Shown here piece by piece: positions 1-64,000 of a stretch of DNA of 64,000 nucleotides. The notes beneath the pieces are model-generated. The model ran no database searches and was not told the origin of the DNA. It saw only the letters and a program-made list of their open reading frames with translations. This DNA comes from Solidesulfovibrio carbinolicus. Lineage in GTDB: Bacteria > Desulfobacterota > Desulfovibrionia > Desulfovibrionales > Desulfovibrionaceae. The position numbers and the translations under genes were made by a program. The stretch covers positions 2,480,001-2,544,000 of the forward strand of contig NZ_CP026538.1 of NCBI RefSeq assembly GCF_004135975.1. The letters run 5' to 3'. Numbering within the stretch: position 1 is the first letter of the stretch; every line of letters starts with the position of its first letter.

Positions 1-377
1 ACTGGCGCATCGGGGTGCTGGACAAGCGGCCGCTTTTTGCCTGCAAGTACTACATGGCCTCGGGCCATTGGCAGATCCTGCGCAAGGGCAAGTCCGGCAA
101 GGACGTTTACGGGCGGGTGGAGACCCTGCCCGTGGCCAAGGCCCCCAAGAAGGTGGTCAACGCGGCGCTCAAGGCGGCGGCGGCCATCGGCGACGGGCTT
201 TATGGCGTGGACCTCAAGCAAGTGGGAGACAAGGTCTACGTCATCGAGGTCAACGACAATCCCAACATCGACGCCGGCTTCGAGGATGAGGTGCTGCAGG
301 ACGAACTGTACCTGCGCGTGGTGGAAGTCTTTCTCAAACGCATCGAACGCCGCAAAACCGGGAGCCTCAACGTATGA
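1..377 (+). CDS. RimK-like ATP-grasp ligase, C-terminal part (5' end outside window)
   Basis: The reading frame is open from the first base (about 124 codons present), so this is the C-terminal end of a longer protein. The visible part carries the ATP-grasp signature: CKYYMASGHWQI, then YGVDLKQ and the Mg-ATP binding segment VIEVNDNPNIDAG. The E-x-N-D-N-P pattern is typical of RimK-type enzymes, which join an amino acid to a carboxylate through an acyl-phosphate. The stop codon overlaps the next start (ATGA), so translation is coupled to the GCS2 gene. Substrate cannot be read from the sequence. The family is known; the specific product is inference only. Internal GTG and ATG codons are unlikely starts because family sequence continues upstream of them. 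Confidence 0.88.
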   Translation, partial: WRIGVLDKRPLFACKYYMASGHWQILRKGKSGKDVYGRVETLPVAKAPKKVVNAALKAAAAIGDGLYGVDLKQVGDKVYVIEVNDNPNIDAGFEDEVLQDELYLRVVEVFLKRIERRKTGSLNV

Positions 378-1639
378 GCAAGGCCAGACCGCTTTTTTCC
401 GCTTTTGGCGTCGAGATCGAATACATGATCGTGGACCGCGAGACCTTGGCGGTCCGGCCCATTGCCGACAAGCTGCTGGCTGCCGCCGCCGGCGTCCCGG
501 ACGCCTCCGACGCCGAGCTGGGGCCGGTCACCTGGTCCAACGAACTGGTGGCCCATGTGCTGGAGATGAAGGTCACCAAGCCCGCCAAGACGTTAAAGGG
601 CCTGTCCGCCGCCTTTGCCGCCAGCGTGGCCAAGGCCGAGGAACTGCTGGCTCCCCACGGGGCGCGCCTGCTCCCCACCGGCGCCCATCCCCTCATGGAC
701 CCCTTCACGGAAACCGTGCTGTGGCCCCACGAGAGCAGCGAAATCTACAAGGCCTTCGACGCCATCTTCAATTGCAAGGGCCATGGCTGGGCCAATCTGC
801 AAAGTATGCATCTGAACCTGCCCTTTGCCGGCGACGACGAGTTCGGCCGGCTCCATGCCGCCATCCGCGTGCTCATGCCCATCATGCCGGCCCTGGCCGC
901 CTCCACGCCCATCCTCGACGGCAAGGCCACGCCCTGGCTCGACGCGCGGATGCGCCACTATGCCCACAACGCCGACCGGGTGCCGGCGGTCATGGGCGCG
1001 GTGATCCCCGAAGCCGTCTTTTCCATCGACGAATACCACGCGCGCATCCTGGAGCCGCTGTACCGCGACATCGCGCCCCTGGACCCCAAGGGCGTGCTTC
1101 GCGGCGATTTCCTCAACGCCCGGGGGGCCATCCCGCGTTTTGAGCGCTCCACCATCGAAATCCGGGTGCTGGACACCCAGGAATGCCCGGCCGCCGACTT
1201 CGCCCTGGCCGACGTCGTGGTCTCGGCCCTCAAGGGGCTGGTGGAGGAACGCTGGTCCACCTATGAGGAGCAAAAAGCCTGGGCCACAAGCGAGCTGGCC
1301 ACGATATTTAACGCCACCATCGAAAACGCCGGCCGGGCCAAGGTGCCCGACGAATACGCGCGCCTTTTCGGCGTCTACGCCCCGTCCTGGATTCCGGCCC
1401 GCGTCATCTGGCGGCGGCTGGCCATGAGTTCGTTGCCGACCATGGTCTTCGACCCGGACTGGGAAAAGAGTCTCGCTGTGCTGGTCGATCAGTCGAGTCT
1501 GGCCCGGCGCATCCTGGCCGCCGTGGACGGCGACTATCGCCCGACGACCATCCGCCGGGTCTACGGCCAGTTGGCCGATTGCCTGGAGCAAAACGAGCCC
1601 TTCAATGTCGGCATCCTGGGCGCTCCTTATTACCTGTGA
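374..1639 (+). CDS. GCS2-family carboxylate-amine ligase (glutamate-cysteine ligase-like)
   Basis: 421 residues, a full-length member of the glutamate-cysteine ligase family 2 (YbdK-like). Near the N-terminus FGVEIEYM gives the G-x-E-x-E metal/ATP motif. Further on, ANLQSMHLNLP and the STIEIRVLDTQECP segment match the conserved core. Enzymes of this fold use ATP to join an amine to a glutamate or other carboxylate. The name does not prove that cysteine is the substrate. It starts inside the stop codon of the RimK-like gene and its own 3' end overlaps the next gene by 35 bases. The three genes therefore form one translation-coupled unit. A gene order of RimK-like ligase, GCS2 ligase and amidohydrolase suggests synthesis or trimming of a glutamate-containing small peptide (inference). 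Confidence 0.88.
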   Translation: MSKARPLFSAFGVEIEYMIVDRETLAVRPIADKLLAAAAGVPDASDAELGPVTWSNELVAHVLEMKVTKPAKTLKGLSAAFAASVAKAEELLAPHGARLLPTGAHPLMDPFTETVLWPHESSEIYKAFDAIFNCKGHGWANLQSMHLNLPFAGDDEFGRLHAAIRVLMPIMPALAASTPILDGKATPWLDARMRHYAHNADRVPAVMGAVIPEAVFSIDEYHARILEPLYRDIAPLDPKGVLRGDFLNARGAIPRFERSTIEIRVLDTQECPAADFALADVVVSALKGLVEERWSTYEEQKAWATSELATIFNATIENAGRAKVPDEYARLFGVYAPSWIPARVIWRRLAMSSLPTMVFDPDWEKSLAVLVDQSSLARRILAAVDGDYRPTTIRRVYGQLADCLEQNEPFNVGILGAPYYL

Positions 1640-2324
1640 GCACGGCGGGGCCGACATCCCCGCCGCCTATGCCCCGCTTTTTGGCGACTGGCGCGACGCC
1701 TTGGCCAGCCACCGGGGGCACGATCTCGGCGCGTTGGAAACGGCCCGGAGGCTCGCCCGGGCCGCCCACGCGCCGCTGCTCTTTTCCACGACCAGCCGGA
1801 TGCTCGTGGACCTTAACCGTTCGCTCGGGCATCCCGGGCTTTTTTCCGAGGCAACCAAGGGCCTGCCGCGCCGGGACAAGGACGCCATCCTTGCCACGTA
1901 CTACCATCCCCACCGCGACGCCGTGGCCGCCCTCGTGGCCGAGGGGATTGATGCCGGGCGCACGGTGCTGCACATCGCCAGCCACAGCTTCACCCCGCGT
2001 CTTGGGGGTGTTACGCGCCACTGCGACGTAGGCTTTCTTTACGACCCCGGGCGAAGCTCTGAAAAGACCTTCTGCCGCGCGTGGATGCGTGAGCTGGCCT
2101 GTCTGGACGGCGACCTGATCCTGCGGCGCAACTACCCGTACAAAGGCGTGTCCGACGGGCTGGTCACGGCCTTGCGGCGTCGTTTCGGCGAGCGCTATCT
2201 CGGCGTGGAACTGGAAGTGAACCAGCGCTTCGCCCTGGGCGGGGCGGAAGCGCTGGCGAGCATTGGCGAGACGTTGGCCGACGCGCTGCAGCGGACCCTT
2301 GGACGCGCGGCGTCCTGCCGCTGA
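1605..2324 (+). CDS. N-formylglutamate amidohydrolase family protein
   Basis: 239 residues. The N-terminal ITCEHGG segment, the later HRGHDLGA and the HIASHSF motif match the N-formylglutamate amidohydrolase (HutG-like) family, a zinc-dependent amidase fold related to carboxypeptidases. Classic members release glutamate from N-formylglutamate in histidine degradation, but no hut genes are nearby. The partners are two ATP-dependent amide ligases. The enzyme may therefore hydrolyse or deblock an amide product of those ligases (inference). The start overlaps the upstream gene by 35 bases and has no strong ribosome binding site, consistent with coupling. A hairpin at 2499-2528 probably ends the operon. 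Confidence 0.85.
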   Translation: MSASWALLITCEHGGADIPAAYAPLFGDWRDALASHRGHDLGALETARRLARAAHAPLLFSTTSRMLVDLNRSLGHPGLFSEATKGLPRRDKDAILATYYHPHRDAVAALVAEGIDAGRTVLHIASHSFTPRLGGVTRHCDVGFLYDPGRSSEKTFCRAWMRELACLDGDLILRRNYPYKGVSDGLVTALRRRFGERYLGVELEVNQRFALGGAEALASIGETLADALQRTLGRAASCR

Positions 2325-2498
2325 CGGCGCGCCGGACAAATGGGTTGGAGACAGTTTGCGACGGTGGCCAGCTGCCTCCGGGATCATTGCCGTTAAGTCT
2401 GGCGCGGCCAGCCCAGTGATCGCCCATCACCACTGCCCGCCGAAGCGTCCGTGACCGCGCCTCCCACGCCCTCCTGTCCAGGCGTCTTCCTTGCCTCC

Positions 2499-2528
2499 GA
2501 AGCCTTTTTCGTGGCAGTAAAAGGCTTC
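2499..2528. terminator. Intrinsic terminator between amidase operon and sigma-54 regulator
   Basis: A perfect 10-base inverted repeat (GAAGCCTTTT / AAAAGGCTTC) surrounds a 10-base loop. The T-rich and A-rich arms would let it act in either direction. The rest of the gap 2325-2568 holds nothing I recognise apart from the leader of the next gene. Confidence 0.6.
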
Positions 2529-2568
2529 CTACCAGCCAAACAACGCGCCCAGGGAGCCTTGACAGCCC

Positions 2569-4272
2569 ATGCCCGCCCCTTTTTCCGTGCCCGACATCCT
2601 GGGTTCCCTTGAACGGCCGGTGCTGGCCGTGGACGCCGACGGCCGGGTGGCCAACGTCAACCCCGCCGCGCTTTCCATGTTCGGGCCCGAGGTGGCCACG
2701 CCCGGCGCGGCCCTGCCCCTGGCCCGGCCCGATCTCTGGCAGCCCATGGCCAAATGCCTGGCTACGGGCGAGGTGGTCTATGATCGCCTCAATGTCGGCT
2801 CCAAGACCGTGGTCGCCACCACCTTTCCCATCCGCCGCGACGGCCGGGTGGTCGGAGCCACCTGCATCTGCCGCCCCTGCGCCGGCGAAGCCCATCCGGC
2901 CATGGAAGGCCGCTTGGGGGCCATTCTCGATTCCGTGTCCGACGGCATCTGGATCTGCGACGGCTCGGGAACCATCCTCTCCATCAATGCCGCCTCCGAA
3001 CGCCTCAATTCCGTCAACGCCGAGGACTACGTCGGGAAAAACGTGTCCTGCATCGTGGCCCAGCGCATGGTCGACCGCTCGGCCACCCTGGACGTGCTTG
3101 AAACCAAACGCCAGTCGAGCATGATCCAGCACATCACCAAGACCGGCAAACAGCTCTTGGTCACGGCCACTCCGGTGCTGGGCGACCAGGGCGAGGTGGC
3201 CCTGGTGGTGGTCAACGAGCGCGATGTGACGGAATTGCAAAATCTCAGGCAAGGGCTTCAAAACGCCCGCAAGGTGGAAGAACGCTACCGCAGCGAACTG
3301 GCCGAGTTGTCGCTTTTCGAGCTTTCCCAGAAGGATATCGTGGCCCAAAGCGGCCAGATGCAGCGCACCTTGCGCACCCTTTTAAAGCTCGCCCAGATGG
3401 ACGCCTCACGGGTTTTGCTGCTTGGCGAATCCGGCACCGGCAAAGGTCTGCTCGCCAAATTTCTGCACCAGGTCAGCCCCCGTTCGCCCAAGCCGTTTAT
3501 TCAGATCAACTGTCCGGCCGTGCCGGAAAACCTGTTCGAGGCCGAACTTTTTGGCTATGAAAAAGGGGCCTTTACCGGCGCGCGCGAGGCCGGCAAGGCG
3601 GGGTTGATCGAATTGGCCGCCGGGGGCACGCTGTTTCTCGACGAAGTGGGCGACATCCCCCTGGGCATCCAAGCCAAGCTGCTCAAATACCTCGACGACC
3701 ACGAGCTGCGCCGCCTGGGCGGGGCCGAGGCCCGCACCGTGGAATGCCGGGTGGTGGCGGCCACCAACTGCGACCTGGAAGGCCTGGTCGAGCGCCGCCA
3801 GTTCCGCACCGACCTCTATTATCGCCTCAACACCTTCGTGGTGCGCATCGCCCCCCTGCGCGAGCGCCGCGAGGACATCTTCGGCCTGGCCGAATTCTAC
3901 CTGGCCCAGCAAAACGCCCGCCACGGCAAGGCCAAGCGCCTCTCGGCCCGGGCCATGCGCCAGCTTGAAGCCTACGCCTTCCCTGGTAACGTCCGGGAAC
4001 TGGTCAGCATCATCCAGAAAGCCTTTGTCATGAGCGACGACGACGACCTTACCGACGCGCTCATCGAAGCCCTGGCCGGCGACACGCCGCCGGCGGTGGA
4101 CACGCCGTCCGGCCCCCGTCCCCTGGCCGATTCCACCGAGCAAACGGCCATCCGGCGTCTGCGCGAGGCCATGGCCGCCTGCCGCACCACCCGGGAGATG
4201 GCCGCCCATCTCGGGGTGAGCCAGGCCACAGTGGTGCGCAAGCTCAAGCGCTACGGCCTTTCCCGCTCCTGA
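2569..4272 (+). CDS. PAS-domain sigma-54-dependent transcriptional activator
   Basis: 567 residues. Residues 1-105 form a PAS-like sensor. A second PAS covers about 115-225 (start IWICDGSGTILSINAA). A short coiled linker leads to the AAA+ domain, with Walker A GESGTGKG at 286-293, the sigma-54 contact loop GAFTGA at 333-338 and Walker B LFLDEVGD at 355-362. The C-terminus (about 525-565) is a helix-turn-helix of the TyrR/Fis type. Such enhancer-binding proteins hydrolyse ATP to open sigma-54 polymerase. There is no receiver domain, so the signal is probably a ligand or redox state sensed by PAS. The next operon has a -24/-12 promoter and repeated upstream palindromes, making it the likely target. 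Confidence 0.95.
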   Translation: MPAPFSVPDILGSLERPVLAVDADGRVANVNPAALSMFGPEVATPGAALPLARPDLWQPMAKCLATGEVVYDRLNVGSKTVVATTFPIRRDGRVVGATCICRPCAGEAHPAMEGRLGAILDSVSDGIWICDGSGTILSINAASERLNSVNAEDYVGKNVSCIVAQRMVDRSATLDVLETKRQSSMIQHITKTGKQLLVTATPVLGDQGEVALVVVNERDVTELQNLRQGLQNARKVEERYRSELAELSLFELSQKDIVAQSGQMQRTLRTLLKLAQMDASRVLLLGESGTGKGLLAKFLHQVSPRSPKPFIQINCPAVPENLFEAELFGYEKGAFTGAREAGKAGLIELAAGGTLFLDEVGDIPLGIQAKLLKYLDDHELRRLGGAEARTVECRVVAATNCDLEGLVERRQFRTDLYYRLNTFVVRIAPLRERREDIFGLAEFYLAQQNARHGKAKRLSARAMRQLEAYAFPGNVRELVSIIQKAFVMSDDDDLTDALIEALAGDTPPAVDTPSGPRPLADSTEQTAIRRLREAMAACRTTREMAAHLGVSQATVVRKLKRYGLSRS

Positions 4273-4288
4273 TTCACTTCTGCATCAG
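4269..4288. promoter_or_regulatory. Imperfect CTGAT palindrome, possible activator site 1
   Basis: CTGAT and ATCAG arms are separated by 10 bases and overlap the stop codon of the sigma-54 regulator. It shares the CTGATTC half-site with the two better palindromes downstream. This is the weakest of the three copies. Confidence 0.35.
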
Positions 4289-4441
4289 CCATTTGCGGCC
4301 AGGACCGGGATAAACGTTTTTTCGTTTTATCCGGTTTGGCGGCTTATTGCCTATCATTTTGGATTCTCATGCGATTGACGCTTTCTGAAGGAAAGGGTCT
4401 CGGAACACGCCTGGCGATTCCGGGCGGGCCAGCCGCAGAAA

Positions 4442-4466
4442 ATGCTGATTCAACTTGATTCAGCAT
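4442..4466. promoter_or_regulatory. Upstream activator palindrome, site 2
   Basis: ATGCTGATTCAA and TTGATTCAGCAT are 12-base arms around one central base, with one mismatch pair. The centre lies about 170 bases before the expected start of transcription from the -24/-12 promoter at 4596-4611, a usual position for an enhancer-binding protein. It is most likely bound by the regulator at 2569-4272 (inference). Confidence 0.65.
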
Positions 4467-4513
4467 GTTGTCTTGCAATATCACTACGAATTTATTGAAA
4501 TTTTACAATTTTG

Positions 4514-4533
4514 CTGATTCATAACAGAATCAG
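4514..4533. promoter_or_regulatory. Upstream activator palindrome, site 3
   Basis: A perfect repeat, CTGATTC and GAATCAG, is separated by the 6 bases ATAACA. The centre is about 100 bases before the predicted start point. It has the same half-site as the palindrome at 4442-4466, about 70 bases (near seven helical turns) apart. That spacing fits cooperative binding by one regulator. Confidence 0.65.
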
Positions 4534-4595
4534 GCTGTTTCGGGAAAATTCGTCATACCAATGTTAACATGCTTATTTTTATTGATATTATGACT

Positions 4596-4611
4596 CGGTC
4601 CGGTTCTTGCT
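4596..4611 (+). promoter_or_regulatory. Sigma-54 (-24/-12) promoter of the aminotransferase operon
   Basis: The sequence CGGTCCGGTTCTTGCT has the invariant GG (4597-4598) and GC (4609-4610) exactly ten bases apart, with TTGC at the -12 element. Transcription would start near 4622, leaving a leader of about 65 bases before the GTG start at 4689. The surrounding 4273-4688 gap has no gene; it is AT-richer than its neighbours and carries the three palindromes listed separately. Confidence 0.75.
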
Positions 4612-4688
4612 GAAAAGACCTGTTACCGTTTGTGTGCATTTTGGTACAAGGCACTTACGCCACCACCTGAAACATCCGAGGATGATCC

Positions 4689-6014
4689 GTGAACACCACC
4701 GACAAGGCGCAGGAACTGCAAGCATTGCGTGATCGCTATGTCCCCAAGGGGCATCCCAACGCCACGCCCTTTTTCGTCGAATCCGCCAAGGGCGCCCTGC
4801 TTCGCGACGTCACCGGACGCGAGTTCATTGATTTCGTCGGCGGCATCGGCGTGTTAAACGTCGGCCACTGCCACCCCAAGGTCGTCGCCGCCGTCAAGGA
4901 TCAGGCCGGACGCTATCTCCACACCTGCTCCATGGTCACCATGTACGAGCCCTACGTCCAGCTCGCCGCCCGCCTGTCCGAAGCCGCCCCGGGCGACTTC
5001 GAGAAAAAGGCGATGTTCGTCAACAGCGGCTCCGAAGCCGTGGAAAACGCCGTGAAGATCGCCCGCTGCCACACCGGCCGGGCCGGCGTCGTGTCCATGA
5101 AAAACGCCTTCCACGGCCGCACCTTGCTGGCCATGTCCCTGACCAGCAAGGTCAAGCCCTACAAGTTCGGCTTCGGCCCCCTGGCCCCGGAAGTCTACCA
5201 GTACCCCAACTACGCCTACTGCTACCGCTGCCCCCTGGGCCTGACTTATCCTAAGTGCGGCGTGGCCTGCGCCGACAAGCTGCGCGAGTTTTTTATCGCC
5301 ACCGCCGCCGCCGAGAATATCGCCTGCATCATCGCCGAGCCGGTCCAGGGCGAGGGCGGCTTCGTGGTTCCGCCCAAGGAATTCTTCGAGAAGCTGCGCG
5401 CCATCTGCGACGAATACGGCATCGTTTTCGTGGCCGACGAAATCCAGTCCGGCTTTGGCCGCACCTCCAAGCTCTTTGCCATGGAGCATTTCGGCGTGGC
5501 CCCGGACCTCATGACCGTGGCCAAGTCCATGGGCGGCGGCCTGCCCCTGGCCGGCGTGGTCGGCAAGGCCGAGATCATGGATTCCGTGCCCCCGGGCGGC
5601 ATCGGCGGCACCTACGGCGGCAACCCGCTGGCCTGCCGCGCGGGTCTAGCCGTCATGGACATCTTCGAACAGGACAACCTGCTGGCCAAGGCCGAGCGCC
5701 TGGGCGGCGTGGTCAAGCGCCGCTTTGCTTCGTTTAAGAAGCAGTACCAGCTCATCGGCGACGAGCGCGGCCTTGGGGCCATGCGCGCCCTGGAATTCGT
5801 TTCCGACCGCGCCACCAAGGCCCCCTGCCCCGAGGCGGCCAAGGGCGTGGCCAAGTTCTGCCAGGACAACGGGCTGCTCGTTTTGTCCTGCGGCAATTTC
5901 GGCAACTGCATCCGGGTGCTCATGCCCCTGGTCATCACCCGCGACCAACTCGACCGCGGCCTGGACATCATGGAAGAAGGCATCCGCGAGGTCTCCAAAA
6001 GCCTCGGCAAATAA
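4689..6014 (+). CDS. gabT: Class III omega-aminotransferase (4-aminobutyrate aminotransferase type)
   Basis: 441 residues, GTG start with a GAGG ribosome site 7-10 bases upstream. The pyridoxal-phosphate lysine is Lys279 (TVAKSMGGG) and the cofactor-contacting aspartate is Asp250 (VADEIQSGFG). NSGSEAVENAVKIAR is the phosphate-binding loop. The enzyme moves an omega-amino group (GABA, beta-alanine, 5-aminovalerate or ornithine-like substrates) to a 2-oxo acid and leaves an aldehyde. Between residues 178 and 194 there is a cysteine-rich insertion (CX2CX8CX3C) not present in E. coli GabT. It is the first gene of a sigma-54 operon that also holds an amino-acid importer and an aldehyde oxidoreductase, which could oxidise the aldehyde. 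The exact substrate is not determined. Confidence 0.9.
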   Translation: MNTTDKAQELQALRDRYVPKGHPNATPFFVESAKGALLRDVTGREFIDFVGGIGVLNVGHCHPKVVAAVKDQAGRYLHTCSMVTMYEPYVQLAARLSEAAPGDFEKKAMFVNSGSEAVENAVKIARCHTGRAGVVSMKNAFHGRTLLAMSLTSKVKPYKFGFGPLAPEVYQYPNYAYCYRCPLGLTYPKCGVACADKLREFFIATAAAENIACIIAEPVQGEGGFVVPPKEFFEKLRAICDEYGIVFVADEIQSGFGRTSKLFAMEHFGVAPDLMTVAKSMGGGLPLAGVVGKAEIMDSVPPGGIGGTYGGNPLACRAGLAVMDIFEQDNLLAKAERLGGVVKRRFASFKKQYQLIGDERGLGAMRALEFVSDRATKAPCPEAAKGVAKFCQDNGLLVLSCGNFGNCIRVLMPLVITRDQLDRGLDIMEEGIREVSKSLGK

Positions 6015-6063
6015 CGGCAACAAGGCCCGACCCAGCCAACCGACAACGTAAAGAGGTGCAGGC

Positions 6064-7311
6064 ATGAAAAACGGTTCCATCACGACGATTCTGGCCGGCT
6101 GCATGGGCATGGCCCTGTCCGCCGCCCTGTTCGCCGCTCCGGCCCTGGCCGCCGACAAGACCGTCAAGATCGGCAACGTCGAGCCCCTGTCCGGTCCGTC
6201 GGCCTCGGTCGGCGTCCAGGGCAAGCAGGCCCGGGAAATGGCCATCGAGGAGATCAACGCCGCCGGCGGCATCAAGTCCCTGGGCGGCGCCAAGCTGGAG
6301 CTGGTCTATGCCGACAGCAAGTCCGACCCCACCGTCGGCGTCACCGAGACCGAGCGCCTCATCAACACCGAAAAAGTCAACCTCATGACCGGCTGCTGGA
6401 ACTCGGCCGTCACCTACCCGGCCACCCAGGTGGCCGAGCGCTACGGCATCCCCTTCGTGGTGCCCGTGGCCGTGCGCGACACCATCACCGAGCGCGGATT
6501 TAAAAACGTCTTCCGCATCGCCGCCAAGGACTCCTGGTGGGTGCGCGACCAGTTCCGTTTCCTCAAAGACATGCAGGAAGAAACCGGCGTGAAGCTGCAA
6601 AAGATCGCCTTTGTCTTTGAAAACGGCGACTGGGGCACCGGCTTTGCCGAGAAGTGGCGCGAACTGGCCAAAAAAGACGGTTACGAGGTCGTCCTCGACG
6701 AACCCTATCCCAGCACCGCCACCGACCTTACCCCGGTGGTGACCAAGCTCAAGGCCGCCAAGCCCGACATCGTCATGCTGGTGTCCAACGCCGCCGACGC
6801 CATCCTTTTGACCAACACCATGGCCGAAATGCAGGTCAAGCCCAAGGTCGTCCTGGCCAGCGGCGGCGGCCACGCCGATCCCAAGTTCCTGGAAAACACC
6901 GACACCAACGCCCTGGGCATCTTTGACGAAGTCGAGTGGAACACCGACGTCAACAAGCCCGCCGCCAAGCCGGCCAACGAAAAGTTCAAGAAAAAGTACG
7001 GCTACGACCTGACCGGCGAGTCCGTTGACGCCTACGTCGCCATGTACGTCATCGCCGACGCCCTGGAACGAGCCGCCTCCACCGAGCCGGCCAAGATCCG
7101 CGACGCCCTGGCCGCCACCAACCTCACCACCGGACCGGGCATGGTCGTCTCCTACGACGGCGTCAAGTTCGACGAGACCGGCCAGAACAAGAACGCCGGC
7201 ATCGTCATTGTCCAGGTGGCCAATGTCGATGGCAAGCCCGACCGCGTCACCGTGTGGCCCAAGGCCGCCCGCCGCGCCGGCTACGTCCCGGCCTTCCCGG
7301 CCAACAAGTAG
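6064..7311 (+). CDS. Branched-chain-type amino acid ABC transporter, periplasmic binding protein
   Basis: 415 residues. The N-terminus has a Sec signal peptide (positive residues, hydrophobic stretch, APALA-A cleavage site near residue 30). The mature part begins KTVKIGNVEPLSGPSA, the start typical of type I periplasmic ligand-binding proteins of the LivJ/LivK family. It captures an amino acid or amide in the periplasm and passes it to the LivHM channel. It lies 49 bases after the aminotransferase. A strong hairpin follows before livH, which would favour higher levels of the binding protein than of the membrane parts. The ligand is not readable; the operon suggests an omega-amino acid or a branched-chain amino acid. 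Confidence 0.93.
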   Translation: MKNGSITTILAGCMGMALSAALFAAPALAADKTVKIGNVEPLSGPSASVGVQGKQAREMAIEEINAAGGIKSLGGAKLELVYADSKSDPTVGVTETERLINTEKVNLMTGCWNSAVTYPATQVAERYGIPFVVPVAVRDTITERGFKNVFRIAAKDSWWVRDQFRFLKDMQEETGVKLQKIAFVFENGDWGTGFAEKWRELAKKDGYEVVLDEPYPSTATDLTPVVTKLKAAKPDIVMLVSNAADAILLTNTMAEMQVKPKVVLASGGGHADPKFLENTDTNALGIFDEVEWNTDVNKPAAKPANEKFKKKYGYDLTGESVDAYVAMYVIADALERAASTEPAKIRDALAATNLTTGPGMVVSYDGVKFDETGQNKNAGIVIVQVANVDGKPDRVTVWPKAARRAGYVPAFPANK

Positions 7312-7328
7312 TAACACGTTGCAGTAAC

Positions 7329-7357
7329 GCCCCGGACCGGCCTTTCCGGTCCGGGGC
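7329..7357 (+). promoter_or_regulatory. Intercistronic hairpin between binding protein and livH
   Basis: A perfect 12-base stem (GCCCCGGACCGG / CCGGTCCGGGGC) with a 5-base loop sits in the 67-base gap. No T-tract follows, so it looks like an mRNA stabiliser or partial attenuator rather than a full terminator. Confidence 0.6.
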
Positions 7358-7378
7358 AAACGTCCGGAGAGGCTTTTC

Positions 7379-8263
7379 ATGACCGCGGTGATTCAGGCGA
7401 CGCTCAACGGCGCCATGATGGGAGCCATGTACGGGCTGACGGCCCTTGGACTCACTCTGATCTTCGGAGTGATGAAAGTCGTCAACTTTGCCCATGGCTC
7501 ACTGCTTATGGTCGGCATGTTCAGCGCATATTGGCTGATTCGGCTCACGGGCATCCACCCGTATCTGGCCCTTGTCATTGTACCGCCCGTCCTGTTCGTT
7601 TTCGGCTATTATCTGCAGGACGTGGTCATCAAACCCGTGTTCAAAGCCGAAGGCCAGGTGCGGGAACCGTTGACGGTCATCATCGTCACCACCGGCGTCT
7701 GGTACGTCCTCGACAACCTGGCGCTGATGCTGTTCGGCGCCGAGTACCGCACGGTGCGTACGGCCATTTCCAACAAGTCCTTCGCGCTCGGGGAATTCAT
7801 CATCTCCATTCCCAAATTTTCCGGCTTTGTCGTGGCCGTTGCCACGGCCGTCGGTCTTGCCCTGTTCATGCGCAAGACCAAAACCGGCAAAGCCCTTCGG
7901 GCCACCAGCCTGGACCGCGAAGCGGCCAACCTCATGGGGATCAACCAGTACCGCATCTACAACATCGCCTTCGGCCTCGGCACGGCCATCGCCGGCATCG
8001 CGGGCTGCGTGCTCATCCCCTTTTATTACGTCTATCCTTCGGTGGGCGTGGTCTTCGACATCCGGGCCTTTATCATTGTGGTGCTCGGCGGCCTGGGCAG
8101 CATTCCCGGCGCGCTCCTGGGCGGCCTGGTCATCGGCCTGATCGAATCCGTCTTCTCCCAGTTCATGGCCTCCACCTGGACCGAAGCCATCATCTACGCC
8201 ATCTTCCTCATCATTCTCTTCGTCAAACCATCCGGCTTCTTCGGCCACAAACAGGATTGGTAG
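7379..8263 (+). CDS. livH: Branched-chain amino acid ABC transporter permease LivH
   Basis: 294 residues, highly hydrophobic, with about eight membrane helices. The N-terminal NGAMMGAMYGLTALGLTLIFGV stretch (split here: GAMMGAMYGL, LGLTLIFGV) and the cytoplasmic loop AANLMGINQYRIYNIAFGLG are typical of LivH permeases. The latter contains the coupling (EAA-like) region that contacts the ATPases. An AGAGGC ribosome site precedes the ATG. With LivM it forms the inner-membrane channel. It stands between the binding protein and livM in the usual family order. Confidence 0.95.
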   Translation: MTAVIQATLNGAMMGAMYGLTALGLTLIFGVMKVVNFAHGSLLMVGMFSAYWLIRLTGIHPYLALVIVPPVLFVFGYYLQDVVIKPVFKAEGQVREPLTVIIVTTGVWYVLDNLALMLFGAEYRTVRTAISNKSFALGEFIISIPKFSGFVVAVATAVGLALFMRKTKTGKALRATSLDREAANLMGINQYRIYNIAFGLGTAIAGIAGCVLIPFYYVYPSVGVVFDIRAFIIVVLGGLGSIPGALLGGLVIGLIESVFSQFMASTWTEAIIYAIFLIILFVKPSGFFGHKQDW

Positions 8264-8273
8264 GAGGCGCGCC

Positions 8274-9281
8274 GTGAGCCGAAAACAACTTGACCGGACC
8301 TTGCTGATCGCGGCGGCCCTGGTGGCCTTCGGGCTGCCCCTGGTGGTGACCTCGCCCACCTATTTGCAAATCCTCATCCTGCTCTTTTTCTACGCCTACC
8401 TGACCACGGCCTGGAACCTGGTCGGCGGTTTCGCCGGCGTGTTGCCCTTGGGGCATTCCGTTTTCGTCGGCATCGGGGCCTACACCTCCTCGATCCTGAC
8501 CCTGCAGTACGGCGTGTCGCCCTGGATCGGCATGTTGGTCGGCGGGGCCATTGCCGCCGTCATCGGCGTCATCATCGGGCTGCCCACCTTCCGCATGCGC
8601 GGGGCCTACTTCTGCCTGTGCACCATCGCCTTTGCCGAAGGCATCCGGGTCATGGTGGAAAATATCGACACCCTGGGACCGCTGAAGATCAACGGCCCCC
8701 GGGGGCTGCTTGTGCCGCTGCTCAAGGATCCCACGTTCTGGGACTACCAGTTCATGTCCAAGCTACCGTACTATTACATCATTCTGGTTCTTCTGATCCT
8801 GGTCCTCGCCTTTACCTGGTTCGTCTCCCGCTCCAAGATCGGCTACTATCTGGCCGCCGGCGGCGAAGAACCCGAGGCCGCCGCCGCCCTGGGCATCAAC
8901 GTGGCCAACTACAAGCTCTTCGCCATGGCCCTGTCCTGCTTCCTCACCGCCCTGGCCGGCACGTTCTACGCCCAGCTCATGCTCTACTTCTATCCCAAAG
9001 GGCTCATGGGCCTGGACCTCTCCTTCGAGATCGCCTTTATCGCGCTCATCGGCGGCCGGGGCACCATCGCCGGCCCGGTCATCGGCGCGCTGCTCTTGCG
9101 ACCGCTTAATGAATTCACCCGCATCTACTTAAGCGACATGCTGCCCGGGCTGCATCTGGTCATCTTCGGGCTCATCCTCATCCTGGTCATGATCTACCTG
9201 CCCAAGGGTCTCACCGCGCCGCTGGCCGCCCTTTATGACCGGCTGGCCCGCAAAATCACCGACCAGGGAGCAGCGAAATGA
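8274..9281 (+). CDS. livM: Branched-chain amino acid ABC transporter permease LivM
   Basis: 335 residues, polytopic. GTG start at 8274, preceded by TAGGAGG at a good distance, 10 bases after livH. The conserved LivM segments TTAWNLVGGFAGVLPLGHS and the coupling loop AAAALGINVANYKLFAMALS are present. The stop overlaps the livG start (ATGA), giving translational coupling. It pairs with LivH in the inner membrane. Confidence 0.95.
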   Translation: MSRKQLDRTLLIAAALVAFGLPLVVTSPTYLQILILLFFYAYLTTAWNLVGGFAGVLPLGHSVFVGIGAYTSSILTLQYGVSPWIGMLVGGAIAAVIGVIIGLPTFRMRGAYFCLCTIAFAEGIRVMVENIDTLGPLKINGPRGLLVPLLKDPTFWDYQFMSKLPYYYIILVLLILVLAFTWFVSRSKIGYYLAAGGEEPEAAAALGINVANYKLFAMALSCFLTALAGTFYAQLMLYFYPKGLMGLDLSFEIAFIALIGGRGTIAGPVIGALLLRPLNEFTRIYLSDMLPGLHLVIFGLILILVMIYLPKGLTAPLAALYDRLARKITDQGAAK

Positions 9282-10006
9282 GCAACATCCTGGAAGTCAC
9301 CAATCTCACCAAGCACTTCGGGGGCTTAACCGCCGTCAGCTCCCTGGACCTGCACATCAAGACCGGCGAAATCCTGGCGCTCATTGGTCCCAACGGCGCG
9401 GGCAAATCCACGGTCTTTAACCTCGTGGCCGGCGTGTTCGCCCCCTCCGAGGGCGTGATCAAATTCGCCGGACAGACCATCCACGGCCAGAAGCCCTGGG
9501 ATCTCGCCCGGCTGGGGCTGGCCCGCACCTTCCAGATCGTCAAGCCCTTCGGCAGCAAGACCGTGCTGTACAACGTCATGGTGGGAGCCTTTTTGCGCAC
9601 CAATTCCACCATCAAGGCCCGGGAAATTGCCGAAGAAGTGCTGGTCACCCTCCAGCTCGACCATACCAAGGACATGCTGGCCGCCAACCTCACCATCGCC
9701 GACCGCAAACGCCTGGAGATCGCCAAGGCCCTGGCCACCGATCCCAAGCTGCTGCTTCTCGACGAGGTCATGGCCGGCCTTCGCCCCACCGAAGTCGACG
9801 ACATGATCGGCATCATCCGGGGACTGCGCGACCGGGGCGTCACCGTCTTTGTCATCGAGCACATCATGCGCGCCGTCATGGCCCTGTCCGACCGGGTGGT
9901 GGTCATCCAGTTCGGCCAGAAGATCGCCGAAGGCTCGCCCGAGGCCGTCACCAAGGATGAAAACGTCATCAAGGCCTATCTGGGAGGCGAGTATGACGCT
10001 GCTTAG
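9278..10006 (+). CDS. livG: Branched-chain amino acid ABC transporter ATPase LivG
   Basis: 242 residues. Walker A is GPNGAGKS, followed by the LivG-type Q-loop region ARTFQIVKPF, and Walker B LLLLDEVMAGL. The signature helix is altered (LTIADRKRLEIAKAL), with no canonical LSGGQ; this is a visible departure, since most LivG proteins have LSYGQQR here. LivF next door has a normal LSGG signature, so the heterodimer probably still has one consensus ATP site. It starts 4 bases inside livM and its own end overlaps livF by 14 bases. Confidence 0.93.
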   Translation: MSNILEVTNLTKHFGGLTAVSSLDLHIKTGEILALIGPNGAGKSTVFNLVAGVFAPSEGVIKFAGQTIHGQKPWDLARLGLARTFQIVKPFGSKTVLYNVMVGAFLRTNSTIKAREIAEEVLVTLQLDHTKDMLAANLTIADRKRLEIAKALATDPKLLLLDEVMAGLRPTEVDDMIGIIRGLRDRGVTVFVIEHIMRAVMALSDRVVVIQFGQKIAEGSPEAVTKDENVIKAYLGGEYDAA

Positions 10007-10703
10007 CGTGGAGAACATCAACGTCGCGTACGGCGACGTGCAGATCATCAACGACCTCTCGCTGACGGTCAACGAAGGCGAGGTGGTGAGCATCATCGGC
10101 GGCAACGGCGCGGGCAAATCGACCTTGCTGAAGGCCATTTCGGGCCTGGTGCCGCCGAGTTCAGGAATCATCCGCTTCAGGGGCGAGGCCATCCAGGCCC
10201 TGCCCCCCGAAGCCGTCGTCGAGCGCGGTCTGGTCCATGTGCCCGAGGGCCGCCGGCTCTTTTCGCTCATGACCGTGGCCGAGAACCTGGACATCGGGGC
10301 CTACAACTCGCGGGCCTACAAGGACCGTGACAAGACCCTGCGCCAGGTCTACGAACTGCTGCCGCGCCTGCTCGAGCGCCAGACCCAGCTGGCCATGACG
10401 CTCTCCGGCGGCGAGCAGCAGATGGTGGCCATCGGCCGGGGACTCATGGCTCTGCCGGGCCTGCTCATGCTCGACGAGCCGTCCCTGGGTCTGGCTCCCA
10501 TCCTGGTCAAGTCGATCTTCGAGACCCTGCGCAAGATCGCCGACGCCGGCACCACGGTGCTTCTGGTCGAACAGGACGTCAACCATTCGCTGCGTCTGTC
10601 CGACCGGGGCTACGTCCTGGAACACGGCCGGGTGGCCATGTCCGGCTCGGCCAAGGAACTGCTGGAAAACCCCCACGTCAAATCGGCCTATCTCGGCATT
10701 TAA
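9993..10703 (+). CDS. livF: Branched-chain amino acid ABC transporter ATPase LivF
   Basis: 236 residues from the ATG at 9993 (MTLLSVENINVAYG). The open frame extends further upstream, but those codons lie inside livG and do not match the family. Walker A is GGNGAGKS, the signature is TLSGGEQQMVAIGRGLM, and Walker B LLMLDEPSLGLAP. It pairs with LivG to drive import. It overlaps livG by 14 bases. Confidence 0.95.
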   Translation: MTLLSVENINVAYGDVQIINDLSLTVNEGEVVSIIGGNGAGKSTLLKAISGLVPPSSGIIRFRGEAIQALPPEAVVERGLVHVPEGRRLFSLMTVAENLDIGAYNSRAYKDRDKTLRQVYELLPRLLERQTQLAMTLSGGEQQMVAIGRGLMALPGLLMLDEPSLGLAPILVKSIFETLRKIADAGTTVLLVEQDVNHSLRLSDRGYVLEHGRVAMSGSAKELLENPHVKSAYLGI

Positions 10704-10714
10704 AAGGAAAAGCC

Positions 10715-12493
10715 ATGCACGGCTTTCACGGACGCATCATTACTGTTGACCTGACCCGGCGCGCTTTCACTATCGAAGCGGCCGATCCGGCCCATCTTGA
10801 CGCCTATCTGGGCGGCAAGGGCCTAGCCACCCGGCTGCTGCTCGACCGCAACCCGGCCGGGGTCGATCCCCTGGCTCCGGAGAACAACCTCATCTTCGCC
10901 GCCGGCCCCTTGTGCGGCGGCGTGGCCTGGGGGGCCAGCCGCTACGGCGTGTTCACCAAATCCCCCCAGACCGGGTTTTACACCGAATCCTATTCCGGCG
11001 GCCGCACGCCCCAGGCCGTGGACGCCGCCGGTTTCGACGCCGTGGTCCTCACCGGCGCGGCGAATGCGCTCACGGCCCTGACCATCCACCCCGACGGCTG
11101 CACCTTCCACGACGCGGCCGATCTGGCCGGCCTGGACGCCTACGCCACCGAAGACGCGGCCCGGGAGCGTTTCGTGCTGCCCCGCGACGACGCCAAGCGC
11201 GTGGGCGCGGTGGTCATTGGCCCGGCCGGGGAAAACCTGTGCCGACTGGCCATGATCGCCAACGAACGCTGGCGTTGTGCCGGCCGCACCGGCGTCGGCG
11301 CGGTCATGGGCTCCAAAAAGGTCAAGGCCATCGTGTTCCAGGGCGACCGCAAGCGCCAGGCGGCCGATCCCGCCGGCCTGGCCGCCCATGCCGCCGCCTT
11401 TGCCAAGCGCGGGGTGGAGACCAAGGGCGTGCAGGTCTACAAGGCCATGGGCACGACCATGATGGTCGGGGTCATGAACGCGGCCGGAGCCTTTCCGGCC
11501 AAGTACTGGACCCAGGGCAACTGCGAACATTGGGAGAAGATCTCAGGCGAGACCTTCCACAAGGAGCACGAGGTCAAGGCCCACGCCTGCGCCAAATGCT
11601 TCATGTCCTGCGGCCGCATGGCCAAGCTCGCCTCGGGCCGCCACAAGGGCCTGACCCTGGAAGGGCCGGAGTACGAAACCATCTACGCCTTCGGCGGGCT
11701 GTGCATGATCGATGACATGGCCGAGATCGTGTATTTAAACGACCTCTGCGACCGCCTGGGCATTGATACCATCTCCGCCGGCAACCTCTGCGCCTTCACC
11801 GTCGAGGCCGTCTCGCGCGGCCGGGTGGACTACCCCATCGCCTACAACGACCCCGACGGCGCGGCCCGGCTCATCCAGGACATCGCCTCGGGCACGGGCA
11901 TCGGGGCGCTCCTGGGCCAGGGCATCAAGGTCGCGGCCCGGGCCTGGGGACTGGAAGACCTGGCCGTCCACGTCAAGGGCCTGGAGCCGGCCGGCTACGA
12001 CCCCCGGGCGCTTCGCGGCATGGGGCTGGCCTACGCCACATCCGACCGGGGGGCCTGCCATCTGCGCACCACCTTCTACAAGCCCGAGCTGGCCGGCATG
12101 ATCCCGCCCGACGCCGTGGAAGGCAAGGCGGCCATGCTCATCGAGTTCGAGGACCGTCTCACCATCTTCGATACGCTTATCCTGTGCCGGTTCTTCCGCG
12201 ATCTCTACACCTGGGACGAGCTGACCCAGGTCATCGGCCTGACCACCGGCCTCGACGCCAGCGAAGCAGCGCTCAAACGCCGGGCCGCGGCCATCGCCGA
12301 CATGACCCGGGAGTTCAACCTGCGCGAAGGGCTGACCCCGGCCGACGACCGCCTCCCGGAGCGCATCCACCGCGAACCCCTGCCAAGCGGCAAGGAACTC
12401 CCCCGCGAGGCCTTCGACGCCATGCTGGCCGACTATTACCGGTTGCGCAATTGGTCGCCTCAGGGCGTGCCGACCGGCGCTGCCGACCTCTAA
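10715..12493 (+). CDS. aor: Aldehyde ferredoxin oxidoreductase (tungsten/molybdenum pterin enzyme)
   Basis: 592 residues, full length for the AOR family. The [4Fe-4S] ligands are Cys292, Cys295 and Cys299 (CAKCFMSC) and Cys491 (TLILCRFF). The N-terminal GGKGLATRLLLD and GGRTPQAVDAAG segments and the pterin-binding GSKKVKAIVFQG are conserved. AORs oxidise aldehydes to carboxylic acids and reduce ferredoxin, in the cytoplasm. The gene begins 11 bases after livF with an AAGGA ribosome site. Its position behind an omega-aminotransferase suggests that it oxidises the semialdehyde, replacing an NAD-linked semialdehyde dehydrogenase, which is absent here (inference). Confidence 0.95.
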   Translation: MHGFHGRIITVDLTRRAFTIEAADPAHLDAYLGGKGLATRLLLDRNPAGVDPLAPENNLIFAAGPLCGGVAWGASRYGVFTKSPQTGFYTESYSGGRTPQAVDAAGFDAVVLTGAANALTALTIHPDGCTFHDAADLAGLDAYATEDAARERFVLPRDDAKRVGAVVIGPAGENLCRLAMIANERWRCAGRTGVGAVMGSKKVKAIVFQGDRKRQAADPAGLAAHAAAFAKRGVETKGVQVYKAMGTTMMVGVMNAAGAFPAKYWTQGNCEHWEKISGETFHKEHEVKAHACAKCFMSCGRMAKLASGRHKGLTLEGPEYETIYAFGGLCMIDDMAEIVYLNDLCDRLGIDTISAGNLCAFTVEAVSRGRVDYPIAYNDPDGAARLIQDIASGTGIGALLGQGIKVAARAWGLEDLAVHVKGLEPAGYDPRALRGMGLAYATSDRGACHLRTTFYKPELAGMIPPDAVEGKAAMLIEFEDRLTIFDTLILCRFFRDLYTWDELTQVIGLTTGLDASEAALKRRAAAIADMTREFNLREGLTPADDRLPERIHREPLPSGKELPREAFDAMLADYYRLRNWSPQGVPTGAADL

Positions 12494-12520
12494 CCCCAAA
12501 GCATCCCAAAGGAGCGGCAC

Positions 12521-13177
12521 ATGCTTGTCGGCGATTGGATGTCCACCGACGTGGCCACGGCGACCGAGGATGTCTCGATGATCAAGGCCGGTCGGATCAT
12601 GCGCGACAAAAAAATCCGTCGTCTGCCCGTGGTGGACAAGGACGGAAAGCTTGTCGGCATCATTTCCGAGCGCGACCTCAAAGCGGCCTCGCCGTCCTCG
12701 GCCACCTCACTGGACATGTACGAAATGACCTACCTGCTCTCGGAGCTCAAGGTCAAAGCCATCATGACCAAGGACCCGGTGCGCATCCGGTGCACCGACA
12801 CCGTGGAGCGGGCGGCGCTTATCATGCGCGACCGCAAGTTCGGCAGCCTGCCGGTGGTCGATGAAACGAACAAGGTGGTCGGCATCATCACCGACACCGA
12901 TATCTTCCGCCTGTTTGTCTCCATCACCGGCATCGACCAGGGCGGCATCCAGATCGGGCTGCGCCTGGGCGTGGCCGAGGGCAGCCTCAAGCCGGTGCTT
13001 GATGAGCTGCGCCGTTTCGAGGCCCGCATCGTGAGCATCCTGTCCTCCTACGACCGGGGCGGCCCGGGCCAGCGCGACGTGTCCATCCGCATTCAGGGTC
13101 TGCCAGAGACCCGGGAACGGGAACTGCGCGCCGAACTCGAAAAGACCGGACACCTGCTCTACTGGACCCGCGATTAG
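12521..13177 (+). CDS. CBS-pair protein with C-terminal ACT-like domain
   Basis: 218 residues. Two CBS motifs occupy about 1-55 (VGDWMSTDVATA, RRLPVVDKDGKLVGIISERDL) and 75-135 (AIMTKDPVRI, GSLPVVDETNKVVGIITDTD). The remaining 80 residues look like an ACT-type fold (KPVLDELRRFEARIVSILSS). CBS pairs bind adenosyl nucleotides, and ACT domains bind amino acids. The protein resembles the AcuB group and carries no catalytic domain. It is the last gene of the sigma-54 operon, 27 bases after aor, and is followed by a terminator. It could sense energy charge or the amino-acid substrate and adjust the pathway (inference). Confidence 0.88.
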   Translation: MLVGDWMSTDVATATEDVSMIKAGRIMRDKKIRRLPVVDKDGKLVGIISERDLKAASPSSATSLDMYEMTYLLSELKVKAIMTKDPVRIRCTDTVERAALIMRDRKFGSLPVVDETNKVVGIITDTDIFRLFVSITGIDQGGIQIGLRLGVAEGSLKPVLDELRRFEARIVSILSSYDRGGPGQRDVSIRIQGLPETRERELRAELEKTGHLLYWTRD

Positions 13178-13201
13178 TTGATAGTTCCTGTCCTCGCCTC
13201 A

Positions 13202-13247
13202 CCCCGGACGGCTCTATCCCCGCTTGGCCGTCCGGGGCTCTTTATTT
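13202..13247 (+). terminator. Terminator of the aminotransferase-Liv-AOR operon
   Basis: An 11-base stem, CCCCGGACGGC and GCCGTCCGGGG, is followed by a T-rich tract (CTCTTTATTT). It lies 24 bases after the CBS gene. Confidence 0.8.
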
Positions 13248-13311
13248 CCTGCAACCACCTTGATGCCGCCTCTTGACGCCGGGCGTCCGGTTCTGGTCTT
13301 CTTATTCAATC

Positions 13312-13620
13312 ATGCCATCCCCAACCGTGTTGTCCCGCAAACCCGCCGTCAAACTCAACAGCGCCCGGCAAAAGACCTGGGAAGCGCTGTTTTGCGTGCC
13401 CGCCCGGCCGGACATTCTCTGGGACGACGTGGCAGCGCTGATTCGCGCCTTGGGCGGCCGGGAAATCCACCATCACCAAAAGACCGCCGGCTCACGGGTG
13501 CGGTTTGTTCTTGGCGGCGTCAAGGGCTTCTTCCATCGCCCCCACCCCGAAAACGTGCTGGACAAAGGCTGCGCCGCCGACGTGCGCGAATATCTCCTGC
13601 GCGCCGGCGTGGCCGTCTGA
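13312..13620 (+). CDS. hicA: HicA-like toxin (mRNA interferase)
   Basis: 102 residues from the ATG at 13312; a TTG at 13273 in the same frame would add 13. The core (WDDVAALIRALGG, then GSRVRFVLGGVKGFFHRPHP, DKGCAADVREYLLRAGV) matches the HicA double-stranded RNA-binding fold. The usual catalytic histidine position after GS is arginine here, while the FHRPHP histidines of this subfamily are present. HicA toxins cut mRNA until bound by HicB. hicB follows 14 bases later on the same strand. Confidence 0.8.
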   Translation: MPSPTVLSRKPAVKLNSARQKTWEALFCVPARPDILWDDVAALIRALGGREIHHHQKTAGSRVRFVLGGVKGFFHRPHPENVLDKGCAADVREYLLRAGVAV

Positions 13621-13634
13621 CCGCGAGGCTCTCC

Positions 13635-13853
13635 ATGGACAACGCCGCCTGCTACGCCGTCTACAAGGGCTATTGCCTCGTCTGTTCCGCGGAGGTAGAC
13701 GGCACGCTCCACGGCCGCATCGATGGCATCCGCGACATCGTCACCTTCCACGCCGCCACCCCCGAAGCGCTCCAGCGCGCCTTCGAGGAAGCCGTGGACG
13801 ACTATCTGGCCGTCTGCCAGGAGACCTGTCTGCCGCCCGATACGCCGGCCTGA
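13635..13853 (+). CDS. hicB: HicB-like antitoxin
   Basis: 72 residues from ATG 13635, with an AGGCT ribosome site. The GRIDGIRDIVTFHAATPEAL segment and the AFEEAVDDYLAVCQETC helix match the partially degraded RNase H-like fold of HicB. No C-terminal DNA-binding domain is visible, so autoregulation, if any, would need another part. The frame is open far upstream, but upstream codons overlap hicA and have no family similarity. It neutralises the toxin encoded directly upstream. Confidence 0.82.
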   Translation: MDNAACYAVYKGYCLVCSAEVDGTLHGRIDGIRDIVTFHAATPEALQRAFEEAVDDYLAVCQETCLPPDTPA

Positions 13854-13919
13854 GGGCGGTTCGCCGTGTCCCTTCAGACAGAGGCTTTTGCTGGCATTTT
13901 TGCTTTCTCCGTTATTTAA

Positions 13920-13948
13920 TTGACATCAATTCTCAATTTCATTATCAG
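13920..13948 (+). promoter_or_regulatory. Likely sigma-70 promoter before the MoxR/VWA genes, AT-rich Fur-like overlap
   Basis: A consensus TTGACA at 13920-13925 is followed after 16-17 bases by TTATCA/TATCAG. The element lies in an AT-rich patch of an otherwise GC-rich region. The bottom strand reads GATAATGAAATTGAGAATT, a partial (about 13 of 19) match to the Fur box. The leader to the TTG start at 14085 would be about 130 bases. The rest of 13854-14084 shows nothing else. Confidence 0.45.
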
Positions 13949-14084
13949 CAACCCATCCCGGGGCGTTTCCGGACGGTGGCCATGCCCGGCGCGTCAGGCG
14001 GCGTGGAAGTCCGCGCCATGCCGCCTTCCGCGCTCCTGCTCCGATGACGGCAGCGCCCCGGGACTTTTCTCCTGGAGGTTGCCG

Positions 14085-15068
14085 TTGATCCCGTCCCATG
14101 TAGCCCGCGCCCTGACCACCTTGCTCCCCATCCGCCAACCCGTATTTCTCTGGGGTCCCCCGGGCGTCGGCAAAAGCCAGATCGTGGCCCAGACCGCCGC
14201 TGTCCTTGGCCTTGATCTCATCGACATCCGGGCCGTGCTCCTCGATCCCGTGGACCTGCGCGGCTTGCCGCAAATCGACGCCGACGGCCGCACCCACTGG
14301 CGCGCCCCGGCCTTTTTGCCGACAGGCGGCCAGGGCGTCTTGTTCCTTGACGAATTAAACGCCGCCCCGCCCCTGGTCCAGGCCGCCTGCTACCAGCTCA
14401 TCCTCGACCGGGCCCTGGGCGAATACCGGCTGCCGGACGGCTGGACCGTCCTTGCCGCCGGCAACCGCGACCAGGACCGGGCCGTCACTCACCGCATGCC
14501 GACCGCTTTGGCCAACCGGTTCGTGCACCTGGAAATCGAACCCCACCTGGAGGACTGGATTGCCTGGGCGGAAGCTTCGGGCATCGCGTCCGAGGTCACG
14601 GCCTTTTTGCGCTTCCGGCCCGCTTTGCTCCACGATTTCGATCCGACCCGGGCCGTCCGGTCCTTTCCCACGCCCCGGTCCTGGGAATTCGTGTCCGCCA
14701 TGTTGCGTGGCGCGCCCGATCCGCAGGTGGAACTGGAACTGTTGCGCGGGGCCGTGGGCGACGGCGCGGCTTTGGAATTTTCCGGATTCCTGCGCACCTG
14801 GCGCGAGTTGCCCGACACCGACGCCGTGTTGGCCGATCCCGACGCCGCGCCGGCTCCACTGGAGCCGGCTGCCGCCTACGCCATCTGCGAGGCCCTGGGA
14901 CGGCTGGCCTGCCCGGACGTCATGCCGGCGCTGACCCGCTACGCCGCCCGGCTGCCGGTGGAATTCGGGGTGCTGCTCATGCGCGACGCCGTGCGCCGCG
15001 ACAGCCGCACGGCCAAGACGCCGGCCTTTGCCGCCTGGGCCCGCGACAACGCCGAGGTGTTCGTGTGA
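14085..15068 (+). CDS. MoxR-type AAA+ ATPase
   Basis: 327 residues from a TTG start at 14085, chosen because GGAGG lies 6 bases upstream and the family fold begins just there. Walker A is GPPGVGKS at 24-31, Walker B VLFLDELNAAP, then the sensor-1 asparagine in LAAGNRDQD and an arginine finger region NRFVHLEIEP. MoxR ATPases work as chaperones that insert cofactors or remodel complexes with a VWA partner. Exactly such a partner follows, overlapping by 4 bases (GTGA). The client is unknown. The frame is open upstream to 13920, but that part is compositionally unlike protein and crosses the promoter. Confidence 0.87.
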   Translation: MIPSHVARALTTLLPIRQPVFLWGPPGVGKSQIVAQTAAVLGLDLIDIRAVLLDPVDLRGLPQIDADGRTHWRAPAFLPTGGQGVLFLDELNAAPPLVQAACYQLILDRALGEYRLPDGWTVLAAGNRDQDRAVTHRMPTALANRFVHLEIEPHLEDWIAWAEASGIASEVTAFLRFRPALLHDFDPTRAVRSFPTPRSWEFVSAMLRGAPDPQVELELLRGAVGDGAALEFSGFLRTWRELPDTDAVLADPDAAPAPLEPAAAYAICEALGRLACPDVMPALTRYAARLPVEFGVLLMRDAVRRDSRTAKTPAFAAWARDNAEVFV

Positions 15069-16387
15069 CCGCGCCCGACGCCGTAGGCCGAAAGCTCGTG
15101 CGGGCACGCATGGAGCTCGTGCTGGGCCACCCGTTTTTCGGGGCCATGGCCCTGCGCCTCACCCCACTGGCCGACGCCTCCTGTCGCGACGTCTGGACCG
15201 ACGGCGTCACGCTCGGCTACAATCCCCTTTTCGTGGCCGAGCGCGGCGAGGACGAAATCTCGGCGATTATCGCCCATGAAATCCTGCACTTGGCCTGCGA
15301 ACACCATTTGCGCCGTAAGGACCGCGACAAGGGGCTGTGGAACCTGGCTTGCGACCTGGCCGTGTCCGCGCTGCTCGTGGAAGCGGGCTTCACCCTGCCC
15401 CCGGGCCACCCCTTCGAGGCCGCCCACGCCGGCAAGCCGGCCGAGGCCATCTATGCCGTGCTGGCCGGCGAAATCGACCAGCGTCATGGCGGCGGCGGCA
15501 CGGATGCGGCCAAGACTTCGGCCCTGCCGGCCGACACCGCCCCGGGCGGCGGCGACGGCGACACGCCGCTGGCCGCCAAGGCCGGACAAGCCGAACCCAC
15601 GCCGTCCGGCGCCGCGCTTACCGGCCAGGACAAACAGCCCCAAAGCGCTTCGGGCGACAAGGACGGGGCCGGAACCCTTGGCCAAACGCCAAGCCGCAGC
15701 ATCGGCGAGGTGCGCGACCACCCGGACCTGGACGGGCAGCGCCGGGAATCCGAGCACCGCGATCTGACCGACAAGCTGCGCCAGGACGTCAACCAGTCGC
15801 GCCGGGCGGCCAGCGCCATGGGCAACATGCCGGCCGGTCTTGACCGGCTGTTGGCCGAGCTGGCCTCGCCCAGGCTCGATTGGGCGGCACTGCTGCGCCG
15901 TTTCATCCTGGCCCGGGCGGTCAGCGACTATTCCTGGTCGCCGCCCAGCCGTCGCCATATCCACCTGGGTCTGTACCTCCCCTCGCCGCGCTCCATGACC
16001 CTGGGCGAGGTGGCCCTTGTTCTCGACACCTCCGGCTCGGTGGACGAGGAGCTTCTCGCCGCCTTTTGCGCCGAGCTCGGCTCCATCCTGAGCGCCTGCG
16101 AGGCCAGGCTGCACGTCTATGCCTGCGACGCGGCCGTGGGCGAAGCGACCGTGTACTCCCGGGCCGATCCGCCCTTGCACCTGTCCCCGCCGGGTGGCGG
16201 CGGCACGGACTACCGCCCGGCCTTCGCCAAGGTTGAGGCCGACGGGTTACGGCCGGCCTGTCTGCTCTATTTCACCGATCTCCAGTGCGACCGGTTTCCC
16301 GAGGAGCCGGCCTATCCGGTGCTGTGGATCGTGCCCAAAACCGCCAAGGAGCGACCGCCGTTCGGCGACGTCGTCCAACTGGACTAG
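15065..16387 (+). CDS. VWA-like metallopeptidase (DUF2201 type), partner of MoxR
   Basis: 440 residues, GTG start. The N-terminal domain has a zinc-peptidase helix, HEILHLACEHH, with HExxH at His71-Glu72-His75. A low-complexity Gly/Asp/Ala/Pro linker covers about 135-215. The C-terminal domain (about 300-440) is von Willebrand A-like, with the MIDAS sequence DTSGS at 321-325. A peptidase-like and a metal-adhesion domain in one chain, next to MoxR, is typical of the DUF2201 group. No biochemical role is established that I know of. It may prepare or inspect a metalloprotein together with the ATPase (inference). Confidence 0.85.
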   Translation: MTAPDAVGRKLVRARMELVLGHPFFGAMALRLTPLADASCRDVWTDGVTLGYNPLFVAERGEDEISAIIAHEILHLACEHHLRRKDRDKGLWNLACDLAVSALLVEAGFTLPPGHPFEAAHAGKPAEAIYAVLAGEIDQRHGGGGTDAAKTSALPADTAPGGGDGDTPLAAKAGQAEPTPSGAALTGQDKQPQSASGDKDGAGTLGQTPSRSIGEVRDHPDLDGQRRESEHRDLTDKLRQDVNQSRRAASAMGNMPAGLDRLLAELASPRLDWAALLRRFILARAVSDYSWSPPSRRHIHLGLYLPSPRSMTLGEVALVLDTSGSVDEELLAAFCAELGSILSACEARLHVYACDAAVGEATVYSRADPPLHLSPPGGGGTDYRPAFAKVEADGLRPACLLYFTDLQCDRFPEEPAYPVLWIVPKTAKERPPFGDVVQLD

Positions 16388-16397
16388 GAGAGTCCCT

Positions 16398-16856
16398 ATG
16401 CGCATTACCTGGCATATCGTCAAAAAGCGCGGCAATCTGCGCCCGGAACTGGTCTACGACGTCGTCCTGGAAGGCCACGAAAAAGCCCTGGCCCTGCCTT
16501 ACGTGCGCATTGATTCGACCATCCCCGAGCCGCCGTCTTCCTGGCAGGCCCACTGCTATCCCGGCCAGCACGAACGGGCCGGGGCCGCGCCGGCCGGCGT
16601 TTACCAGTTGGCCACGCCCAACCATGCCGCCGGCAGGCTGCGGCAATCGCTGCGCCTGCCCTGGCGGCAGGACAACGCCTACCCGGAAGTGGAAGCGTCG
16701 TTTACGGCCCTGCGCCGGGCCTTTGAAGCGGCTTTGGCTGCGGCCGGAGCCAGCCAGCCCATGGACGTGCGCGGGGAGCTGACGCTCTCCGCCGGCCTCA
16801 AGCGGGATCTGGCCCCGTCGCTCATGGCCGACCGGCTGCTGGGGCTGGCCCAGTAG
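16398..16856 (+). CDS. Hypothetical protein, third gene of MoxR/VWA unit
   Basis: 152 residues from the ATG at 16398, 10 bases after the VWA gene, with AGGAGA as ribosome site. No signal peptide or membrane segment is seen. The N-terminus (MRITWHIVKKRGNLRPELVY) looks like a beta-rich fold, and the C-terminal half is alanine-rich and helical. I do not recognise a family. Its tight spacing and the terminator right after it place it in the same operon, so it may be an adaptor or substrate of the MoxR/VWA pair. The same frame is open upstream inside the VWA gene; those codons are a shadow. Confidence 0.75.
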   Translation: MRITWHIVKKRGNLRPELVYDVVLEGHEKALALPYVRIDSTIPEPPSSWQAHCYPGQHERAGAAPAGVYQLATPNHAAGRLRQSLRLPWRQDNAYPEVEASFTALRRAFEAALAAAGASQPMDVRGELTLSAGLKRDLAPSLMADRLLGLAQ

Positions 16857-16869
16857 CGCCTTGCAGGCT

Positions 16870-16920
16870 CAAACGCCGAAGGGCCGCCCGGGAATGTGTC
16901 CGGGCGGCCCCTAGCGTTTG
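16870..16920. terminator. Terminator after MoxR/VWA operon
   Basis: A 10-base perfect stem GGGCCGCCCG / CGGGCGGCCC (16881-16890 and 16901-16910) is flanked by an outer CAAACGC / GCGTTTG pairing, giving a long hairpin. It separates the plus-strand operon from the minus-strand UspA gene and could serve both. The remaining bases to 17060 show no gene. Confidence 0.65.
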
Positions 16921-17060
16921 CTCCGGGCCGGACTCTTGTCGCGCCCACGAAAAAGCGCCTGATGGAAATGTCAAATCCATCGCCAGCCGCCACCCAAACC
17001 GATAAATTGCCCCTCCAAAACGAGGCGTCCAAAAGCCTCTTGCCTCTTCTCGTCGCGTCC

Positions 17061-17549
17061 TTACGCCACCACCCAGACCGCCAGCCCCTTGGCGGCGTGG
17101 ATGATTTTGGTGGAGACGCTGCCGAAAAGAAATTCCTCCTGCTTGGACACGCCGCGCCGACCCACGACCACGGTGCCGTAGCCGCCTTCCTCGGCCAGCC
17201 GCAGCACTTCCAGGGCGATGCTCGTGCCGATGCTGCATTCGGTGGCTTCCCGCAGCGGGGAACGGCAGCTCTCCACGAACCGCGTGCCGACCTTGCCATC
17301 GGGAATGCCGGCCGCGACGAGCATGGCCCTGGCCTGGGCCAGGGCGTCACGCATGGCGGCGTTGCGGCGCTGGCATTCGGCCTTCCAGGCCGCGTCATCG
17401 GCAAAAAGGTCCCGGTCGGCCGGACGTTCAATGGCGGCCACATCGACTTGTCGGGTTCCATCGTGCCCGACCATGGCCGCGACATAGGCCACGGAGCGTT
17501 GGGCATTGTCCGAGCCGTCGTAGGCGATAAGGATTTTGTCGGTATTCAT
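17061..17549 (-). CDS. Universal stress protein UspA family
   Basis: 162 residues from the ATG at 17549 (MNTDKILIAYDGSDNAQRSV). The C-terminal ATP-binding motif is partly changed: VVVGRRGVSKQEEFLFGSVS, with G-x2-G then G-S, so ATP binding remains plausible. Usp proteins respond to stress and starvation in the cytoplasm. The frame stays open 41 codons upstream, but these overlap the kinase-like gene's end and have no Usp similarity. It begins 13 bases after the stop of that gene, so the two are one operon. Confidence 0.9.
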   Translation of the reverse strand: MNTDKILIAYDGSDNAQRSVAYVAAMVGHDGTRQVDVAAIERPADRDLFADDAAWKAECQRRNAAMRDALAQARAMLVAAGIPDGKVGTRFVESCRSPLREATECSIGTSIALEVLRLAEEGGYGTVVVGRRGVSKQEEFLFGSVSTKIIHAAKGLAVWVVA

Positions 17550-17562
17550 GGCTGCTCCAGGT

Positions 17563-18519
17563 TCAGACGCCGCTGCGGCCAAGGGCTTGGCGGGCGCGGC
17601 AAAGGTCGTCGATGAGTTCGCCGGCCGTGTCATAGTAGACCTCGGCGGCCAGGGAAAATCGCCGCAAGACATTGGTCAGTTCCAGCGGGATGTAGGGAAA
17701 CAGCTTCTGCAGATTGACGATGCGATTGGGGAACATGATGGAACAATCGTCGCTGGTGATCTGCGCCCGCATGGCCGGCGAGACGGACTGGGTGGTGTGC
17801 TGCCCCATGCCGACCAGGAACTGGATGATGTTGCCCAGGCCAAAGAGGTCGAGGCCAAACGGGCTTTCCTGGAAGTCAAAAGTGTAATCGAAATCGATCC
17901 AGCAATACTGCCCGGAATCGTGGAGCACGTAGAGGTGGTCGCGGCGCACGTCGCCGTGCTTTTCATTGCGGTCATGGAGCCATTTGATGGCCTGGCAGGC
18001 CTCGATGAAGCGTTCGAGAACCGTGGGGAAGAGGTCGTGGAAATAGTCGCGATGCGGCATTTCCAGGGCCTCGATCTTTTCGTCCAGGCGCTTGCCGGCG
18101 ACAAGGTCGAGGATGCGCACGGGATTGCCGGCCACGTCGTAGATGGTCTCGCCCTGCATAAAGCGCGGGTCGCCGCGCACGAGGTCGAGGATACGGGTCT
18201 CCTTGCGCGGGCTTCGTGTGCAGGTGACCACCATGGAGCCGATGGTCATGGGAAAGTTCTCGTGGAAAACGAGCTTGACGATGTTACGGCCGCCGGTTTC
18301 CAGACAGCGGCAGCGTTTGACCCAGTATTTCGGGTCTTCCATGCCGAAGCGGCGTTCGGCCTCGTCGCGCAGCACCAGGAAGTGGCGCTCGCCAAGGACC
18401 ATGACGTCGCCGTAGCCGATGCGCATGAATTCGCTGGTGTCGTCGTAGAGTTCCCCGACGTGGCGGGCCGGAAAATCCGGGGCCAGACGGGTGAGCAGTT
18501 CGCGGGCGGATGGGGCCAA
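17563..18519 (-). CDS. Protein kinase-like protein paired with UspA
   Basis: 318 residues from a TTG at 18519, chosen because GGAGG precedes it by 5 bases and upstream codons lie in the divergent promoter region. The catalytic loop reads HGDVRRDHLYV (HxDx4H instead of N) and the metal-binding motif IDFDYTFDF has DFD in place of DFG. An ATP-anchoring lysine would be in the IVKLVF segment. This is the pattern of small bacterial eukaryotic-like or aminoglycoside-type kinases. A target is not known. Sharing an operon with a Usp gene suggests a stress-response function (inference). Assignment to the kinase fold is fairly safe, activity is not. Confidence 0.75.
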   Translation of the reverse strand: MAPSARELLTRLAPDFPARHVGELYDDTSEFMRIGYGDVMVLGERHFLVLRDEAERRFGMEDPKYWVKRCRCLETGGRNIVKLVFHENFPMTIGSMVVTCTRSPRKETRILDLVRGDPRFMQGETIYDVAGNPVRILDLVAGKRLDEKIEALEMPHRDYFHDLFPTVLERFIEACQAIKWLHDRNEKHGDVRRDHLYVLHDSGQYCWIDFDYTFDFQESPFGLDLFGLGNIIQFLVGMGQHTTQSVSPAMRAQITSDDCSIMFPNRIVNLQKLFPYIPLELTNVLRRFSLAAEVYYDTAGELIDDLCRARQALGRSGV

Positions 18520-18700
18520 GGACGCCTCCGTGGCGGTTGGACGTTTCCTATACCTGTGCCCGATTTTGGGATCTTGGGCAACGCCTGGGGCGTATTGGAC
18601 GGCTTGTCCCGGGCTTGTGGACGGGCTAATGTCAAACGACGTCTGTCGTCGTTGGGCCGATTCCGGCAATACGAACGCGGACAGGATGGGGGGAGGACTC

Positions 18701-19441
18701 ATGGCGGACAAACGCGTGGCCATTGTCACCGGCGCGTCCCGGGGCATCGGCGCGGCTGTGGCCCGGCGCCTGGCTGCGAACGGGCTGGCGGTGGTGGTCA
18801 ATTACGTGACTGGGCAAACCCGGGCGGAGGCTGTTGTGCGCGACATTGTGGCCGAGGGCGGGCATGGCGTGGCCATCGGGGCCGACGTGTCCGATCCGGC
18901 CGATGCGGCCGCGCTTTTCGAGGCGGCCGAAGCCGTCTTTGGCAACGTGGACGTCATCGTCAACAATGCCGGGGTGATGCAACCCGGAGTGGTTTCCCTG
19001 GCCGACACCAGCGACGAACTGTACGAGCGCATCGTGTCCATCAACCTCGGCGGCACGTTCAACATGCTGCGTCTGGCCGCGACCCGGCTGCGCGACAATG
19101 GGCGCATCGTCAATTTTTCCTCCAGCGTGGTCGGGCTACGGCCGGCCGGCTACGCCGTTTACGCGGCCACCAAGGCGGCGGTGGAAACCATGACCGCCAT
19201 CTTCGCCAAGGAAATGGGGCCGCGCGGCATCAGCGTCTCGGCCGTGGCTCCGGGGCCGGTTGGCACGGAGCTTTTTTTGACGGGCAAGACGCCGGAGATG
19301 GTGGAGCGCATCGTCGCGGCAACGCCCCTGGGCCGGCTCGGCACGCCCGAGGACGTGGCCGGGGTGGTGTCGTTTCTGGTGGGAGAGAGCGGCGGCTGGA
19401 TCAACGGCGCGGTCATCCGAGCCAACGGGGGCATGGCGTAG
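18701..19441 (+). CDS. SDR-family oxidoreductase
   Basis: 246 residues from ATG 18701, with GGGAGGA 6 bases upstream. Nucleotide-binding motif TGASRGIG at 11-18, NNAG at about 88-91, catalytic serine in NFSSSVVG and the YxxxK pair in YAVYAATKAA. The C-terminal end has the usual PLGRLGTPEDVAGVVSFL and GG closing. The arrangement is that of FabG-like 3-oxoacyl reductases and related dehydrogenases. With a single gene and no pathway neighbours the substrate is open. The divergent gap 18520-18700 carries both promoters. Confidence 0.92.
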   Translation: MADKRVAIVTGASRGIGAAVARRLAANGLAVVVNYVTGQTRAEAVVRDIVAEGGHGVAIGADVSDPADAAALFEAAEAVFGNVDVIVNNAGVMQPGVVSLADTSDELYERIVSINLGGTFNMLRLAATRLRDNGRIVNFSSSVVGLRPAGYAVYAATKAAVETMTAIFAKEMGPRGISVSAVAPGPVGTELFLTGKTPEMVERIVAATPLGRLGTPEDVAGVVSFLVGESGGWINGAVIRANGGMA

Positions 19442-19473
19442 CCGGGGGTGGTGCGCTCCCGGAGTCGGACCAG

Positions 19474-19506
19474 AAAAAAGGCCTTGCGGCAAATTGCCGC
19501 AAGGCC
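19474..19506 (-). terminator. Terminator of tRNA-Ala
   Basis: A 13-base perfect stem (GGCCTTGCGGCAA / TTGCCGCAAGGCC) with one loop base is followed on the minus strand by six T. It lies 12 bases beyond the tRNA 3' end and could also stop the SDR transcript from the other side. Confidence 0.8.
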
Positions 19507-19518
19507 CTGACATTCCAA

Positions 19519-19594
19519 TGGTGGAGGCGATGGGACTTGAACCCACTACCTATGCGTTGCGAACGCATCGCTCTCCCAGATGAGCTACGCCCCC
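19519..19594 (-). tRNA. tRNA-Ala, anticodon CGC
   Basis: 76 bases on the minus strand. The acceptor stem GGGGGCG pairs with CGCCTCC, including the G3:U70 pair that identifies alanine tRNAs. The D-arm has GCTC/GAGC, the anticodon stem ATGCG/CGCAT with loop TTCGCAA gives anticodon CGC (codon GCG), and the T-arm is GTGGG TTCAAGT CCCAT. The CCA end is encoded. A promoter and a terminator flank it. Confidence 0.95.
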
Positions 19595-19607
19595 GTTGGG
19601 AAGAAGG

Positions 19608-19636
19608 TTATTAAGCGCAATCCTCGGCCCGGTCAA
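19608..19636 (-). promoter_or_regulatory. Promoter of tRNA-Ala
   Basis: On the minus strand, TTGACC (-35) and TAATAA (-10) are separated by exactly 17 bases. The -10 box lies 13 bases before the mature tRNA 5' end. Confidence 0.7.
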
Positions 19637-19780
19637 GAAATCCTTTGTCGTTTTCGTGGCGTTAGCCAAATGTCATCGGAGTGCGGTTGACCTCGGGCGT
19701 TCCTGATGCCACTATCCCAATTGAAAGATACCCGAAACCATTATGCCTTTTTTGGCGATTTCGCCTCTGGAGACCTGATC

Positions 19781-20224
19781 ATGAAGATCCATCGCGCCCT
19801 GCGCATGGAGCGCTGCATAGGTTGCCATTCCTGTTCCCTGGCCTGCGCCCGGCTGGTTTACAAGTCCATGTCCTGGCAAACCGCCGGCATCCGCATCCGA
19901 TCCACCGGCGGCGTGTCCAGCGGCTTCCAGGCCATCCTGTGCCTGGCCTGCGACCCGGCCCCGTGCGCTGCCGCCTGCCCCACCGGGGCCATGCGCCAAC
20001 GCAAGTCCGGCGGCGGGGTAACCCTCAAAAAATCCCTGTGCATCCAGTGCGGCCAATGCGCCGCCGCCTGTCCGGTGGACGCCATCAATCTTGACGCGGC
20101 CGGCAATCCCGCCGTGTGCCTGCACTGCGGCCAGTGCACCGCCTATTGCCCCCATGACTGCCTGGAGCTGGTCGAGGCCGACACGCCCGCCGCCCCCTGC
20201 CTGGAGAGTTGCCATGTCGAATGA
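19781..20224 (+). CDS. Four-cluster [4Fe-4S] ferredoxin-like subunit of AOR
   Basis: 147 residues from ATG 19781, with GGAG at a good distance; an ATG at 19706 would add 25 residues without family similarity. Four cysteine groups are visible: CIGCHSCSLAC, CLACDPAPCAAAC, CIQCGQCAAAC and CLHCGQCTAYC. They are enough for four [4Fe-4S] clusters, as in the small subunits of the HycB/CooF and AorA type. It overlaps the next gene, an AOR large subunit, by 11 bases. It is likely the electron wire between the AOR and a partner. Confidence 0.9.
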   Translation: MKIHRALRMERCIGCHSCSLACARLVYKSMSWQTAGIRIRSTGGVSSGFQAILCLACDPAPCAAACPTGAMRQRKSGGGVTLKKSLCIQCGQCAAACPVDAINLDAAGNPAVCLHCGQCTAYCPHDCLELVEADTPAAPCLESCHVE

Positions 20225-21998
20225 GGCAAACGATCTGTTCCGCGTCCTGGTCTATGACCTCGAACGCGGTCGCGGCGAACTGGCCATCCTGCCCGGTCGG
20301 CGGGACTACCTCGGCGGCTCGGGGCTGGCGGCGCTCCTCTACGAAAAATATGGCCTGCCCACGGCCCCGGCCTTCGATCCCCGCCAGCCGCTGATTTTCG
20401 CCATTGGTCCGGCCACCGGCTATTTCCCGCTCATGAGCAAGACCGTGTGCGGCTTCAAATCGCCCTACAACGAAAACTACGCCGAATCCCACGCCGGCGG
20501 CCGTTCGGCCCTGTCCCTGCGTTTTGCCGGCTACGACGCCCTGGTGGTGGTGGGCAAGGCCCCGAGGCTCTCCACCCTGGTGGTCGGTTCGCGGCGCATC
20601 GAACGCCTCGACGTCCACTATCTGGCCGGGGCCGACGTGTTCACCACGGGCAAGCTCCTGCGAAAAATCGCCGAAGGGGCCTCGGGCCACCGCAGCATCC
20701 TGCGCATCGGCCCGGCCGGAGAAAACGGCTCGGGCTACGCCTGCATCAACGTCGATACCTACCGCCACTTCGGCCGCCTCGGGGCCGGGGCGGTCATGGG
20801 CGCGAAAAACCTCAAAGGCATCGTCCTGCAGGGCGACGGCGACTTGCCCCTTCCGGCCGACAAGGGCTACGCCAAGCTTTTCAAGGACATTCACGAAAAG
20901 GTCACGTCTTCGGGGATGATGGAAAAATACCACAACCTCGGCACCCCGGCCAACGTGCTGCCCTTAAACGAACTCAAGTCCCTGCCCTGGCGCAACTTGG
21001 CCGCCACCAGCGACGCCGAGGCGGACAAGGTCTCGGGCGAGGCTTTTGCCGAAAAGCTCCTCATGCACAACGCCGCCTGCGCCGGCTGCCCGGTGGGCTG
21101 CATCCACGTCGGCATGGTGCGCGAGATGTTCTCGACTTCCCACCGTTTCGCCATCCATCAGGTGGCCTACGACCACGAGCCCAACTTCGCGGCCGGCCCC
21201 ATGCTTGGCGTGACCGATCCGGTGGAGGTGCTGGCGATAAACGACATGGCCGACCGCCAGGGTCTGGACATCATCTCGGCCGGCGTGGCCCTGGCCTGGG
21301 CCGTGGAGGCCACGCAAAAGGGCGTCATTTCCGAAAAGGAAACCGAGGTGAAGCTCGCCTTCGGCGACGCGGCCGCCCTAAAGCGCGCCATGTGGCTCAT
21401 CGGCCACAAGGCCAACGACTTCTATGCGCTGCTTGGCCAGGGCGCCATGGCCGCCGCCGCCCATTACGGCGGGGCCGACTACGCCTGCGTGCTGGGGCAG
21501 GAAATGGCCGGCTACGCCACGGGCGAGACCTATTTTGCCTCCCAGACCGTCGCTTTCCGTCATTCCCACCTCGATACCGGGGCCTACTCCTACGACCAGA
21601 AGCACAAGGAGCAGGACGTGGCCAAGGTGGTGGATTTCCTTGTCAAGGACGAACGCGAACGGGTGCTTCTCACCTGCCTTGTGGCCTGCCTTTTCGCCCG
21701 GGAGGTCTACAAGCCCGAAGTCATCGCCTCGGTGCTCGGCTGCCTGGGCCACGAGGAACTGGCCGGCTCCTTTGACGCCGCCGCCGAGAACGCCCGGCGC
21801 GCCCGCTGGCGGCTCAAGATCGCCACCGGCTACGATCCCAGGGCCACGCGCATTCCCAAGCGCTTCACCGAGGTGACCACCTGGAAGGGGCCGGTGGACG
21901 CGGTCTACATGGAGGCCCTGCGGGCCGCCTATGCCGAGGCCGTGGCCGAACTCGGCGCGCCGCCTGCCGCCGCCGAGCCCCAACCGCCGGCTATGTAA
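20214..21998 (+). CDS. Aldehyde ferredoxin oxidoreductase family protein, second copy
   Basis: 594 residues from ATG 20214. Cluster cysteines are Cys289, Cys292 and Cys296 (CAGCPVGC), with the fourth in the LLTCLVACLF segment (Cys488 or Cys492). GGSGLAALLYEKYG and the pterin-binding GAKNLKGIVLQG are family features. It differs clearly from the AOR at 10715-12493, so it is a separate subfamily and not a recent duplicate. With the four-cluster protein encoded just upstream it resembles the two-subunit core of AorAB-type enzymes. An FAD subunit (AorC) is not in this window. The substrate is unknown. Confidence 0.92.
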   Translation: MSNEANDLFRVLVYDLERGRGELAILPGRRDYLGGSGLAALLYEKYGLPTAPAFDPRQPLIFAIGPATGYFPLMSKTVCGFKSPYNENYAESHAGGRSALSLRFAGYDALVVVGKAPRLSTLVVGSRRIERLDVHYLAGADVFTTGKLLRKIAEGASGHRSILRIGPAGENGSGYACINVDTYRHFGRLGAGAVMGAKNLKGIVLQGDGDLPLPADKGYAKLFKDIHEKVTSSGMMEKYHNLGTPANVLPLNELKSLPWRNLAATSDAEADKVSGEAFAEKLLMHNAACAGCPVGCIHVGMVREMFSTSHRFAIHQVAYDHEPNFAAGPMLGVTDPVEVLAINDMADRQGLDIISAGVALAWAVEATQKGVISEKETEVKLAFGDAAALKRAMWLIGHKANDFYALLGQGAMAAAAHYGGADYACVLGQEMAGYATGETYFASQTVAFRHSHLDTGAYSYDQKHKEQDVAKVVDFLVKDERERVLLTCLVACLFAREVYKPEVIASVLGCLGHEELAGSFDAAAENARRARWRLKIATGYDPRATRIPKRFTEVTTWKGPVDAVYMEALRAAYAEAVAELGAPPAAAEPQPPAM

Positions 21999-22045
21999 TA
22001 AAACGCCGTCCCCGCCGTGCAATCGACGCGGCGAGATGCTAGGCC

Positions 22046-22096
22046 ATACGGCATCGGCCCCAAACCGGGGCCGATGCCGTATTTTATTCTTTTTTC
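22046..22096 (+). terminator. Strong intrinsic terminator after second AOR
   Basis: A 16-base perfect stem (ATACGGCATCGGCCCC / GGGGCCGATGCCGTAT) with a 5-base loop is followed by TTTATTCTTTTTT. The remaining bases to 22193 form the leader of pgi. Confidence 0.9.
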
Positions 22097-22193
22097 CGCA
22101 ACCACGGCGTGTTATGGCAGAAACGTCGTCCGGCCGTGCCCGCCCCGGCCAAGGCCTCGATCCTAAGCCCCTGACGGTCAAAGGAGACCAGAC

Positions 22194-23843
22194 ATGGCCC
22201 AACTCACCGAGCATCCGGCCCACAGCGCCCTCGTCGCTCACCATGAGCGCGTCAAGGAACTGCACATGCGCGACCTGTTCGCCGCCGACCCCGGCCGGTT
22301 CGACAACTATTCCCTGCGCCTGGGCGACGTCCTGTTCGATTATTCCAAGAATCGGGTCACGGACGAGACCCTGGGCCTGCTGTTCGACCTGGCCCGGCAA
22401 GCCGGGGTGGAAGCCCGGCGCGACGCCATGTTCGCCGGCGAAAAGATCAACCGCACCGAAAACCGGGCCGTGCTCCACGTGGCCCTGCGAAACCGCGCCA
22501 ACCGGCCCATCGCGGTGGACGGCCGCGACGTCATGCCCGACGTCAACAAGGTGCTCAACCAGATGCGCATTTTTTGCGGCCGCGTCCATTCCGGCCAGTG
22601 GAAGGGATACACCGGCAAGGCCATCACCGACGTGGTCAACATCGGCATCGGCGGCTCGGACCTGGGGCCGCAGATGGCGAGCCTGGCCCTGGCCCATTAT
22701 GCCGTGCCCGGCATCACGTCGCATTTCGTTTCCAACGTGGACGGCGCGCACATGGTGGACACGCTAAGGCGCGTCTCCCCGGAGACGACTCTTTTCATCA
22801 TCGCCTCCAAGACCTTCACCACCCTGGAGACCATGGCCAACGCTCATGACGCTCGGGATTGGTTTCTCGCCCAGGCCGGCGACGAGGCGGCCGTGGCCAA
22901 GCATTTCGTGGCTCTGTCCACCAACGCCGAGGCCGTGGCCGCCTTCGGTATCGACACGGCCAACATGTTCGCCTTTTGGGATTGGGTCGGCGGGCGCTAT
23001 TCCCTGTGGTCGGCCATTGGCCTGTCTATCGCCCTGGCCGTGGGCTTCGACAACTTCGAGGCCATGCTCGAAGGCGCGTTTATCGCCGACGAGCATTTCC
23101 GGTCCGCGCCCCTGGAGCGCAACATTCCGGTGGTCATGGGACTGCTCGGCATCTGGTACAACAATTACTTCGGGGCCCAGACCCAGGCCATCCTGCCCTA
23201 CGACCAGCACCTGACCCGGTTCGCCGCCTATTTCCAGCAAGGCGACATGGAGAGCAACGGCAAGTCCGTCACCAATGACGGCCGGTTCGTGGACTACACC
23301 ACCGGCCCCATCATCTGGGGCGAACCCGGCACCAACGGCCAGCATGCCTTTTACCAGCTCATCCACCAGGGCCGAAAGCTCATCCCCTGCGATTTCCTGG
23401 CCGCCGCCGTCACCCGCACACCCCTGGGCCGGCATCAGGACATGCTGTTGTCCAACTTCTTTGCCCAGACCGAGGCCCTCATGAAGGGCAAGACCGTGGA
23501 CGAAGCCCGGGGAGAACTTACCGGCAAGGGATTGGACGAGGCACAATTGGAGCTTTTATCCAAGGCCAAGTCCTTCACCGGCAACCGCCCGACCAATTCG
23601 TTCCTGTATCGCGTCCTGGATCCCAAGACCCTGGGCACGCTGATCGCGCTCTACGAGCACAAGATTTTTGTCCAGGGAACCATCTGGGACATCAACTCCT
23701 ACGACCAGATGGGCGTGGAACTCGGCAAGGTGCTGGCCGGGACCATCCTCAAGGAGTTGGAGGACGACGCGCCAGTGAAATCCCACGACTGCTCCACCAA
23801 CGGCTTGGTCAATTACTACAAGGAATTGCGTCTGGGCGACTAG
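22194..23843 (+). CDS. pgi: Glucose-6-phosphate isomerase
   Basis: 549 residues, full length. [13 protein letters not shown] forms the sugar-phosphate binding site, [12 protein letters not shown] and [18 protein letters not shown] are the two signature blocks, and the catalytic glutamate is in [12 protein letters not shown]. It interconverts glucose-6-phosphate and fructose-6-phosphate in the cytoplasm. A ribosome site AAAGGAG lies 8 bases before the ATG. The opposite-strand glgA and glgB genes close by make this a carbohydrate storage neighbourhood. Confidence 0.97.
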
Positions 23844-23860
23844 TGTCGCGCCCCGCGTCG

Positions 23861-23920
23861 CAGCAAAGCGACGCCTCCGGCGGGCGGGGGCCTCAGGCCC
23901 CCGCCCCCCCCAAAGGGTTA
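23861..23920. repeat. GC-rich intergenic hairpin repeat, copy A
   Basis: GCCTCCGGCGG is followed by a perfect hairpin GGGGGCC-TCA-GGCCCCC (23886-23902) and a C-tract. A close relative is at 60824-60866 (GCCTCCGGCGG, then GGGGGCC-TGA-GGCCCC). It lies between convergent pgi and pdxA, where it can end both transcripts. Confidence 0.6.
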
Positions 23921-23945
23921 AAAGGGGGATAGCGGGAAGACACGG

Positions 23946-24956
23946 TTACCCCGTCAGCCGCTTGGCCAGCTCCAAGGCGGCGGCCAAGCTGCTTGTGGCC
24001 GCCTTGCCCGTGCCGACAAGCTCGAAGCCCGTGCCGTGGCCCACGGAGGTGCGCACAAAGGGCAGCCCCAGGGTCACGTTGACCGTGTCCTTGAAGTGTA
24101 AAAGCTTTAGCGGCGGCAAACCCTGGTCATGGTACATGGCCAGGATGGCGGAAAATTCGCCCTGGGCCGCCCGGTAAAAGAGCGTGTCCGCCGGCAGCGG
24201 CCCCACGGCCGCGACGCCCTTGGCCCGGGCCGCGTCCACGGCCGGGCGCACCACTGCCTCATCCTCGCGACCTAAAAGCCCGCCCTCCCCGGCATGGGGA
24301 TTGAGGCCGCACACGGCAATGGGCTTGTCCGCCACGCCAAGGCGCGTGACGTAGTCCCAGGTCAGGGCCAGGCAGCGGGCCACCCGGTCGTAGGTGACCA
24401 GCGACGGCACCTTGGCCAAGGGTGGATGGGTGGTGACCAGGCTCACCCGCAGCACCGGACCGCACAGGTGCATGCACACCCCGCCACGTCCCACGCCTGA
24501 ACGTTCGGCCAGAAATTCGGTATGACCCGGAAAAGCGAAGCCGGCGGCGTTGAGCGCCGCCTTGGACAGCGGGCCGGTGACCAGCCCCCAGTCCGGATGA
24601 GCGGCCAGGACGGCCAGGGCCAGTTCCAGGCTCTCGCCGGCGGCCCGGCCGCCTTCGGGCGTCTCTTTTCCAGCCGCAACCGGCAACCCGGCCAAGCCCT
24701 GAGGCTCCAGGAGATAAACGCCGGGGGAGGCTTCGGCCAGGGCGTCATAGTCGGGCAGGCGCGTCCAGAACCGGGCCAGTCCCAGGTGACTTGCGTGCCA
24801 AACCAGGGCCGTTTCCGGGCCAACAAGCGCCACAGAACGGTCGTTTTTCGGCGCGTCCGGGCCGCCGAGCAGCCGGCAGGCCAGTTCCGGCCCAAGGCCG
24901 CCTGCGTCGCCGAGGGTGAGAAGGATGGGGTTTTTCAAAGGGGATTGGGCAGTCAT
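23946..24956 (-). CDS. pdxA: 4-hydroxythreonine-4-phosphate dehydrogenase
   Basis: 336 residues from ATG 24956, preceded by GGAAGG. The upstream open frame to 25043 is not needed. PILLTLGDAGGLGPEL is the N-terminal substrate loop (family: TxGDPAGIGPE; here the conserved proline is alanine), FPGHTEFLAE and the metal histidines in MYHDQGLPPLK are conserved, and the end has GLPFVRTSVGHGTGFEL. It oxidises 4-phosphohydroxythreonine in pyridoxal-phosphate synthesis. Its place behind glgB has no clear metabolic reason; a hairpin separates them. Confidence 0.95.
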   Translation of the reverse strand: MTAQSPLKNPILLTLGDAGGLGPELACRLLGGPDAPKNDRSVALVGPETALVWHASHLGLARFWTRLPDYDALAEASPGVYLLEPQGLAGLPVAAGKETPEGGRAAGESLELALAVLAAHPDWGLVTGPLSKAALNAAGFAFPGHTEFLAERSGVGRGGVCMHLCGPVLRVSLVTTHPPLAKVPSLVTYDRVARCLALTWDYVTRLGVADKPIAVCGLNPHAGEGGLLGREDEAVVRPAVDAARAKGVAAVGPLPADTLFYRAAQGEFSAILAMYHDQGLPPLKLLHFKDTVNVTLGLPFVRTSVGHGTGFELVGTGKAATSSLAAALELAKRLTG

Positions 24957-25014
24957 GGGCTTCCTTCCATAACACCAAAAGCCGGAAGGATGATTCCCCG
25001 GCACAGGAGGTTTG

Positions 25015-25037
25015 GGGAGGAGGCCGCGCCTCCTCCC
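25015..25037 (-). terminator. Hairpin after glgB
   Basis: A 10-base perfect stem (GGGAGGAGGC / GCCTCCTCCC) has a 3-base loop, 9 bases after the glgB stop. There is no T-tract, so read-through into pdxA is likely. Confidence 0.45.
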
Positions 25038-25045
25038 GTCCATTT

Positions 25046-26977
25046 TCAGCCTTCGGGGGTCAAAGCCACGGCGGCCAGGGGCGGCAGCGTCAGGGAGAGG
25101 TATTCGGGCCAGTCGCCGTAGGCGGCCGGCCGGGCCATGACGCCGCCGCCGTTGCCGATATTGCCGCCGCCGAAAAGCGCGGCGTCGGAATTGAAAATCT
25201 CCCGCCAGAAGCCGGGGATGCGGCAGCCCACGGCGTAGTTCTCGCGCACGATGGGCGTGAAGTTAAAGGCCCAAAGGACCGGCGACCCGTCCGGGGCCTT
25301 GCGCAGGAAGGTGATGACCGAGGCGGCGTAATCGGAAAGATCCACCCACTCAAATCCGGTCCAGTCATTGTCGCGGTCGTGCATGGCCGGATAGGCCTTG
25401 TGCAGGGCATTGAGCGCCCGCACGAGTTCCGCCGCGCCTTGATGGTTGGGGAAGTCCATCAGCGCCCAGTCCAGCGGCTCCCGGGAGTTCCATTCCTTCC
25501 ACTGGCCGAACTCGCAGCCCATAAACAGAAGCTTCTTGCCCGGATGGGCCCACATATAGGCCAAAAACAGGCGCAGGTTGGCCATCTGCTGCCACTGGTC
25601 GCCGGGCATCTTGGAAATGAGGGCGCCTTTGCCGTGAGTGACCTCGTCGTGGGACAGGGGCAGGATGAAGTTCTCGTGAAAGGCATAGAGCATGGAAAAG
25701 GTGAGCTGGTTTTGGTGGTAGCCCCGGTAGATGGGGTCCTTGGCGAAATAGCTCAGGGTGTCGTTCATCCAGCCCATGTTCCACTTGAAGGTGAACCCCA
25801 GGCCTCCGGTGTAGACCGGCCGCGACACGCCGGCCCAGGAGGTGGACTCCTCGGCGATCATGGCCGCGCCGGGGAAATGCTCGTGGACCACGACGTTGAG
25901 TTCGCGCAGCATCTCGATGGCCGCGATGTTTTCCTTGCCGCCGTACTTGTTGGGAATCCACTGCCCTTCCCGGCGGGAGTAGTCGAGGTAGAGCATGCTG
26001 GCCACGGCGTCGATGCGCAGGCCGTCGAGATGGAATTCCTTGAACCAGTAGAGCGCGTTGGCCAAAAGGAAGTTTTTGACTTCGTGGCGCTCGAAATTGA
26101 AGACATAGGTGCCCCAGTCGGGGTGCTCGCCCTGGCGCGGATCTTCGTGCTCGAAAAGCCCGGTGCCGTCGAAGCGGCCCAGGCTCCAGGCGTCCTTGGG
26201 AAAATGGGCCGGAACCCAGTCGAGGATGACGCCGATGCCGTTTTGGTGGCAGACGTCGATCAAGTAGCGCAGATCCTCGGGCGTACCGAAGCGCGAGGTC
26301 GGGGAAAAATAGTGGCCGACCTGATAGCCCCAGGATTCGTCCAGGGGATGTTCGGCCAGGGGCATGAATTCGATGTGGGTGAAACCCAGGTCGCGCACGT
26401 AGGGCACCAGGGTCTCGGCCAGGTCGCGGTAGGAATAAAACGAGCCGTAGTCGGCGGTTTTCCAGCGCCAGGAGCCGGCATGGACTTCATAGATGGCCAC
26501 CGGATCGGTCAGGGGCAGGCCGCGCGCCCGGCGCTGCTCCATCCAGGCCCCGTCGTTCCAGGCGTAGCTGTCCAGATCCCAGGCCCGAGCGGCCACGCCG
26601 GGCCGCATCTCGGTGCAAAAAGCGAAGGGATCGGCCTTTTCCACCACCGCGCCGTCTTGTTGGGTGACGGAAAATTTGTAGAGCCAGCCCCTCTCGAAAC
26701 CCGGGATGTAACCGGCCCAGATGCCCGAGGCGGCCACGGGATGCAGGGATTGCAGGCCGGGGGTCCAGCCGTTGGCGTCGCTTATAACCGACACGGCCCG
26801 GGCGTTGGGAGCCCAGACGGCGAACCGGTAGCCCGGTCCGTCCGGCCCGTCGTAGGGATGCGCGCCCAGGAGCCGGTAGAGATCCCAGTGCTTGCCCTGG
26901 CCGAAAAGGAAAATATCGAGTTCGCCCAGGGCCACGGGCAGGCAGGGGGACACGGACGGAGCGGCGGCTTTGGACAT
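25046..26977 (-). CDS. glgB: 1,4-alpha-glucan branching enzyme
   Basis: 643 residues from ATG 26977, preceded by AAAGGAG. An N-terminal carbohydrate-binding module (YRFAVWAPNARAVSV) precedes the GH13 barrel with IYEVHAGSW, VPAHFPKD, the nucleophile region LRIDAVASMLYLDY, the acid in IAEESTSW and PLSHDEVTHGK. It forms alpha-1,6 branches in glycogen. It is shorter than E. coli GlgB (about 730) because the first N-terminal module is missing, a common variant. It is downstream of glgA on the same strand, with a 183-base gap (26978-27160) that shows no gene. Confidence 0.97.
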   Translation of the reverse strand: MSKAAAPSVSPCLPVALGELDIFLFGQGKHWDLYRLLGAHPYDGPDGPGYRFAVWAPNARAVSVISDANGWTPGLQSLHPVAASGIWAGYIPGFERGWLYKFSVTQQDGAVVEKADPFAFCTEMRPGVAARAWDLDSYAWNDGAWMEQRRARGLPLTDPVAIYEVHAGSWRWKTADYGSFYSYRDLAETLVPYVRDLGFTHIEFMPLAEHPLDESWGYQVGHYFSPTSRFGTPEDLRYLIDVCHQNGIGVILDWVPAHFPKDAWSLGRFDGTGLFEHEDPRQGEHPDWGTYVFNFERHEVKNFLLANALYWFKEFHLDGLRIDAVASMLYLDYSRREGQWIPNKYGGKENIAAIEMLRELNVVVHEHFPGAAMIAEESTSWAGVSRPVYTGGLGFTFKWNMGWMNDTLSYFAKDPIYRGYHQNQLTFSMLYAFHENFILPLSHDEVTHGKGALISKMPGDQWQQMANLRLFLAYMWAHPGKKLLFMGCEFGQWKEWNSREPLDWALMDFPNHQGAAELVRALNALHKAYPAMHDRDNDWTGFEWVDLSDYAASVITFLRKAPDGSPVLWAFNFTPIVRENYAVGCRIPGFWREIFNSDAALFGGGNIGNGGGVMARPAAYGDWPEYLSLTLPPLAAVALTPEG

Positions 26978-27160
26978 GGGGAACTCCTTTGGCGGGCGGG
27001 ACGGCCCTTGGTCCAGCCGGTCCCGGCGCGTCGGATCGGGGTGTCGCCTTCTCGAAAAGCGCACAAGGCAGCTGACGAGCAAGGCGGTCAATACTCTCGT
27101 TTTTGCAGGTCGCGTCGCGAGGCCAAGACGGCGTCAATGCCGTGTCGATCTCGCGGCGGC

Positions 27161-28618
27161 TTAAATGTCGGCCCCAAGCTCCCGGTAGAGATTGATGTAG
27201 TTCTTGGCCGCCTTTTCCCAGGAATAATCTGCCCGCATGGCCCGTACGACCATGGCTTTCCAGGCTTCGGGGCGGTCCCAGAGTTCCAGGGCGTCGAGGA
27301 TGGCCCGGTAGAAGAGTTCGGGATCGGGTTCGGAGAAGGTGAACCCCGTGGCTGCGGGGTCTGGCCAGGGCACGATGGTGTCGCGCAGCCCGCCCACGGC
27401 CGTGGCCACGGGCGGCGTGCCGAACCGCAGGGCGTACATCTGGGTCAGACCGCAGGGCTCATAGCGCGAGGGCATCAGGAAAATGTCCGAACCAGCCTGG
27501 ATGCGATGGGCCAGATCTTCGGTATAGCCGACGCGCACGGCCAGCCGGCCGGGGTAGTTCTCCATCATGTCCAAGAGCACGGCCTCGTAATCGAGGCTGC
27601 CTTCGCCAAGGACCACCACGGCGGCGTCCTTGTCCATGACGCGGCTCATGATGTCGATAAGCAGATCAATGCCCTTCTGGTCGCGGATGCGGCCGATAAA
27701 ACCGAGAATGGGCCGTTTGAGAAACCGCCGGTCCAGTCCCAGCTCGGCCACCAGATTGCGCTTACACACCGCCTTGCCAGAGAGGTCGTCGGGGCTGTAG
27801 GCGCTTGGCAGGTGGCGATCGTTTATGGGATCCCAGACGGTGTAGTCCGCGCCGTTTAAGATGCCGCGCAGTTGGGGGGCGCGCTTGGTCAGGATGCCTT
27901 CCAGGCCGCAACCGAACTGGGGCGAGAGGATCTCCAGGGCGTAGGTGGGGCTGACCGCCGTAATGATGTCGGAATAGGCCAAGCCGGCCTTGAGCAGGTT
28001 GAAATCGCCCCAGAATTCCGCGCCGTCCAGGCCCCAGGCCTCCTTGGGCAGGCCGGAGTCGAAGAACAGCCGCGAGGCGAAACGGCCCTGAAAGGCCAGG
28101 TTGTGGATGGTCATGACGGTTTTGGTGTTGCGCCAAAAGGGCGCTGCCGGACGCAGGAAGTGCAGGTAGGCCGGCACCAGGGCGGCCTGCCAGTCGTGGG
28201 CGTGGACAATGGCCGGCGCGCCGTCCAGTCGGCTGGCCCAGGCCATGGTGGCCCGGCAGAAAAAGATGAAGCGCTCGCAGTTGTCGAAATAGTCGCCGTC
28301 GTGGGTGTTGTAATAAAAACGACGGTCGAAGTATTCGCCGCGCTGGACGAAGTAGACCGGCACGTCGTCGCAGGTGGCGGTGTAGATGTCGGCGGTGATC
28401 GGCGCCCAGGGATAGCCGACGCGGCATTTGGAATAGATCAGCCGCAGCTGGTGGTCGCCGTGGTTGAGGCGGCCGTAGTAGGGCGCGATCAGGGCGACGT
28501 TGACGCCCTGGCGCTTGAGTTCCTTGGGCAGCGCGCCCATGACGTCCCCGAGACCGCCGGTCTTGGAGAAGGGATACATTTCCGAAGCGACAAAGAGGAC
28601 CTTGTGATGAAACTTCAT
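27161..28618 (-). CDS. glgA: Glycogen synthase (ADP-glucose type)
   Basis: 485 residues. The N-terminal [13 protein letters not shown] motif binds ADP-glucose, [13 protein letters not shown] and TIHNLAFQG are GT5 features, and the C-terminal domain has [14 protein letters not shown] and the E-x7-E region [19 protein letters not shown]. It elongates alpha-1,4-glucan from ADP-glucose. glgC is not in this window. A ribosome site, GGAGCG, lies close to the ATG. The gap 28619-28776 to the nudix gene holds nothing I recognise. Confidence 0.96.
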
Positions 28619-28776
28619 CGCGCTCCTCGGCAGGGCCGGTTCTCTTCCCCATGCCGCAGCCAGCCGCGGGTCCGGGGATGTGGTCTGTTCTTCCCGTCAA
28701 CCGCCTCGGGCGGACTGCGGGGCAACAAGGCGCGGCAAAAGCCCTTCCCCGCGCCCTTGGCGTAAGGCCGGCCGCG

Positions 28777-29238
28777 TCACAGCGGTTTGACCCGTTTTAA
28801 TAGCGTGGCATAGTCGTTTAAAATCCGTTCGTGGTCGAAACACAAGGGTTTCGGCCACTGCCCCACGGGAAAAACGGACAGGTTCTTGGCGTCGTCGCCG
28901 GCGGCCAGTTCGTCGGGGTCCAGGGCCTGGGCAATGTAGACGACGCTTAGGGTATGCTGCCTGGGGTCGCGCGAGGGGTGGGAGTAGACGCCAAGAAGAC
29001 TCGTCAGCTCCACAGTGAGGCCGGTTTCTTCCTTGGCCTCGCGGATGGCGGCGGCCTCGGCCGATTCGCCGTAGTCCACGAACCCGCCGGGCAAGGCCCA
29101 GCCATAAGGTTCATTGAGGCGTTCGATGAGCACCACGCCGCGTCCGGGCAGATGAATGAGCGTGTCCACCGTGGGCACGGGATTGCGGTAATGGACGATG
29201 GAGTGGCCGCATTGCGGGCAGGGTTTGACAAGGGCCAT
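28777..29238 (-). CDS. Nudix hydrolase
   Basis: 153 residues from ATG 29238; the frame is open to 29316 but the zinc-ribbon-like start [11 protein letters not shown] looks native and has GGAG upstream. The Nudix box is complete: [20 protein letters not shown] followed by ETGL. CPQCG alone is half a zinc site; no second pair is seen. The family hydrolyses nucleoside diphosphates linked to another group. The specific substrate is unknown. Located before glgA, it could act on ADP-sugars, but that is only a possibility. Confidence 0.9.
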
Positions 29239-29357
29239 GGTCACATGCTCCAGGCGGACGCGGTGGTTGTCGGCGGGCGTTTGCCCGGCCCGGTTTCCCG
29301 AATAAGTCTCAAGCAATTATAAAGATACGTCTTTTTCTATTTCCAAGGGTACGCGAA

Positions 29358-30302
29358 ATGAACCCCCCTGACAAGATCGTTTTGGAACATGCCGGAGCTC
29401 TTGGTGATTTTTTCCTGGCTTGGCCGGCTTTTCTGTCGGTTGTCCGGCATTTTCCGGGTGTGCCCGCCTTTGCGGCCGTGCGTCCATCCCTGGCCGGCTG
29501 GCTCGCGTTTCTGGCCGCGCCCTGCCCACCCGATCTGCGCCGAGCTCTCGACGCCCGCTTCGCCGCCGCCGTCTGGCCCGAGGCCCTGGCCAATACCCTG
29601 TTGATCCGCCCCGGCCTGGCCGCCCGGCCGGAGCTGCCGCCAAACGACCGTTTTCTGTTCCTGCCGGGCGTCGTGCCCGGCAGCCTGGAGAGTCCTCGGG
29701 CGCTCTACCGCAAGGCCCTGGAAGCCCACGGCATCCCCTGGGCCGAGGACTGGCGCGAGACCTTCCAAACGCTTTTCGGAAGCCATGCCCCGACCACGGA
29801 CGACGTGCTGCTCTTTCCCGGAGCCGGCCACCCGGACAAGTGCTGGCCCCTGGACCGGCTGGCCGACCTGGCCAAGGGTCTGGCCGCGCGCGGGCTGCGC
29901 CCGGTTTATGTTCTGGGCCCGGCGGAACTGGAACGCGGCCTTGCCCCGGCCGGAAGCGACATGGTGCTGCCCGAGACGGTGGAAGAATTGTCGTTGGCGC
30001 TGCGCACGGCCCAGGCGGTGGTTGGGCCGGACTGCGGCCCCCTGCATCTGGCCGGACTGCACGGCGTGCCTGGGGTGGCGGTCTTCGGCCCGACCTCGCC
30101 CCGGCAGTGGGGGCCGGTCGGCTTGGACATCATAACGGCGGGGATGGCCTGCGCGCCCTGTGCGGTCGTGACGTCCGGGGCCTTCGCCGCCGCCTGCCCG
30201 CGACCCCTGCCCTGCCTGGCGGACGTTAGCCACGAGGTCGTTCTGGAACGGCTCATGACCCTGACGGCGATGCGACCACACGCCCGCCAACAAGGAAACT
30301 GA
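29358..30302 (+). CDS. Glycosyltransferase family 9 (heptosyltransferase-like)
   Basis: 314 residues. The N-terminus HAGALGDFFLAWPAF is the GT9 glycine loop, and LLFPGAGHPDKCWPLDRLADL, VVGPDCGPLHLAGLHGVP and VAVFGPTSPRQWGP are the ADP-heptose binding blocks. Such enzymes add heptose or related sugars to the lipopolysaccharide core at the inner membrane. It is transcribed away from the nudix gene and meets the TsaC gene with 6 bases between the stops; no terminator hairpin fits there. Confidence 0.88.
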   Translation: MNPPDKIVLEHAGALGDFFLAWPAFLSVVRHFPGVPAFAAVRPSLAGWLAFLAAPCPPDLRRALDARFAAAVWPEALANTLLIRPGLAARPELPPNDRFLFLPGVVPGSLESPRALYRKALEAHGIPWAEDWRETFQTLFGSHAPTTDDVLLFPGAGHPDKCWPLDRLADLAKGLAARGLRPVYVLGPAELERGLAPAGSDMVLPETVEELSLALRTAQAVVGPDCGPLHLAGLHGVPGVAVFGPTSPRQWGPVGLDIITAGMACAPCAVVTSGAFAAACPRPLPCLADVSHEVVLERLMTLTAMRPHARQQGN

Positions 30303-30308
30303 ACCGGG

Positions 30309-30953
30309 TCAGCTCGTGACGTCCTCAGACAGGTAGCCGGCCGCCTCCAGGATGGATACCGGCGTCGCGCCTTGGCGAAAAATGGTCAGCCGCTTGCCGC
30401 CGCACAGGCCGGCCACGGTGGAGGCCGGGCCGCCGGCCGGGGGTGCGCCAGCGGTCAGCACCGCGTCCACGGCCGCCGTCACTTCCGGGTCCAGTGCTTC
30501 AGGCGTGGCGGCTGGCGGGCCGCCGCTGACGTTGGCGCTGGTGGCCACCAGCGCCCCGCCGGCCAGCCGGCAAAGCGACGCCGCCGTTTCGTGGGGTGTG
30601 AAGCGCACCGACACCCGGCCGTCGGCGTCCTTGACCAACCTGGGCAACGTCTCGCGGCACGGGACCACCAGGGACAGCGGGCCGGGCCAAAAAAGCGCGG
30701 CCAATTCGCCGAAATCGGCCCCAAGCGGCCCGGTGGCGAAGCCCGGCGGCACGACTTCGATAAACTGAGCCAGCTCGCCCACCAGCAGCGGCAAGGGCTT
30801 GTGGGCAGGCCGTCCCTTGACGGCGACAATGCGTTCCAGGGCAGCGGCGTTGTCCGCCAGCGCGCCCAGGGCGAAGTAGGTTTCCGTGGGATAGACCACG
30901 CAGCCGCCGGCGCGCAGGATGGCTGCCGCCCGGGCCAGGGATGTCGTGTGCAT
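30309..30953 (-). CDS. tsaC: L-threonylcarbamoyladenylate synthase (TsaC/Sua5/YrdC family)
   Basis: 214 residues. YPTETYFALGA near the N-terminus, KGRPAHKPLPLLV with the phosphate-binding K-R-K-P pattern, and TSANVSGGPPA are YrdC family marks. The enzyme makes threonylcarbamoyl-AMP from threonine, bicarbonate and ATP for the t6A modification of tRNAs. The length fits a single YrdC domain without the Sua5 extension. It may be a YciO-like paralogue rather than the essential enzyme; this cannot be settled here. Confidence 0.87.
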   Translation of the reverse strand: MHTTSLARAAAILRAGGCVVYPTETYFALGALADNAAALERIVAVKGRPAHKPLPLLVGELAQFIEVVPPGFATGPLGADFGELAALFWPGPLSLVVPCRETLPRLVKDADGRVSVRFTPHETAASLCRLAGGALVATSANVSGGPPAATPEALDPEVTAAVDAVLTAGAPPAGGPASTVAGLCGGKRLTIFRQGATPVSILEAAGYLSEDVTS

Positions 30954-31079
30954 GGATGCGCCGCCTGAGTGTTTGCCGCGTCCCGATGCGCCGGGCAGGC
31001 GGCAGTTGGACTTGCCGCCCCGGACGGGCTATGGGCCAAGGCAACCTAGCACCAATGCCCCCAAGGGAAAAGGACCGCC

Positions 31080-32762
31080 ATGCCCATCGACCCGCGCCGC
31101 CCTGCCCTGTCGCCGCTGCCCGCGCTCTCTCCCCATTTTTTGCCGGCCGTCCTGGACGCCCTGCCCTATTGGGCCCTGACCAGCGAGCAAAAGGAATTGC
31201 GCCGCTCCCTGGCCGGCCTGCTCCTGGCCCAGGGGCCGGGCCGGCCCGACTGCGCCGCCGCCGCCAAGGGGCTGCTCGCCTACGCCTTCCAGCGCGACCC
31301 CTTTGACCGGGAGAGCCTGGCCTTGTTGGCCCGGCCCCAGGCCGACGCCCCGTTCCTGCCGGCCAAGGCGGCGGCCGTGACGGGCCTGCTCGCCGCGCTG
31401 CCCAATCTTGAAAACGACGAGGTCTCCTACGCGGCCATCGCCGCCAGCGGCGACCGGGAGCTTCTTGCGCGCTATCTGGAAATTTCCGCCCGAGACAACG
31501 CCGCCGGTCTGGCCCGGCTGGCCCCGGCCTTCCATGCGCTTTGTCGCCTGCCCGATGTTGAACAGGCCGAGGCGCTTTTGCGCGGCTTTGCCCCTATCGT
31601 ACCGCCGCCGCTTTTTGCCCGCCTGGAGGCCGAATTCGCTTGGCTTCGCCGCCCCCCCGAGACGGCCCTGGAAAAGCTGCTGACCCTGGACGTCGAGACC
31701 TGGGGACTGTTTGCCCTGGTCGGCGCGTCCCATTGTCTGGAACGCCTGGGCGACCGGTCGGCCGCCCAGGCCGCCTGTCTGGCTGTCCGGCGCGTCCTGC
31801 CCCAGCACGTCAACCTCACACTTCGGGCCTTCGAACTGTCGCGCAAGCGCGAAGCGCCGCGCCCGGCCCGGGCCGGCGAGGCGGCGGTGTGCCTGTATTC
31901 CATGAACAAGGAAGCGCTTTTCCGGGAGTGCCTGACCCACCTGGCCGCCACAGACCTTGGCGAGGCCATGGTTGCGGTCCTGGACAACGGCTCCACCGAC
32001 GGCACGGGAGCCATGCTCGAAGCCGTAGCCGGCCTGTTCCCGGCCGGGCGCTTTGTCATTGTGCGACTGCCGGTCAACATCGGCGCGCCCGGGGCGCGCA
32101 ATTGGCTGTTGTCCGTGCCCGAAGTGGCGGCGTGTCAACATGTCGCCTTTCTCGACGACGACGCCTTTCCCGAGCGCAATTGGCTCTCACGCCTGCTGGC
32201 CACGGCCCGGGAGCATCCCCAGGCCGGGGTGGTCGGTTGCGCCATCACCGACTGCGACCCGCCCCGCGACCACCAGTCGGCCGACTTCAACCTCTTTCCG
32301 CCCCAGATGGGCCGGCCGTCCATGGCCGAGGCCAAGGAGCGGCTTTTTGTCTGCGAACCCTGTCGAGGCGCGGCCGATGTCGGGCTTTTCGCCTACGTGA
32401 GGCCCTGCCTGTCGGTGTCGGGTTGCTGCCACCTGCTTTCACAGAAGGCCATCAAGGCGGCCGGTCCCTTCGACATCCGCTTCAATCCCACCCAGTTCGA
32501 CGATCTGGAGCGCGACATCCGCTCGTTTCTGGCCGGATTCCCCAGCGTCTACGACGGGACCGTGCGGGTGCGACACAAGCAAGGATCAAGCCTGGCCCTG
32601 GCCCAGACCCAGGCCCAAGTGAGCCAGGTGCTCGGCAACAAGATCAAGCTTGAATACTGCGTGTCCGACGCCGACGCCGACCGGCTGTGGCGCGACAATC
32701 TGGCGCTGTTAGGCAAGGATTTAAAGGAGAAGGCGGCGGCTGTGGAGGCGCTTGGGGTCTAG
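31080..32762 (+). CDS. Glycosyltransferase family 2 with large helical N-terminal domain
   Basis: 560 residues, ATG preceded by AAAAGGA. Residues 1-265 are alanine/leucine-rich and helical, perhaps TPR-like, with no motif I can name. The GT-A domain starts near 270 (AVCLYSMNKEAL). It has DNGSTDGT at about 301 and the metal-binding DDD at about 359 (FLDDDAFPE), with a later FDDLERDIR. It probably transfers a sugar in surface glycan or protein glycosylation, in the cytoplasm or at the membrane; no membrane helix is seen. It is monocistronic. Confidence 0.85.
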   Translation: MPIDPRRPALSPLPALSPHFLPAVLDALPYWALTSEQKELRRSLAGLLLAQGPGRPDCAAAAKGLLAYAFQRDPFDRESLALLARPQADAPFLPAKAAAVTGLLAALPNLENDEVSYAAIAASGDRELLARYLEISARDNAAGLARLAPAFHALCRLPDVEQAEALLRGFAPIVPPPLFARLEAEFAWLRRPPETALEKLLTLDVETWGLFALVGASHCLERLGDRSAAQAACLAVRRVLPQHVNLTLRAFELSRKREAPRPARAGEAAVCLYSMNKEALFRECLTHLAATDLGEAMVAVLDNGSTDGTGAMLEAVAGLFPAGRFVIVRLPVNIGAPGARNWLLSVPEVAACQHVAFLDDDAFPERNWLSRLLATAREHPQAGVVGCAITDCDPPRDHQSADFNLFPPQMGRPSMAEAKERLFVCEPCRGAADVGLFAYVRPCLSVSGCCHLLSQKAIKAAGPFDIRFNPTQFDDLERDIRSFLAGFPSVYDGTVRVRHKQGSSLALAQTQAQVSQVLGNKIKLEYCVSDADADRLWRDNLALLGKDLKEKAAAVEALGV

Positions 32763-32770
32763 GCAATAAT

Positions 32771-32818
32771 CGGGGCTCCGCCCCGCGCCCCGCCGGGGGG
32801 ATGATCCCCCCGGCCCCT
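32771..32818. repeat. GC-rich intergenic hairpin repeat, copy B
   Basis: GGGGCTCCGCCCC is followed by CCGGGGGG-ATGA-TCCCCCCGG, two hairpins in tandem between convergent genes. Its make-up is like the elements at 23861, 58224 and 60824, and it probably ends transcription from both sides. Confidence 0.55.
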
Positions 32819-32833
32819 CGCAATGGTTGCACG

Positions 32834-33976
32834 TCAATCCAGCGTCTGCCGGTAACGCTTAATCCCGATCCCCACCGACACGAGCAGGAACAGCCCGATG
32901 GGCCACATGTGCGGTACGATGTCCACAAACGTGTTGCCCTTGAGCACAATACCCCGCACCACCCGCAGATAGTGGGTGAGCGGCAAGACCGAACCCAGCC
33001 ACTGGGCCCACTGGGGCATGCCCTGAAAGGGAAACATGAAGCCGGACAGCAGAATCGAGGGCAAAAAGAAAAAAAACGACATCTGCACGGCCTGCAACTG
33101 ATTCTGGGCGATGGTGGAAAAGGTGATGCCCACGCCCAGGTTGGCCGCGATGAAGGGAAAGGACACCAAAAAGAGCAGCGGCAGGCTGCCCACGAAAGGC
33201 ACGGCGAACAACAGCCTGGCCGCCACCACGATAAGGCCCATCTGGATGTAGCCGACCACAATATAGGGCAGGATCTTGCCAAGTAGCACTTCCGTGGGCC
33301 TCACCGGGGTGATGAGCAGGTTCTCCATGGTGCCCCGCTCGCGCTCGCGGGTGATGGCCAGGGACGTGATGATGACCAGCGTCATGGTCAGCACCACGCC
33401 CATGAGCCCGGGCACGATGTTGTACTGGGTCACGGCTTCGGGGTTGTAGCGGGCGTGCAGGCGCAGATCGACCGGCCCGTCCTTGGCCCGAAGGGGCAGC
33501 AACGGTCCGGTGAGGTCGCGGTTGAAGGCGTCGGTGGCCGCCTGACGGATGGCGGCCACGGCGTTGGAGGTGGCGGCCGGATCGGTGGCGTCGGCTTCGA
33601 GCAGGGCAACCGGGCGCACGCCCCGAACCAGATCGCGGCCGAAGTTCTGGGGGATGGTCAGGACGAACTGGATGCGGCCCAGGCGCAACAGCTCGTCAGC
33701 CTCGGCTTCTGTGCTGATTGCCTTGGTGAACTTGAAATAGTCGCTGTTTTTCATGGCCGCGGCCATGTCGCGGGAAAAGACCGAACGGTCGTTGTCCAGG
33801 ATAGCCGTGGGCAGCTGCTTGGGGTCGGAGTTGATGGCAAAGCCAAACAGGATAAGCTGCAACAGCGGAATGCCCACCATCATGGCAAAGGTCACCCGGT
33901 CCCGACGCATCTGGGTGAATTCCTTGGACACCATGGCCCCGAACCGGGCCGGGGAGAAGCCGAGGAAGCCGGACAT
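32834..33976 (-). CDS. ABC-2 type exporter permease (YbhS/YhhJ-like)
   Basis: 380 residues from ATG 33976; a GTG one codon upstream is also possible. One N-terminal helix (VTFAMMVGIPLLQLILFGFA), a large periplasmic domain (about 60-190) and five C-terminal helices give the ABC-2 topology. REREGTMENLLITPVRP-type cytoplasmic loop is present (RERERGTMENLL). It is the membrane part of a drug or lipid efflux pump with the ATPase and HlyD protein encoded upstream. The start overlaps the ATPase stop (TGATG). Only one permease is present, while YbhRS systems have two. Confidence 0.92.
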   Translation of the reverse strand: MSGFLGFSPARFGAMVSKEFTQMRRDRVTFAMMVGIPLLQLILFGFAINSDPKQLPTAILDNDRSVFSRDMAAAMKNSDYFKFTKAISTEAEADELLRLGRIQFVLTIPQNFGRDLVRGVRPVALLEADATDPAATSNAVAAIRQAATDAFNRDLTGPLLPLRAKDGPVDLRLHARYNPEAVTQYNIVPGLMGVVLTMTLVIITSLAITRERERGTMENLLITPVRPTEVLLGKILPYIVVGYIQMGLIVVAARLLFAVPFVGSLPLLFLVSFPFIAANLGVGITFSTIAQNQLQAVQMSFFFFLPSILLSGFMFPFQGMPQWAQWLGSVLPLTHYLRVVRGIVLKGNTFVDIVPHMWPIGLFLLVSVGIGIKRYRQTLD

Positions 33977-34899
33977 CACGACACCGCCTTGCGCATGAGG
34001 CTGATGAAGACCTCTTCGAGGTTGGAGGCAATGCGCCGCAGGGTCAGCGGCGGCGCGCCGTAGGGGGCGAGGCTTGCGGCCAAAGCGTCGCCGTCGCGGC
34101 CGCTGACGTGCAGCGTCACGCCAAAGGCCACCACCTGCTCAACTCCGGGCAGGCCGCGCAGCTTGTCAATGTAGCCGTAGAGGTCCGGGCCGCTTATTTC
34201 GTAGGTGAAAAGCCCTTCCTGGGCCACGATCTCGCCCACCGTGCCGGTAGCCAGCAGATGGCCATAAGCGATGTAGGCCAGCCGGTGGCAGCGCTCGGCT
34301 TCGTCCATATAATGGGTGGAGATAAGGGCGGTGATGCCCTCGCCGGCCAACTTGTGGACCTCGTCCCAGAAATCCCGCCGGGCCATGGGATCGACCCCGG
34401 CCGTGGGTTCGTCCAGGAGCAGCAGGCGCGGCTGGTGGATCATGCAGGCGGCCAGGGCCAGGCGCTGTTTCCAGCCGCCCGAGAGCGTGCCGGCCAACTG
34501 GTCGCGAAACCGGCCCAGGTTCATGCGCTCAATGGAGCGGGCAACCCCGGCCGCCCGGTCGGCCACGGCGTACATGCGGGCGATGAAATCGAGGTTTTCC
34601 CGCACGGTCATGTCTTCATAGAGGGAAAACTTCTGGGACATGTAGCCCACGTGGGGCTTAATAAGCTCGGCCTGCTCCCGCACGTCGAAGCCCAGGCACA
34701 TGCCGTGGCCGTCATCGGGGCGCAGCAACCCGCACAACATGCGAATAAACGTGGTCTTGCCCGAGCCGTTGGGGCCAAGAAAGCCGTAGATCTCACCCCG
34801 GTTGACCCGCATGTCGATGTGATCGACCACGGCCTTGCGACCGAAAATCTTGGTCAGCCCGGTCACGTCGATGACGGCCGGCGAACCCCCGGCGTTCAC
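33976..34899 (-). CDS. ABC exporter ATP-binding protein
   Basis: 307 residues, GTG start overlapping the end of the HlyD gene by 4 bases. Walker A GPNGSGKTT, signature TLSGGWKQRLALAACM and Walker B LLLLDEPTAGVDP are complete, with the H-loop in LISTHYMDEAERC. The C-terminal 80 residues are the extension seen in DrrA/YbhF-type exporters. A single nucleotide-binding domain is present, so it must act as a homodimer. Together with the permease and the HlyD adaptor it forms an export system under a TetR regulator. Confidence 0.94.
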   Translation of the reverse strand: MNAGGSPAVIDVTGLTKIFGRKAVVDHIDMRVNRGEIYGFLGPNGSGKTTFIRMLCGLLRPDDGHGMCLGFDVREQAELIKPHVGYMSQKFSLYEDMTVRENLDFIARMYAVADRAAGVARSIERMNLGRFRDQLAGTLSGGWKQRLALAACMIHQPRLLLLDEPTAGVDPMARRDFWDEVHKLAGEGITALISTHYMDEAERCHRLAYIAYGHLLATGTVGEIVAQEGLFTYEISGPDLYGYIDKLRGLPGVEQVVAFGVTLHVSGRDGDALAASLAPYGAPPLTLRRIASNLEEVFISLMRKAVS

Positions 34900-35876
34900 G
34901 GCTTGCCCCCTGCCCCGGCCGGCTCTAGGGAGACGTCGATGGGCAGGCCCGGGTGCAGGCGCGGCGCGACGGCGGGGTCAAAGGACGCCTCCACCATGAC
35001 CACGAGCTTTTCCCGGAAGCCCTGGCTGTAGATGACCGGCGGGGTGTATTCCACCTTGGGCGCGATGTAGCTGATGGTTGCCGCGACCGCCTCGCCGCCG
35101 CCGTCCCAGGCCACGCGGATGGATTGGCCGGGCTTCAGGCTGCCGGCCACGGCCTCGGGCACGAAAAACCGGGCCTTGACGTTGGCGTCGGGCAACAGCA
35201 CCACCACCGGACTGCCGGCCGCCGTCCACTCGCCCTTGTAGTGGAGCAGATCGTAGACCAGCCCGCCGACCAGGGCGGATTGGCGCATCTGATCGAGGTT
35301 CCACCGCGCCTGGGCCACCATGGCCCGAGCCGCGTCCACGGCATCGGCCGCCGCCCGGATCTGGTCGATACGGCTGGGCAGCTTGCCCGTGGCCAGCTTG
35401 GCCTCCAACTCCCGGACCTGCTGCTTGTCGCGGGTGTGGGTGGTGCGCGAGGTGTCGAGCTCTTCCTTGGCGATGACCTCGCTGCCGTAAAGCTTGATCC
35501 GGCGGTCATATTCGAGGCGCGACAAATCCCGGGCCGCTTGGGCCCGCCCTAGATCGGCCTCAATCTGGTCTATCTCCTCGGGCCGCAGTCCCTTCTTGCG
35601 GTCGTCCAGGGTGGCCTCGGCCTGGCGCAGATCGGCCTGGGCCTGGGCCAGGGCGGCTGTCTCGAAGGCATGTTCCAAGACGTAGAGCGGCTGCCCCGGG
35701 GTGACGCGCTGCCCGCGCGAAACGGTCAACTCGTCGAGCCGGCCGCCGATCTTGCCGGCAACGTACACGAATTCGCCCTCGACATAGCCTTGATAGCTCG
35801 TCTGGCCGTCCGGCTTGCAGCCACCAAGGCCGCACACGGCCATCAGGCTCAGCGCAGCGCAGAAAAATGCTCTCAT
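34896..35876 (-). CDS. HlyD/EmrA-type membrane fusion lipoprotein
   Basis: 326 residues. Signal peptide with lipobox (LGGC at about 17-20), so it is probably anchored as a lipoprotein. The beginning of the mature part, YVEGEFVYVAGKIGGRLDEL, is the biotinyl-lipoyl-like domain. Residues about 70-190 form a helical hairpin, followed by a beta-barrel with the typical VRVAWDGG-like stretch (IRVAWDGGGEAV). It bridges the inner-membrane ABC transporter to an outer-membrane channel. The start overlaps the TetR stop (ATGA), and its own stop overlaps the ATPase start. Confidence 0.92.
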   Translation of the reverse strand: MRAFFCAALSLMAVCGLGGCKPDGQTSYQGYVEGEFVYVAGKIGGRLDELTVSRGQRVTPGQPLYVLEHAFETAALAQAQADLRQAEATLDDRKKGLRPEEIDQIEADLGRAQAARDLSRLEYDRRIKLYGSEVIAKEELDTSRTTHTRDKQQVRELEAKLATGKLPSRIDQIRAAADAVDAARAMVAQARWNLDQMRQSALVGGLVYDLLHYKGEWTAAGSPVVVLLPDANVKARFFVPEAVAGSLKPGQSIRVAWDGGGEAVAATISYIAPKVEYTPPVIYSQGFREKLVVMVEASFDPAVAPRLHPGLPIDVSLEPAGAGGKP

Positions 35877-36508
35877 GCCCCGCCCTCCTTGGGTTCCGCA
35901 GCCAGCCCCCTGGCCAGTACGCCGGCCAAAAACGCGCCCATTTCCCCAACCGGCATGTCCGTGCGCATGCCCATGGCCTGGGCCACCTGGGCAAAGCGCC
36001 GGCGCAGCGGCTCGGACAGGCTGTAGACGATCATGCCGCCGACCAACGTCAAATGCACGAAAACCGGCTCGGCCGGCCGCAGCAGCCCGGCCTCCTGCCC
36101 TCGGGTCAGAATGCCCCGGGTGACGCCGAAGATGCGGCGAAATTCCATCATGGCCGCCGCCGGCATATTGGCCGCGCCCGAGGCCATCTCCAGGGCCATG
36201 ATGCGCGGCAGCATGGGCAGGCGCGTAAATAGGCCGGCCAGGGCCTCGGCCAGGGCGGCCAGGGCCTCGCCCGGCGACAGCCCGGGCACGGCCGCCTGTT
36301 CCACCGCTCCGGCCACCTGGCCGAAAAGCCGCAGCATCACGGCTTCGTAGAGCTTTTCCTTGTTGCCCACATGATAATACAGGCCGGCCTTGTTGACCCC
36401 GGCCCGCTTGGCGATGGCTTCGACCTTGGCTCCGGCGAACCCTTGGCCGGCGAACTCCTCGGCGGCGGCGTCGAGGATGCGTGAGGCGATGTCCGGGGGT
36501 ATTTCCAT
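35873..36508 (-). CDS. TetR-family transcriptional regulator
   Basis: 211 residues from ATG 36508; a TTG at 36520 is in frame but forms part of the ribosome site TTGGAG. The N-terminal HTH reads ILDAAAEEFAGQGFAGAKVE and AKRAGVNKAGLYYHVGNKEK, as usual for TetR. It is the first gene of the exporter operon and very likely represses it through the palindrome at 36532-36553 until a pump substrate binds. Confidence 0.94.
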   Translation of the reverse strand: MEIPPDIASRILDAAAEEFAGQGFAGAKVEAIAKRAGVNKAGLYYHVGNKEKLYEAVMLRLFGQVAGAVEQAAVPGLSPGEALAALAEALAGLFTRLPMLPRIMALEMASGAANMPAAAMMEFRRIFGVTRGILTRGQEAGLLRPAEPVFVHLTLVGGMIVYSLSEPLRRRFAQVAQAMGMRTDMPVGEMGAFLAGVLARGLAAEPKEGGA

Positions 36509-36531
36509 GGCGTACTCCAACTTAACCGTTT

Positions 36532-36553
36532 GGTTTAAAATTTTGGTTAAACC
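36532..36553. promoter_or_regulatory. Probable TetR operator
   Basis: GGTTTAA and TTAAACC arms are separated by 8 bases, with another half-site TTAACC just beyond, in an AT-rich patch 24-45 bases before the TetR start. The gap 36509-36665 also holds the divergent mla promoter region, so the site may affect both. Confidence 0.6.
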
Positions 36554-36665
36554 GAATAGTCGAAACCGTCAAGGAGAACATGAACGCCGCTTCCCATTTG
36601 GATTAAAGCAGTGTAATCCGTGATCCGGCCAGCGGGAGACAGCCACGCCCCGGCCCAAGGCGACC

Positions 36666-37475
36666 ATGACCCAGACCGCCCTTTCCCTGCTTTTATCCCC
36701 TGCCACGGCCGTGGGCCGCGCGGCCTTGCGCTTCGTGGCCGAACTCGGCGGACTGTTCCTGTTCACGCTCCAGGGGCTTTGGCGCATCCTTGTCCCGGCC
36801 CCGTCCTGGCCCAAGATCGTGCAGCAGGTCTATTTCATCGGCGTCAAATCGATCTTCGTCATCGCGCTCATCGGGCTTTTCACGGGCATGGTGCTGGGGC
36901 TGCAGGGCTATTACACCCTGGTCAAATTCGGCAGCGAGGGCCTTCTCGGCGCGGCCGTGGCCCTGTCCATCATCCGCGAGCTCGGGCCGGTCCTGACCGC
37001 CATCATGATCACCGGCCGGGCCGGCTCGTCCATGGCGGCGGAACTGGGCATCATGCGCATTTCCGAGCAGATCGACGCCCTGTCCACCATGGACATCAAC
37101 CCCATGCGCTTTCTGGTGGCCCCGAGGCTAGCCGCATCGCTTATTTGCTTTCCCCTGCTGACGGCCATTTTTGACGTGGTCGGCATCCTGGGCGGCTATC
37201 TTTCGGGCTGCGTGCTCCTGGGCATCAATCCGGGCGTGTATTTCGACCGCATCGACGCCACGGTGGAGCTGGCCGACGTGACCGGTGGGTTTATCAAGTC
37301 CGTGGTCTTCGCCCTGCTCGTAGCCGCCATTTGTTGTTATGAGGGCTATTTCACCCATGCCCGCCAGGGCGGTTTCGGGGCCAAGGGCGTGAGCCTGGCC
37401 ACCACCTCGGCGGTGGTCCTGTCGTGCGTGGTCATCCTGGTCGCGGACTATGTCCTGACCTCGTTTTTGCTGTAG
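36666..37475 (+). CDS. mlaE: Lipid asymmetry ABC permease MlaE
   Basis: 269 residues with about five to six membrane segments. The MlaE core is clear: GMVLGLQGYYTLVKFG, ALSIIRELGPVLTAIMITGR and the E-x-G-x-M-R motif AAELGIMRISEQIDAL. MlaE moves phospholipids across the inner membrane with MlaF ATPase and MlaD. mlaF normally lies directly before mlaE, but the space upstream is only a promoter gap. The ATPase must be encoded elsewhere or be replaced. Confidence 0.95.
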   Translation: MTQTALSLLLSPATAVGRAALRFVAELGGLFLFTLQGLWRILVPAPSWPKIVQQVYFIGVKSIFVIALIGLFTGMVLGLQGYYTLVKFGSEGLLGAAVALSIIRELGPVLTAIMITGRAGSSMAAELGIMRISEQIDALSTMDINPMRFLVAPRLAASLICFPLLTAIFDVVGILGGYLSGCVLLGINPGVYFDRIDATVELADVTGGFIKSVVFALLVAAICCYEGYFTHARQGGFGAKGVSLATTSAVVLSCVVILVADYVLTSFLL

Positions 37476-37528
37476 AAAGGGACCGGCGTGTTGCATCCCG
37501 GACACGTTGGCCGTAAAAGGCCGGTTGC

Positions 37529-37978
37529 ATGAAAAAATACGCGATGGAAACGTCTGTGGGCGTCTTTGTCCTGGCTGGCCTGCTGTGCGTGGCCTATCTG
37601 ACGGTCAAACTCGGCAAGCTGGAAGTCGTCGGCGGCGACGGCTATCAGGTCACGGCCAAGTTCAAGGACGTCACGGGCCTCAAAAACGGCGCTTACGTGG
37701 AGATGGCCGGCGTGCGCATCGGCCGGGTCTCGGGCATTCGCCTTGATCCCAAGGACCACGCCGCCCTGGTCGGCCTGACCCTGGACAAGGACGTGCGGCT
37801 GACCGACGACGCCATCGCCTCCATCAAGACCAGTGGCCTTATCGGCGACAAGTTCGTCAAGATTTCCCCGGGCGGGTCCGATGACGCGCTTGCGCCCGGC
37901 GGCATGATTGTCGAGACCGAGTCTTCGGTCGATCTCGGCGATCTTATCGGCAAATACGTTTTCGGCGGCGTGAAGTAG
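37529..37978 (+). CDS. mlaD: MCE-domain protein MlaD
   Basis: 149 residues, full length for MlaD. An N-terminal membrane anchor (ETSVGVFVLAGLLCVAYL) precedes one MCE domain with YQVTAKFKDVTGLKNGAYVE, MAGVRIGRV and the SGLIGDKFVKISPGG block. It forms a periplasmic hexamer that binds lipids at MlaE. The gap to mlaE is 53 bases. Confidence 0.95.
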   Translation: MKKYAMETSVGVFVLAGLLCVAYLTVKLGKLEVVGGDGYQVTAKFKDVTGLKNGAYVEMAGVRIGRVSGIRLDPKDHAALVGLTLDKDVRLTDDAIASIKTSGLIGDKFVKISPGGSDDALAPGGMIVETESSVDLGDLIGKYVFGGVK

Positions 37979-38023
37979 CCCTTCCCCGCACCCTCGGCAT
38001 CCTCACCAGCGGTGGTATCCGGT

Positions 38024-38614
38024 ATGCAGCGTTTCGTTTCCCGCCTCGTTTTGACCCTTGTCCTGCTGGCCGCGACCGTGGCCGGCGCTCAGGCCGGACC
38101 GGCCACCGACACCCTGTCCCAGTCCGTGGACAAGATCATCGCCCTGCTGGCCGATCCGGCCTACAAGGCGTCCGATACCCGGCCGGCCATGCGGGCCAAG
38201 CTCATCGCCGCCATCGGCGAAATCTTCGACATGAAGGAACTCTCCCGCCGCGCCCTGGGGCCGGAGTGGAACAAGTTCAGCCCCGAGCAGCAGGAACGGT
38301 TCGTCAAGGCTTTCGGCACACTGCTGGAAAACACCTATCTCGACAAGATTGAGAGCTATACCGATGAGAATGTGCAGTATCTCACCGAGCAGGACCTTGG
38401 CGGCGGCAAGGCCGAAGTGAGCACCAAGGTCATGGGCAAGGGCAAGGAAATTCCCATTGCCTACCGCCTGACGGATCGCGGCGGCTGGAAGGTCTACGAC
38501 GTGGTCATCGAAGGGGTCAGCCTGGTGCAGAACTACCGCAGCCAGTTCGGCCAGCTCCTCATGAACGAGAGTCCCGACGCCGTGATCGCCAAAATCTCGC
38601 AAAAACGCTCCTGA
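38024..38614 (+). CDS. mlaC: Periplasmic phospholipid shuttle MlaC
   Basis: 196 residues from ATG 38024; a GTG at 38012 is a less likely start. The signal peptide ends at AGAQA. Family features are FDMKELSRRALGPEWNKFS, FVKAFGTLLENTY and the C-terminal YRSQFGQLLMN. MlaC carries phospholipids between MlaA at the outer membrane and MlaD at the inner membrane. It sits in the expected order after mlaD. Confidence 0.95.
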   Translation: MQRFVSRLVLTLVLLAATVAGAQAGPATDTLSQSVDKIIALLADPAYKASDTRPAMRAKLIAAIGEIFDMKELSRRALGPEWNKFSPEQQERFVKAFGTLLENTYLDKIESYTDENVQYLTEQDLGGGKAEVSTKVMGKGKEIPIAYRLTDRGGWKVYDVVIEGVSLVQNYRSQFGQLLMNESPDAVIAKISQKRS

Positions 38615-38752
38615 CCCTAAATTTCGAAAGCATTCCGCCGATTGGTCGTGATTAGGTTTTGACATGCCCTGGCCCGTGAGGCACTACCGAAGAGAAGTTC
38701 GACGCTTTGGATGGCTTGCCTTTCCCGCAACGCTGAACCGTGTGGAGTTGCC

Positions 38753-39691
38753 ATGACCGCCGCCTTGTCCCGAAAATGCCTTCTCCCCCTGCTCCTGCTG
38801 TCGGTCCTGGTCATGACCGGCTGCAACGGCCGCCAAAAGACCAGCAAGGATTTCGACAAGGCCGTCGCGCCGACTCCCGCCGCTGTCCAGACGCCGGCTC
38901 CCGCCGCCATCCAGACGCCGGCCCAGGCTCCTGCACCGACAGCTGCCGCCTCGACCGAAGCCGTCGCCGCCAAGCCGGCCGCCGCGCCCGTGGCCGCCGT
39001 CACCCAGACGGCCCCGGCCACACCCCAGGCTGACGACTACGCGGAAACGCCCTACAAGCCCACGCCCGATCCGCTCTATTACTGGAACAAAACGTGGTTT
39101 AAATTCAACGATCTCTTCTACAGCGGCCTCATGCGCCCCTTTGCCAAGGGCTACGCCTTCGTGGTCCCCAAACAGGTACGCAGCGGCCTGACCAACGCCT
39201 ACCAGAACTTCATCTTTCCCATCCGCTTCTTAAACGCCCTGCTTCAGCTGGACTTCAAGAAGGCTTCCAAGGAGTTCGGGCGCTTCATGATCAACAGCAC
39301 GCTGGGCATTGGCGGTCTGGTCGACGTGGCCAAGGCCGACCCCAACCTGGCCCCGGGCAACGAAGACTTCGGCCAAACCTTGGGCCGCTGGGGCGTTGGC
39401 GATGGCTTCTACATCGTCTGGCCGCTCCTTGGCCCCTCCACCGCCCGCGACACCATCGGCATGGCCGGCGACGCCGCCGCCAATCCGCTCACCTGGATCT
39501 TCGGCCCCTGGTCCATCTACGGCGACGACAACCCCTGGTACTGGTCTTACATCATCAAGGGTGCCGACGTGTTCAACAACCTGCCAAACAAGCTCGAATC
39601 CTACGACGCCGTGGTCAAACCGGCGGTCGATCCCTACACCGCCGTCAAGGACGCCTACATCCAGTACCGGCGAAACGCCGTCTCCCAGTAA
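38753..39691 (+). CDS. mlaA: Outer membrane lipoprotein MlaA (VacJ)
   Basis: 312 residues from ATG 38753, with GGAG upstream. Lipobox VMTGC at about 20-24. A Pro/Ala/Thr-rich linker of about 70 residues follows, longer than in E. coli MlaA. The MlaA domain starts near 100 (PDPLYYWNKTWFKFND) and has LNALLQLDFKKASKEFGRF, NSTLGIGGLVDVA, EDFGQTLGRWGVG and YIVWPLLGPST. It removes misplaced phospholipids from the outer leaflet. A terminator follows. A gap of 138 bases separates it from mlaC, so it may have its own promoter. Confidence 0.95.
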   Translation: MTAALSRKCLLPLLLLSVLVMTGCNGRQKTSKDFDKAVAPTPAAVQTPAPAAIQTPAQAPAPTAAASTEAVAAKPAAAPVAAVTQTAPATPQADDYAETPYKPTPDPLYYWNKTWFKFNDLFYSGLMRPFAKGYAFVVPKQVRSGLTNAYQNFIFPIRFLNALLQLDFKKASKEFGRFMINSTLGIGGLVDVAKADPNLAPGNEDFGQTLGRWGVGDGFYIVWPLLGPSTARDTIGMAGDAAANPLTWIFGPWSIYGDDNPWYWSYIIKGADVFNNLPNKLESYDAVVKPAVDPYTAVKDAYIQYRRNAVSQ

Positions 39692-39707
39692 CCAGCCGCG
39701 ACAACCG

Positions 39708-39741
39708 ACGCCGCCGCGCCCCCGGGCGCGGCGGCGTTTTT
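39708..39741 (+). terminator. Terminator of the mla cluster
   Basis: The ACGCCGCCGCGCCC and GGGCGCGGCGGCGT arms, 14 bases each, end in a run of five T. It lies 16 bases after the mlaA stop. Confidence 0.85.
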
Positions 39742-39761
39742 CATGGAACAGGCCCGATTTC

Positions 39762-40673
39762 ATGTCCCCCACAGCCAAGGCCCCATGCCCACCAGCCCGT
39801 CACGGCCGGCCTGATGCCGTCAAACCCGAGGCGCGCTCCCCTGATGCCGAGACGACAACCGCCCTGCGCCTGCCCTTGCTCGGCGGCGTCCTGGCCCTTT
39901 GCGCCAGCTACCGCAGCCAGCGTTTTTCCCGCCATGTCCATGAAGAATACGCCCTGGGCCGCATCGAATCGGGAGCCCTGGGCTTCCGCTACCGGGGAGC
40001 CCAGGTGGTGGCCCCGGCCGGCAGCCTGTCCCTGGCCCAGCCGGGCGTGCCCCACGACGGCGCATCCGCCGTGCCCGAAGGCTGGCGCTACCACATGCTC
40101 TATCTCCCGCCGACGGCCCTGGCCCAAGCCTTGCCGGCCGGCGCGAGCCTGCCGCACTTTCGACCGGGCGTCATCGAGGACGCCGCCCTGGCCGACCTGT
40201 TCGGCCGTGTCCATGGCCTGCTCATGACGCCCCAGGCCCCGAGCCTGGCCAAACAGACGCGCCTGCTCGCCCTGCTGGCCGCCTGGATCGCCCGCCACGG
40301 CGACGACCATCCGGCCGCCCCGCCCATCGGCCGGGAACCGGGAGCCGTGGGGCAGACGCTGGCCATCCTGGCCGAGCGCTTTGCCGAAGACGTGCGCCTG
40401 GAGGAACTGGCCGCCGCGACCGGCCTGTCCCCCTGGCATCTGGCCCGGGCCGTGACCCGCCATACCGGCTTGCCGCCTCATGCTCATTTGTTGGAATACC
40501 GCTGCCGGGCCGCCCGGGACCGCCTGGCCGGACCGGAATCCCTGGCCGACATCGCCCTGGCCGTGGGTTTTGCCGACCAAAGCCACCTGACCCGGGTTTT
40601 CCGCGCCCGGTTCGGCCTGCCTCCCGGGGCCTGGCGCAAGATCGTTCAAGATAAGCGCTGCCGTCCCCGCTAG
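39762..40673 (+). CDS. AraC-family transcriptional regulator
   Basis: 303 residues from ATG 39762; the upstream open frame is a shadow of mlaA. An N-terminal cupin-like domain (HVHEEYALGRIESGA, then PGVPHDGA) precedes the two-helix-turn-helix domain (RFAEDVRLEELAAATGLSPW and SLADIALAVGFADQSHLTRV). The type is the one often found next to transporters of the EamA or LysE group, and an EamA exporter gene follows 34 bases later. It probably controls that gene in response to its substrate. Confidence 0.92.
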   Translation: MSPTAKAPCPPARHGRPDAVKPEARSPDAETTTALRLPLLGGVLALCASYRSQRFSRHVHEEYALGRIESGALGFRYRGAQVVAPAGSLSLAQPGVPHDGASAVPEGWRYHMLYLPPTALAQALPAGASLPHFRPGVIEDAALADLFGRVHGLLMTPQAPSLAKQTRLLALLAAWIARHGDDHPAAPPIGREPGAVGQTLAILAERFAEDVRLEELAAATGLSPWHLARAVTRHTGLPPHAHLLEYRCRAARDRLAGPESLADIALAVGFADQSHLTRVFRARFGLPPGAWRKIVQDKRCRPR

Positions 40674-40707
40674 TTTCCGCCATCCTGACGATGGTGGAGG
40701 TCTTGCC

Positions 40708-41625
40708 ATGTCTTCACGCCTCAAGGCGGTCGCGTCCCTGGTCGCGGCCATGGTCCTGGTCGGCTCGTCCGTGGCCGTGGGCCGCTCCATGACGGCTGCG
40801 TTGCCGTTGTCCTTGGCTTCCCTGGCCCGATTCCTGTTGGCGAGCCTGGCGCTCGTGCCCTTGGTGATGATCGTCGAGGGCCGTTTTCCCCGGGTGTCGC
40901 GGCCCACCTTTTACGCCTTGCTGGCCCAGGCCGCTTGCGGGTCTTTTGCCTTCACGGCCTGCCTGCTCTCGGGCCTGAGGCTCACCGGAGCCGCCTCGGC
41001 CGGGGTCACGGCGTCAGCCACGCCGGCCATGGTAACGCTCCTTGGGGCCGTGTGCTTCAAGGAACGTCCGGGCCGCCTGGCCCTGGCCGGCATCGGCTGC
41101 GTCACGGCCGGGCTGGCGGTCCTGGGTTTCGCGTCCGACGGGCCGGCCATCGGCCCGGCTCCTTTCTGGGGCAACGCCCTGGTGCTTCTGGCCGTGTGCT
41201 TCGAAGCGGTGTTTTTACTCCTGCGCCGCACCGTGCGCGAGCCGCTGTCACCCCTGGCCGCCGCCATGTGGGTGTCGCTTCTGGGCGGACTCTTCTTTCT
41301 TGTCCCCGGCGTCTGGGAGGCCCTGACCCTGGACCTCGGCCATATCCCGCCACGCGCCGTGGGCGAGGTCGTCTACTACGGCCTGGGGGTCACGGCGGCG
41401 GCCTACATGTTCTGGTTTTACGGCGTGGTGCGGGTGGACGCGGCCACGGCCGGCGTGGCCTGCGGCGTCATGCCCGTGGCCGCCCTGGCCTGCGCCGCGC
41501 TGTGGTGCGGAGAAACCATTGGCTGGCGGGAAATGGCCGGCTGCGCCGGGGTGTTGGCCGGCATCCTGTGTCTGGCCGGCGGAGCGCGCAAAAAAACCGG
41601 GGCGGTCCGGGATTCGCATCCCTGA
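40708..41625 (+). CDS. EamA/DMT-family exporter
   Basis: 305 residues with ten predicted membrane helices in two EamA repeats. The first ends in GLRLTGAASAGVTASATPAM and the second in GVVRVDAATAGVACGVMPVA. Members export amino acids or other metabolites from the cytoplasm. GGAGG precedes the ATG. Its last codons form one arm of a hairpin that serves as terminator for the opposite-strand SPOR gene. It is probably regulated by the AraC protein upstream. Confidence 0.93.
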   Translation: MSSRLKAVASLVAAMVLVGSSVAVGRSMTAALPLSLASLARFLLASLALVPLVMIVEGRFPRVSRPTFYALLAQAACGSFAFTACLLSGLRLTGAASAGVTASATPAMVTLLGAVCFKERPGRLALAGIGCVTAGLAVLGFASDGPAIGPAPFWGNALVLLAVCFEAVFLLLRRTVREPLSPLAAAMWVSLLGGLFFLVPGVWEALTLDLGHIPPRAVGEVVYYGLGVTAAAYMFWFYGVVRVDAATAGVACGVMPVAALACAALWCGETIGWREMAGCAGVLAGILCLAGGARKKTGAVRDSHP

Positions 41626-41634
41626 CCGCCCCGG
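41590..41634 (-). terminator. Minus-strand terminator inside the 3' end of the exporter gene
   Basis: CCGGGGCGGTC / GACCGCCCCGG form an 11-base perfect stem; on the minus strand it is followed by seven T (41590-41596). It lies 31 bases after the SPOR gene stop and overlaps the end of the exporter coding sequence. Confidence 0.75.
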
Positions 41635-41664
41635 CAAAAGGCGTCCATGGTGGCCCCGGCGGGC

Positions 41665-42630
41665 TTATGATCCGCCGGCCTTGGGCGGCGGCGGCACGTA
41701 GCCGTCGGGCAGGGGCGGCGCCGGCTCGACAATGGGCGGCGGGATGTTGCCCGAAGGCTTGGGCGACGGGGCCTTGGCCGCGCCTGTGGCGGCCGGAGCC
41801 GTCTTGGCCGACCCGGCCGCGCCGGCCTTGGGCGCGCCGCCCCGGTCCAGGGGCCGCTCCTCGGTCAGGTGCGGCTCGGTGACGCCGGCGGCGAAAAGCT
41901 CGCCTTCAAGCTCGGCCCGGTTGCCTTCCTTGACGGCGTAGACCTTGAAAAACGTCTTGTTGTTGAGCTTGCCCTGGTCGATGCGGGTGGAAAATCCGCG
42001 CGACTCCAGGGCATTCATGAGCTCCGAGGCTTTTTCCTTGTGAGCGAATGAACCGGCCATGAAGGTGAAGGTTGCCCGGTCCGACGGCGCGCCGGCCGGT
42101 TCTTCCGAAGTCGGGCCGGCCGGTTCGGGCATGGGAGCGGGACGCGCGGCGGCCGGCGCGGCTGTCGCCGGAGCCGCTGCCGGTGAGTTGGCAGCCCCGG
42201 GAACGCCGGCATAGCCGCCCTGGGGCACGGCAGCCTGTTCAACCTCGGCCGCACCGGGCTTGAAGGGTTTGGGCACGAACCGGGGGTCGGTCACGGCCGG
42301 GGCCGGCTCCACCACGGGCGGCGCGATGGTCCGTCCCGTCCCGCCCAAGACCGCCGGCATGGGTGGCGCGGCGGCAGCTGGGGCAGGTTGGGCCGGCAGC
42401 GGCCGGGAAGCGGCCGGCGCGGGCGGCGGCGGGGGGGCATACGGAGCCGGGGCGTAGGCCGGTGGAGGAGGAGGGGGCGGCGTGGCGGACTGTCGTGGCC
42501 AACCCGTGTCGCTTGGCGATTCGGGAGCCTGCTGCCCCCAAATCTCTTTTTCAAAATCCTTGTTGTTGGAGGCGCAGCCGCACAGGCCAAAGGCCAGCAG
42601 AAGCGCCGCGATGGGCAAACAACGGTTCAA
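41665..42630 (-). CDS. SPOR-domain lipoprotein with proline-rich region
   Basis: 321 residues. Signal peptide with lipobox LCGC (about 16-19). Residues 45-185 are a Pro/Ala-rich, probably unfolded spacer with short PAP and PPP repeats. The SPOR-like domain lies at about 190-260 (FTFMAGSFAHKEKASELMNA, FFKVYAV). SPOR domains bind glycan strands without stem peptides, at division sites. The tail after 265 is again low in complexity. It is the last gene of the minus-strand envelope cluster. Confidence 0.88.
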   Translation of the reverse strand: MNRCLPIAALLLAFGLCGCASNNKDFEKEIWGQQAPESPSDTGWPRQSATPPPPPPPAYAPAPYAPPPPPAPAASRPLPAQPAPAAAAPPMPAVLGGTGRTIAPPVVEPAPAVTDPRFVPKPFKPGAAEVEQAAVPQGGYAGVPGAANSPAAAPATAAPAAARPAPMPEPAGPTSEEPAGAPSDRATFTFMAGSFAHKEKASELMNALESRGFSTRIDQGKLNNKTFFKVYAVKEGNRAELEGELFAAGVTEPHLTEERPLDRGGAPKAGAAGSAKTAPAATGAAKAPSPKPSGNIPPPIVEPAPPLPDGYVPPPPKAGGS

Positions 42631-42671
42631 GGGGACTCCTCCCTGATAAGGACGACGCCGGCGGGGCCGCG

Positions 42672-43052
42672 TCAGCAGATGCCCGCCAACCGGCTCAAGG
42701 TTTCCCTGGCGGCGTTGAATCGGCCGATGGCCAGGGCCAGGGCTTCGGCGGTTTGCTGTCTGGCCGCCGTTTCAACGGCGGCCGCCGCTCGGCTGAGCGC
42801 CTCGGCCCCGATGGAGGCGGCGGAACTCTTGATGGTATGGGCCTGCAAGGCCACGCCTTCCAGGTCTCCCGAAGCATAGGCCGCATCCAGGAGGCTGCGC
42901 CGGCGGCTCACCTCATCCCAGATGCAGTCGAACACGCGCCGAAAGCCGTCGGCGTCCACACCCATATGGCGGCGCGCGGCTTCAGGGTCAAACGTCGCCG
43001 GACGACGGGCGGCGGTTTCCCCATGTTCCTCGTCGGCTGCCATAAACGTCAT
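42672..43052 (-). CDS. Histidine phosphotransfer (Hpt) protein
   Basis: 126 residues. The phospho-accepting site is His72 in AHTIKSSAASIGA, inside a helical bundle of the Hpt type. It shuttles phosphate between receiver domains of hybrid kinases and response regulators. No receiver is encoded in the immediate operon, so the partner is elsewhere, possibly the hybrid kinase at 51928-56067 (speculative). It starts 13 bases after the L,D-transpeptidase stop. Confidence 0.9.
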   Translation of the reverse strand: MTFMAADEEHGETAARRPATFDPEAARRHMGVDADGFRRVFDCIWDEVSRRRSLLDAAYASGDLEGVALQAHTIKSSAASIGAEALSRAAAAVETAARQQTAEALALAIGRFNAARETLSRLAGIC

Positions 43053-43065
43053 TCCTTGGGCATGT

Positions 43066-43839
43066 TCAGTCGAGAAACACCACTTCGGTGCCGACGTCGA
43101 TCAATTTGGCCATGTCCTTGCCCTCGTCGTTGCGCATGCGGATGCAGCCGCTGGTGACGGGCCGGCCGATGGAATTGGGATTGTTGTTGCCGTGGATGCG
43201 AAAACCGTAGCCATGGGACAGGATGATCTTGAACGGTCCCATGGGATTGTCCTTGACCCCGGGACCGACGTATTCGGGCAGGGGTTTGCCTTTTTTGAGC
43301 GCCCGTTCCTTCATGGCCGGCGTGGGCCGCCAGGAGGGCTCGAAACTGATGCCCGTGACCACGCCCCAGCCCTGGGGCGCTTCCATGTCCCGGCCCGGCA
43401 CGGCCACCACGTAGCTTCGGGCCAGATGGCGCGATCCATCAGGCAGATTTTCATAGAGGAAAAGCTTGCGCTGGGACAGATGGACCTCGATGGAATAATG
43501 ATTCTTGCGGGCATTGTAGGCGGCGGCGTCTTCCGGGGCCACGGGTTCGCCGGTGGTCTGGGACGGGGCCAGGGTGGCCAGGAAGCGGTCCAGCCCGCCG
43601 CCGTCGGCCACCGGCGCATAGGCCATGGCGGGCGCGGCGATAGCCGGTTTTATCGCAATGGGCGCTGCCGAGGGTTTGGCCGCCGCTTTGGCGGCGGGTT
43701 CCTGGGTCGCTGTCCCGGTAGTCCCCTCAATAAGCGCCACTTCACGCGGGCGCATTGCCTCAGTGGGCTGTTCCGTCGCCCCGCACGGCGTCGCGGCCGC
43801 CAAAACCAGCGCCGCGATCCCGAAAATCCATCCCCGCAT
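43066..43839 (-). CDS. L,D-transpeptidase (YkuD domain)
   Basis: 257 residues from ATG 43839, with GGAGG 9 bases upstream; an ATG at 43848 lies too close to that site. Signal peptide ends near ATPCGA. The YkuD domain begins near 125 (HYSIEVHLSQRKLFLYENL) and has the active-site block HGNNNPNSIGRPVTSGCIRM with the nucleophile cysteine in SGCIRM. It forms 3-3 cross-links in peptidoglycan or attaches lipoproteins. It acts in the periplasm, as do several neighbours in the cluster. Confidence 0.93.
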   Translation of the reverse strand: MRGWIFGIAALVLAAATPCGATEQPTEAMRPREVALIEGTTGTATQEPAAKAAAKPSAAPIAIKPAIAAPAMAYAPVADGGGLDRFLATLAPSQTTGEPVAPEDAAAYNARKNHYSIEVHLSQRKLFLYENLPDGSRHLARSYVVAVPGRDMEAPQGWGVVTGISFEPSWRPTPAMKERALKKGKPLPEYVGPGVKDNPMGPFKIILSHGYGFRIHGNNNPNSIGRPVTSGCIRMRNDEGKDMAKLIDVGTEVVFLD

Positions 43840-43921
43840 CGTTCCCATCCTCCGACGCATCCAGTCTCCCGCACTGTCCGGCCTTGCCATAAACTGTCCG
43901 TCCCGACAAGCCCAAACGGGA

Positions 43922-44836
43922 TCAGGCGGTTTTATACCGCACCAGCGGCCGCCGCCGGCCGGCTGGCCGGGCGTAGGACACGGCCGGCCAGCCCAGGGCC
44001 AAAACGGCATGGACCGTTTCCTCCCGGGGCAACCCCGCCGCCGCCTTGACCCGCTTGTCGTGGCGCATGGCCTCGACAGCGTAGCCGATAAGGCAGGAGC
44101 CAAGCCCCAGGCAGTGGGCGGCCAAAAGCATGTTGCCCGTGGCCAACAGCGCGTCCTCGGCCGGACAGCTCGCCCCGGGCCTGGAGCCGACCACCACCAC
44201 GGCCGTGGCCCCGTGAAAAAGCCGGTCCGTGCGGTCGCGCTCCCAGGCAGCCAACGCCTCGGCCACCGACGCATAATGCTCACGGTAGTAGTCTTCCAGC
44301 TCCCGACGGCCCAGGAGCGCGTAGCCTTTGCGCACGAGCGGATTGGCGGCCAGGCGATTGACGCGGCCGAAAAATCCGGCCACGGCCTGGCCCAGGCTCA
44401 TGACCGCCGCCCGGGTGGCCAGCACCGTGAAGGTCCAGGCCTGGGAATTGGTGCCTGACGGCGCGGTGATCCCGGCGCGAATCACATCCTCAATAACGGG
44501 GCCGGGCACGGGCCGTTCCAGATAGCGCCGGCAGGAACGCCGGGAGCGCATAAGATCGACCAAGCGCCCGGCCTGACAGCCCCCCGGGGCGATCTGCTCG
44601 CCCGAGGACTCGATGACGTCGTAAGCCTGGGCCCAGGGATCGTCGCCGGGAATGGTCAGGGCGCACTGGGGGCACACGGCCCGGCACTGGCCGCAGCCGA
44701 TGCAGCCGGCCCCGGCCACCACCACCAGGCCGTCGCCCAGGGACAACACCCCGGACGGACAGACCGCCACGCACTCCCCGCAGCCCACGCAGGCGGCGGC
44801 GTCCAGTATCGGCGAATCACTCCCCATGCGCACCAT
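43922..44836 (-). CDS. Ferredoxin-nitroreductase fusion protein
   Basis: 304 residues. Two [4Fe-4S] motifs are at the N-terminus: Cys16-19-22-26 (CVGCGECVAVC) and Cys45-48-51-55 (CIGCGQCRAVC). The nitroreductase domain follows (RSRRSCRRYLERPVP, PSGTNSQAWTF, then a C-terminal GLGSCLIGY). Such fusions in anaerobes take electrons from the clusters to FMN and reduce nitro or flavin-type substrates. There is a second ATG at 44827. It lies 18 bases after the NlpC/P60 gene, but its role in an envelope cluster is unclear. Confidence 0.93.
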   Translation of the reverse strand: MVRMGSDSPILDAAACVGCGECVAVCPSGVLSLGDGLVVVAGAGCIGCGQCRAVCPQCALTIPGDDPWAQAYDVIESSGEQIAPGGCQAGRLVDLMRSRRSCRRYLERPVPGPVIEDVIRAGITAPSGTNSQAWTFTVLATRAAVMSLGQAVAGFFGRVNRLAANPLVRKGYALLGRRELEDYYREHYASVAEALAAWERDRTDRLFHGATAVVVVGSRPGASCPAEDALLATGNMLLAAHCLGLGSCLIGYAVEAMRHDKRVKAAAGLPREETVHAVLALGWPAVSYARPAGRRRPLVRYKTA

Positions 44837-44854
44837 GCCTTATGTTTGCGAAAA

Positions 44855-45583
44855 CTATTTCCGTCCAGCCTTGCGAGACGCCGCGCCGGCCTCACGAGAA
44901 CCGGCCTCGGTCCCGGGAGCGCGCGGCAGGCGGCGGGCGGCCACGAACCAGCGTTCGTAATCCGTGCCGGAAAGCTTGTCCACGCCCACGCCCCCGCGCC
45001 TGGGGCTGGAATGGAGCATCCGGCCGCTGCCGAGATAGATGCCGACATGGCTGATGCCGACGTCCAGATTGGTGGCGAAAAAGAGCAGGTCGCCCGGGGC
45101 CAGTTCGGCCGTGGCCACGGCCGAACCCAGCCCGGCCTGGAGCCGGCTTTGCCGGGGCAGGGAACACCCGAAACTGGCGTAAACGGCCTTGGTCAGGCCC
45201 GAACAGTCGATGCCGGCCGGAGTGTCGCCGCCCAATCGATAGGGTGCCCCCAGGTAAGGTTCGGCGGCGCGAAGGATACGCTCCCCGACTTCGGACAGCG
45301 GTCCCATGTCGGCCGGCAGCACGGCCCCTCGGGTGATCGGCGGGCCGCCCAGGGCGTTTTGGTCCCGGAGCGCCTTGACCAAGGCCTGGTGGTCGGCCTT
45401 GGCTTCGCTGTCGTAGAGCGGCTTGTAGTGCGCGCTTAATTTGTTCGGACTCGTATGGAGCATGCCCAGGCTGTCTTCATAGCCGTAAACGGTGCGCGCC
45501 TGGGCCGGCGAGGCGGCCCAAAGCGGCAGGCAGCAGACGGCTGCCGCCAGCAGACAAGACGTGGCGAAATACCGGCGGCGCAT
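44855..45583 (-). CDS. NlpC/P60 family peptidoglycan endopeptidase
   Basis: 242 residues from ATG 45583, with GGAGG upstream. Signal peptide (MRRRYFATSCLLAAAVCCLP), a linker with a DUF4124-like TVYGYEDSLGMLHTS stretch, then the NlpC/P60 domain with catalytic Cys in DCSGLTKAVY and His in ISHVGIYLG. It cuts stem peptides of peptidoglycan. The start overlaps the histidine kinase stop by one base (TGATG), showing coupling. Confidence 0.92.
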   Translation of the reverse strand: MRRRYFATSCLLAAAVCCLPLWAASPAQARTVYGYEDSLGMLHTSPNKLSAHYKPLYDSEAKADHQALVKALRDQNALGGPPITRGAVLPADMGPLSEVGERILRAAEPYLGAPYRLGGDTPAGIDCSGLTKAVYASFGCSLPRQSRLQAGLGSAVATAELAPGDLLFFATNLDVGISHVGIYLGSGRMLHSSPRRGGVGVDKLSGTDYERWFVAARRLPRAPGTEAGSREAGAASRKAGRK

Positions 45584-46936
45584 CAACTGCCTCCGTAGAC
45601 GAAACGGCGGCCGTCGTCGATGCGCAGGGTCTTGACGCATTCCCGGCGAAAGGCGCACAGCTCCTGGCCGCAGCGGTCATGAACGCCCCAGGCGAAACAC
45701 GGAGCAAAGCCCTCGCGCTGCTGGATGGAACGCACGGCGTCGATGGTGGTCAGCCCCGAGACGTCCAGACCCAGCTCCCGCGCCTTGGTCATGAGTTCGC
45801 GCACATCCAGGCCCATGGGACCATAAAACGCCTCGCGTCCCAGACCCGCCTCGGGGGTGTCGAAAAGCCGCACCGCCACCACCGCGCCGCCGTCGTCGCC
45901 CTGGCGCAGGTCGATCTCGCCGTTGTGCTCCAGCACGGCCTTGCGGGCCAAGGTCAGGCCGATGCCGGCCCCCCGGGCCTTGGTGGTGAAAAAGGGGTCG
46001 AAGACAAACGAGCGCAGTTCGGGCCGCACTCCTGGGCCGTCGTCGGCAATGGTGAGATGGCTGACGTCGTCTCGCCGGGCCAGCTGGATGGACACGCGCA
46101 CGAGTTCATGGCCGGAAAATTCCACGGCATTGAGCAACAGCTCGTCCAGGGCCAGGGAAAGCAAGGCCTCGTCGGCTACGATCTCCACGTCTTCCAGGGA
46201 AAGATGGCTCTCCAGGCGCTTGTGCAGTCCTTCGGCGCTGCGGGCGGCCCGGGAAAGGGCCTCTTCCACCAGCCGGGGCAGGCGCACGGCGGCAAATCGG
46301 GGGCCGCCAAGGGTCGAAAGACGCACCACCGCGCCGACCAGATCTTCCAGACGCCGGGCTTCCTGGAAGATGATCTCGGGATATTCCACGGGCAGGCGGC
46401 GTTCCTTGTGGTCGCGCAGGAGCTTGAGCGCAAAGCCGCCGATGGCCGCGGCCGGATTGCGCACCTGATGGGCCACGGACAAGGCCAGGTTGTTGAGGCT
46501 TTCGATCATGTCGTGCTGGAGACGGTTTTTTTTCGCGAAGAGCGGCGTTTTCCCGCTCCCGGCTGCGATACAGCGCCGTGACGTCGTCAAAAAGGAGCGT
46601 GACGCCAATAGGCTTGCCGTCCACGCTCGGACAGGTGGCGGTCATGGAAAAGCGGCGCATCTCGCCGTCCGGGCGCTGGTAATCGGCCAGGCACTGGCGA
46701 TAGGGCCGGCCGTTTTCCACGGCTTCGACGAGATTGCGATTAAACGATTCATTGGCCGGGGCCGACAGGAGCAGTTTGCGCCAATCATGGCCCTCAAGGC
46801 TGTCTTGCGGCAAGCCCAAGAGATGGACTGCCGAAGGACTGGCGGCGATGATCGTGCCGCGCGGGCCGATGACGAGCAGGCCCACGGGTATGGTCTTGAT
46901 GACGTTTTGGACGAGTATTTGTCTGACGCTTGGCAT
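45583..46936 (-). pseudogene. PAS-histidine kinase, apparent single-base frameshift
   Basis: One gene seems to be split into two frames. From ATG 46936 a PAS domain of about 130 codons runs (MPSVRQILVQNVIKTIPVG to YRSRERENAALREKK). The next part, in another frame, continues KNRLQHDMIESLNNLALSVA with the H-box AHQVRNPAAAIGG, the N-box and the G-box (DDGPGVRPEL, GAGIGLTLARKAV), ending at 45583. The change of frame falls at eight consecutive A (minus strand, 46526-46533); seven A would join the frames. The C-terminus after the ATPase has an unusual CX8CX4CX5C cysteine set. It could be a sequencing error, a real lesion, or slippage. The kinase part alone is intact from ATG 46509. Confidence 0.8.
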
Positions 46937-46979
46937 GGCGCTTCCCGGCCCCTTGGAGACAACTCCTCCAAAGTAGGCC

Positions 46980-47013
46980 CGCTTCGGTCCGATGACAAGA
47001 CCGGACCGAAGCG
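46980..47013 (-). terminator. Hairpin between dsbA-like gene and histidine kinase
   Basis: An 11-base perfect stem, CGCTTCGGTCC / GGACCGAAGCG, with a 12-base loop. It lies 27 bases after the DsbA-like stop. The following minus-strand sequence has few T, so termination may be partial. Confidence 0.5.
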
Positions 47014-47039
47014 GAGCGCGACACGAAAGGGGGAGGATC

Positions 47040-47819
47040 TTACTGGTTCTTGGCCGCGGCCGGGGTCTTGGCCGCCACGCCGACGAATTCGTCAAAAACT
47101 TCGTAGGGCACGGCCCCACGCACCGGCGCGCCGTTAATGAGGAACACCGGCGTGCCTTCGAAGCCGAAGTCCCGGGCTTCCTTGGTGTCGGCGGCGACCC
47201 TGTCGGCAAGCGCCTTGCTCTTGACGTCCTCGGCCAGCTTCTTGGCGTCCGCGCCGACTTCCTTGGCGATGGCGTCAAGAACTTCGTCGCCCTTCTCGGC
47301 CACGTCCTTTTGCCGGGCAAAGACCTTGTCCATGAAGTTCCAGGCCTTCTTGGCGTCCTGCTGGGCGATGGCCTCGAAATACAGCGCGGCCCGCACGCTG
47401 TTTTTACCCGTGGCAAAGTGCTTGAACACCAGTCGGACGTCGTCAGGGCGTTTTTCCATCACGCTTTTGACAGTACCCGAGGCCTGGCCGCAAAAGTGGC
47501 ACAGGAAATCGGAATATTCCACGATGGTCACCGGGGCGCTTTGCGGACCAAGGGCAATCCGGCCGGCCTCCATGACCGGCGTGAGCGGCTTGGCCAGGGA
47601 CTGGCTGAAGCGCGCCCGCTCCAGGTCTTTCTGGCGCGCCCGGGCCGTGGTCTCGATGACTTCCAAAACGGCCGGACCCTGCTGGCGAATGGCCTCGACC
47701 ACGATTTCAGGATGTTCGCGCAGCACCCTGCGAACCCGCTCCAGGTCGTCGTCGGCCGCGGCCGGCATGGCCGTAAAGCCAATAACGGCCAGCGCGACGA
47801 GCACTTTCCATTTGCCCAT
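47040..47819 (-). CDS. DsbA-family thioredoxin-like protein
   Basis: 259 residues. Signal peptide ends at MPAAA. Residues 25-85 form a helical region typical of the ScsC/BdbD-type N-terminal domain. The thioredoxin active site is Cys107-His-Phe-Cys110 (CHFC), followed by a helical insert and the cis-proline in GFEGTPVFLINGAPV. It forms or isomerises disulfide bonds in the periplasm. The N-terminal extra helices may allow oligomers, as in ScsC-like proteins. Confidence 0.92.
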   Translation of the reverse strand: MGKWKVLVALAVIGFTAMPAAADDDLERVRRVLREHPEIVVEAIRQQGPAVLEVIETTARARQKDLERARFSQSLAKPLTPVMEAGRIALGPQSAPVTIVEYSDFLCHFCGQASGTVKSVMEKRPDDVRLVFKHFATGKNSVRAALYFEAIAQQDAKKAWNFMDKVFARQKDVAEKGDEVLDAIAKEVGADAKKLAEDVKSKALADRVAADTKEARDFGFEGTPVFLINGAPVRGAVPYEVFDEFVGVAAKTPAAAKNQ

Positions 47820-47938
47820 GCTTCCTCCAGATAGCGCGCCGTCACGGCGCTTTCGATGCCGCCCGTCATAGACCCTTTCGCCCGGACTGTCATCCGTTGC
47901 CCATCGACGACACGCGAGGCACGTGGTAGGCTGCCGCC

Positions 47939-48028
47939 ATGGAATGGCTTGTTCTCCTGGCCACGCTGGTGGCCGGCCTTTTCGCCTTTTGCTTAAGCGG
48001 CGCCAGACAGCAGCCCGGCGGCACCTGA
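47939..48028 (+). CDS. Possible 29-residue membrane peptide
   Basis: MEWLVLLATLVAGLFAFCL followed by a short polar tail gives one membrane helix. The next gene lies 90 bases downstream. No clear ribosome site (GGTAGGCTGCCGCC lies upstream). The gap 47820-48118 otherwise shows nothing. It is a weak candidate because of its size. Confidence 0.3.
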   Translation: MEWLVLLATLVAGLFAFCLSGARQQPGGT

Positions 48029-48118
48029 CTGCCCGAGACCTGTCGCCGTCGGCGACCGCCTGAACACACGCCCTCCGCCGCCGATGACGCCGACCGCCAC
48101 CGGCCGTAAGGATTGCCC

Positions 48119-48658
48119 ATGCCCCGTCGCCCTGCTCGCCGTCCCCTCGCCTTTCTCGCCCTGGCCCTCTGGGGCGTCCTGGCCTTGTTGGCCGCTTGCG
48201 ACAGCCAGCCCAAAACCGATCCGGAGCGCCAAGCCAAGGCCTACGCCCTGTACGAAGGCTACAAAAAGGATTTTCCCGAGGTCACGGAAATACGTCCCGA
48301 GGAGGCCTTGAAACGCTGGCAAGACGGCGGCGTGGTCTTCATCGACGCCCGCTCGGAAGCGGAACGGGCCGTCTCCACACTGCCCGGAGCCGTCTCGGAA
48401 CAGGCCTATCTGGCCGCTCCAGACCGGTTTGCCGGCAAGCAGGCCGTCATCTACTGCACCATCGGCTACCGTAGCGGGGTGCTGGTCCAGAAGCTTGCGG
48501 CCAAGGGCATGGCCGCCGCCAATCTGGCCGCCGGGATAGTGGGCTGGCTCCACGCCGGTGGAACTCTCGTCGACGCCTCGGGCGCGCCGACCAGGCGCGT
48601 CCATGTCTACGGCCGCACCTGGGATCTCGCGCCCCTGGCCTACACGGCCGTCTGGTAA
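48119..48658 (+). CDS. Rhodanese-like lipoprotein
   Basis: 179 residues from ATG 48119, preceded by AAGGA; a TTG at 48113 is in frame. Signal peptide with lipobox LLAAC (about 23-27). The rhodanese domain has VVFIDARSEAERA and the active-site loop with cysteine in VIYCTIGYRSG, then GWLHAGG. It probably handles sulfane sulfur or acts as a thiol-binding protein in the periplasm. It faces the glycosyltransferase gene, with about 95 bases between. Confidence 0.87.
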   Translation: MPRRPARRPLAFLALALWGVLALLAACDSQPKTDPERQAKAYALYEGYKKDFPEVTEIRPEEALKRWQDGGVVFIDARSEAERAVSTLPGAVSEQAYLAAPDRFAGKQAVIYCTIGYRSGVLVQKLAAKGMAAANLAAGIVGWLHAGGTLVDASGAPTRRVHVYGRTWDLAPLAYTAVW

Positions 48659-48752
48659 GGCCCCGCTGCCCCGCTGACAGGATTGTGCCTCAGACAGGCC
48701 GTCCACCCTCCAGATTTCCTGGCCAGATCGTCCACGTGTCGAGACTCTACGG

Positions 48753-50234
48753 CTAAGGCTCCCGGCCGTAATAGCGGCGGTAGTAGCGCCGGCCCGTAAC
48801 GTCGGCCAATCCCAGCCGCCGGGCGGCCAGATAGCCCAGGCACATGGCCACGACACCGGCCGCCTTGCCGCCAAAGCCCGCCCCGGCCCAGCGCCGGCCC
48901 GAAGCCGTGACGCCGCCGCCCAGGCACAGCGTCTCCCCGGCCTGGCGCAGGCGCAAGGACAGCTCCACGTCTTCCATGAGCGCCAACGCCGGAAAACCGC
49001 CAGCGTCCTCCAGTTCCTCGCGCCGGAAGAACTGGCCCTGGTCGCCGAAGCCGATGCCGCCAAACCGCGCCCGCAGGGCATTGAGCAACCCCAGGACGCC
49101 AAGCCCGGGACGCCGCGTGTCGTAGGCCATGCCGACCACGCCGCCGACCGCCTCGGGGCAACGGTCCAAAGCGGCCTGAATCCGGGCCGGCACGTCGGGC
49201 GCGACCACGGCGTCGGCGTGCAGAACAAGGACCACCTCGCCCCTGCAGGCGGCCAGACCAGCCGCGATCTGCCCGCCCCGGCCGCCATCGGCGGCGACCA
49301 CCTTCGCGCCAAATCCGGCGGCCAGGGAGGCCGTGCCGTCGGTGGAGCCGCCGTCGGCCACCACGACCTCGTGCACGCCCGTGCCGCTAAGGCTCTCCAG
49401 ACATCGCCCAAGTCCCCTGCCCTCGTTTCGGGTCGGCACGACCACCGAGAGCCGCCGTGGTCTTTGCGCGGGGCCGATCGGGACGGCCAGCCCGGGTCGC
49501 CAGGCGGAAAGGGCCAGGAGCAGTAAAAACGGCAGCCAGATCGCGGCCATGGCCAGTCCCTGGCCGCCAAGTTCCTGGGCGCGAAGCCAGGTCGGGGTCA
49601 CGGCCAAGCCCTGGGCGGCCAGAAGCCACAGCGCAGGCCGTCCAGGACGCAGGGTCCACAGCGGCAGGACCAGGAGGAAATACCAAGGATAAACCGTGGG
49701 CAAGGCGGCAAACCCGGCCAGACCGGCGAAAAGCGGCCCACGCCCGCGATCCTGGACGACCAGCCAGCCGACCGCAAGCGCCACGCCGCCAAGGGCCAGA
49801 GACACGGCCGGGGCCAGGGGGCCGCAAATCGGCCACAACAAGGCCGTTAACGGTCCGCCCTGGGCCACGTGGCCGGCAAAGGTTGCAAGTGACTGAAACA
49901 AGGCCGGCCCGGCCGTGTGGTAAGGCCAAAAGCTCGCCAGCGGCACGAGACAGGCGACGGCCTGGCGCAGATTGCCAGGCCGCATGAAAAACGGAATGAG
50001 CAGCAAAACCGGATATTTCACCAGCCCGGCCGCGCCCAGGCACAAAAAACCCCAGCCGTCGCGGCGGGTCGCGAAGGCGGCCAGGGCCAGGGAGACGCCC
50101 AAGGCCACCAGCGCGTCGAGGTGCCCTTCCCCCGCGCCCATGATCAGGGACAGGGGGGAAAGCACATACAGGGCCAGCCAGGCCGGCGGCAGCCGACGCT
50201 TGGCCAGGACCACGGCCAGGGCCAGGGCGGCCAT
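48753..50234 (-). CDS. Membrane glycosyltransferase, C-terminal fragment with GT2 domain
   Basis: Reading frame of 493 codons from its first ATG. Residues 1-240 are polytopic (seven or so helices, with the GHLDALVALG motif of GT87/DUF2029-like mannosyltransferases). From about 262 a GT2 domain follows: LSVVVPTRNEGRGLGRCLES, VVADGGSTDGT, the GRGGQIAAGLAA stretch and VLHADAVVAPD, like the TIGR04283 transferases. The N-terminal part of the membrane domain is in another frame upstream (50249-50794). Both probably are one broken gene; a single missing base near 50264-50275 would restore about 680 residues. The fusion of two glycosyltransferase types is unusual. Confidence 0.8.
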   Translation of the reverse strand: MAALALAVVLAKRRLPPAWLALYVLSPLSLIMGAGEGHLDALVALGVSLALAAFATRRDGWGFLCLGAAGLVKYPVLLLIPFFMRPGNLRQAVACLVPLASFWPYHTAGPALFQSLATFAGHVAQGGPLTALLWPICGPLAPAVSLALGGVALAVGWLVVQDRGRGPLFAGLAGFAALPTVYPWYFLLVLPLWTLRPGRPALWLLAAQGLAVTPTWLRAQELGGQGLAMAAIWLPFLLLLALSAWRPGLAVPIGPAQRPRRLSVVVPTRNEGRGLGRCLESLSGTGVHEVVVADGGSTDGTASLAAGFGAKVVAADGGRGGQIAAGLAACRGEVVLVLHADAVVAPDVPARIQAALDRCPEAVGGVVGMAYDTRRPGLGVLGLLNALRARFGGIGFGDQGQFFRREELEDAGGFPALALMEDVELSLRLRQAGETLCLGGGVTASGRRWAGAGFGGKAAGVVAMCLGYLAARRLGLADVTGRRYYRRYYGREP

Positions 50235-50248
50235 GAAGTCGGCCAGGG

Positions 50249-50794
50249 CTAAAGCTCCCCGGAAAGCCAGGGGGTGGGCGAGACGGCGGCCACGGCCCGG
50301 CAGAACAGCTCGGCCAGGGGCGGATAGGCGGCGGTCAGCTCAGGGTGGTTGACCCGGCCAAGGACGGCTGCTGCCTGGGCGGACAACAGCCTGGGCAGCC
50401 TCGGGTCGCCGGGCGCGATCAAATAAGGATTGCCCCCGGCCAGCTGCATGTCGCCTTCGACGATGTAGCGAAAGACGTCGGTGTCTACCGGCCAGGCCCA
50501 GACAAAGAGCAGCCGCGCGCCAAGGCCCAGGGCCACAACGGCGACGGTGACCCGGCCGCGATGCCCGGCCGGCCAGCCGCGCACGGCCAGGACCAGGGCG
50601 GCGAAAGCCCCGGCAAAGCAGGTGGCATAGACATAGCGCCCGGTCTCAAAACGGCCGCACAGGGCCAGGACGACAAGGGCCGCCAGGCAAAGCAGTCCGC
50701 GCCAGACGTGGCCAGGCAAGCCGGCAAACGCCCTGGCCGGACAGGCCGCTTCAGCCCACGCCGCCTGATGCCCGCTTGGAAGCCTTCGTGTCAC
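50249..50794 (-). CDS. Membrane glycosyltransferase, N-terminal fragment
   Basis: 181 codons from a GTG at 50794 that overlaps the DUF547 stop (GTGA). It has about four helices and the motif FVWAWPVDTDVFRYIVEGDM, which is the acidic-loop start of GT87/mannosyltransferase proteins; then NHPELTAAYPPLAELFCRA. It ends abruptly in SPTPWLSGEL. In the next frame the sequence continues as AFRGALALADFMAALALAVV, which fits the family. So this is very likely the first part of the gene at 48753-50234, split by a frameshift at TGGCTTTCC or the CCCCC before it. Confidence 0.75.
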   Translation of the reverse strand: MTRRLPSGHQAAWAEAACPARAFAGLPGHVWRGLLCLAALVVLALCGRFETGRYVYATCFAGAFAALVLAVRGWPAGHRGRVTVAVVALGLGARLLFVWAWPVDTDVFRYIVEGDMQLAGGNPYLIAPGDPRLPRLLSAQAAAVLGRVNHPELTAAYPPLAELFCRAVAAVSPTPWLSGEL

Positions 50795-51735
50795 GGGCGC
50801 TCCGGCCTTGCGGCAGGCGCACTTCCCGCGCCGTTGCCCAGGGGCTGCTGGCCCGGAGCCAAGCCTGAAGGCGGTCCATAGCCGCCAACGCCAACAAGCG
50901 GCGCATCCTTGCCTACATCAGAGGGTGGCGTATCCGCGCCGACGCCGGACGGTGGCGCGTCCGCGCCGACCAGGGCCGAAGTCCACGGCCCTGGCGCATC
51001 ATTGAGGGACCAGTCATAGTCATCATAAACTGGCCGGCGATCCGCCAGGGCGTCAAGCGCCGCGCCCAGCGCCGGCCCGGCAAAGCGGCGCACAAATCCC
51101 CACTGCCCGTCCCGGCCGCCGAAATCTTCGGCATACCAGTCAAAAATGCGGAGCAAACGCAACCGGCCGCCGTCTACCCGCGCCCCGACCGGGTCATTCA
51201 GGCAGGCCCGTGTCCGCGCATCCAGCATGGCGTCCAGGACCTCACCCCGGTAGGGCACGGACAAAAGCGGCGGACAACTTTTGGAGGCGCAGTTGAGCAC
51301 AAAGTGGAGCCTGGGGTCCGGGTATTGCCGACGCAGGATGCCGTGCTCAATGTCGTCCAGGGACAGCTTCCGGCCGCCCAAGCGCACAAAGGATCGTTTC
51401 CAGGGCGAGGCCAGAAAGCCGCCGGCTTCCTTGATGGAGGATATCCCCGGCCAATGGTCCATGATGAGGCGGATAGTCCAGAGGTTATAGGCGTTTATAT
51501 AGAGTGCTACGCGATCAGGCCGGGCCAGGGCCTCGGGGTTTTCGGCGGCCATGAGCGCCAACGTCGCATCAAGACGGGCCATGTCCGCCTTGATGCCCGC
51601 ATAGTTCACCACGCCCCCGCGTACATGGGCGGCCAAAAAAGCACCGTAGTGGTCAAGATAGCCAGAAGATTGGGCGTCATTGGCAAATCCTGCGAAAAGC
51701 AACAACAAAATCGCCAGCATAACCATCTTGAACAC
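50791..51735 (-). CDS. DUF547 domain protein
   Basis: 314 residues. Signal peptide (MFKMVMLAILLLLFAGFA). The DUF547 core is at about 55-220: RVALYINAYNLWTIRLIMDH, LDDIEHGILR, LHFVLNCASKSCPPL and FDWYAEDFGG. Its NC-x-S-x-S-C cysteine motif may be catalytic, but no activity is established that I know. The last 60 residues are short repeats of the type VGADAPPSG / VGADTPPSD, with no fold. It is the first gene of the unit with the split glycosyltransferase. The divergent gap 51736-51927 leads to the large hybrid kinase. Confidence 0.88.
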   Translation of the reverse strand: MFKMVMLAILLLLFAGFANDAQSSGYLDHYGAFLAAHVRGGVVNYAGIKADMARLDATLALMAAENPEALARPDRVALYINAYNLWTIRLIMDHWPGISSIKEAGGFLASPWKRSFVRLGGRKLSLDDIEHGILRRQYPDPRLHFVLNCASKSCPPLLSVPYRGEVLDAMLDARTRACLNDPVGARVDGGRLRLLRIFDWYAEDFGGRDGQWGFVRRFAGPALGAALDALADRRPVYDDYDWSLNDAPGPWTSALVGADAPPSGVGADTPPSDVGKDAPLVGVGGYGPPSGLAPGQQPLGNGAGSAPAARPERP

Positions 51736-51927
51736 ATCAACCTCCTCAACGCTCTGGGGATAAACCCCGCAGTGAAGGTCCAGCGCAGGAGTTGGACATC
51801 AGGCGCAATGAACCGTGGAAAACCAATTGAATTCCTTCCGGTATTGTTGCATATTCCTTCGGTCTTCAGTTCGTTGGGGGGCATAACGTCGTCGAACCCG
51901 CGCACCGGCAACACTTGTGCAACAACT

Positions 51928-56067
<4,140 letters not shown>

Positions 56068-56084
56068 GAGGGGGACCCGCCGCC

Positions 56085-56495
56085 CTATTCCAGTTCCCGG
56101 CAGACGGCTTCGCCAAGGCCCCCCGGCCGCATGGGCCGCCACCCCGAAGTGGGCGACAACGTGCGGTCCAGAAATTTGCCGTCCACCCCGACCCAGGCTG
56201 CCTGCTGCCGGATAATCCGCCCCTGGCCGCAGTCCAGGGTCACCCGCTCCAGGGCATAGGCCACGCCGGTGGGAAAGCCCAATTCATGGGCGATCTCCAG
56301 CCCCTCGGCCTCGTCGAACACCCTCTTGATTCGAAGCCGCAGCACCTCGCCCGAAATCCGCACTGAATGCCGGTCATAGTAGAGTTCCACGGACCGGTCG
56401 TCATGGGCGGCCAGAAAACGCCAGTCCGTGGCCTGGGCCGGCGGGCAGACGGCCAGCGTGAAAACCAGGGCCGTAAGCAGCAACATCAGGCGCAT
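56085..56495 (-). CDS. Small secreted protein, surface-adhesin E-like
   Basis: 136 residues from ATG 56495, preceded by GGGAGG; the frame extends to 56561 without need. Signal peptide ends at PPAQA. The mature part (DWRFLAAHDDRSVELYYDRH) resembles the protein E-like domain family of small periplasmic or surface proteins. Function unknown. It converges with the hybrid kinase, 17 bases between the stops. Confidence 0.7.
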   Translation of the reverse strand: MRLMLLLTALVFTLAVCPPAQATDWRFLAAHDDRSVELYYDRHSVRISGEVLRLRIKRVFDEAEGLEIAHELGFPTGVAYALERVTLDCGQGRIIRQQAAWVGVDGKFLDRTLSPTSGWRPMRPGGLGEAVCRELE

Positions 56496-56584
56496 CGCAC
56501 ACCTCCCGAGGACGGAAAACAACGGTTTCAGGCTATTAGCATTCTCAAAGCCGGCACTCAAGCCGGCAATGTCCGCGTCGCCCT

Positions 56585-56612
56585 TTGACGCAGGGGCAAA
56601 AGGGCCTTATGA
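56585..56612 (+). promoter_or_regulatory. Promoter of rnpB
   Basis: TTGACG (56585-56590) and TTATGA (56607-56612) are 16 bases apart, and the RNA would start about 7-8 bases later at the 5' end of the P1 helix. Confidence 0.55.
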
Positions 56613-56619
56613 CTCCCCC

Positions 56620-56983
56620 GGGGAGTCGGACAGGCTGTCGTCGCGGGCCGCAAGGCCCGGGGAGGAAAGTCCGGGCTCCACAGGGCAGGACGCTGGATAA
56701 CGTCCAGCGGGAGCGATCCCGGGAGAGCGCCACAGAAAACAAACCGCCGGCGCATGCGCCGGTAAGGGTGAAACGGTGGGGTAAGAGCCCACCAGTTGCC
56801 GCGGCGACGCGGCAAGCTCGGCATGCCCCGTTCGGAGCAAGACCAAATAGGAAGGCGTTAAGGCTGGCCCGGCCGTGCCTTCGGGTAGGTTGCTTGAGGC
56901 CGCGAGCAATCGTGGTCCTAGAGGAATGATGGCCGCCCCGGTTTATCCGGGGAACAAAACCCGGCTTATCGGCCGACTCCCCC
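56620..56983 (+). ncRNA. rnpB: RNase P RNA (type A)
   Basis: About 364 bases. The ends pair as helix P1 (GGGGAGTCGG / CCGACTCCCC). GAGGAAAGTCCGGGCTCCACA, which I split as GAGGAAAGTCCGG and GCTCCACAGGGCAGG, is the conserved CR-I block. CAGAAAACAAACC, GGTAAGGGTGAAACGGTGGG and AGAGGAATGATGGCCG are further conserved parts. TTTTTT follows as terminator. It processes tRNA 5' ends. Confidence 0.96.
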
Positions 56984-57017
56984 TTTTTTATCCACGCTTT
57001 AGCGCAAAGGATTCCCC

Positions 57018-58220
57018 GTGTCCCTGTGGACCGTGCTGCTCGCCGCCGGCTCCGGAACCCGTCTGGCCCAGGCCTCGGGCGGCGTCAAGAAACAGTTTCT
57101 CTCCGTTGGCGGCCGCCCGCTCTACTGGAAAGCCCTGACCGCCTTTGCCAAGTCCCCGGACGTGGCCGGCGTGGTCGTGGTTTTTGCGCCCGACGATCTG
57201 GCCGAGGCTGCCCGCGAGCTGGCCGGCTATCTCGACGTAAGCCACCCGGGCCTGCCGGTCCTGACCGCCGCAGGCGGGGCCAGACGCCAGGATTCGGTCC
57301 AAAACGGCCTCGACGCCCTGCCCCGCGAAGCGCGTCTGGTGCTGATCCACGACGCGGCCCGGCCCTTTGTCGATGCCGGGCTCATCGCCCGGGTGGCCGA
57401 CGCCCTGGCCGCCGGACGCAAGGCCGTCATCCCGACCCTGCCCGTCACCGACACCGTCAAGCAGGTGGACGGCGACAGGGTGACCGCCACCCTGCCCCGC
57501 CATGAGCTGGCCGCCGTGCAAACGCCCCAGGGCTTCGACCTGACCCTGCTGCGACAAGCCTATGCCCACGCCAGACCGGATTTCGACGTCACCGACGACG
57601 CCAGCCTGGTCGAACACTACGGCCAGCCCGTTTTCACCGTGCCCGGAGCGCCGCGCAACATGAAAATCACCCATCCCGAGGATCTGGCCAGCCTGGCCGA
57701 GGCGGCCGCGCCTCCCGTGCCCGTGACCGGTTACGGCTACGACGTCCACCGCTACGCCGATCCGCAAAAGCCCGGCAAACAGCCCCCGCGCCCCATGAAG
57801 CTCGGCGGCTTCCCCATCCTCGGCGCGCCCGAGGTGCTGGCCCACTCCGACGGCGACGTGCTGCTCCATGCCCTGACCGACGCGGTGCTGGGCTGCGTGG
57901 CCGGCGGCGACATCGGCCGGCTCTTCCCGGACAGCAACCCGGATTTCGACAACATGGCCTCGGGCGTGTTTTTAAGCGAAGCCCTGCTGGCCGCCAAGGC
58001 CAAGGGCCTGACCATCACCCACGTGGACCTGACCATCATCGCCCAGATTCCCAAGATCAGCCCCCACGCCGAGGCCATCCGCCTCAACGTGGCCGCGCTT
58101 TTGGGGCTCAATAAAGAGCAAGTGAACCTCAAGGCCACCACTGAGGAAGGTCTGGGCTTCACCGGCGAGAAAAAAGGCATCAAAGCCGTCGCCCTAGTCA
58201 CCGGCTGGCGACGCCCGTAA
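57018..58220 (+). CDS. ispDF: Bifunctional IspD/IspF isoprenoid enzyme
   Basis: 400 residues, GTG start. IspD covers 1-228: WTVLLAAGSGTRLAQASGGV with the CTP-binding loop, then LVLIHDAARPFVD and TDDASLVE. IspF begins near 235 (VTGYGYDVHRY, metal Asp-x-His), with AHSDGDVLLHALTDAVLG, DIGRLFPDSNPDF and KATTEEGLGFTG. It carries out the CTP-transferase and cyclodiphosphate synthase steps of the MEP pathway. The fusion is known from several proteobacteria. The gap 58221-58512 holds GC-rich hairpins only. Confidence 0.96.
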   Translation: MSLWTVLLAAGSGTRLAQASGGVKKQFLSVGGRPLYWKALTAFAKSPDVAGVVVVFAPDDLAEAARELAGYLDVSHPGLPVLTAAGGARRQDSVQNGLDALPREARLVLIHDAARPFVDAGLIARVADALAAGRKAVIPTLPVTDTVKQVDGDRVTATLPRHELAAVQTPQGFDLTLLRQAYAHARPDFDVTDDASLVEHYGQPVFTVPGAPRNMKITHPEDLASLAEAAAPPVPVTGYGYDVHRYADPQKPGKQPPRPMKLGGFPILGAPEVLAHSDGDVLLHALTDAVLGCVAGGDIGRLFPDSNPDFDNMASGVFLSEALLAAKAKGLTITHVDLTIIAQIPKISPHAEAIRLNVAALLGLNKEQVNLKATTEEGLGFTGEKKGIKAVALVTGWRRP

Positions 58221-58223
58221 GGT

Positions 58224-58291
58224 GCTGGGCTCTGCCCAGACCCGGCCGGGCGCTGCCCGGCGCCCGCCGGGGGCTTAGCCCCCGGCCCCCC
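58224..58291. repeat. GC-rich intergenic hairpin repeat, copy C
   Basis: Three small hairpins in a row: CTGGGCTCTGCCCAG, CCGGGCGCTGCCCGG and GGGGGCTTAGCCCCC, immediately after the ispDF stop. Same style as the elements near 23861, 32771 and 60824. Confidence 0.6.
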
Positions 58292-58409
58292 AACCTGGGT
58301 TGCCCATGAGCGCAACAACGTAACCGGGCGGCTGGCTATAATAACGTTAAAGTTAAACTTGAACTATCGCACCCCACCCCCTTAAAAAGTTTTTGGGGAA
58401 GGAGGGGGT

Positions 58410-58457
58410 CCAGGGGGAGGAAACCCCTTTTTTCAAAAAGGGGTTTCCTCCCCCTGG
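58410..58457. repeat. 48-base palindrome upstream of cysS
   Basis: CCAGGGGGAGGAAACCCC and its complement GGGGTTTCCTCCCCCTGG are joined by TTTTTTCAAAAA, which also pairs in part. The result is a very stable hairpin, about 55 bases before cysS. It could be a terminator of the ispDF transcript or a regulatory leader. A TATAAT sequence at 58337-58342 may be a -10 box, but no good -35 is seen. Confidence 0.7.
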
Positions 58458-58512
58458 TTGACTTTGGCCCTTGGCTTTGCAAAGGGTGGGAACTTTTCGA
58501 CGGGAGGCGAGG

Positions 58513-59970
58513 ATGCAGCTGTACAATACCATGACCCGGACCAAGGAGCCGTTCGTTTCCCGCGTGCCGGGGAAGGTGGCCATGTACGTGTGCGGGATCA
58601 CCGCTTACGACCTGTGCCACATCGGCCACGCCCGCTCGTCGGTGGTTTTCGACGTGCTCGTGCGCTATCTGCGCCATATCGGCTTTGACGTGACCTTCGT
58701 GCGCAACTTCACCGACGTTGACGACAAGATCATCAAGAAGGCCAACGCCGAGGAGACGACCTCCCAGGAGGTCGCCGAGCGTTACATCGCGACCTTTTAC
58801 GAAGACATGGACAAGCTCGGGATACTGCGGCCCAACGCCGAGCCCAAGGCCACGGAATACATCGGCGAGATGGCTTCCCTGGCCCAGCGGCTTATCGACA
58901 GCGGCCACGCCTACCGCACGCCGTCGGGCGACGTGTATTTCCGGGTGCGTTCCTTTGCCGGCTACGGCAAGCTCTCCGGCCGCGACGTGGAAGACATGCG
59001 TTCCGGCGCGCGAGTGGCCCCGGGCGAGGAAAAGGAAGATCCCCTGGATTTTGCCCTGTGGAAGGCTTCCAAGCCCGGCGAGCCGGTCTGGGAGAGTCCC
59101 TTTGGCCCAGGCCGTCCCGGCTGGCACCTGGAGTGCTCGGCCATGAGCGAAAAGCTCCTGGGCATGCCCATCGACATCCACGGCGGCGGCCAGGATCTCA
59201 TTTTCCCCCACCACGAAAACGAAATCGCCCAGAGCGAGGCGGCCATCGGCGGGGAATTTTGCCGTTATTGGGTCCATAACGGCTTTGTACGCATCAACAC
59301 CGAGAAAATGTCCAAGTCCCTAGGCAACTTCATCACCATTCGCGACATCTACGCCCGCTACCTGCCCGAAGTGCTGCGGTTTTTCCTTCTTTCCTCGCAG
59401 TATAGAAGCCCGCTCGACTATTCCGACCAGGGCCTGGACGAGGCAGAAAAAGGCATCAAGCGCATCTACGCCGCCAAGGTGCAAATGGAGCAGGCGCTTG
59501 GCCGCGCCAAGTGGAGCGAGACCAAGCTGCCGGCCGACGTGACGGAAGAGCTTTCGCGCCACGAGGAAGGCTTCACCGCCGCCATGGACGACGACCTCAA
59601 CACCGCCCAGGCCATGGGCCACGTGTTTGGCCTGGTGCGCCTGGCCGGCCGGCTCATGGAAGACAAGACCCTGGCCAAGAGCCGCGAGACGGCCGAGGTA
59701 CTGCGCCGCATCCTGGCCAATTTCGCCGTTTGGGCCGAGGTGCTTGGGGTGTTCGGCACCGACGCGGCGGCTTTCCTGGCCGAGCTCAAGGCCTGTCGCC
59801 TGACGCGCCTGGGCATCGACGCCGCCCGGGTGGACGGTCTGGTGGCCGAGCGCCAGGACGCCCGCAAGGCCAAGGACTTCGTCCGCTCCGACGCCATTCG
59901 CGACGAGCTGGCCGGCCTTGGCGTCACGGTCATGGACACGCCGACCGGCCCGCAGTGGGACATCGCCTAG
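58513..59970 (+). CDS. cysS: Cysteinyl-tRNA synthetase
   Basis: 485 residues from ATG 58513, with GGGAGGCGAGG upstream. The zinc/adenylate site starts MYVCGITAYDLCHIGHARS (HIGH motif in HIGHA), then the second zinc cysteine in WHLECSAMSEKLLG and histidine HHENEIAQSE, and KMSKSLGNF. The C-terminal domain is the usual helical DALR-type. It charges tRNA-Cys. Confidence 0.97.
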   Translation: MQLYNTMTRTKEPFVSRVPGKVAMYVCGITAYDLCHIGHARSSVVFDVLVRYLRHIGFDVTFVRNFTDVDDKIIKKANAEETTSQEVAERYIATFYEDMDKLGILRPNAEPKATEYIGEMASLAQRLIDSGHAYRTPSGDVYFRVRSFAGYGKLSGRDVEDMRSGARVAPGEEKEDPLDFALWKASKPGEPVWESPFGPGRPGWHLECSAMSEKLLGMPIDIHGGGQDLIFPHHENEIAQSEAAIGGEFCRYWVHNGFVRINTEKMSKSLGNFITIRDIYARYLPEVLRFFLLSSQYRSPLDYSDQGLDEAEKGIKRIYAAKVQMEQALGRAKWSETKLPADVTEELSRHEEGFTAAMDDDLNTAQAMGHVFGLVRLAGRLMEDKTLAKSRETAEVLRRILANFAVWAEVLGVFGTDAAAFLAELKACRLTRLGIDAARVDGLVAERQDARKAKDFVRSDAIRDELAGLGVTVMDTPTGPQWDIA

Positions 59971-60031
59971 TGTCGCGCCCGCGAAAAACGTCTCATGCAC
60001 GGCCCTGCAAACGCATGAGAACGAGAAGTAT

Positions 60032-60061
60032 GCTCAAAAAATACGCTCGTATTTTTTGAGC
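60032..60061. terminator. Bidirectional terminator-like hairpin after cysS
   Basis: A 14-base perfect stem GCTCAAAAAATACG / CGTATTTTTTGAGC with a 2-base loop. The T6 run is inside the stem, so it is AT-rich and differs from the GC-rich hairpins elsewhere. It lies 16 bases before the next gene and may also affect its translation. Confidence 0.6.
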
Positions 60062-60077
60062 GCCGCGAGCCAAAGAC

Positions 60078-60791
60078 ATGCCACGCATCGTCTACATACA
60101 CCACAATTGCTTCGTGCTGGAGGCGGGGGAACGAACGCTGCTGTTCGACTACCCCGCCCCGGCCTATCTGCCCGAGGCGGTGGCCCGGGTCTGCGCTTCC
60201 CATCTGGCCGGCCGGCAACTCACTGTTTTTGCCTCCCACAGCCATGACGACCACTTCGATCCGGAGATCGTCGCCGCGACCAGCGGCGCAGCCGCCCGGC
60301 AGTTCGTGGTGTCCGACGACGTGGCCGACCTCTACGGCGACGCCCTGCCGCCGGGACGGATCACCATGGAACCCGAGGACCGGGTGGACCTGGACGGCCT
60401 GACCGTGACCGCCCTGGAAAGCAACGACCTGGGGCTGGCCTATCTGCTCGAAATGGACGGACTGACGGTCTATTACGGCGGCGACATGGCCCTGTGGGAC
60501 TGGCCGGGCAACACGCCCGCCGCCAACCGAGCCGTGGGCATGACCTGGCGGCGGCAACTGGGTCGCCTTGAAGGCAAGCGCCTGGACGTGGCCTTTTCCA
60601 ATACCGACCCAAGGCTGCCGGAAAGCCTGTGCGGCGCGCCGGAACTCCTTGACCGGGTGCGCCCCCGAGTTTTTGTCCCCATGCACCTCGGCGGCCATGT
60701 CCACTACCTCGACGCCTTCGCCCCCCGCCTGACCCGCCCCGGCACGACGCTTTTTTGCTACGCCAAGCTAGGCGACGTGCTTGATATTTGA
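60078..60791 (+). CDS. MBL-fold metal-dependent hydrolase
   Basis: 237 residues. The metal motif is HSHDDH (His54, His56, Asp58, His59), with further ligands in GGDMALWDW and MHLGGHVHYLD. It resembles the UlaG/YcbL-like part of the metallo-beta-lactamase superfamily. Substrate unknown. It starts shortly after the AT-rich hairpin and ends before a GC-rich repeat. Confidence 0.88.
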   Translation: MPRIVYIHHNCFVLEAGERTLLFDYPAPAYLPEAVARVCASHLAGRQLTVFASHSHDDHFDPEIVAATSGAAARQFVVSDDVADLYGDALPPGRITMEPEDRVDLDGLTVTALESNDLGLAYLLEMDGLTVYYGGDMALWDWPGNTPAANRAVGMTWRRQLGRLEGKRLDVAFSNTDPRLPESLCGAPELLDRVRPRVFVPMHLGGHVHYLDAFAPRLTRPGTTLFCYAKLGDVLDI

Positions 60792-60823
60792 GATAGGTTG
60801 GAAGCTGGTTGTGGAGGAAGAGA

Positions 60824-60866
60824 GCCTCCGGCGGCTGGGGGCCTGAGGCCCCTGGCCCCCCCACCG
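60824..60866. repeat. GC-rich intergenic hairpin repeat, copy D
   Basis: GCCTCCGGCGG followed by the hairpin GGGGGCC-TGA-GGCCCC, almost the same as the copy after pgi (23861-23920). It lies between convergent genes. Confidence 0.6.
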
Positions 60867-60971
60867 GGGAGATCAGGGTCAGGGGCTCGTGGGATTGGCA
60901 AAGGGACAACCGAACAGCCGGCCATGGTGAGTTTTCCAGGCGTCCGCCACCTGACGGACTTCCGGCAGGCA

Positions 60972-61142
60972 TCACCGCCCGCTGGGACTCACTGCGGCGC
61001 AACGGCAGCCGTCGGCCGCCTTGGTGGCGGCAATGCCTTCCATAAGGCTCGAACGGCCGTCGTTACGGGCCAGATCAGCCTCGATGTCGGCCACCTTGTA
61101 GCCGAAGCACCAGCAAACTTTCTTGTCCGCGCCCTCTCCCAT
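60972..61142 (-). CDS. BFD-like [2Fe-2S]-binding miniprotein
   Basis: 56 residues from ATG 61142 (the frame is open to 61232). Two cysteine pairs, CWC near the start and CRC near the end, are about 30 residues apart, with YKVADIEADLARNDGRSS between. This is the pattern of BFD-like ferredoxin domains (C-x-C ... C-x-C) also found at the end of some CopZ-like proteins. It may bind one [2Fe-2S] cluster and serve iron or sulfur transfer. Alternatively it is the remnant of a longer CopZ-type protein. It lies 92 bases downstream of xth on the same strand. Confidence 0.65.
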   Translation of the reverse strand: MGEGADKKVCWCFGYKVADIEADLARNDGRSSLMEGIAATKAADGCRCAAVSPSGR

Positions 61143-61234
61143 GGCTATACCTCGCTCGGCCGCCGCCATGCTCCCTGTCGTCTTGTGGCGGGACCTGAGC
61201 CTCAGGTCCTCTGAGGCGGCCGCCTCGAACAAGC

Positions 61235-61999
61235 CTACCGACAGTCAAGCTCCAGGCCCACGGGGCAGTGGTCGGACCCCATCACGGCCGCGTCGATCCA
61301 GGCCCGCTTGACCTTGGGCCGCAGTTCCTCGGACACGAAGAAATAGTCGATGCGCCAACCCACGTTGCGGTCCCGGGCCTTGAACCGGTAGTCCCACCAG
61401 GAATAATGCCCACCCTCGGACGTGAACAGACGGAAGGTGTCGACGTAGCCGGCGGCGACGAAGCGGTCGAGCCAGGCGCGTTCCTCGGGCAGAAAGCCGG
61501 AGGTCTTTTCGTTAGCCTTGGGGTTTTTGAGGTCCAGGGCGGTGTGGGCGGTGTTGAAATCGCCGCAGACCACGATGGGCTTGTGCTTGCGGAGTTCTTC
61601 GGCATGGGCCAGGAAGGCGTCGTAGTAACCGAGTTTGTAGGCCAGCCGCTCCGGCCCCCGGCCGCCATTGGGAAAATAGATGTTGAAGAAATGGAATTCT
61701 TCGTATTCGAGGTGCAGCAGCCTTCCCTCGCCCGCGAAGGCGGGATCGGGCAGTTCCATGGCGATGGCCAGGGGCTCGGCCCGGTAGAAGCAGCCGACGC
61801 CGGAATAGCCTTTTTTCACCGTGGAACTGCACCAGACGGTCTTGTACTGGTCGGTGTGGCCGAAATCCGCCTCATGGCCGGTCTGGATCTTGGACTCCTG
61901 GATGCCGACCACGTCCGCGCTGCTGCCGGCCAGCCATTCCCAAAAGCCCTTCTGCACCACGGCCCGCAGGCCGTTGACGTTCCAACTCACCAGTATCAT
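61235..61999 (-). CDS. xth: Exodeoxyribonuclease III
   Basis: 254 residues from ATG 61999, preceded by AAGGAT. MILVSWNVNGLRAVV, VVGIQESKIQ, NIYFPNGGRGPERLAYKLGY, VVCGDFNTAHTALDL and the C-terminal GSDHCPVGLEL are the full set of AP-endonuclease motifs (metal Glu, catalytic Asp/Asn, His). It repairs abasic sites. The two genes downstream and upstream on this strand are not functionally related as far as can be seen. Confidence 0.96.
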   Translation of the reverse strand: MILVSWNVNGLRAVVQKGFWEWLAGSSADVVGIQESKIQTGHEADFGHTDQYKTVWCSSTVKKGYSGVGCFYRAEPLAIAMELPDPAFAGEGRLLHLEYEEFHFFNIYFPNGGRGPERLAYKLGYYDAFLAHAEELRKHKPIVVCGDFNTAHTALDLKNPKANEKTSGFLPEERAWLDRFVAAGYVDTFRLFTSEGGHYSWWDYRFKARDRNVGWRIDYFFVSEELRPKVKRAWIDAAVMGSDHCPVGLELDCR

Positions 62000-62065
62000 G
62001 CGGATCCTTGTTGACAGCTCTGCCAGACAGGCCCCGAGACAGTGGCCTGGAGCCAACCGGCGGCA

Positions 62066-63820
62066 TCATGCGGGTTCCTCGGCAAAATCTTCGCTAGCGG
62101 CAGCTGCTTCTCCATCGAGCATGGCCAAAAACGCTTCGGCGCAGATCGGGCAAAACTGCCGGCCGGCCTCGTCCCGGATGACGCCCAAGGCATGGGTCAG
62201 CGCCATGCCCTGGCGGTAGGGCCGGTCGGTGGTCATGGCGTCGAAGGCGTCGGCAATGGCGATGATGCGCGCACCCAGCGGTATGTCCTCGCCGCTGATG
62301 GCCGTGGGATAGCCCCGGCCGTCCCAGCGTTCGTGGTGCAGCAGGATCAGCGGCAGCACCGGGGCCAGGGAGGCGATGGGACGCAGGATCTCGGCCCCGA
62401 TGACGGCGTGTTCCTGGATAACGGCGTATTCCTCGGGAGTCAGCCGGCCGGGCTTGAGCAGCACGGCGTCGCGCACGCCGATCTTGCCGATGTCGTGGAG
62501 ATTGGAGCCGATTTCGAGGTTGCGCAGTTCGCGTTCGCCCAGGCCCATGGCCCGGCCCAGGCGCATGGCCATGCGCGACACCCGGGCGGTGTGGCCCTTG
62601 GTGTATTCGTCCCGGGCCTCCAGGGCGGTGATGAGCGCCGACATGCTGGACAGGACGTGTTCGTGCTCTTTTTTGAGGTGGCGGTAGCTTTCGCCAAGGA
62701 GCTGCTCCACCACCAGATGCATCTTTTCCACGTCAAAGGGTTTGACGAAATAGCGTGACACGCCAAGCCGCTCGCCGCGCTTGATGTCGCTGGCATGGCC
62801 CCGGGCGCTCATGATGACGACCAGGGTGTTGCGCAGCTCGGGCTGCTTGCGCAGGCGTTCGCACAGCTCGTAGCCGTCCATCTCGGGCATTTCGATGTCG
62901 GTGACCACCACGTCGGGCTGCTCGGCCAGGGCAAGTTCCAGGGCCTTGGCCCCATTCTCGGCGGTCAGGACGCAGTGGCCGTTTTTCACGAAATTGTGGC
63001 GCAGCATTTCCCGGATGAGTTTGCTGTCGTCCACGACCAGAATTTTGTTGTGGCGCTTGCGTTCGGCGATGTCGAGGTGTTCCGAGACTTTCTTGGAAAG
63101 CATCTCGGCGGTGAACGACTTGAGCAGATAGTCGTCGGCCCCGTAGTTGAAGGCCGTGTCCATGTCCAGGGCATTGTCGCTGCTGGAAAGCATGATGACC
63201 GGGAGGTACGGTCCGGCGTTGTCTTCCTTGAGCTTGCGGCACAGCTCCAGGCCGGACATGCCGGGCAAGAGCACGCTGGTCAGCACCAGCTCGAAGGCAT
63301 GGCGGCGGCACAACGCCAAGGCGTCCTCGGCGTTTCGGGCCGAAACCACCCGAAAGCCGCTGCTGGCCAGGGCGGCGCGCACCACATGGAGCAAGGTGCG
63401 CCCGGCATCGACAAAGAGAATTTCCCGGGGCCCGGCAACGGGCTGGCGGGTCTGGGAGGCGGCCTTGAGTTCGGCCAGCACGCCGGCCAGGGTCAGACGG
63501 TTGACTGGTTTCACCCCCGGGCCAAGGCTCTGGCAGGCTTGGTGTTCCTGATGCAGACCTTCCTCGAAGGGACGCAGGCACAAGATGGGCAACTCCCGCC
63601 CCAGTGCCCGGCCGGCCTCGCGAACCGTTCCCAACATATCGCGGCAGTCGCAGCCGGCATAGGAGTCCTGCACCAAAACAGCATCGGGCGGAGGGTCAAG
63701 GGCCGCCAGTTCGTGGGCCGCGTCCGGGCTCAAAAACCGGTAATCGACGCCGGCCGTCAGATAAATTTTGCTCAGAAAGGCCCGGTAGAACAGGATGTCG
63801 ATGATATTGACGATCAGCAT
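62066..63820 (-). CDS. Multi-receiver HD-GYP response regulator
   Basis: 584 residues from ATG 63820, preceded by CCGGAG. Three receiver-like domains stand in a row. The first (1-118) is degenerate, with Asp52 in LVQDSYAG. The second (132-255) has Ser182 where the phospho-accepting Asp is expected (LVLTSVLLPGMSG). The third (259-375) is canonical with Asp308 (VVTDIEMPEMDG). A linker helix leads to an HD-GYP domain at 395-575, with His442-Asp443 (NLHDIGKIG) and HHERWDGRGYP (495-505), complete for cyclic-di-GMP hydrolysis. It probably lowers c-di-GMP on phosphorylation of the third receiver. Confidence 0.93.
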   Translation of the reverse strand: MLIVNIIDILFYRAFLSKIYLTAGVDYRFLSPDAAHELAALDPPPDAVLVQDSYAGCDCRDMLGTVREAGRALGRELPILCLRPFEEGLHQEHQACQSLGPGVKPVNRLTLAGVLAELKAASQTRQPVAGPREILFVDAGRTLLHVVRAALASSGFRVVSARNAEDALALCRRHAFELVLTSVLLPGMSGLELCRKLKEDNAGPYLPVIMLSSSDNALDMDTAFNYGADDYLLKSFTAEMLSKKVSEHLDIAERKRHNKILVVDDSKLIREMLRHNFVKNGHCVLTAENGAKALELALAEQPDVVVTDIEMPEMDGYELCERLRKQPELRNTLVVIMSARGHASDIKRGERLGVSRYFVKPFDVEKMHLVVEQLLGESYRHLKKEHEHVLSSMSALITALEARDEYTKGHTARVSRMAMRLGRAMGLGERELRNLEIGSNLHDIGKIGVRDAVLLKPGRLTPEEYAVIQEHAVIGAEILRPIASLAPVLPLILLHHERWDGRGYPTAISGEDIPLGARIIAIADAFDAMTTDRPYRQGMALTHALGVIRDEAGRQFCPICAEAFLAMLDGEAAAASEDFAEEPA

Positions 63821-64000
63821 CGAATCTCCGGGCGGTTCCAGATGGCGGCGCTTACCGGTCATCGCGTGGCCGGACAGGACCGGTTGTCGTAATGTCGGGG
63901 CAGGCCAGGGGCCATGCCAACGGTCAAACCTGACATAATCGAGCGGTTAGCCCCTGGGCGTTCCGTTCGATACGGGCGTATCCCCCGCCGGCCAAGGCTC
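63821..64000. other. Intergenic region at window end, no gene recognised
   Basis: The bases hold the leader and promoter region of the minus-strand HD-GYP gene. No open frame with family similarity, no clear promoter and no RNA could be supported here. A neighbouring gene probably begins beyond the window. Confidence 0.5.

Follow-up and report, generated by a model that had tools for sequence, protein, structure and literature searches.

Gene content and control region of the locus

The window is the whole 64-kb stretch of DNA that was analysed; coordinates given here are positions within it, and those marked C1 are positions in the same genome. Eight tightly packed genes lie on the + strand at 4689–13177 and encode an aminotransferase, a binding protein, two permeases, two ATPases, an AOR, and a CBS protein. 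The first product, a class III aminotransferase of the 4-aminobutyrate:2-oxoglutarate type (GabT; 4689–6014, +), scored 540.8 bits against the TIGR00700 cut-off of 506.65 bits, which bears out the omega-aminotransferase class proposed in the earlier note. The genes of a Liv-type importer together span 6064–10703. They comprise a periplasmic amino-acid-type binding protein (6064–7311, +; PF13458, 212.1 bits) and, by profile matches, LivH-type and LivM-type permeases (7379–8263 and 8274–9281, both +) and LivG-type and LivF-type ATPases (9278–10006 and 9993–10703, both +), the last starting at ATG 9993. The product of 10715–12493 (+) belongs to the AOR family (PF02730, 221.1 bits, and PF01314, 385.2 bits; AFOR_N and AFOR_C) and is predicted to be a tungsten aldehyde:ferredoxin oxidoreductase. 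The final gene encodes a tandem CBS-domain protein (12521–13177, +; two PF00571 matches), possibly a sensor, and its counterpart lies directly 3′ of LivF in the AOR-less genomes G109 and G025. Among the operon genes, profile scans revealed neither a partner subunit gene for the AOR nor a glutarate-degrading gene, and a family survey of the genome placed no aldehyde dehydrogenase family gene there. The domain and profile matches confirm that a single operon holds an importer, an omega-aminotransferase, and an AOR, as the earlier note had claimed.

Upstream of gabT, the gene at 2569–4272 (+) encodes a sigma-54-dependent activator with PAS, AAA+, and HTH domains (PF00158, 208.9 bits; PAS_4; HTH_50). 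It adjoins gabT in the cassettes of relatives as well and is likely the regulator of the gabT-AOR operon. A genome motif search located a perfect TGATTC-N6-GAATCA palindrome at 4515–4532 and an operator-like copy with one mismatch at 4270–4287, and sequence comparison located an imperfect, operator-like inverted repeat, TGCTGATTCAA/TTGATTCAGCA, at 4443–4465 (all listed without strand). The perfect palindrome at 4515–4532 is the only one in the 4.69 Mb of the genome; with at most one mismatch, the motif occurs at four places genome-wide, two of them in the gabT promoter region. At least one such palindrome (at most one mismatch) lies upstream of gabT in 40 of 57 regions, compared with a mean of 0.16 regions in shuffled sequences, and it is absent from the other 17. 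Moreover, a putative sigma-54 −24/−12 promoter at 4596–4611 (+) agrees with 9 of 12 consensus positions and is the top match in the activator-gabT interval. Taken alone this match is weak, because 41 sites with at least 9 of 12 consensus matches occur over both strands of the 64 kb. A sigma-54-like site with at least nine matches is found near the same place in 21 of 23 relatives' regions (window counted) and in 11 of 14 regions of a second set. Collectively, the upstream activator, the rare operator palindromes, and the −24/−12-like site common to relatives point, at the level of sequence, to the sigma-54 control that had been proposed for the operon.

The aminotransferase and the AOR protein

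The window aminotransferase is the only one in the genome above the TIGR00700 cut-off, and its nearest solved structure is E. coli GabT (1sf2, E 1.2e-125). All 30 of the AOR-linked aminotransferases scanned, window counted, reach the same cut-off. Across the 30 aligned AOR-linked GabTs, I53, R144, E222, K279, and R409 are invariant; these residues align with I50, R141, E211, K268, and R398 of E. coli GabT, which we take to be positions with known roles in GabT. Seven of the 37 sequences were left out of this alignment, namely four near-copies, two without a frame, and one split. The Liv-type importer prompted a reading as an isoleucine epimerase or racemase, which was rejected, as the leucine/methionine racemase model scored 365 bits versus 592 and 541 bits for the GabT models. 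An indole- or aryl-pyruvate route was likewise rejected, since the operon genes include no keto-acid decarboxylase.

In the AOR, the cluster cysteines C292, C295, C299, and C491 are present in all 98 group members, and so are the second-shell residues T247, E321, Y428, and H449; the second-shell list of Thr, Glu, Tyr, and His for AORs follows the available text of PMC12096430. The window protein is closer overall to AOR (1aor, E 9e-96) than to FOR (1b25, E 3.8e-73). The group also carries a pair of arginines: R481 is found in 98 of 98 members, and position 492 is arginine in 95 and lysine in three. The pair aligns with Arg481 and Arg492 of Pyrococcus FOR, with the R481 column standing beside a gap at low posterior, and these FOR residues presumably contact the distal carboxylate. 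Four AORs of known structure lack the pair. It is absent from the sequence of 8c0z, which we take to be the Aromatoleum AOR enzyme, and this distinguishes the window protein from that system. Pyrococcus furiosus FOR thus resembles the window protein in its AOR superfamily membership, its proposed role as a semialdehyde oxidase, and the aligned arginines; in contrast, the window protein is bacterial, is nearer to AOR, and is encoded in an operon with GabT. According to the available portion of PMC12096430, glutaric semialdehyde may be the native substrate of P. furiosus FOR, which was crystallised with glutarate.

Exchange of AOR and SSADH-type genes

To describe the surroundings of the AOR, we located the neighbours of 98 distinct AOR genes by tblastn, after removing L060 and L061 (contigs shared with L079 and L080) and then five duplicates with identical AOR. 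A same-strand upstream GabT was found for 37, an Fe-alcohol dehydrogenase for 14, and neither for 35; two of the remaining genes are cut by contig ends and ten have too little sequence. Among the 35 partnerless loci, two carry a GabT relative on the opposite strand. Glutamate dehydrogenase adjoins the AOR in 4 of 98 cases, and the one scanned scored 734.6 versus 536 bits. The pairing of GabT with AOR occurs in Desulfovibrionaceae, Desulfobulbaceae, Desulfocapsaceae, and Desulfobacteraceae, both alongside the importer and in its absence. Within the genus, records of S. magneticus contain an AOR that is 97% identical to the one in the window.

Furthermore, we surveyed all 21 above-cut-off GabT places in AOR-less genomes of the window's family. 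The activator-GabT-SBP-Liv cassette is kept in 12 of them; an SSADH-type gene lies within the locus in 10 of these 12, and an AOR in none. In six of the ten, this gene sits directly 3′ of LivF, which is the AOR position, and in two, G109 and G025 of the window's own genus, it is divergent from the activator. In the AOR-less cassette of G116, the sequence covered includes no dehydrogenase. Four of the ten cassette dehydrogenases pass TIGR01780, and the other six have the NADP-SSADH model as best match, below its cut-off. The dehydrogenases near three other GabT loci (L171, L176, and L177) proved to be aminobutyraldehyde dehydrogenases and were therefore excluded from the SSADH-type counts; in the GabT tree they are labelled as dehydrogenase. 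On that tree the AOR-only label needs at least three changes, whichever way these three are treated. Five Fundidesulfovibrio-type genomes hold both AOR and gabD within one locus; one enzyme does not, then, invariably replace the other. The genes, their conservation, the operator motif, and the exchange of AOR and SSADH-type genes within a single type of locus are direct observations. Because this exchange also separates otherwise similar operons within one genus, the two routes could be compared there in well-matched settings.

These data bear on whether the AOR has anything to do with the GabT product. It might act on another aldehyde and have only its regulation in common with GabT, which would suit the 35 partnerless AOR relatives. 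The recurrence of GabT-AOR pairs in four families, with and without the importer, and the occupation of the AOR's place by SSADH-type genes in relatives make such a disconnection very improbable. The chain length of the substrate is a separate matter. 5-Aminovalerate and glutaric semialdehyde are likewise handled by members of the GabT and GabD families, and FOR, with its aligned arginine pair, was crystallised with the C5 compound glutarate; a like route could thus import 5-aminovalerate (or beta-alanine), with the AOR acting on glutaric (or malonic) semialdehyde. We consider this rather unlikely, since the dehydrogenases of the AOR-less cassettes match succinate semialdehyde models best in 10 of 10 scanned or scored, the best match of the aminotransferase is to GABA transaminase models, and the operon genes scanned gave no sign of glutarate degradation.

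Elsewhere in the genome, a gabD-type gene at C1:1815316, unlinked to the operon, passes TIGR01780 (683.7 versus 646.35 bits). A weaker YneI/Sad-type gene at C1:659409 is below all cut-offs, and the dehydrogenase at C1:291464 is, at a guess from its long frame, PutA-type. Because of the unlinked gabD, the AOR stands "instead" of a semialdehyde dehydrogenase, as the earlier note put it, in the operon only and not in the genome. The search for a gabD co-regulated from elsewhere, which the earlier note had named as counting against its reading, relied solely on motifs and gave none: the genome-wide motif search gave no operator palindrome upstream of the unlinked gabD, and the best sigma-54 site within 500 bases reached 7 of 12, short of a good one.

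This gabD could nonetheless carry the main oxidation, with the AOR serving as a safety valve for excess or related aldehydes or running in reverse to reduce succinate. Its presence in the genome and the five loci with both enzymes fit such a division of labour, as does the Aromatoleum AOR, which takes over phenylacetaldehyde oxidation upon loss of the dedicated enzyme (PMC12096430, available text). In contrast, gabD has neither the operator nor a good sigma-54 site, the AOR shares one operon with the importer, and 4 of 18 GabT-AOR genomes (G013, G054, G077, and G090) have no match to TIGR01780, the single model applied, at E values as high as 1e-140, although the GabT-AOR locus of G090 includes a different dehydrogenase (38%). 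We therefore regard a main role for gabD as improbable. For the replacement of the semialdehyde dehydrogenase by the AOR, the cassette exchange, the 37 GabT-AOR pairs among 98, and the arginine pair speak in favour, and the unlinked gabD and the five loci with both enzymes speak against.

Proposed route and related systems

Based on these observations, we consider it likely that the operon serves the import and catabolism of an omega-amino acid, most likely GABA, via GabT and then the AOR to ferredoxin. The Liv-type ABC importer would take up the amino acid, and GabT would pass its amino group to 2-oxoglutarate, yielding glutamate and succinic semialdehyde. The AOR would then oxidise succinic semialdehyde to succinate and deliver two electrons to ferredoxin, standing in, within the operon, for an NAD(P) succinate semialdehyde dehydrogenase. 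Glutamate dehydrogenase, which adjoins the AOR in a few relatives, could regenerate 2-oxoglutarate, and the sigma-54 activator would switch on the operon via the palindromic operators. The cassette swap, the 30 of 30 partners at the GabT cut-off, and the arginine pair together give good support to the view that the AOR would oxidise what GabT produces, in all likelihood succinic semialdehyde, which would become succinate. The substrate and direction of the route, ferredoxin as acceptor, binding of the activator, and the energetic gain are what we infer from this arrangement. The unlinked gabD and Sad-like gene, the five loci with both enzymes, the G116 cassette, the 35 of 98 partnerless AORs, and the 17 of 57 gabT regions without an operator are points against the route through GabT and AOR, as are the broad range of characterised AORs, the closer overall similarity to AOR than to FOR, the low posterior near the R481 column, and the service of GabT and GabD families to C5 substrates.

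Since the potential of the acid/aldehyde couple lies well below that of NAD, oxidation by an NAD(P) dehydrogenase forfeits energy; an AOR could conserve it in the form of reduced ferredoxin, a difference of weight to sulfate reducers, whose energy yields are low. GABA catabolism through GabT and GabD resembles the proposed route in its above-cut-off GabT, its uptake system, and its expected intermediate; the window operon differs in assigning the last oxidation to the AOR, with gabD unlinked, whereas an SSADH-containing GABA operon has gabD in the same operon. In Solidesulfovibrio fructosivorans, Aor2487 with Adh3929 is linked to ethanol oxidation and proposed to supply reduced ferredoxin for the Hnd hydrogenase (PMC10084766, text available in part). 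This is likewise a sulfate-reducer AOR proposed to give reduced ferredoxin, in a route from ethanol and acetaldehyde there and, as proposed, from an amino acid here. Similarly, the Aromatoleum aromaticum AOR oxidises an aldehyde from the breakdown of an amino acid, phenylalanine (PMC12096430 and PMC6365974, in the parts available), but it steps in upon loss of the dedicated dehydrogenase and is an NAD-coupled three-subunit complex (PMC12096430). Titles and abstract openings of the open-access literature yielded no sulfate reducer in which an AOR is paired with the breakdown of GABA or succinic semialdehyde.

As far as the accessible text of PMC12096430 goes, the AORs characterised so far accept a broad range of substrates and are often assigned a role in detoxification, and many clades of the AOR protein family are purely hypothetical. 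If true, the route would give one branch of this family a physiological substrate. More tentatively, and with somewhat more doubt than confidence, we suggest an AOR subfamily, with the arginine pair for a distal carboxylate, dedicated to omega-carboxy aldehydes. Its members may have been swapped repeatedly with NAD(P) semialdehyde dehydrogenases in sulfate-reducer GABA operons, giving reduced ferredoxin from amino acids, and the copies paired with Fe-alcohol dehydrogenases may do likewise for omega-hydroxy acids. The example of 4-hydroxybutyrate is only a guess, because the one Fe-alcohol dehydrogenase partner scanned was below all cut-offs. As for the fate of the reduced ferredoxin, Rnf was rejected as a sink, since a profile search of the genome gave no rnfC above cut-off. 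The genome contains five matches to the [FeFe] hydrogenase large domain, which makes a hydrogenase of the Hnd kind a possible sink.

The operon and its proposed route

The window lies at G000:C1:2480001-2544000 of the 4.69 Mb genome. The gene list of the earlier note was correct: at 4689-13177, a GabT-type aminotransferase, a binding protein, two permeases, two ATPases, the AOR (10715-12493) and a CBS protein all lie on the forward strand, as does a sigma-54 activator (2569-4272) 5' of them. This aminotransferase, alone in the genome, scores above the TIGR00700 (GabT model) cut-off of 506.65 bits, which equals E 3e-152 to within one bit. As judged by the AOR gene, the closest relatives include Solidesulfovibrio magneticus records, at 97% protein identity, and one genome of the same genus (100%).

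In the proposed route, an omega-amino acid would enter through the importer and be transaminated to glutamate and a semialdehyde, which the AOR would oxidize to the dicarboxylate, yielding reduced ferredoxin; we infer this acceptor from family membership.

Several local features were also observed. Between the binding-protein and LivH genes, at 7330-7356, lies a perfect hairpin, rich in G+C, with 11-base arms and a 5-base loop, which possibly damps expression of the importer's membrane parts. Upstream of the activator lie a glutamate-cysteine-ligase family 2 gene (374-1639, forward) and an N-formylglutamate-amidohydrolase-like gene (1605-2324, forward), and related genes are kept at this place in some near relatives. 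A second, distant AOR-family gene (20091-21998, forward), immediately 5' of a phosphoglucose isomerase gene (22194-23843, forward), perhaps encodes a sugar-linked tungsten enzyme.

AOR and succinate semialdehyde dehydrogenase in the same kind of locus

The earlier note held that the AOR replaces GabD, the NAD(P) succinate semialdehyde dehydrogenase (SSADH). This stands for the operon and is paralleled in other lineages, but the AOR is not the only such enzyme of the genome, which carries an unlinked gabD at C1:1815316. Among 149 family genomes, GabT matches above cut-off occur in 35 and SSADH matches in 26. For comparison, we took all 21 above-cut-off GabT places in family genomes without an AOR of this group. 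Twelve of these hold the cassette of activator, GabT, binding protein and Liv genes; none of the twelve contains such an AOR, and in ten the locus includes a gene of the SSADH type. In four, this gene is of the GabD type above the TIGR01780 cut-off, placed directly 3' of LivF (G010, G051) or, in two genomes of the window's genus (G109, G025), oriented divergently from the activator. In the other six, the best match is an NADP succinic semialdehyde dehydrogenase model, below its cut-off, and the gene lies directly 3' of LivF (G048, G071, G091, G093) or beyond the activator (G066, G100). The G116 cassette shows no SSADH-type gene within the stretch covered, and at G112:C31 the contig stops after LivF. 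The remaining nine GabT places comprise four with an SSADH-type gene (L167, L168, L173, L179), three with an aminobutyraldehyde dehydrogenase above the NF010000 cut-off beside a second class III aminotransferase (L171, L176, L177), a gene content that suggests putrescine breakdown to GABA, and two with neither dehydrogenase (L166, L180).

The separation is incomplete: among the 13 AOR cassettes on a single contig, a dehydrogenase gene accompanies six. Five of these are of the Fundidesulfovibrio type, with gabD at most 6 kb downstream; the sixth (G090) has a relative at 38% identity. A GabT-AOR locus occurs in 18 genomes (two inferred, their loci being split over contigs); 14 of them have an SSADH match somewhere with an E value of 1e-140 or lower, and four have none. 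On the GabT tree (28 rows labeled AOR only, 17 dehydrogenase only, six both, three none), the AOR-only label requires five changes, at least three of them forced by well-supported branches. Within the window's genus, the six GabTs linked to an AOR and the two linked to a dehydrogenase group together with full support. A sharper form of the idea survives, in which an AOR occupies the place of SSADH both here and, in parallel, in operons of other lineages. We found no report of such an exchange at the operon level in the titles and abstract openings of the open-access papers returned by our searches.

Partners, pocket and possible electron fate of the AOR

Some AOR match occurs in 117 of the 149 family genomes. 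Twenty-five matches, spread over 19 genomes, share 52-100% identity with the query, and the next among the matches listed reach at most 38%. The loci of these 25 and the best 80 of at least 577 named loci gave 103 regions, 98 with distinct AOR genes, a sample biased toward the query's near relatives. In 37 of the 98, GabT lies upstream on the AOR strand: the importer separates the two genes in 19, they are adjacent in 17, and one is a split gene. All 30 of these GabTs that were scanned reach TIGR00700 E values of 3e-152 or lower; the scan left out four near-copies, two without a usable frame and the split gene. An Fe-alcohol dehydrogenase adjoins the AOR in 14 (13 upstream, one downstream), and 35 have neither partner on the AOR strand; in two of these (L099, L112), the opposite strand carries a GabT relative at 53-57% identity. 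Contig ends cut two regions, and ten hold too little sequence.

The AOR tree, built by a quick method and with long outgroup branches, contains a 40-row clade (SH-aLRT 100) that includes 28 GabT-linked rows. Nested inside it are five Fe-alcohol-dehydrogenase-linked paralogues of the Fundidesulfovibrio type, whose genomes all have a GabT-linked copy as well. A common semialdehyde product would explain this change of partner.

Other gene contexts were noted. Four Fundidesulfovibrio-type loci (L069, L071, L073, L074) hold a parallel operon of sigma-54 activator, different Liv-type importer, Fe-alcohol dehydrogenase and AOR paralogue, possibly for uptake and oxidation of omega-hydroxy acids; L070 is similar with another permease. 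GabT-AOR pairs adjoin CoA-transferase subunits and an M20 deacylase in L055, L076 and L142, with a thiolase in the latter two and, by eye, a second aminotransferase and polyamine-type permease genes in L055 and L076. A 3-hydroxyisobutyrate/hydroxybutyrate-dehydrogenase-like gene close to the AOR in L149, L090 and L063 is a possible further aldehyde maker or remover. In Desulfobacterales-type bins (L126, L130, L133, L135), the AOR relative lies 3' of a conserved three-gene set (clusters c31, c21, c26), a context with neither GabT nor alcohol dehydrogenase.

The four cluster cysteines and four second-shell residues, the latter listed in PMC12096430, are kept in all 98 members. Position 481 is Arg in 98, and position 492 is Arg in 95 and Lys in three. 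Seven other AORs of the family lack the Arg pair, though one of them has Arg and one Lys at 492, and solved AORs align there with Leu/Leu (1aor, 9mqx), Ala/Val (8c0z) and Leu/Ile (9g7j). Arg481 and Arg492 of Pyrococcus furiosus formaldehyde ferredoxin oxidoreductase (FOR), which presumably hold glutarate, align with the group's pair in single-sequence and profile alignments alike; the 492 column, which adjoins the fourth cysteine, is firm, and a one-residue gap borders the 481 column. FOR was crystallized with glutarate, and its native substrate may be glutaric semialdehyde, according to PMC12096430. FOR is a precedent for the chemistry proposed for the operon.

Glutamate dehydrogenase adjoins the AOR in 4 of 98 loci, which fits net ammonia release. 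The window's genome has no rnfC match above cut-off and five [FeFe] hydrogenase large-domain matches. For S. fructosivorans, PMC10084766 proposes that NADH and reduced ferredoxin, generated by an alcohol dehydrogenase and an AOR, feed the Hnd hydrogenase.

Putative promoter and operator palindromes

The activator-gabT gap holds a -24/-12-like site at 4596 together with palindromes. Of 23 regions including the window, 21 have a putative sigma-54 site near the gabT start that matches at least 9 of 12 consensus positions, as do 11 of 14 further regions. Of the 57 regions upstream of gabT, 40 contain at least one copy of the palindrome TGATTC-N6-GAATCA with at most one mismatch (84 sites in total), against a mean of 0.16 and a maximum of two regions in 50 dinucleotide shuffles, a figure that is not a probability, the sequences being related. 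It is absent from 17 regions, 14 of which belong to the 37 AOR-linked gabTs. The 500 bases upstream of the unlinked gabD lack the palindrome, and their best -24/-12 match is 7/12. Genome-wide, the sole perfect match is at 4515-4532; four places have at most one mismatch, two of them in the gabT promoter region, against none for a control pattern. One of the only two copies outside that region, at 44467-44484 with one mismatch, may be due to chance.
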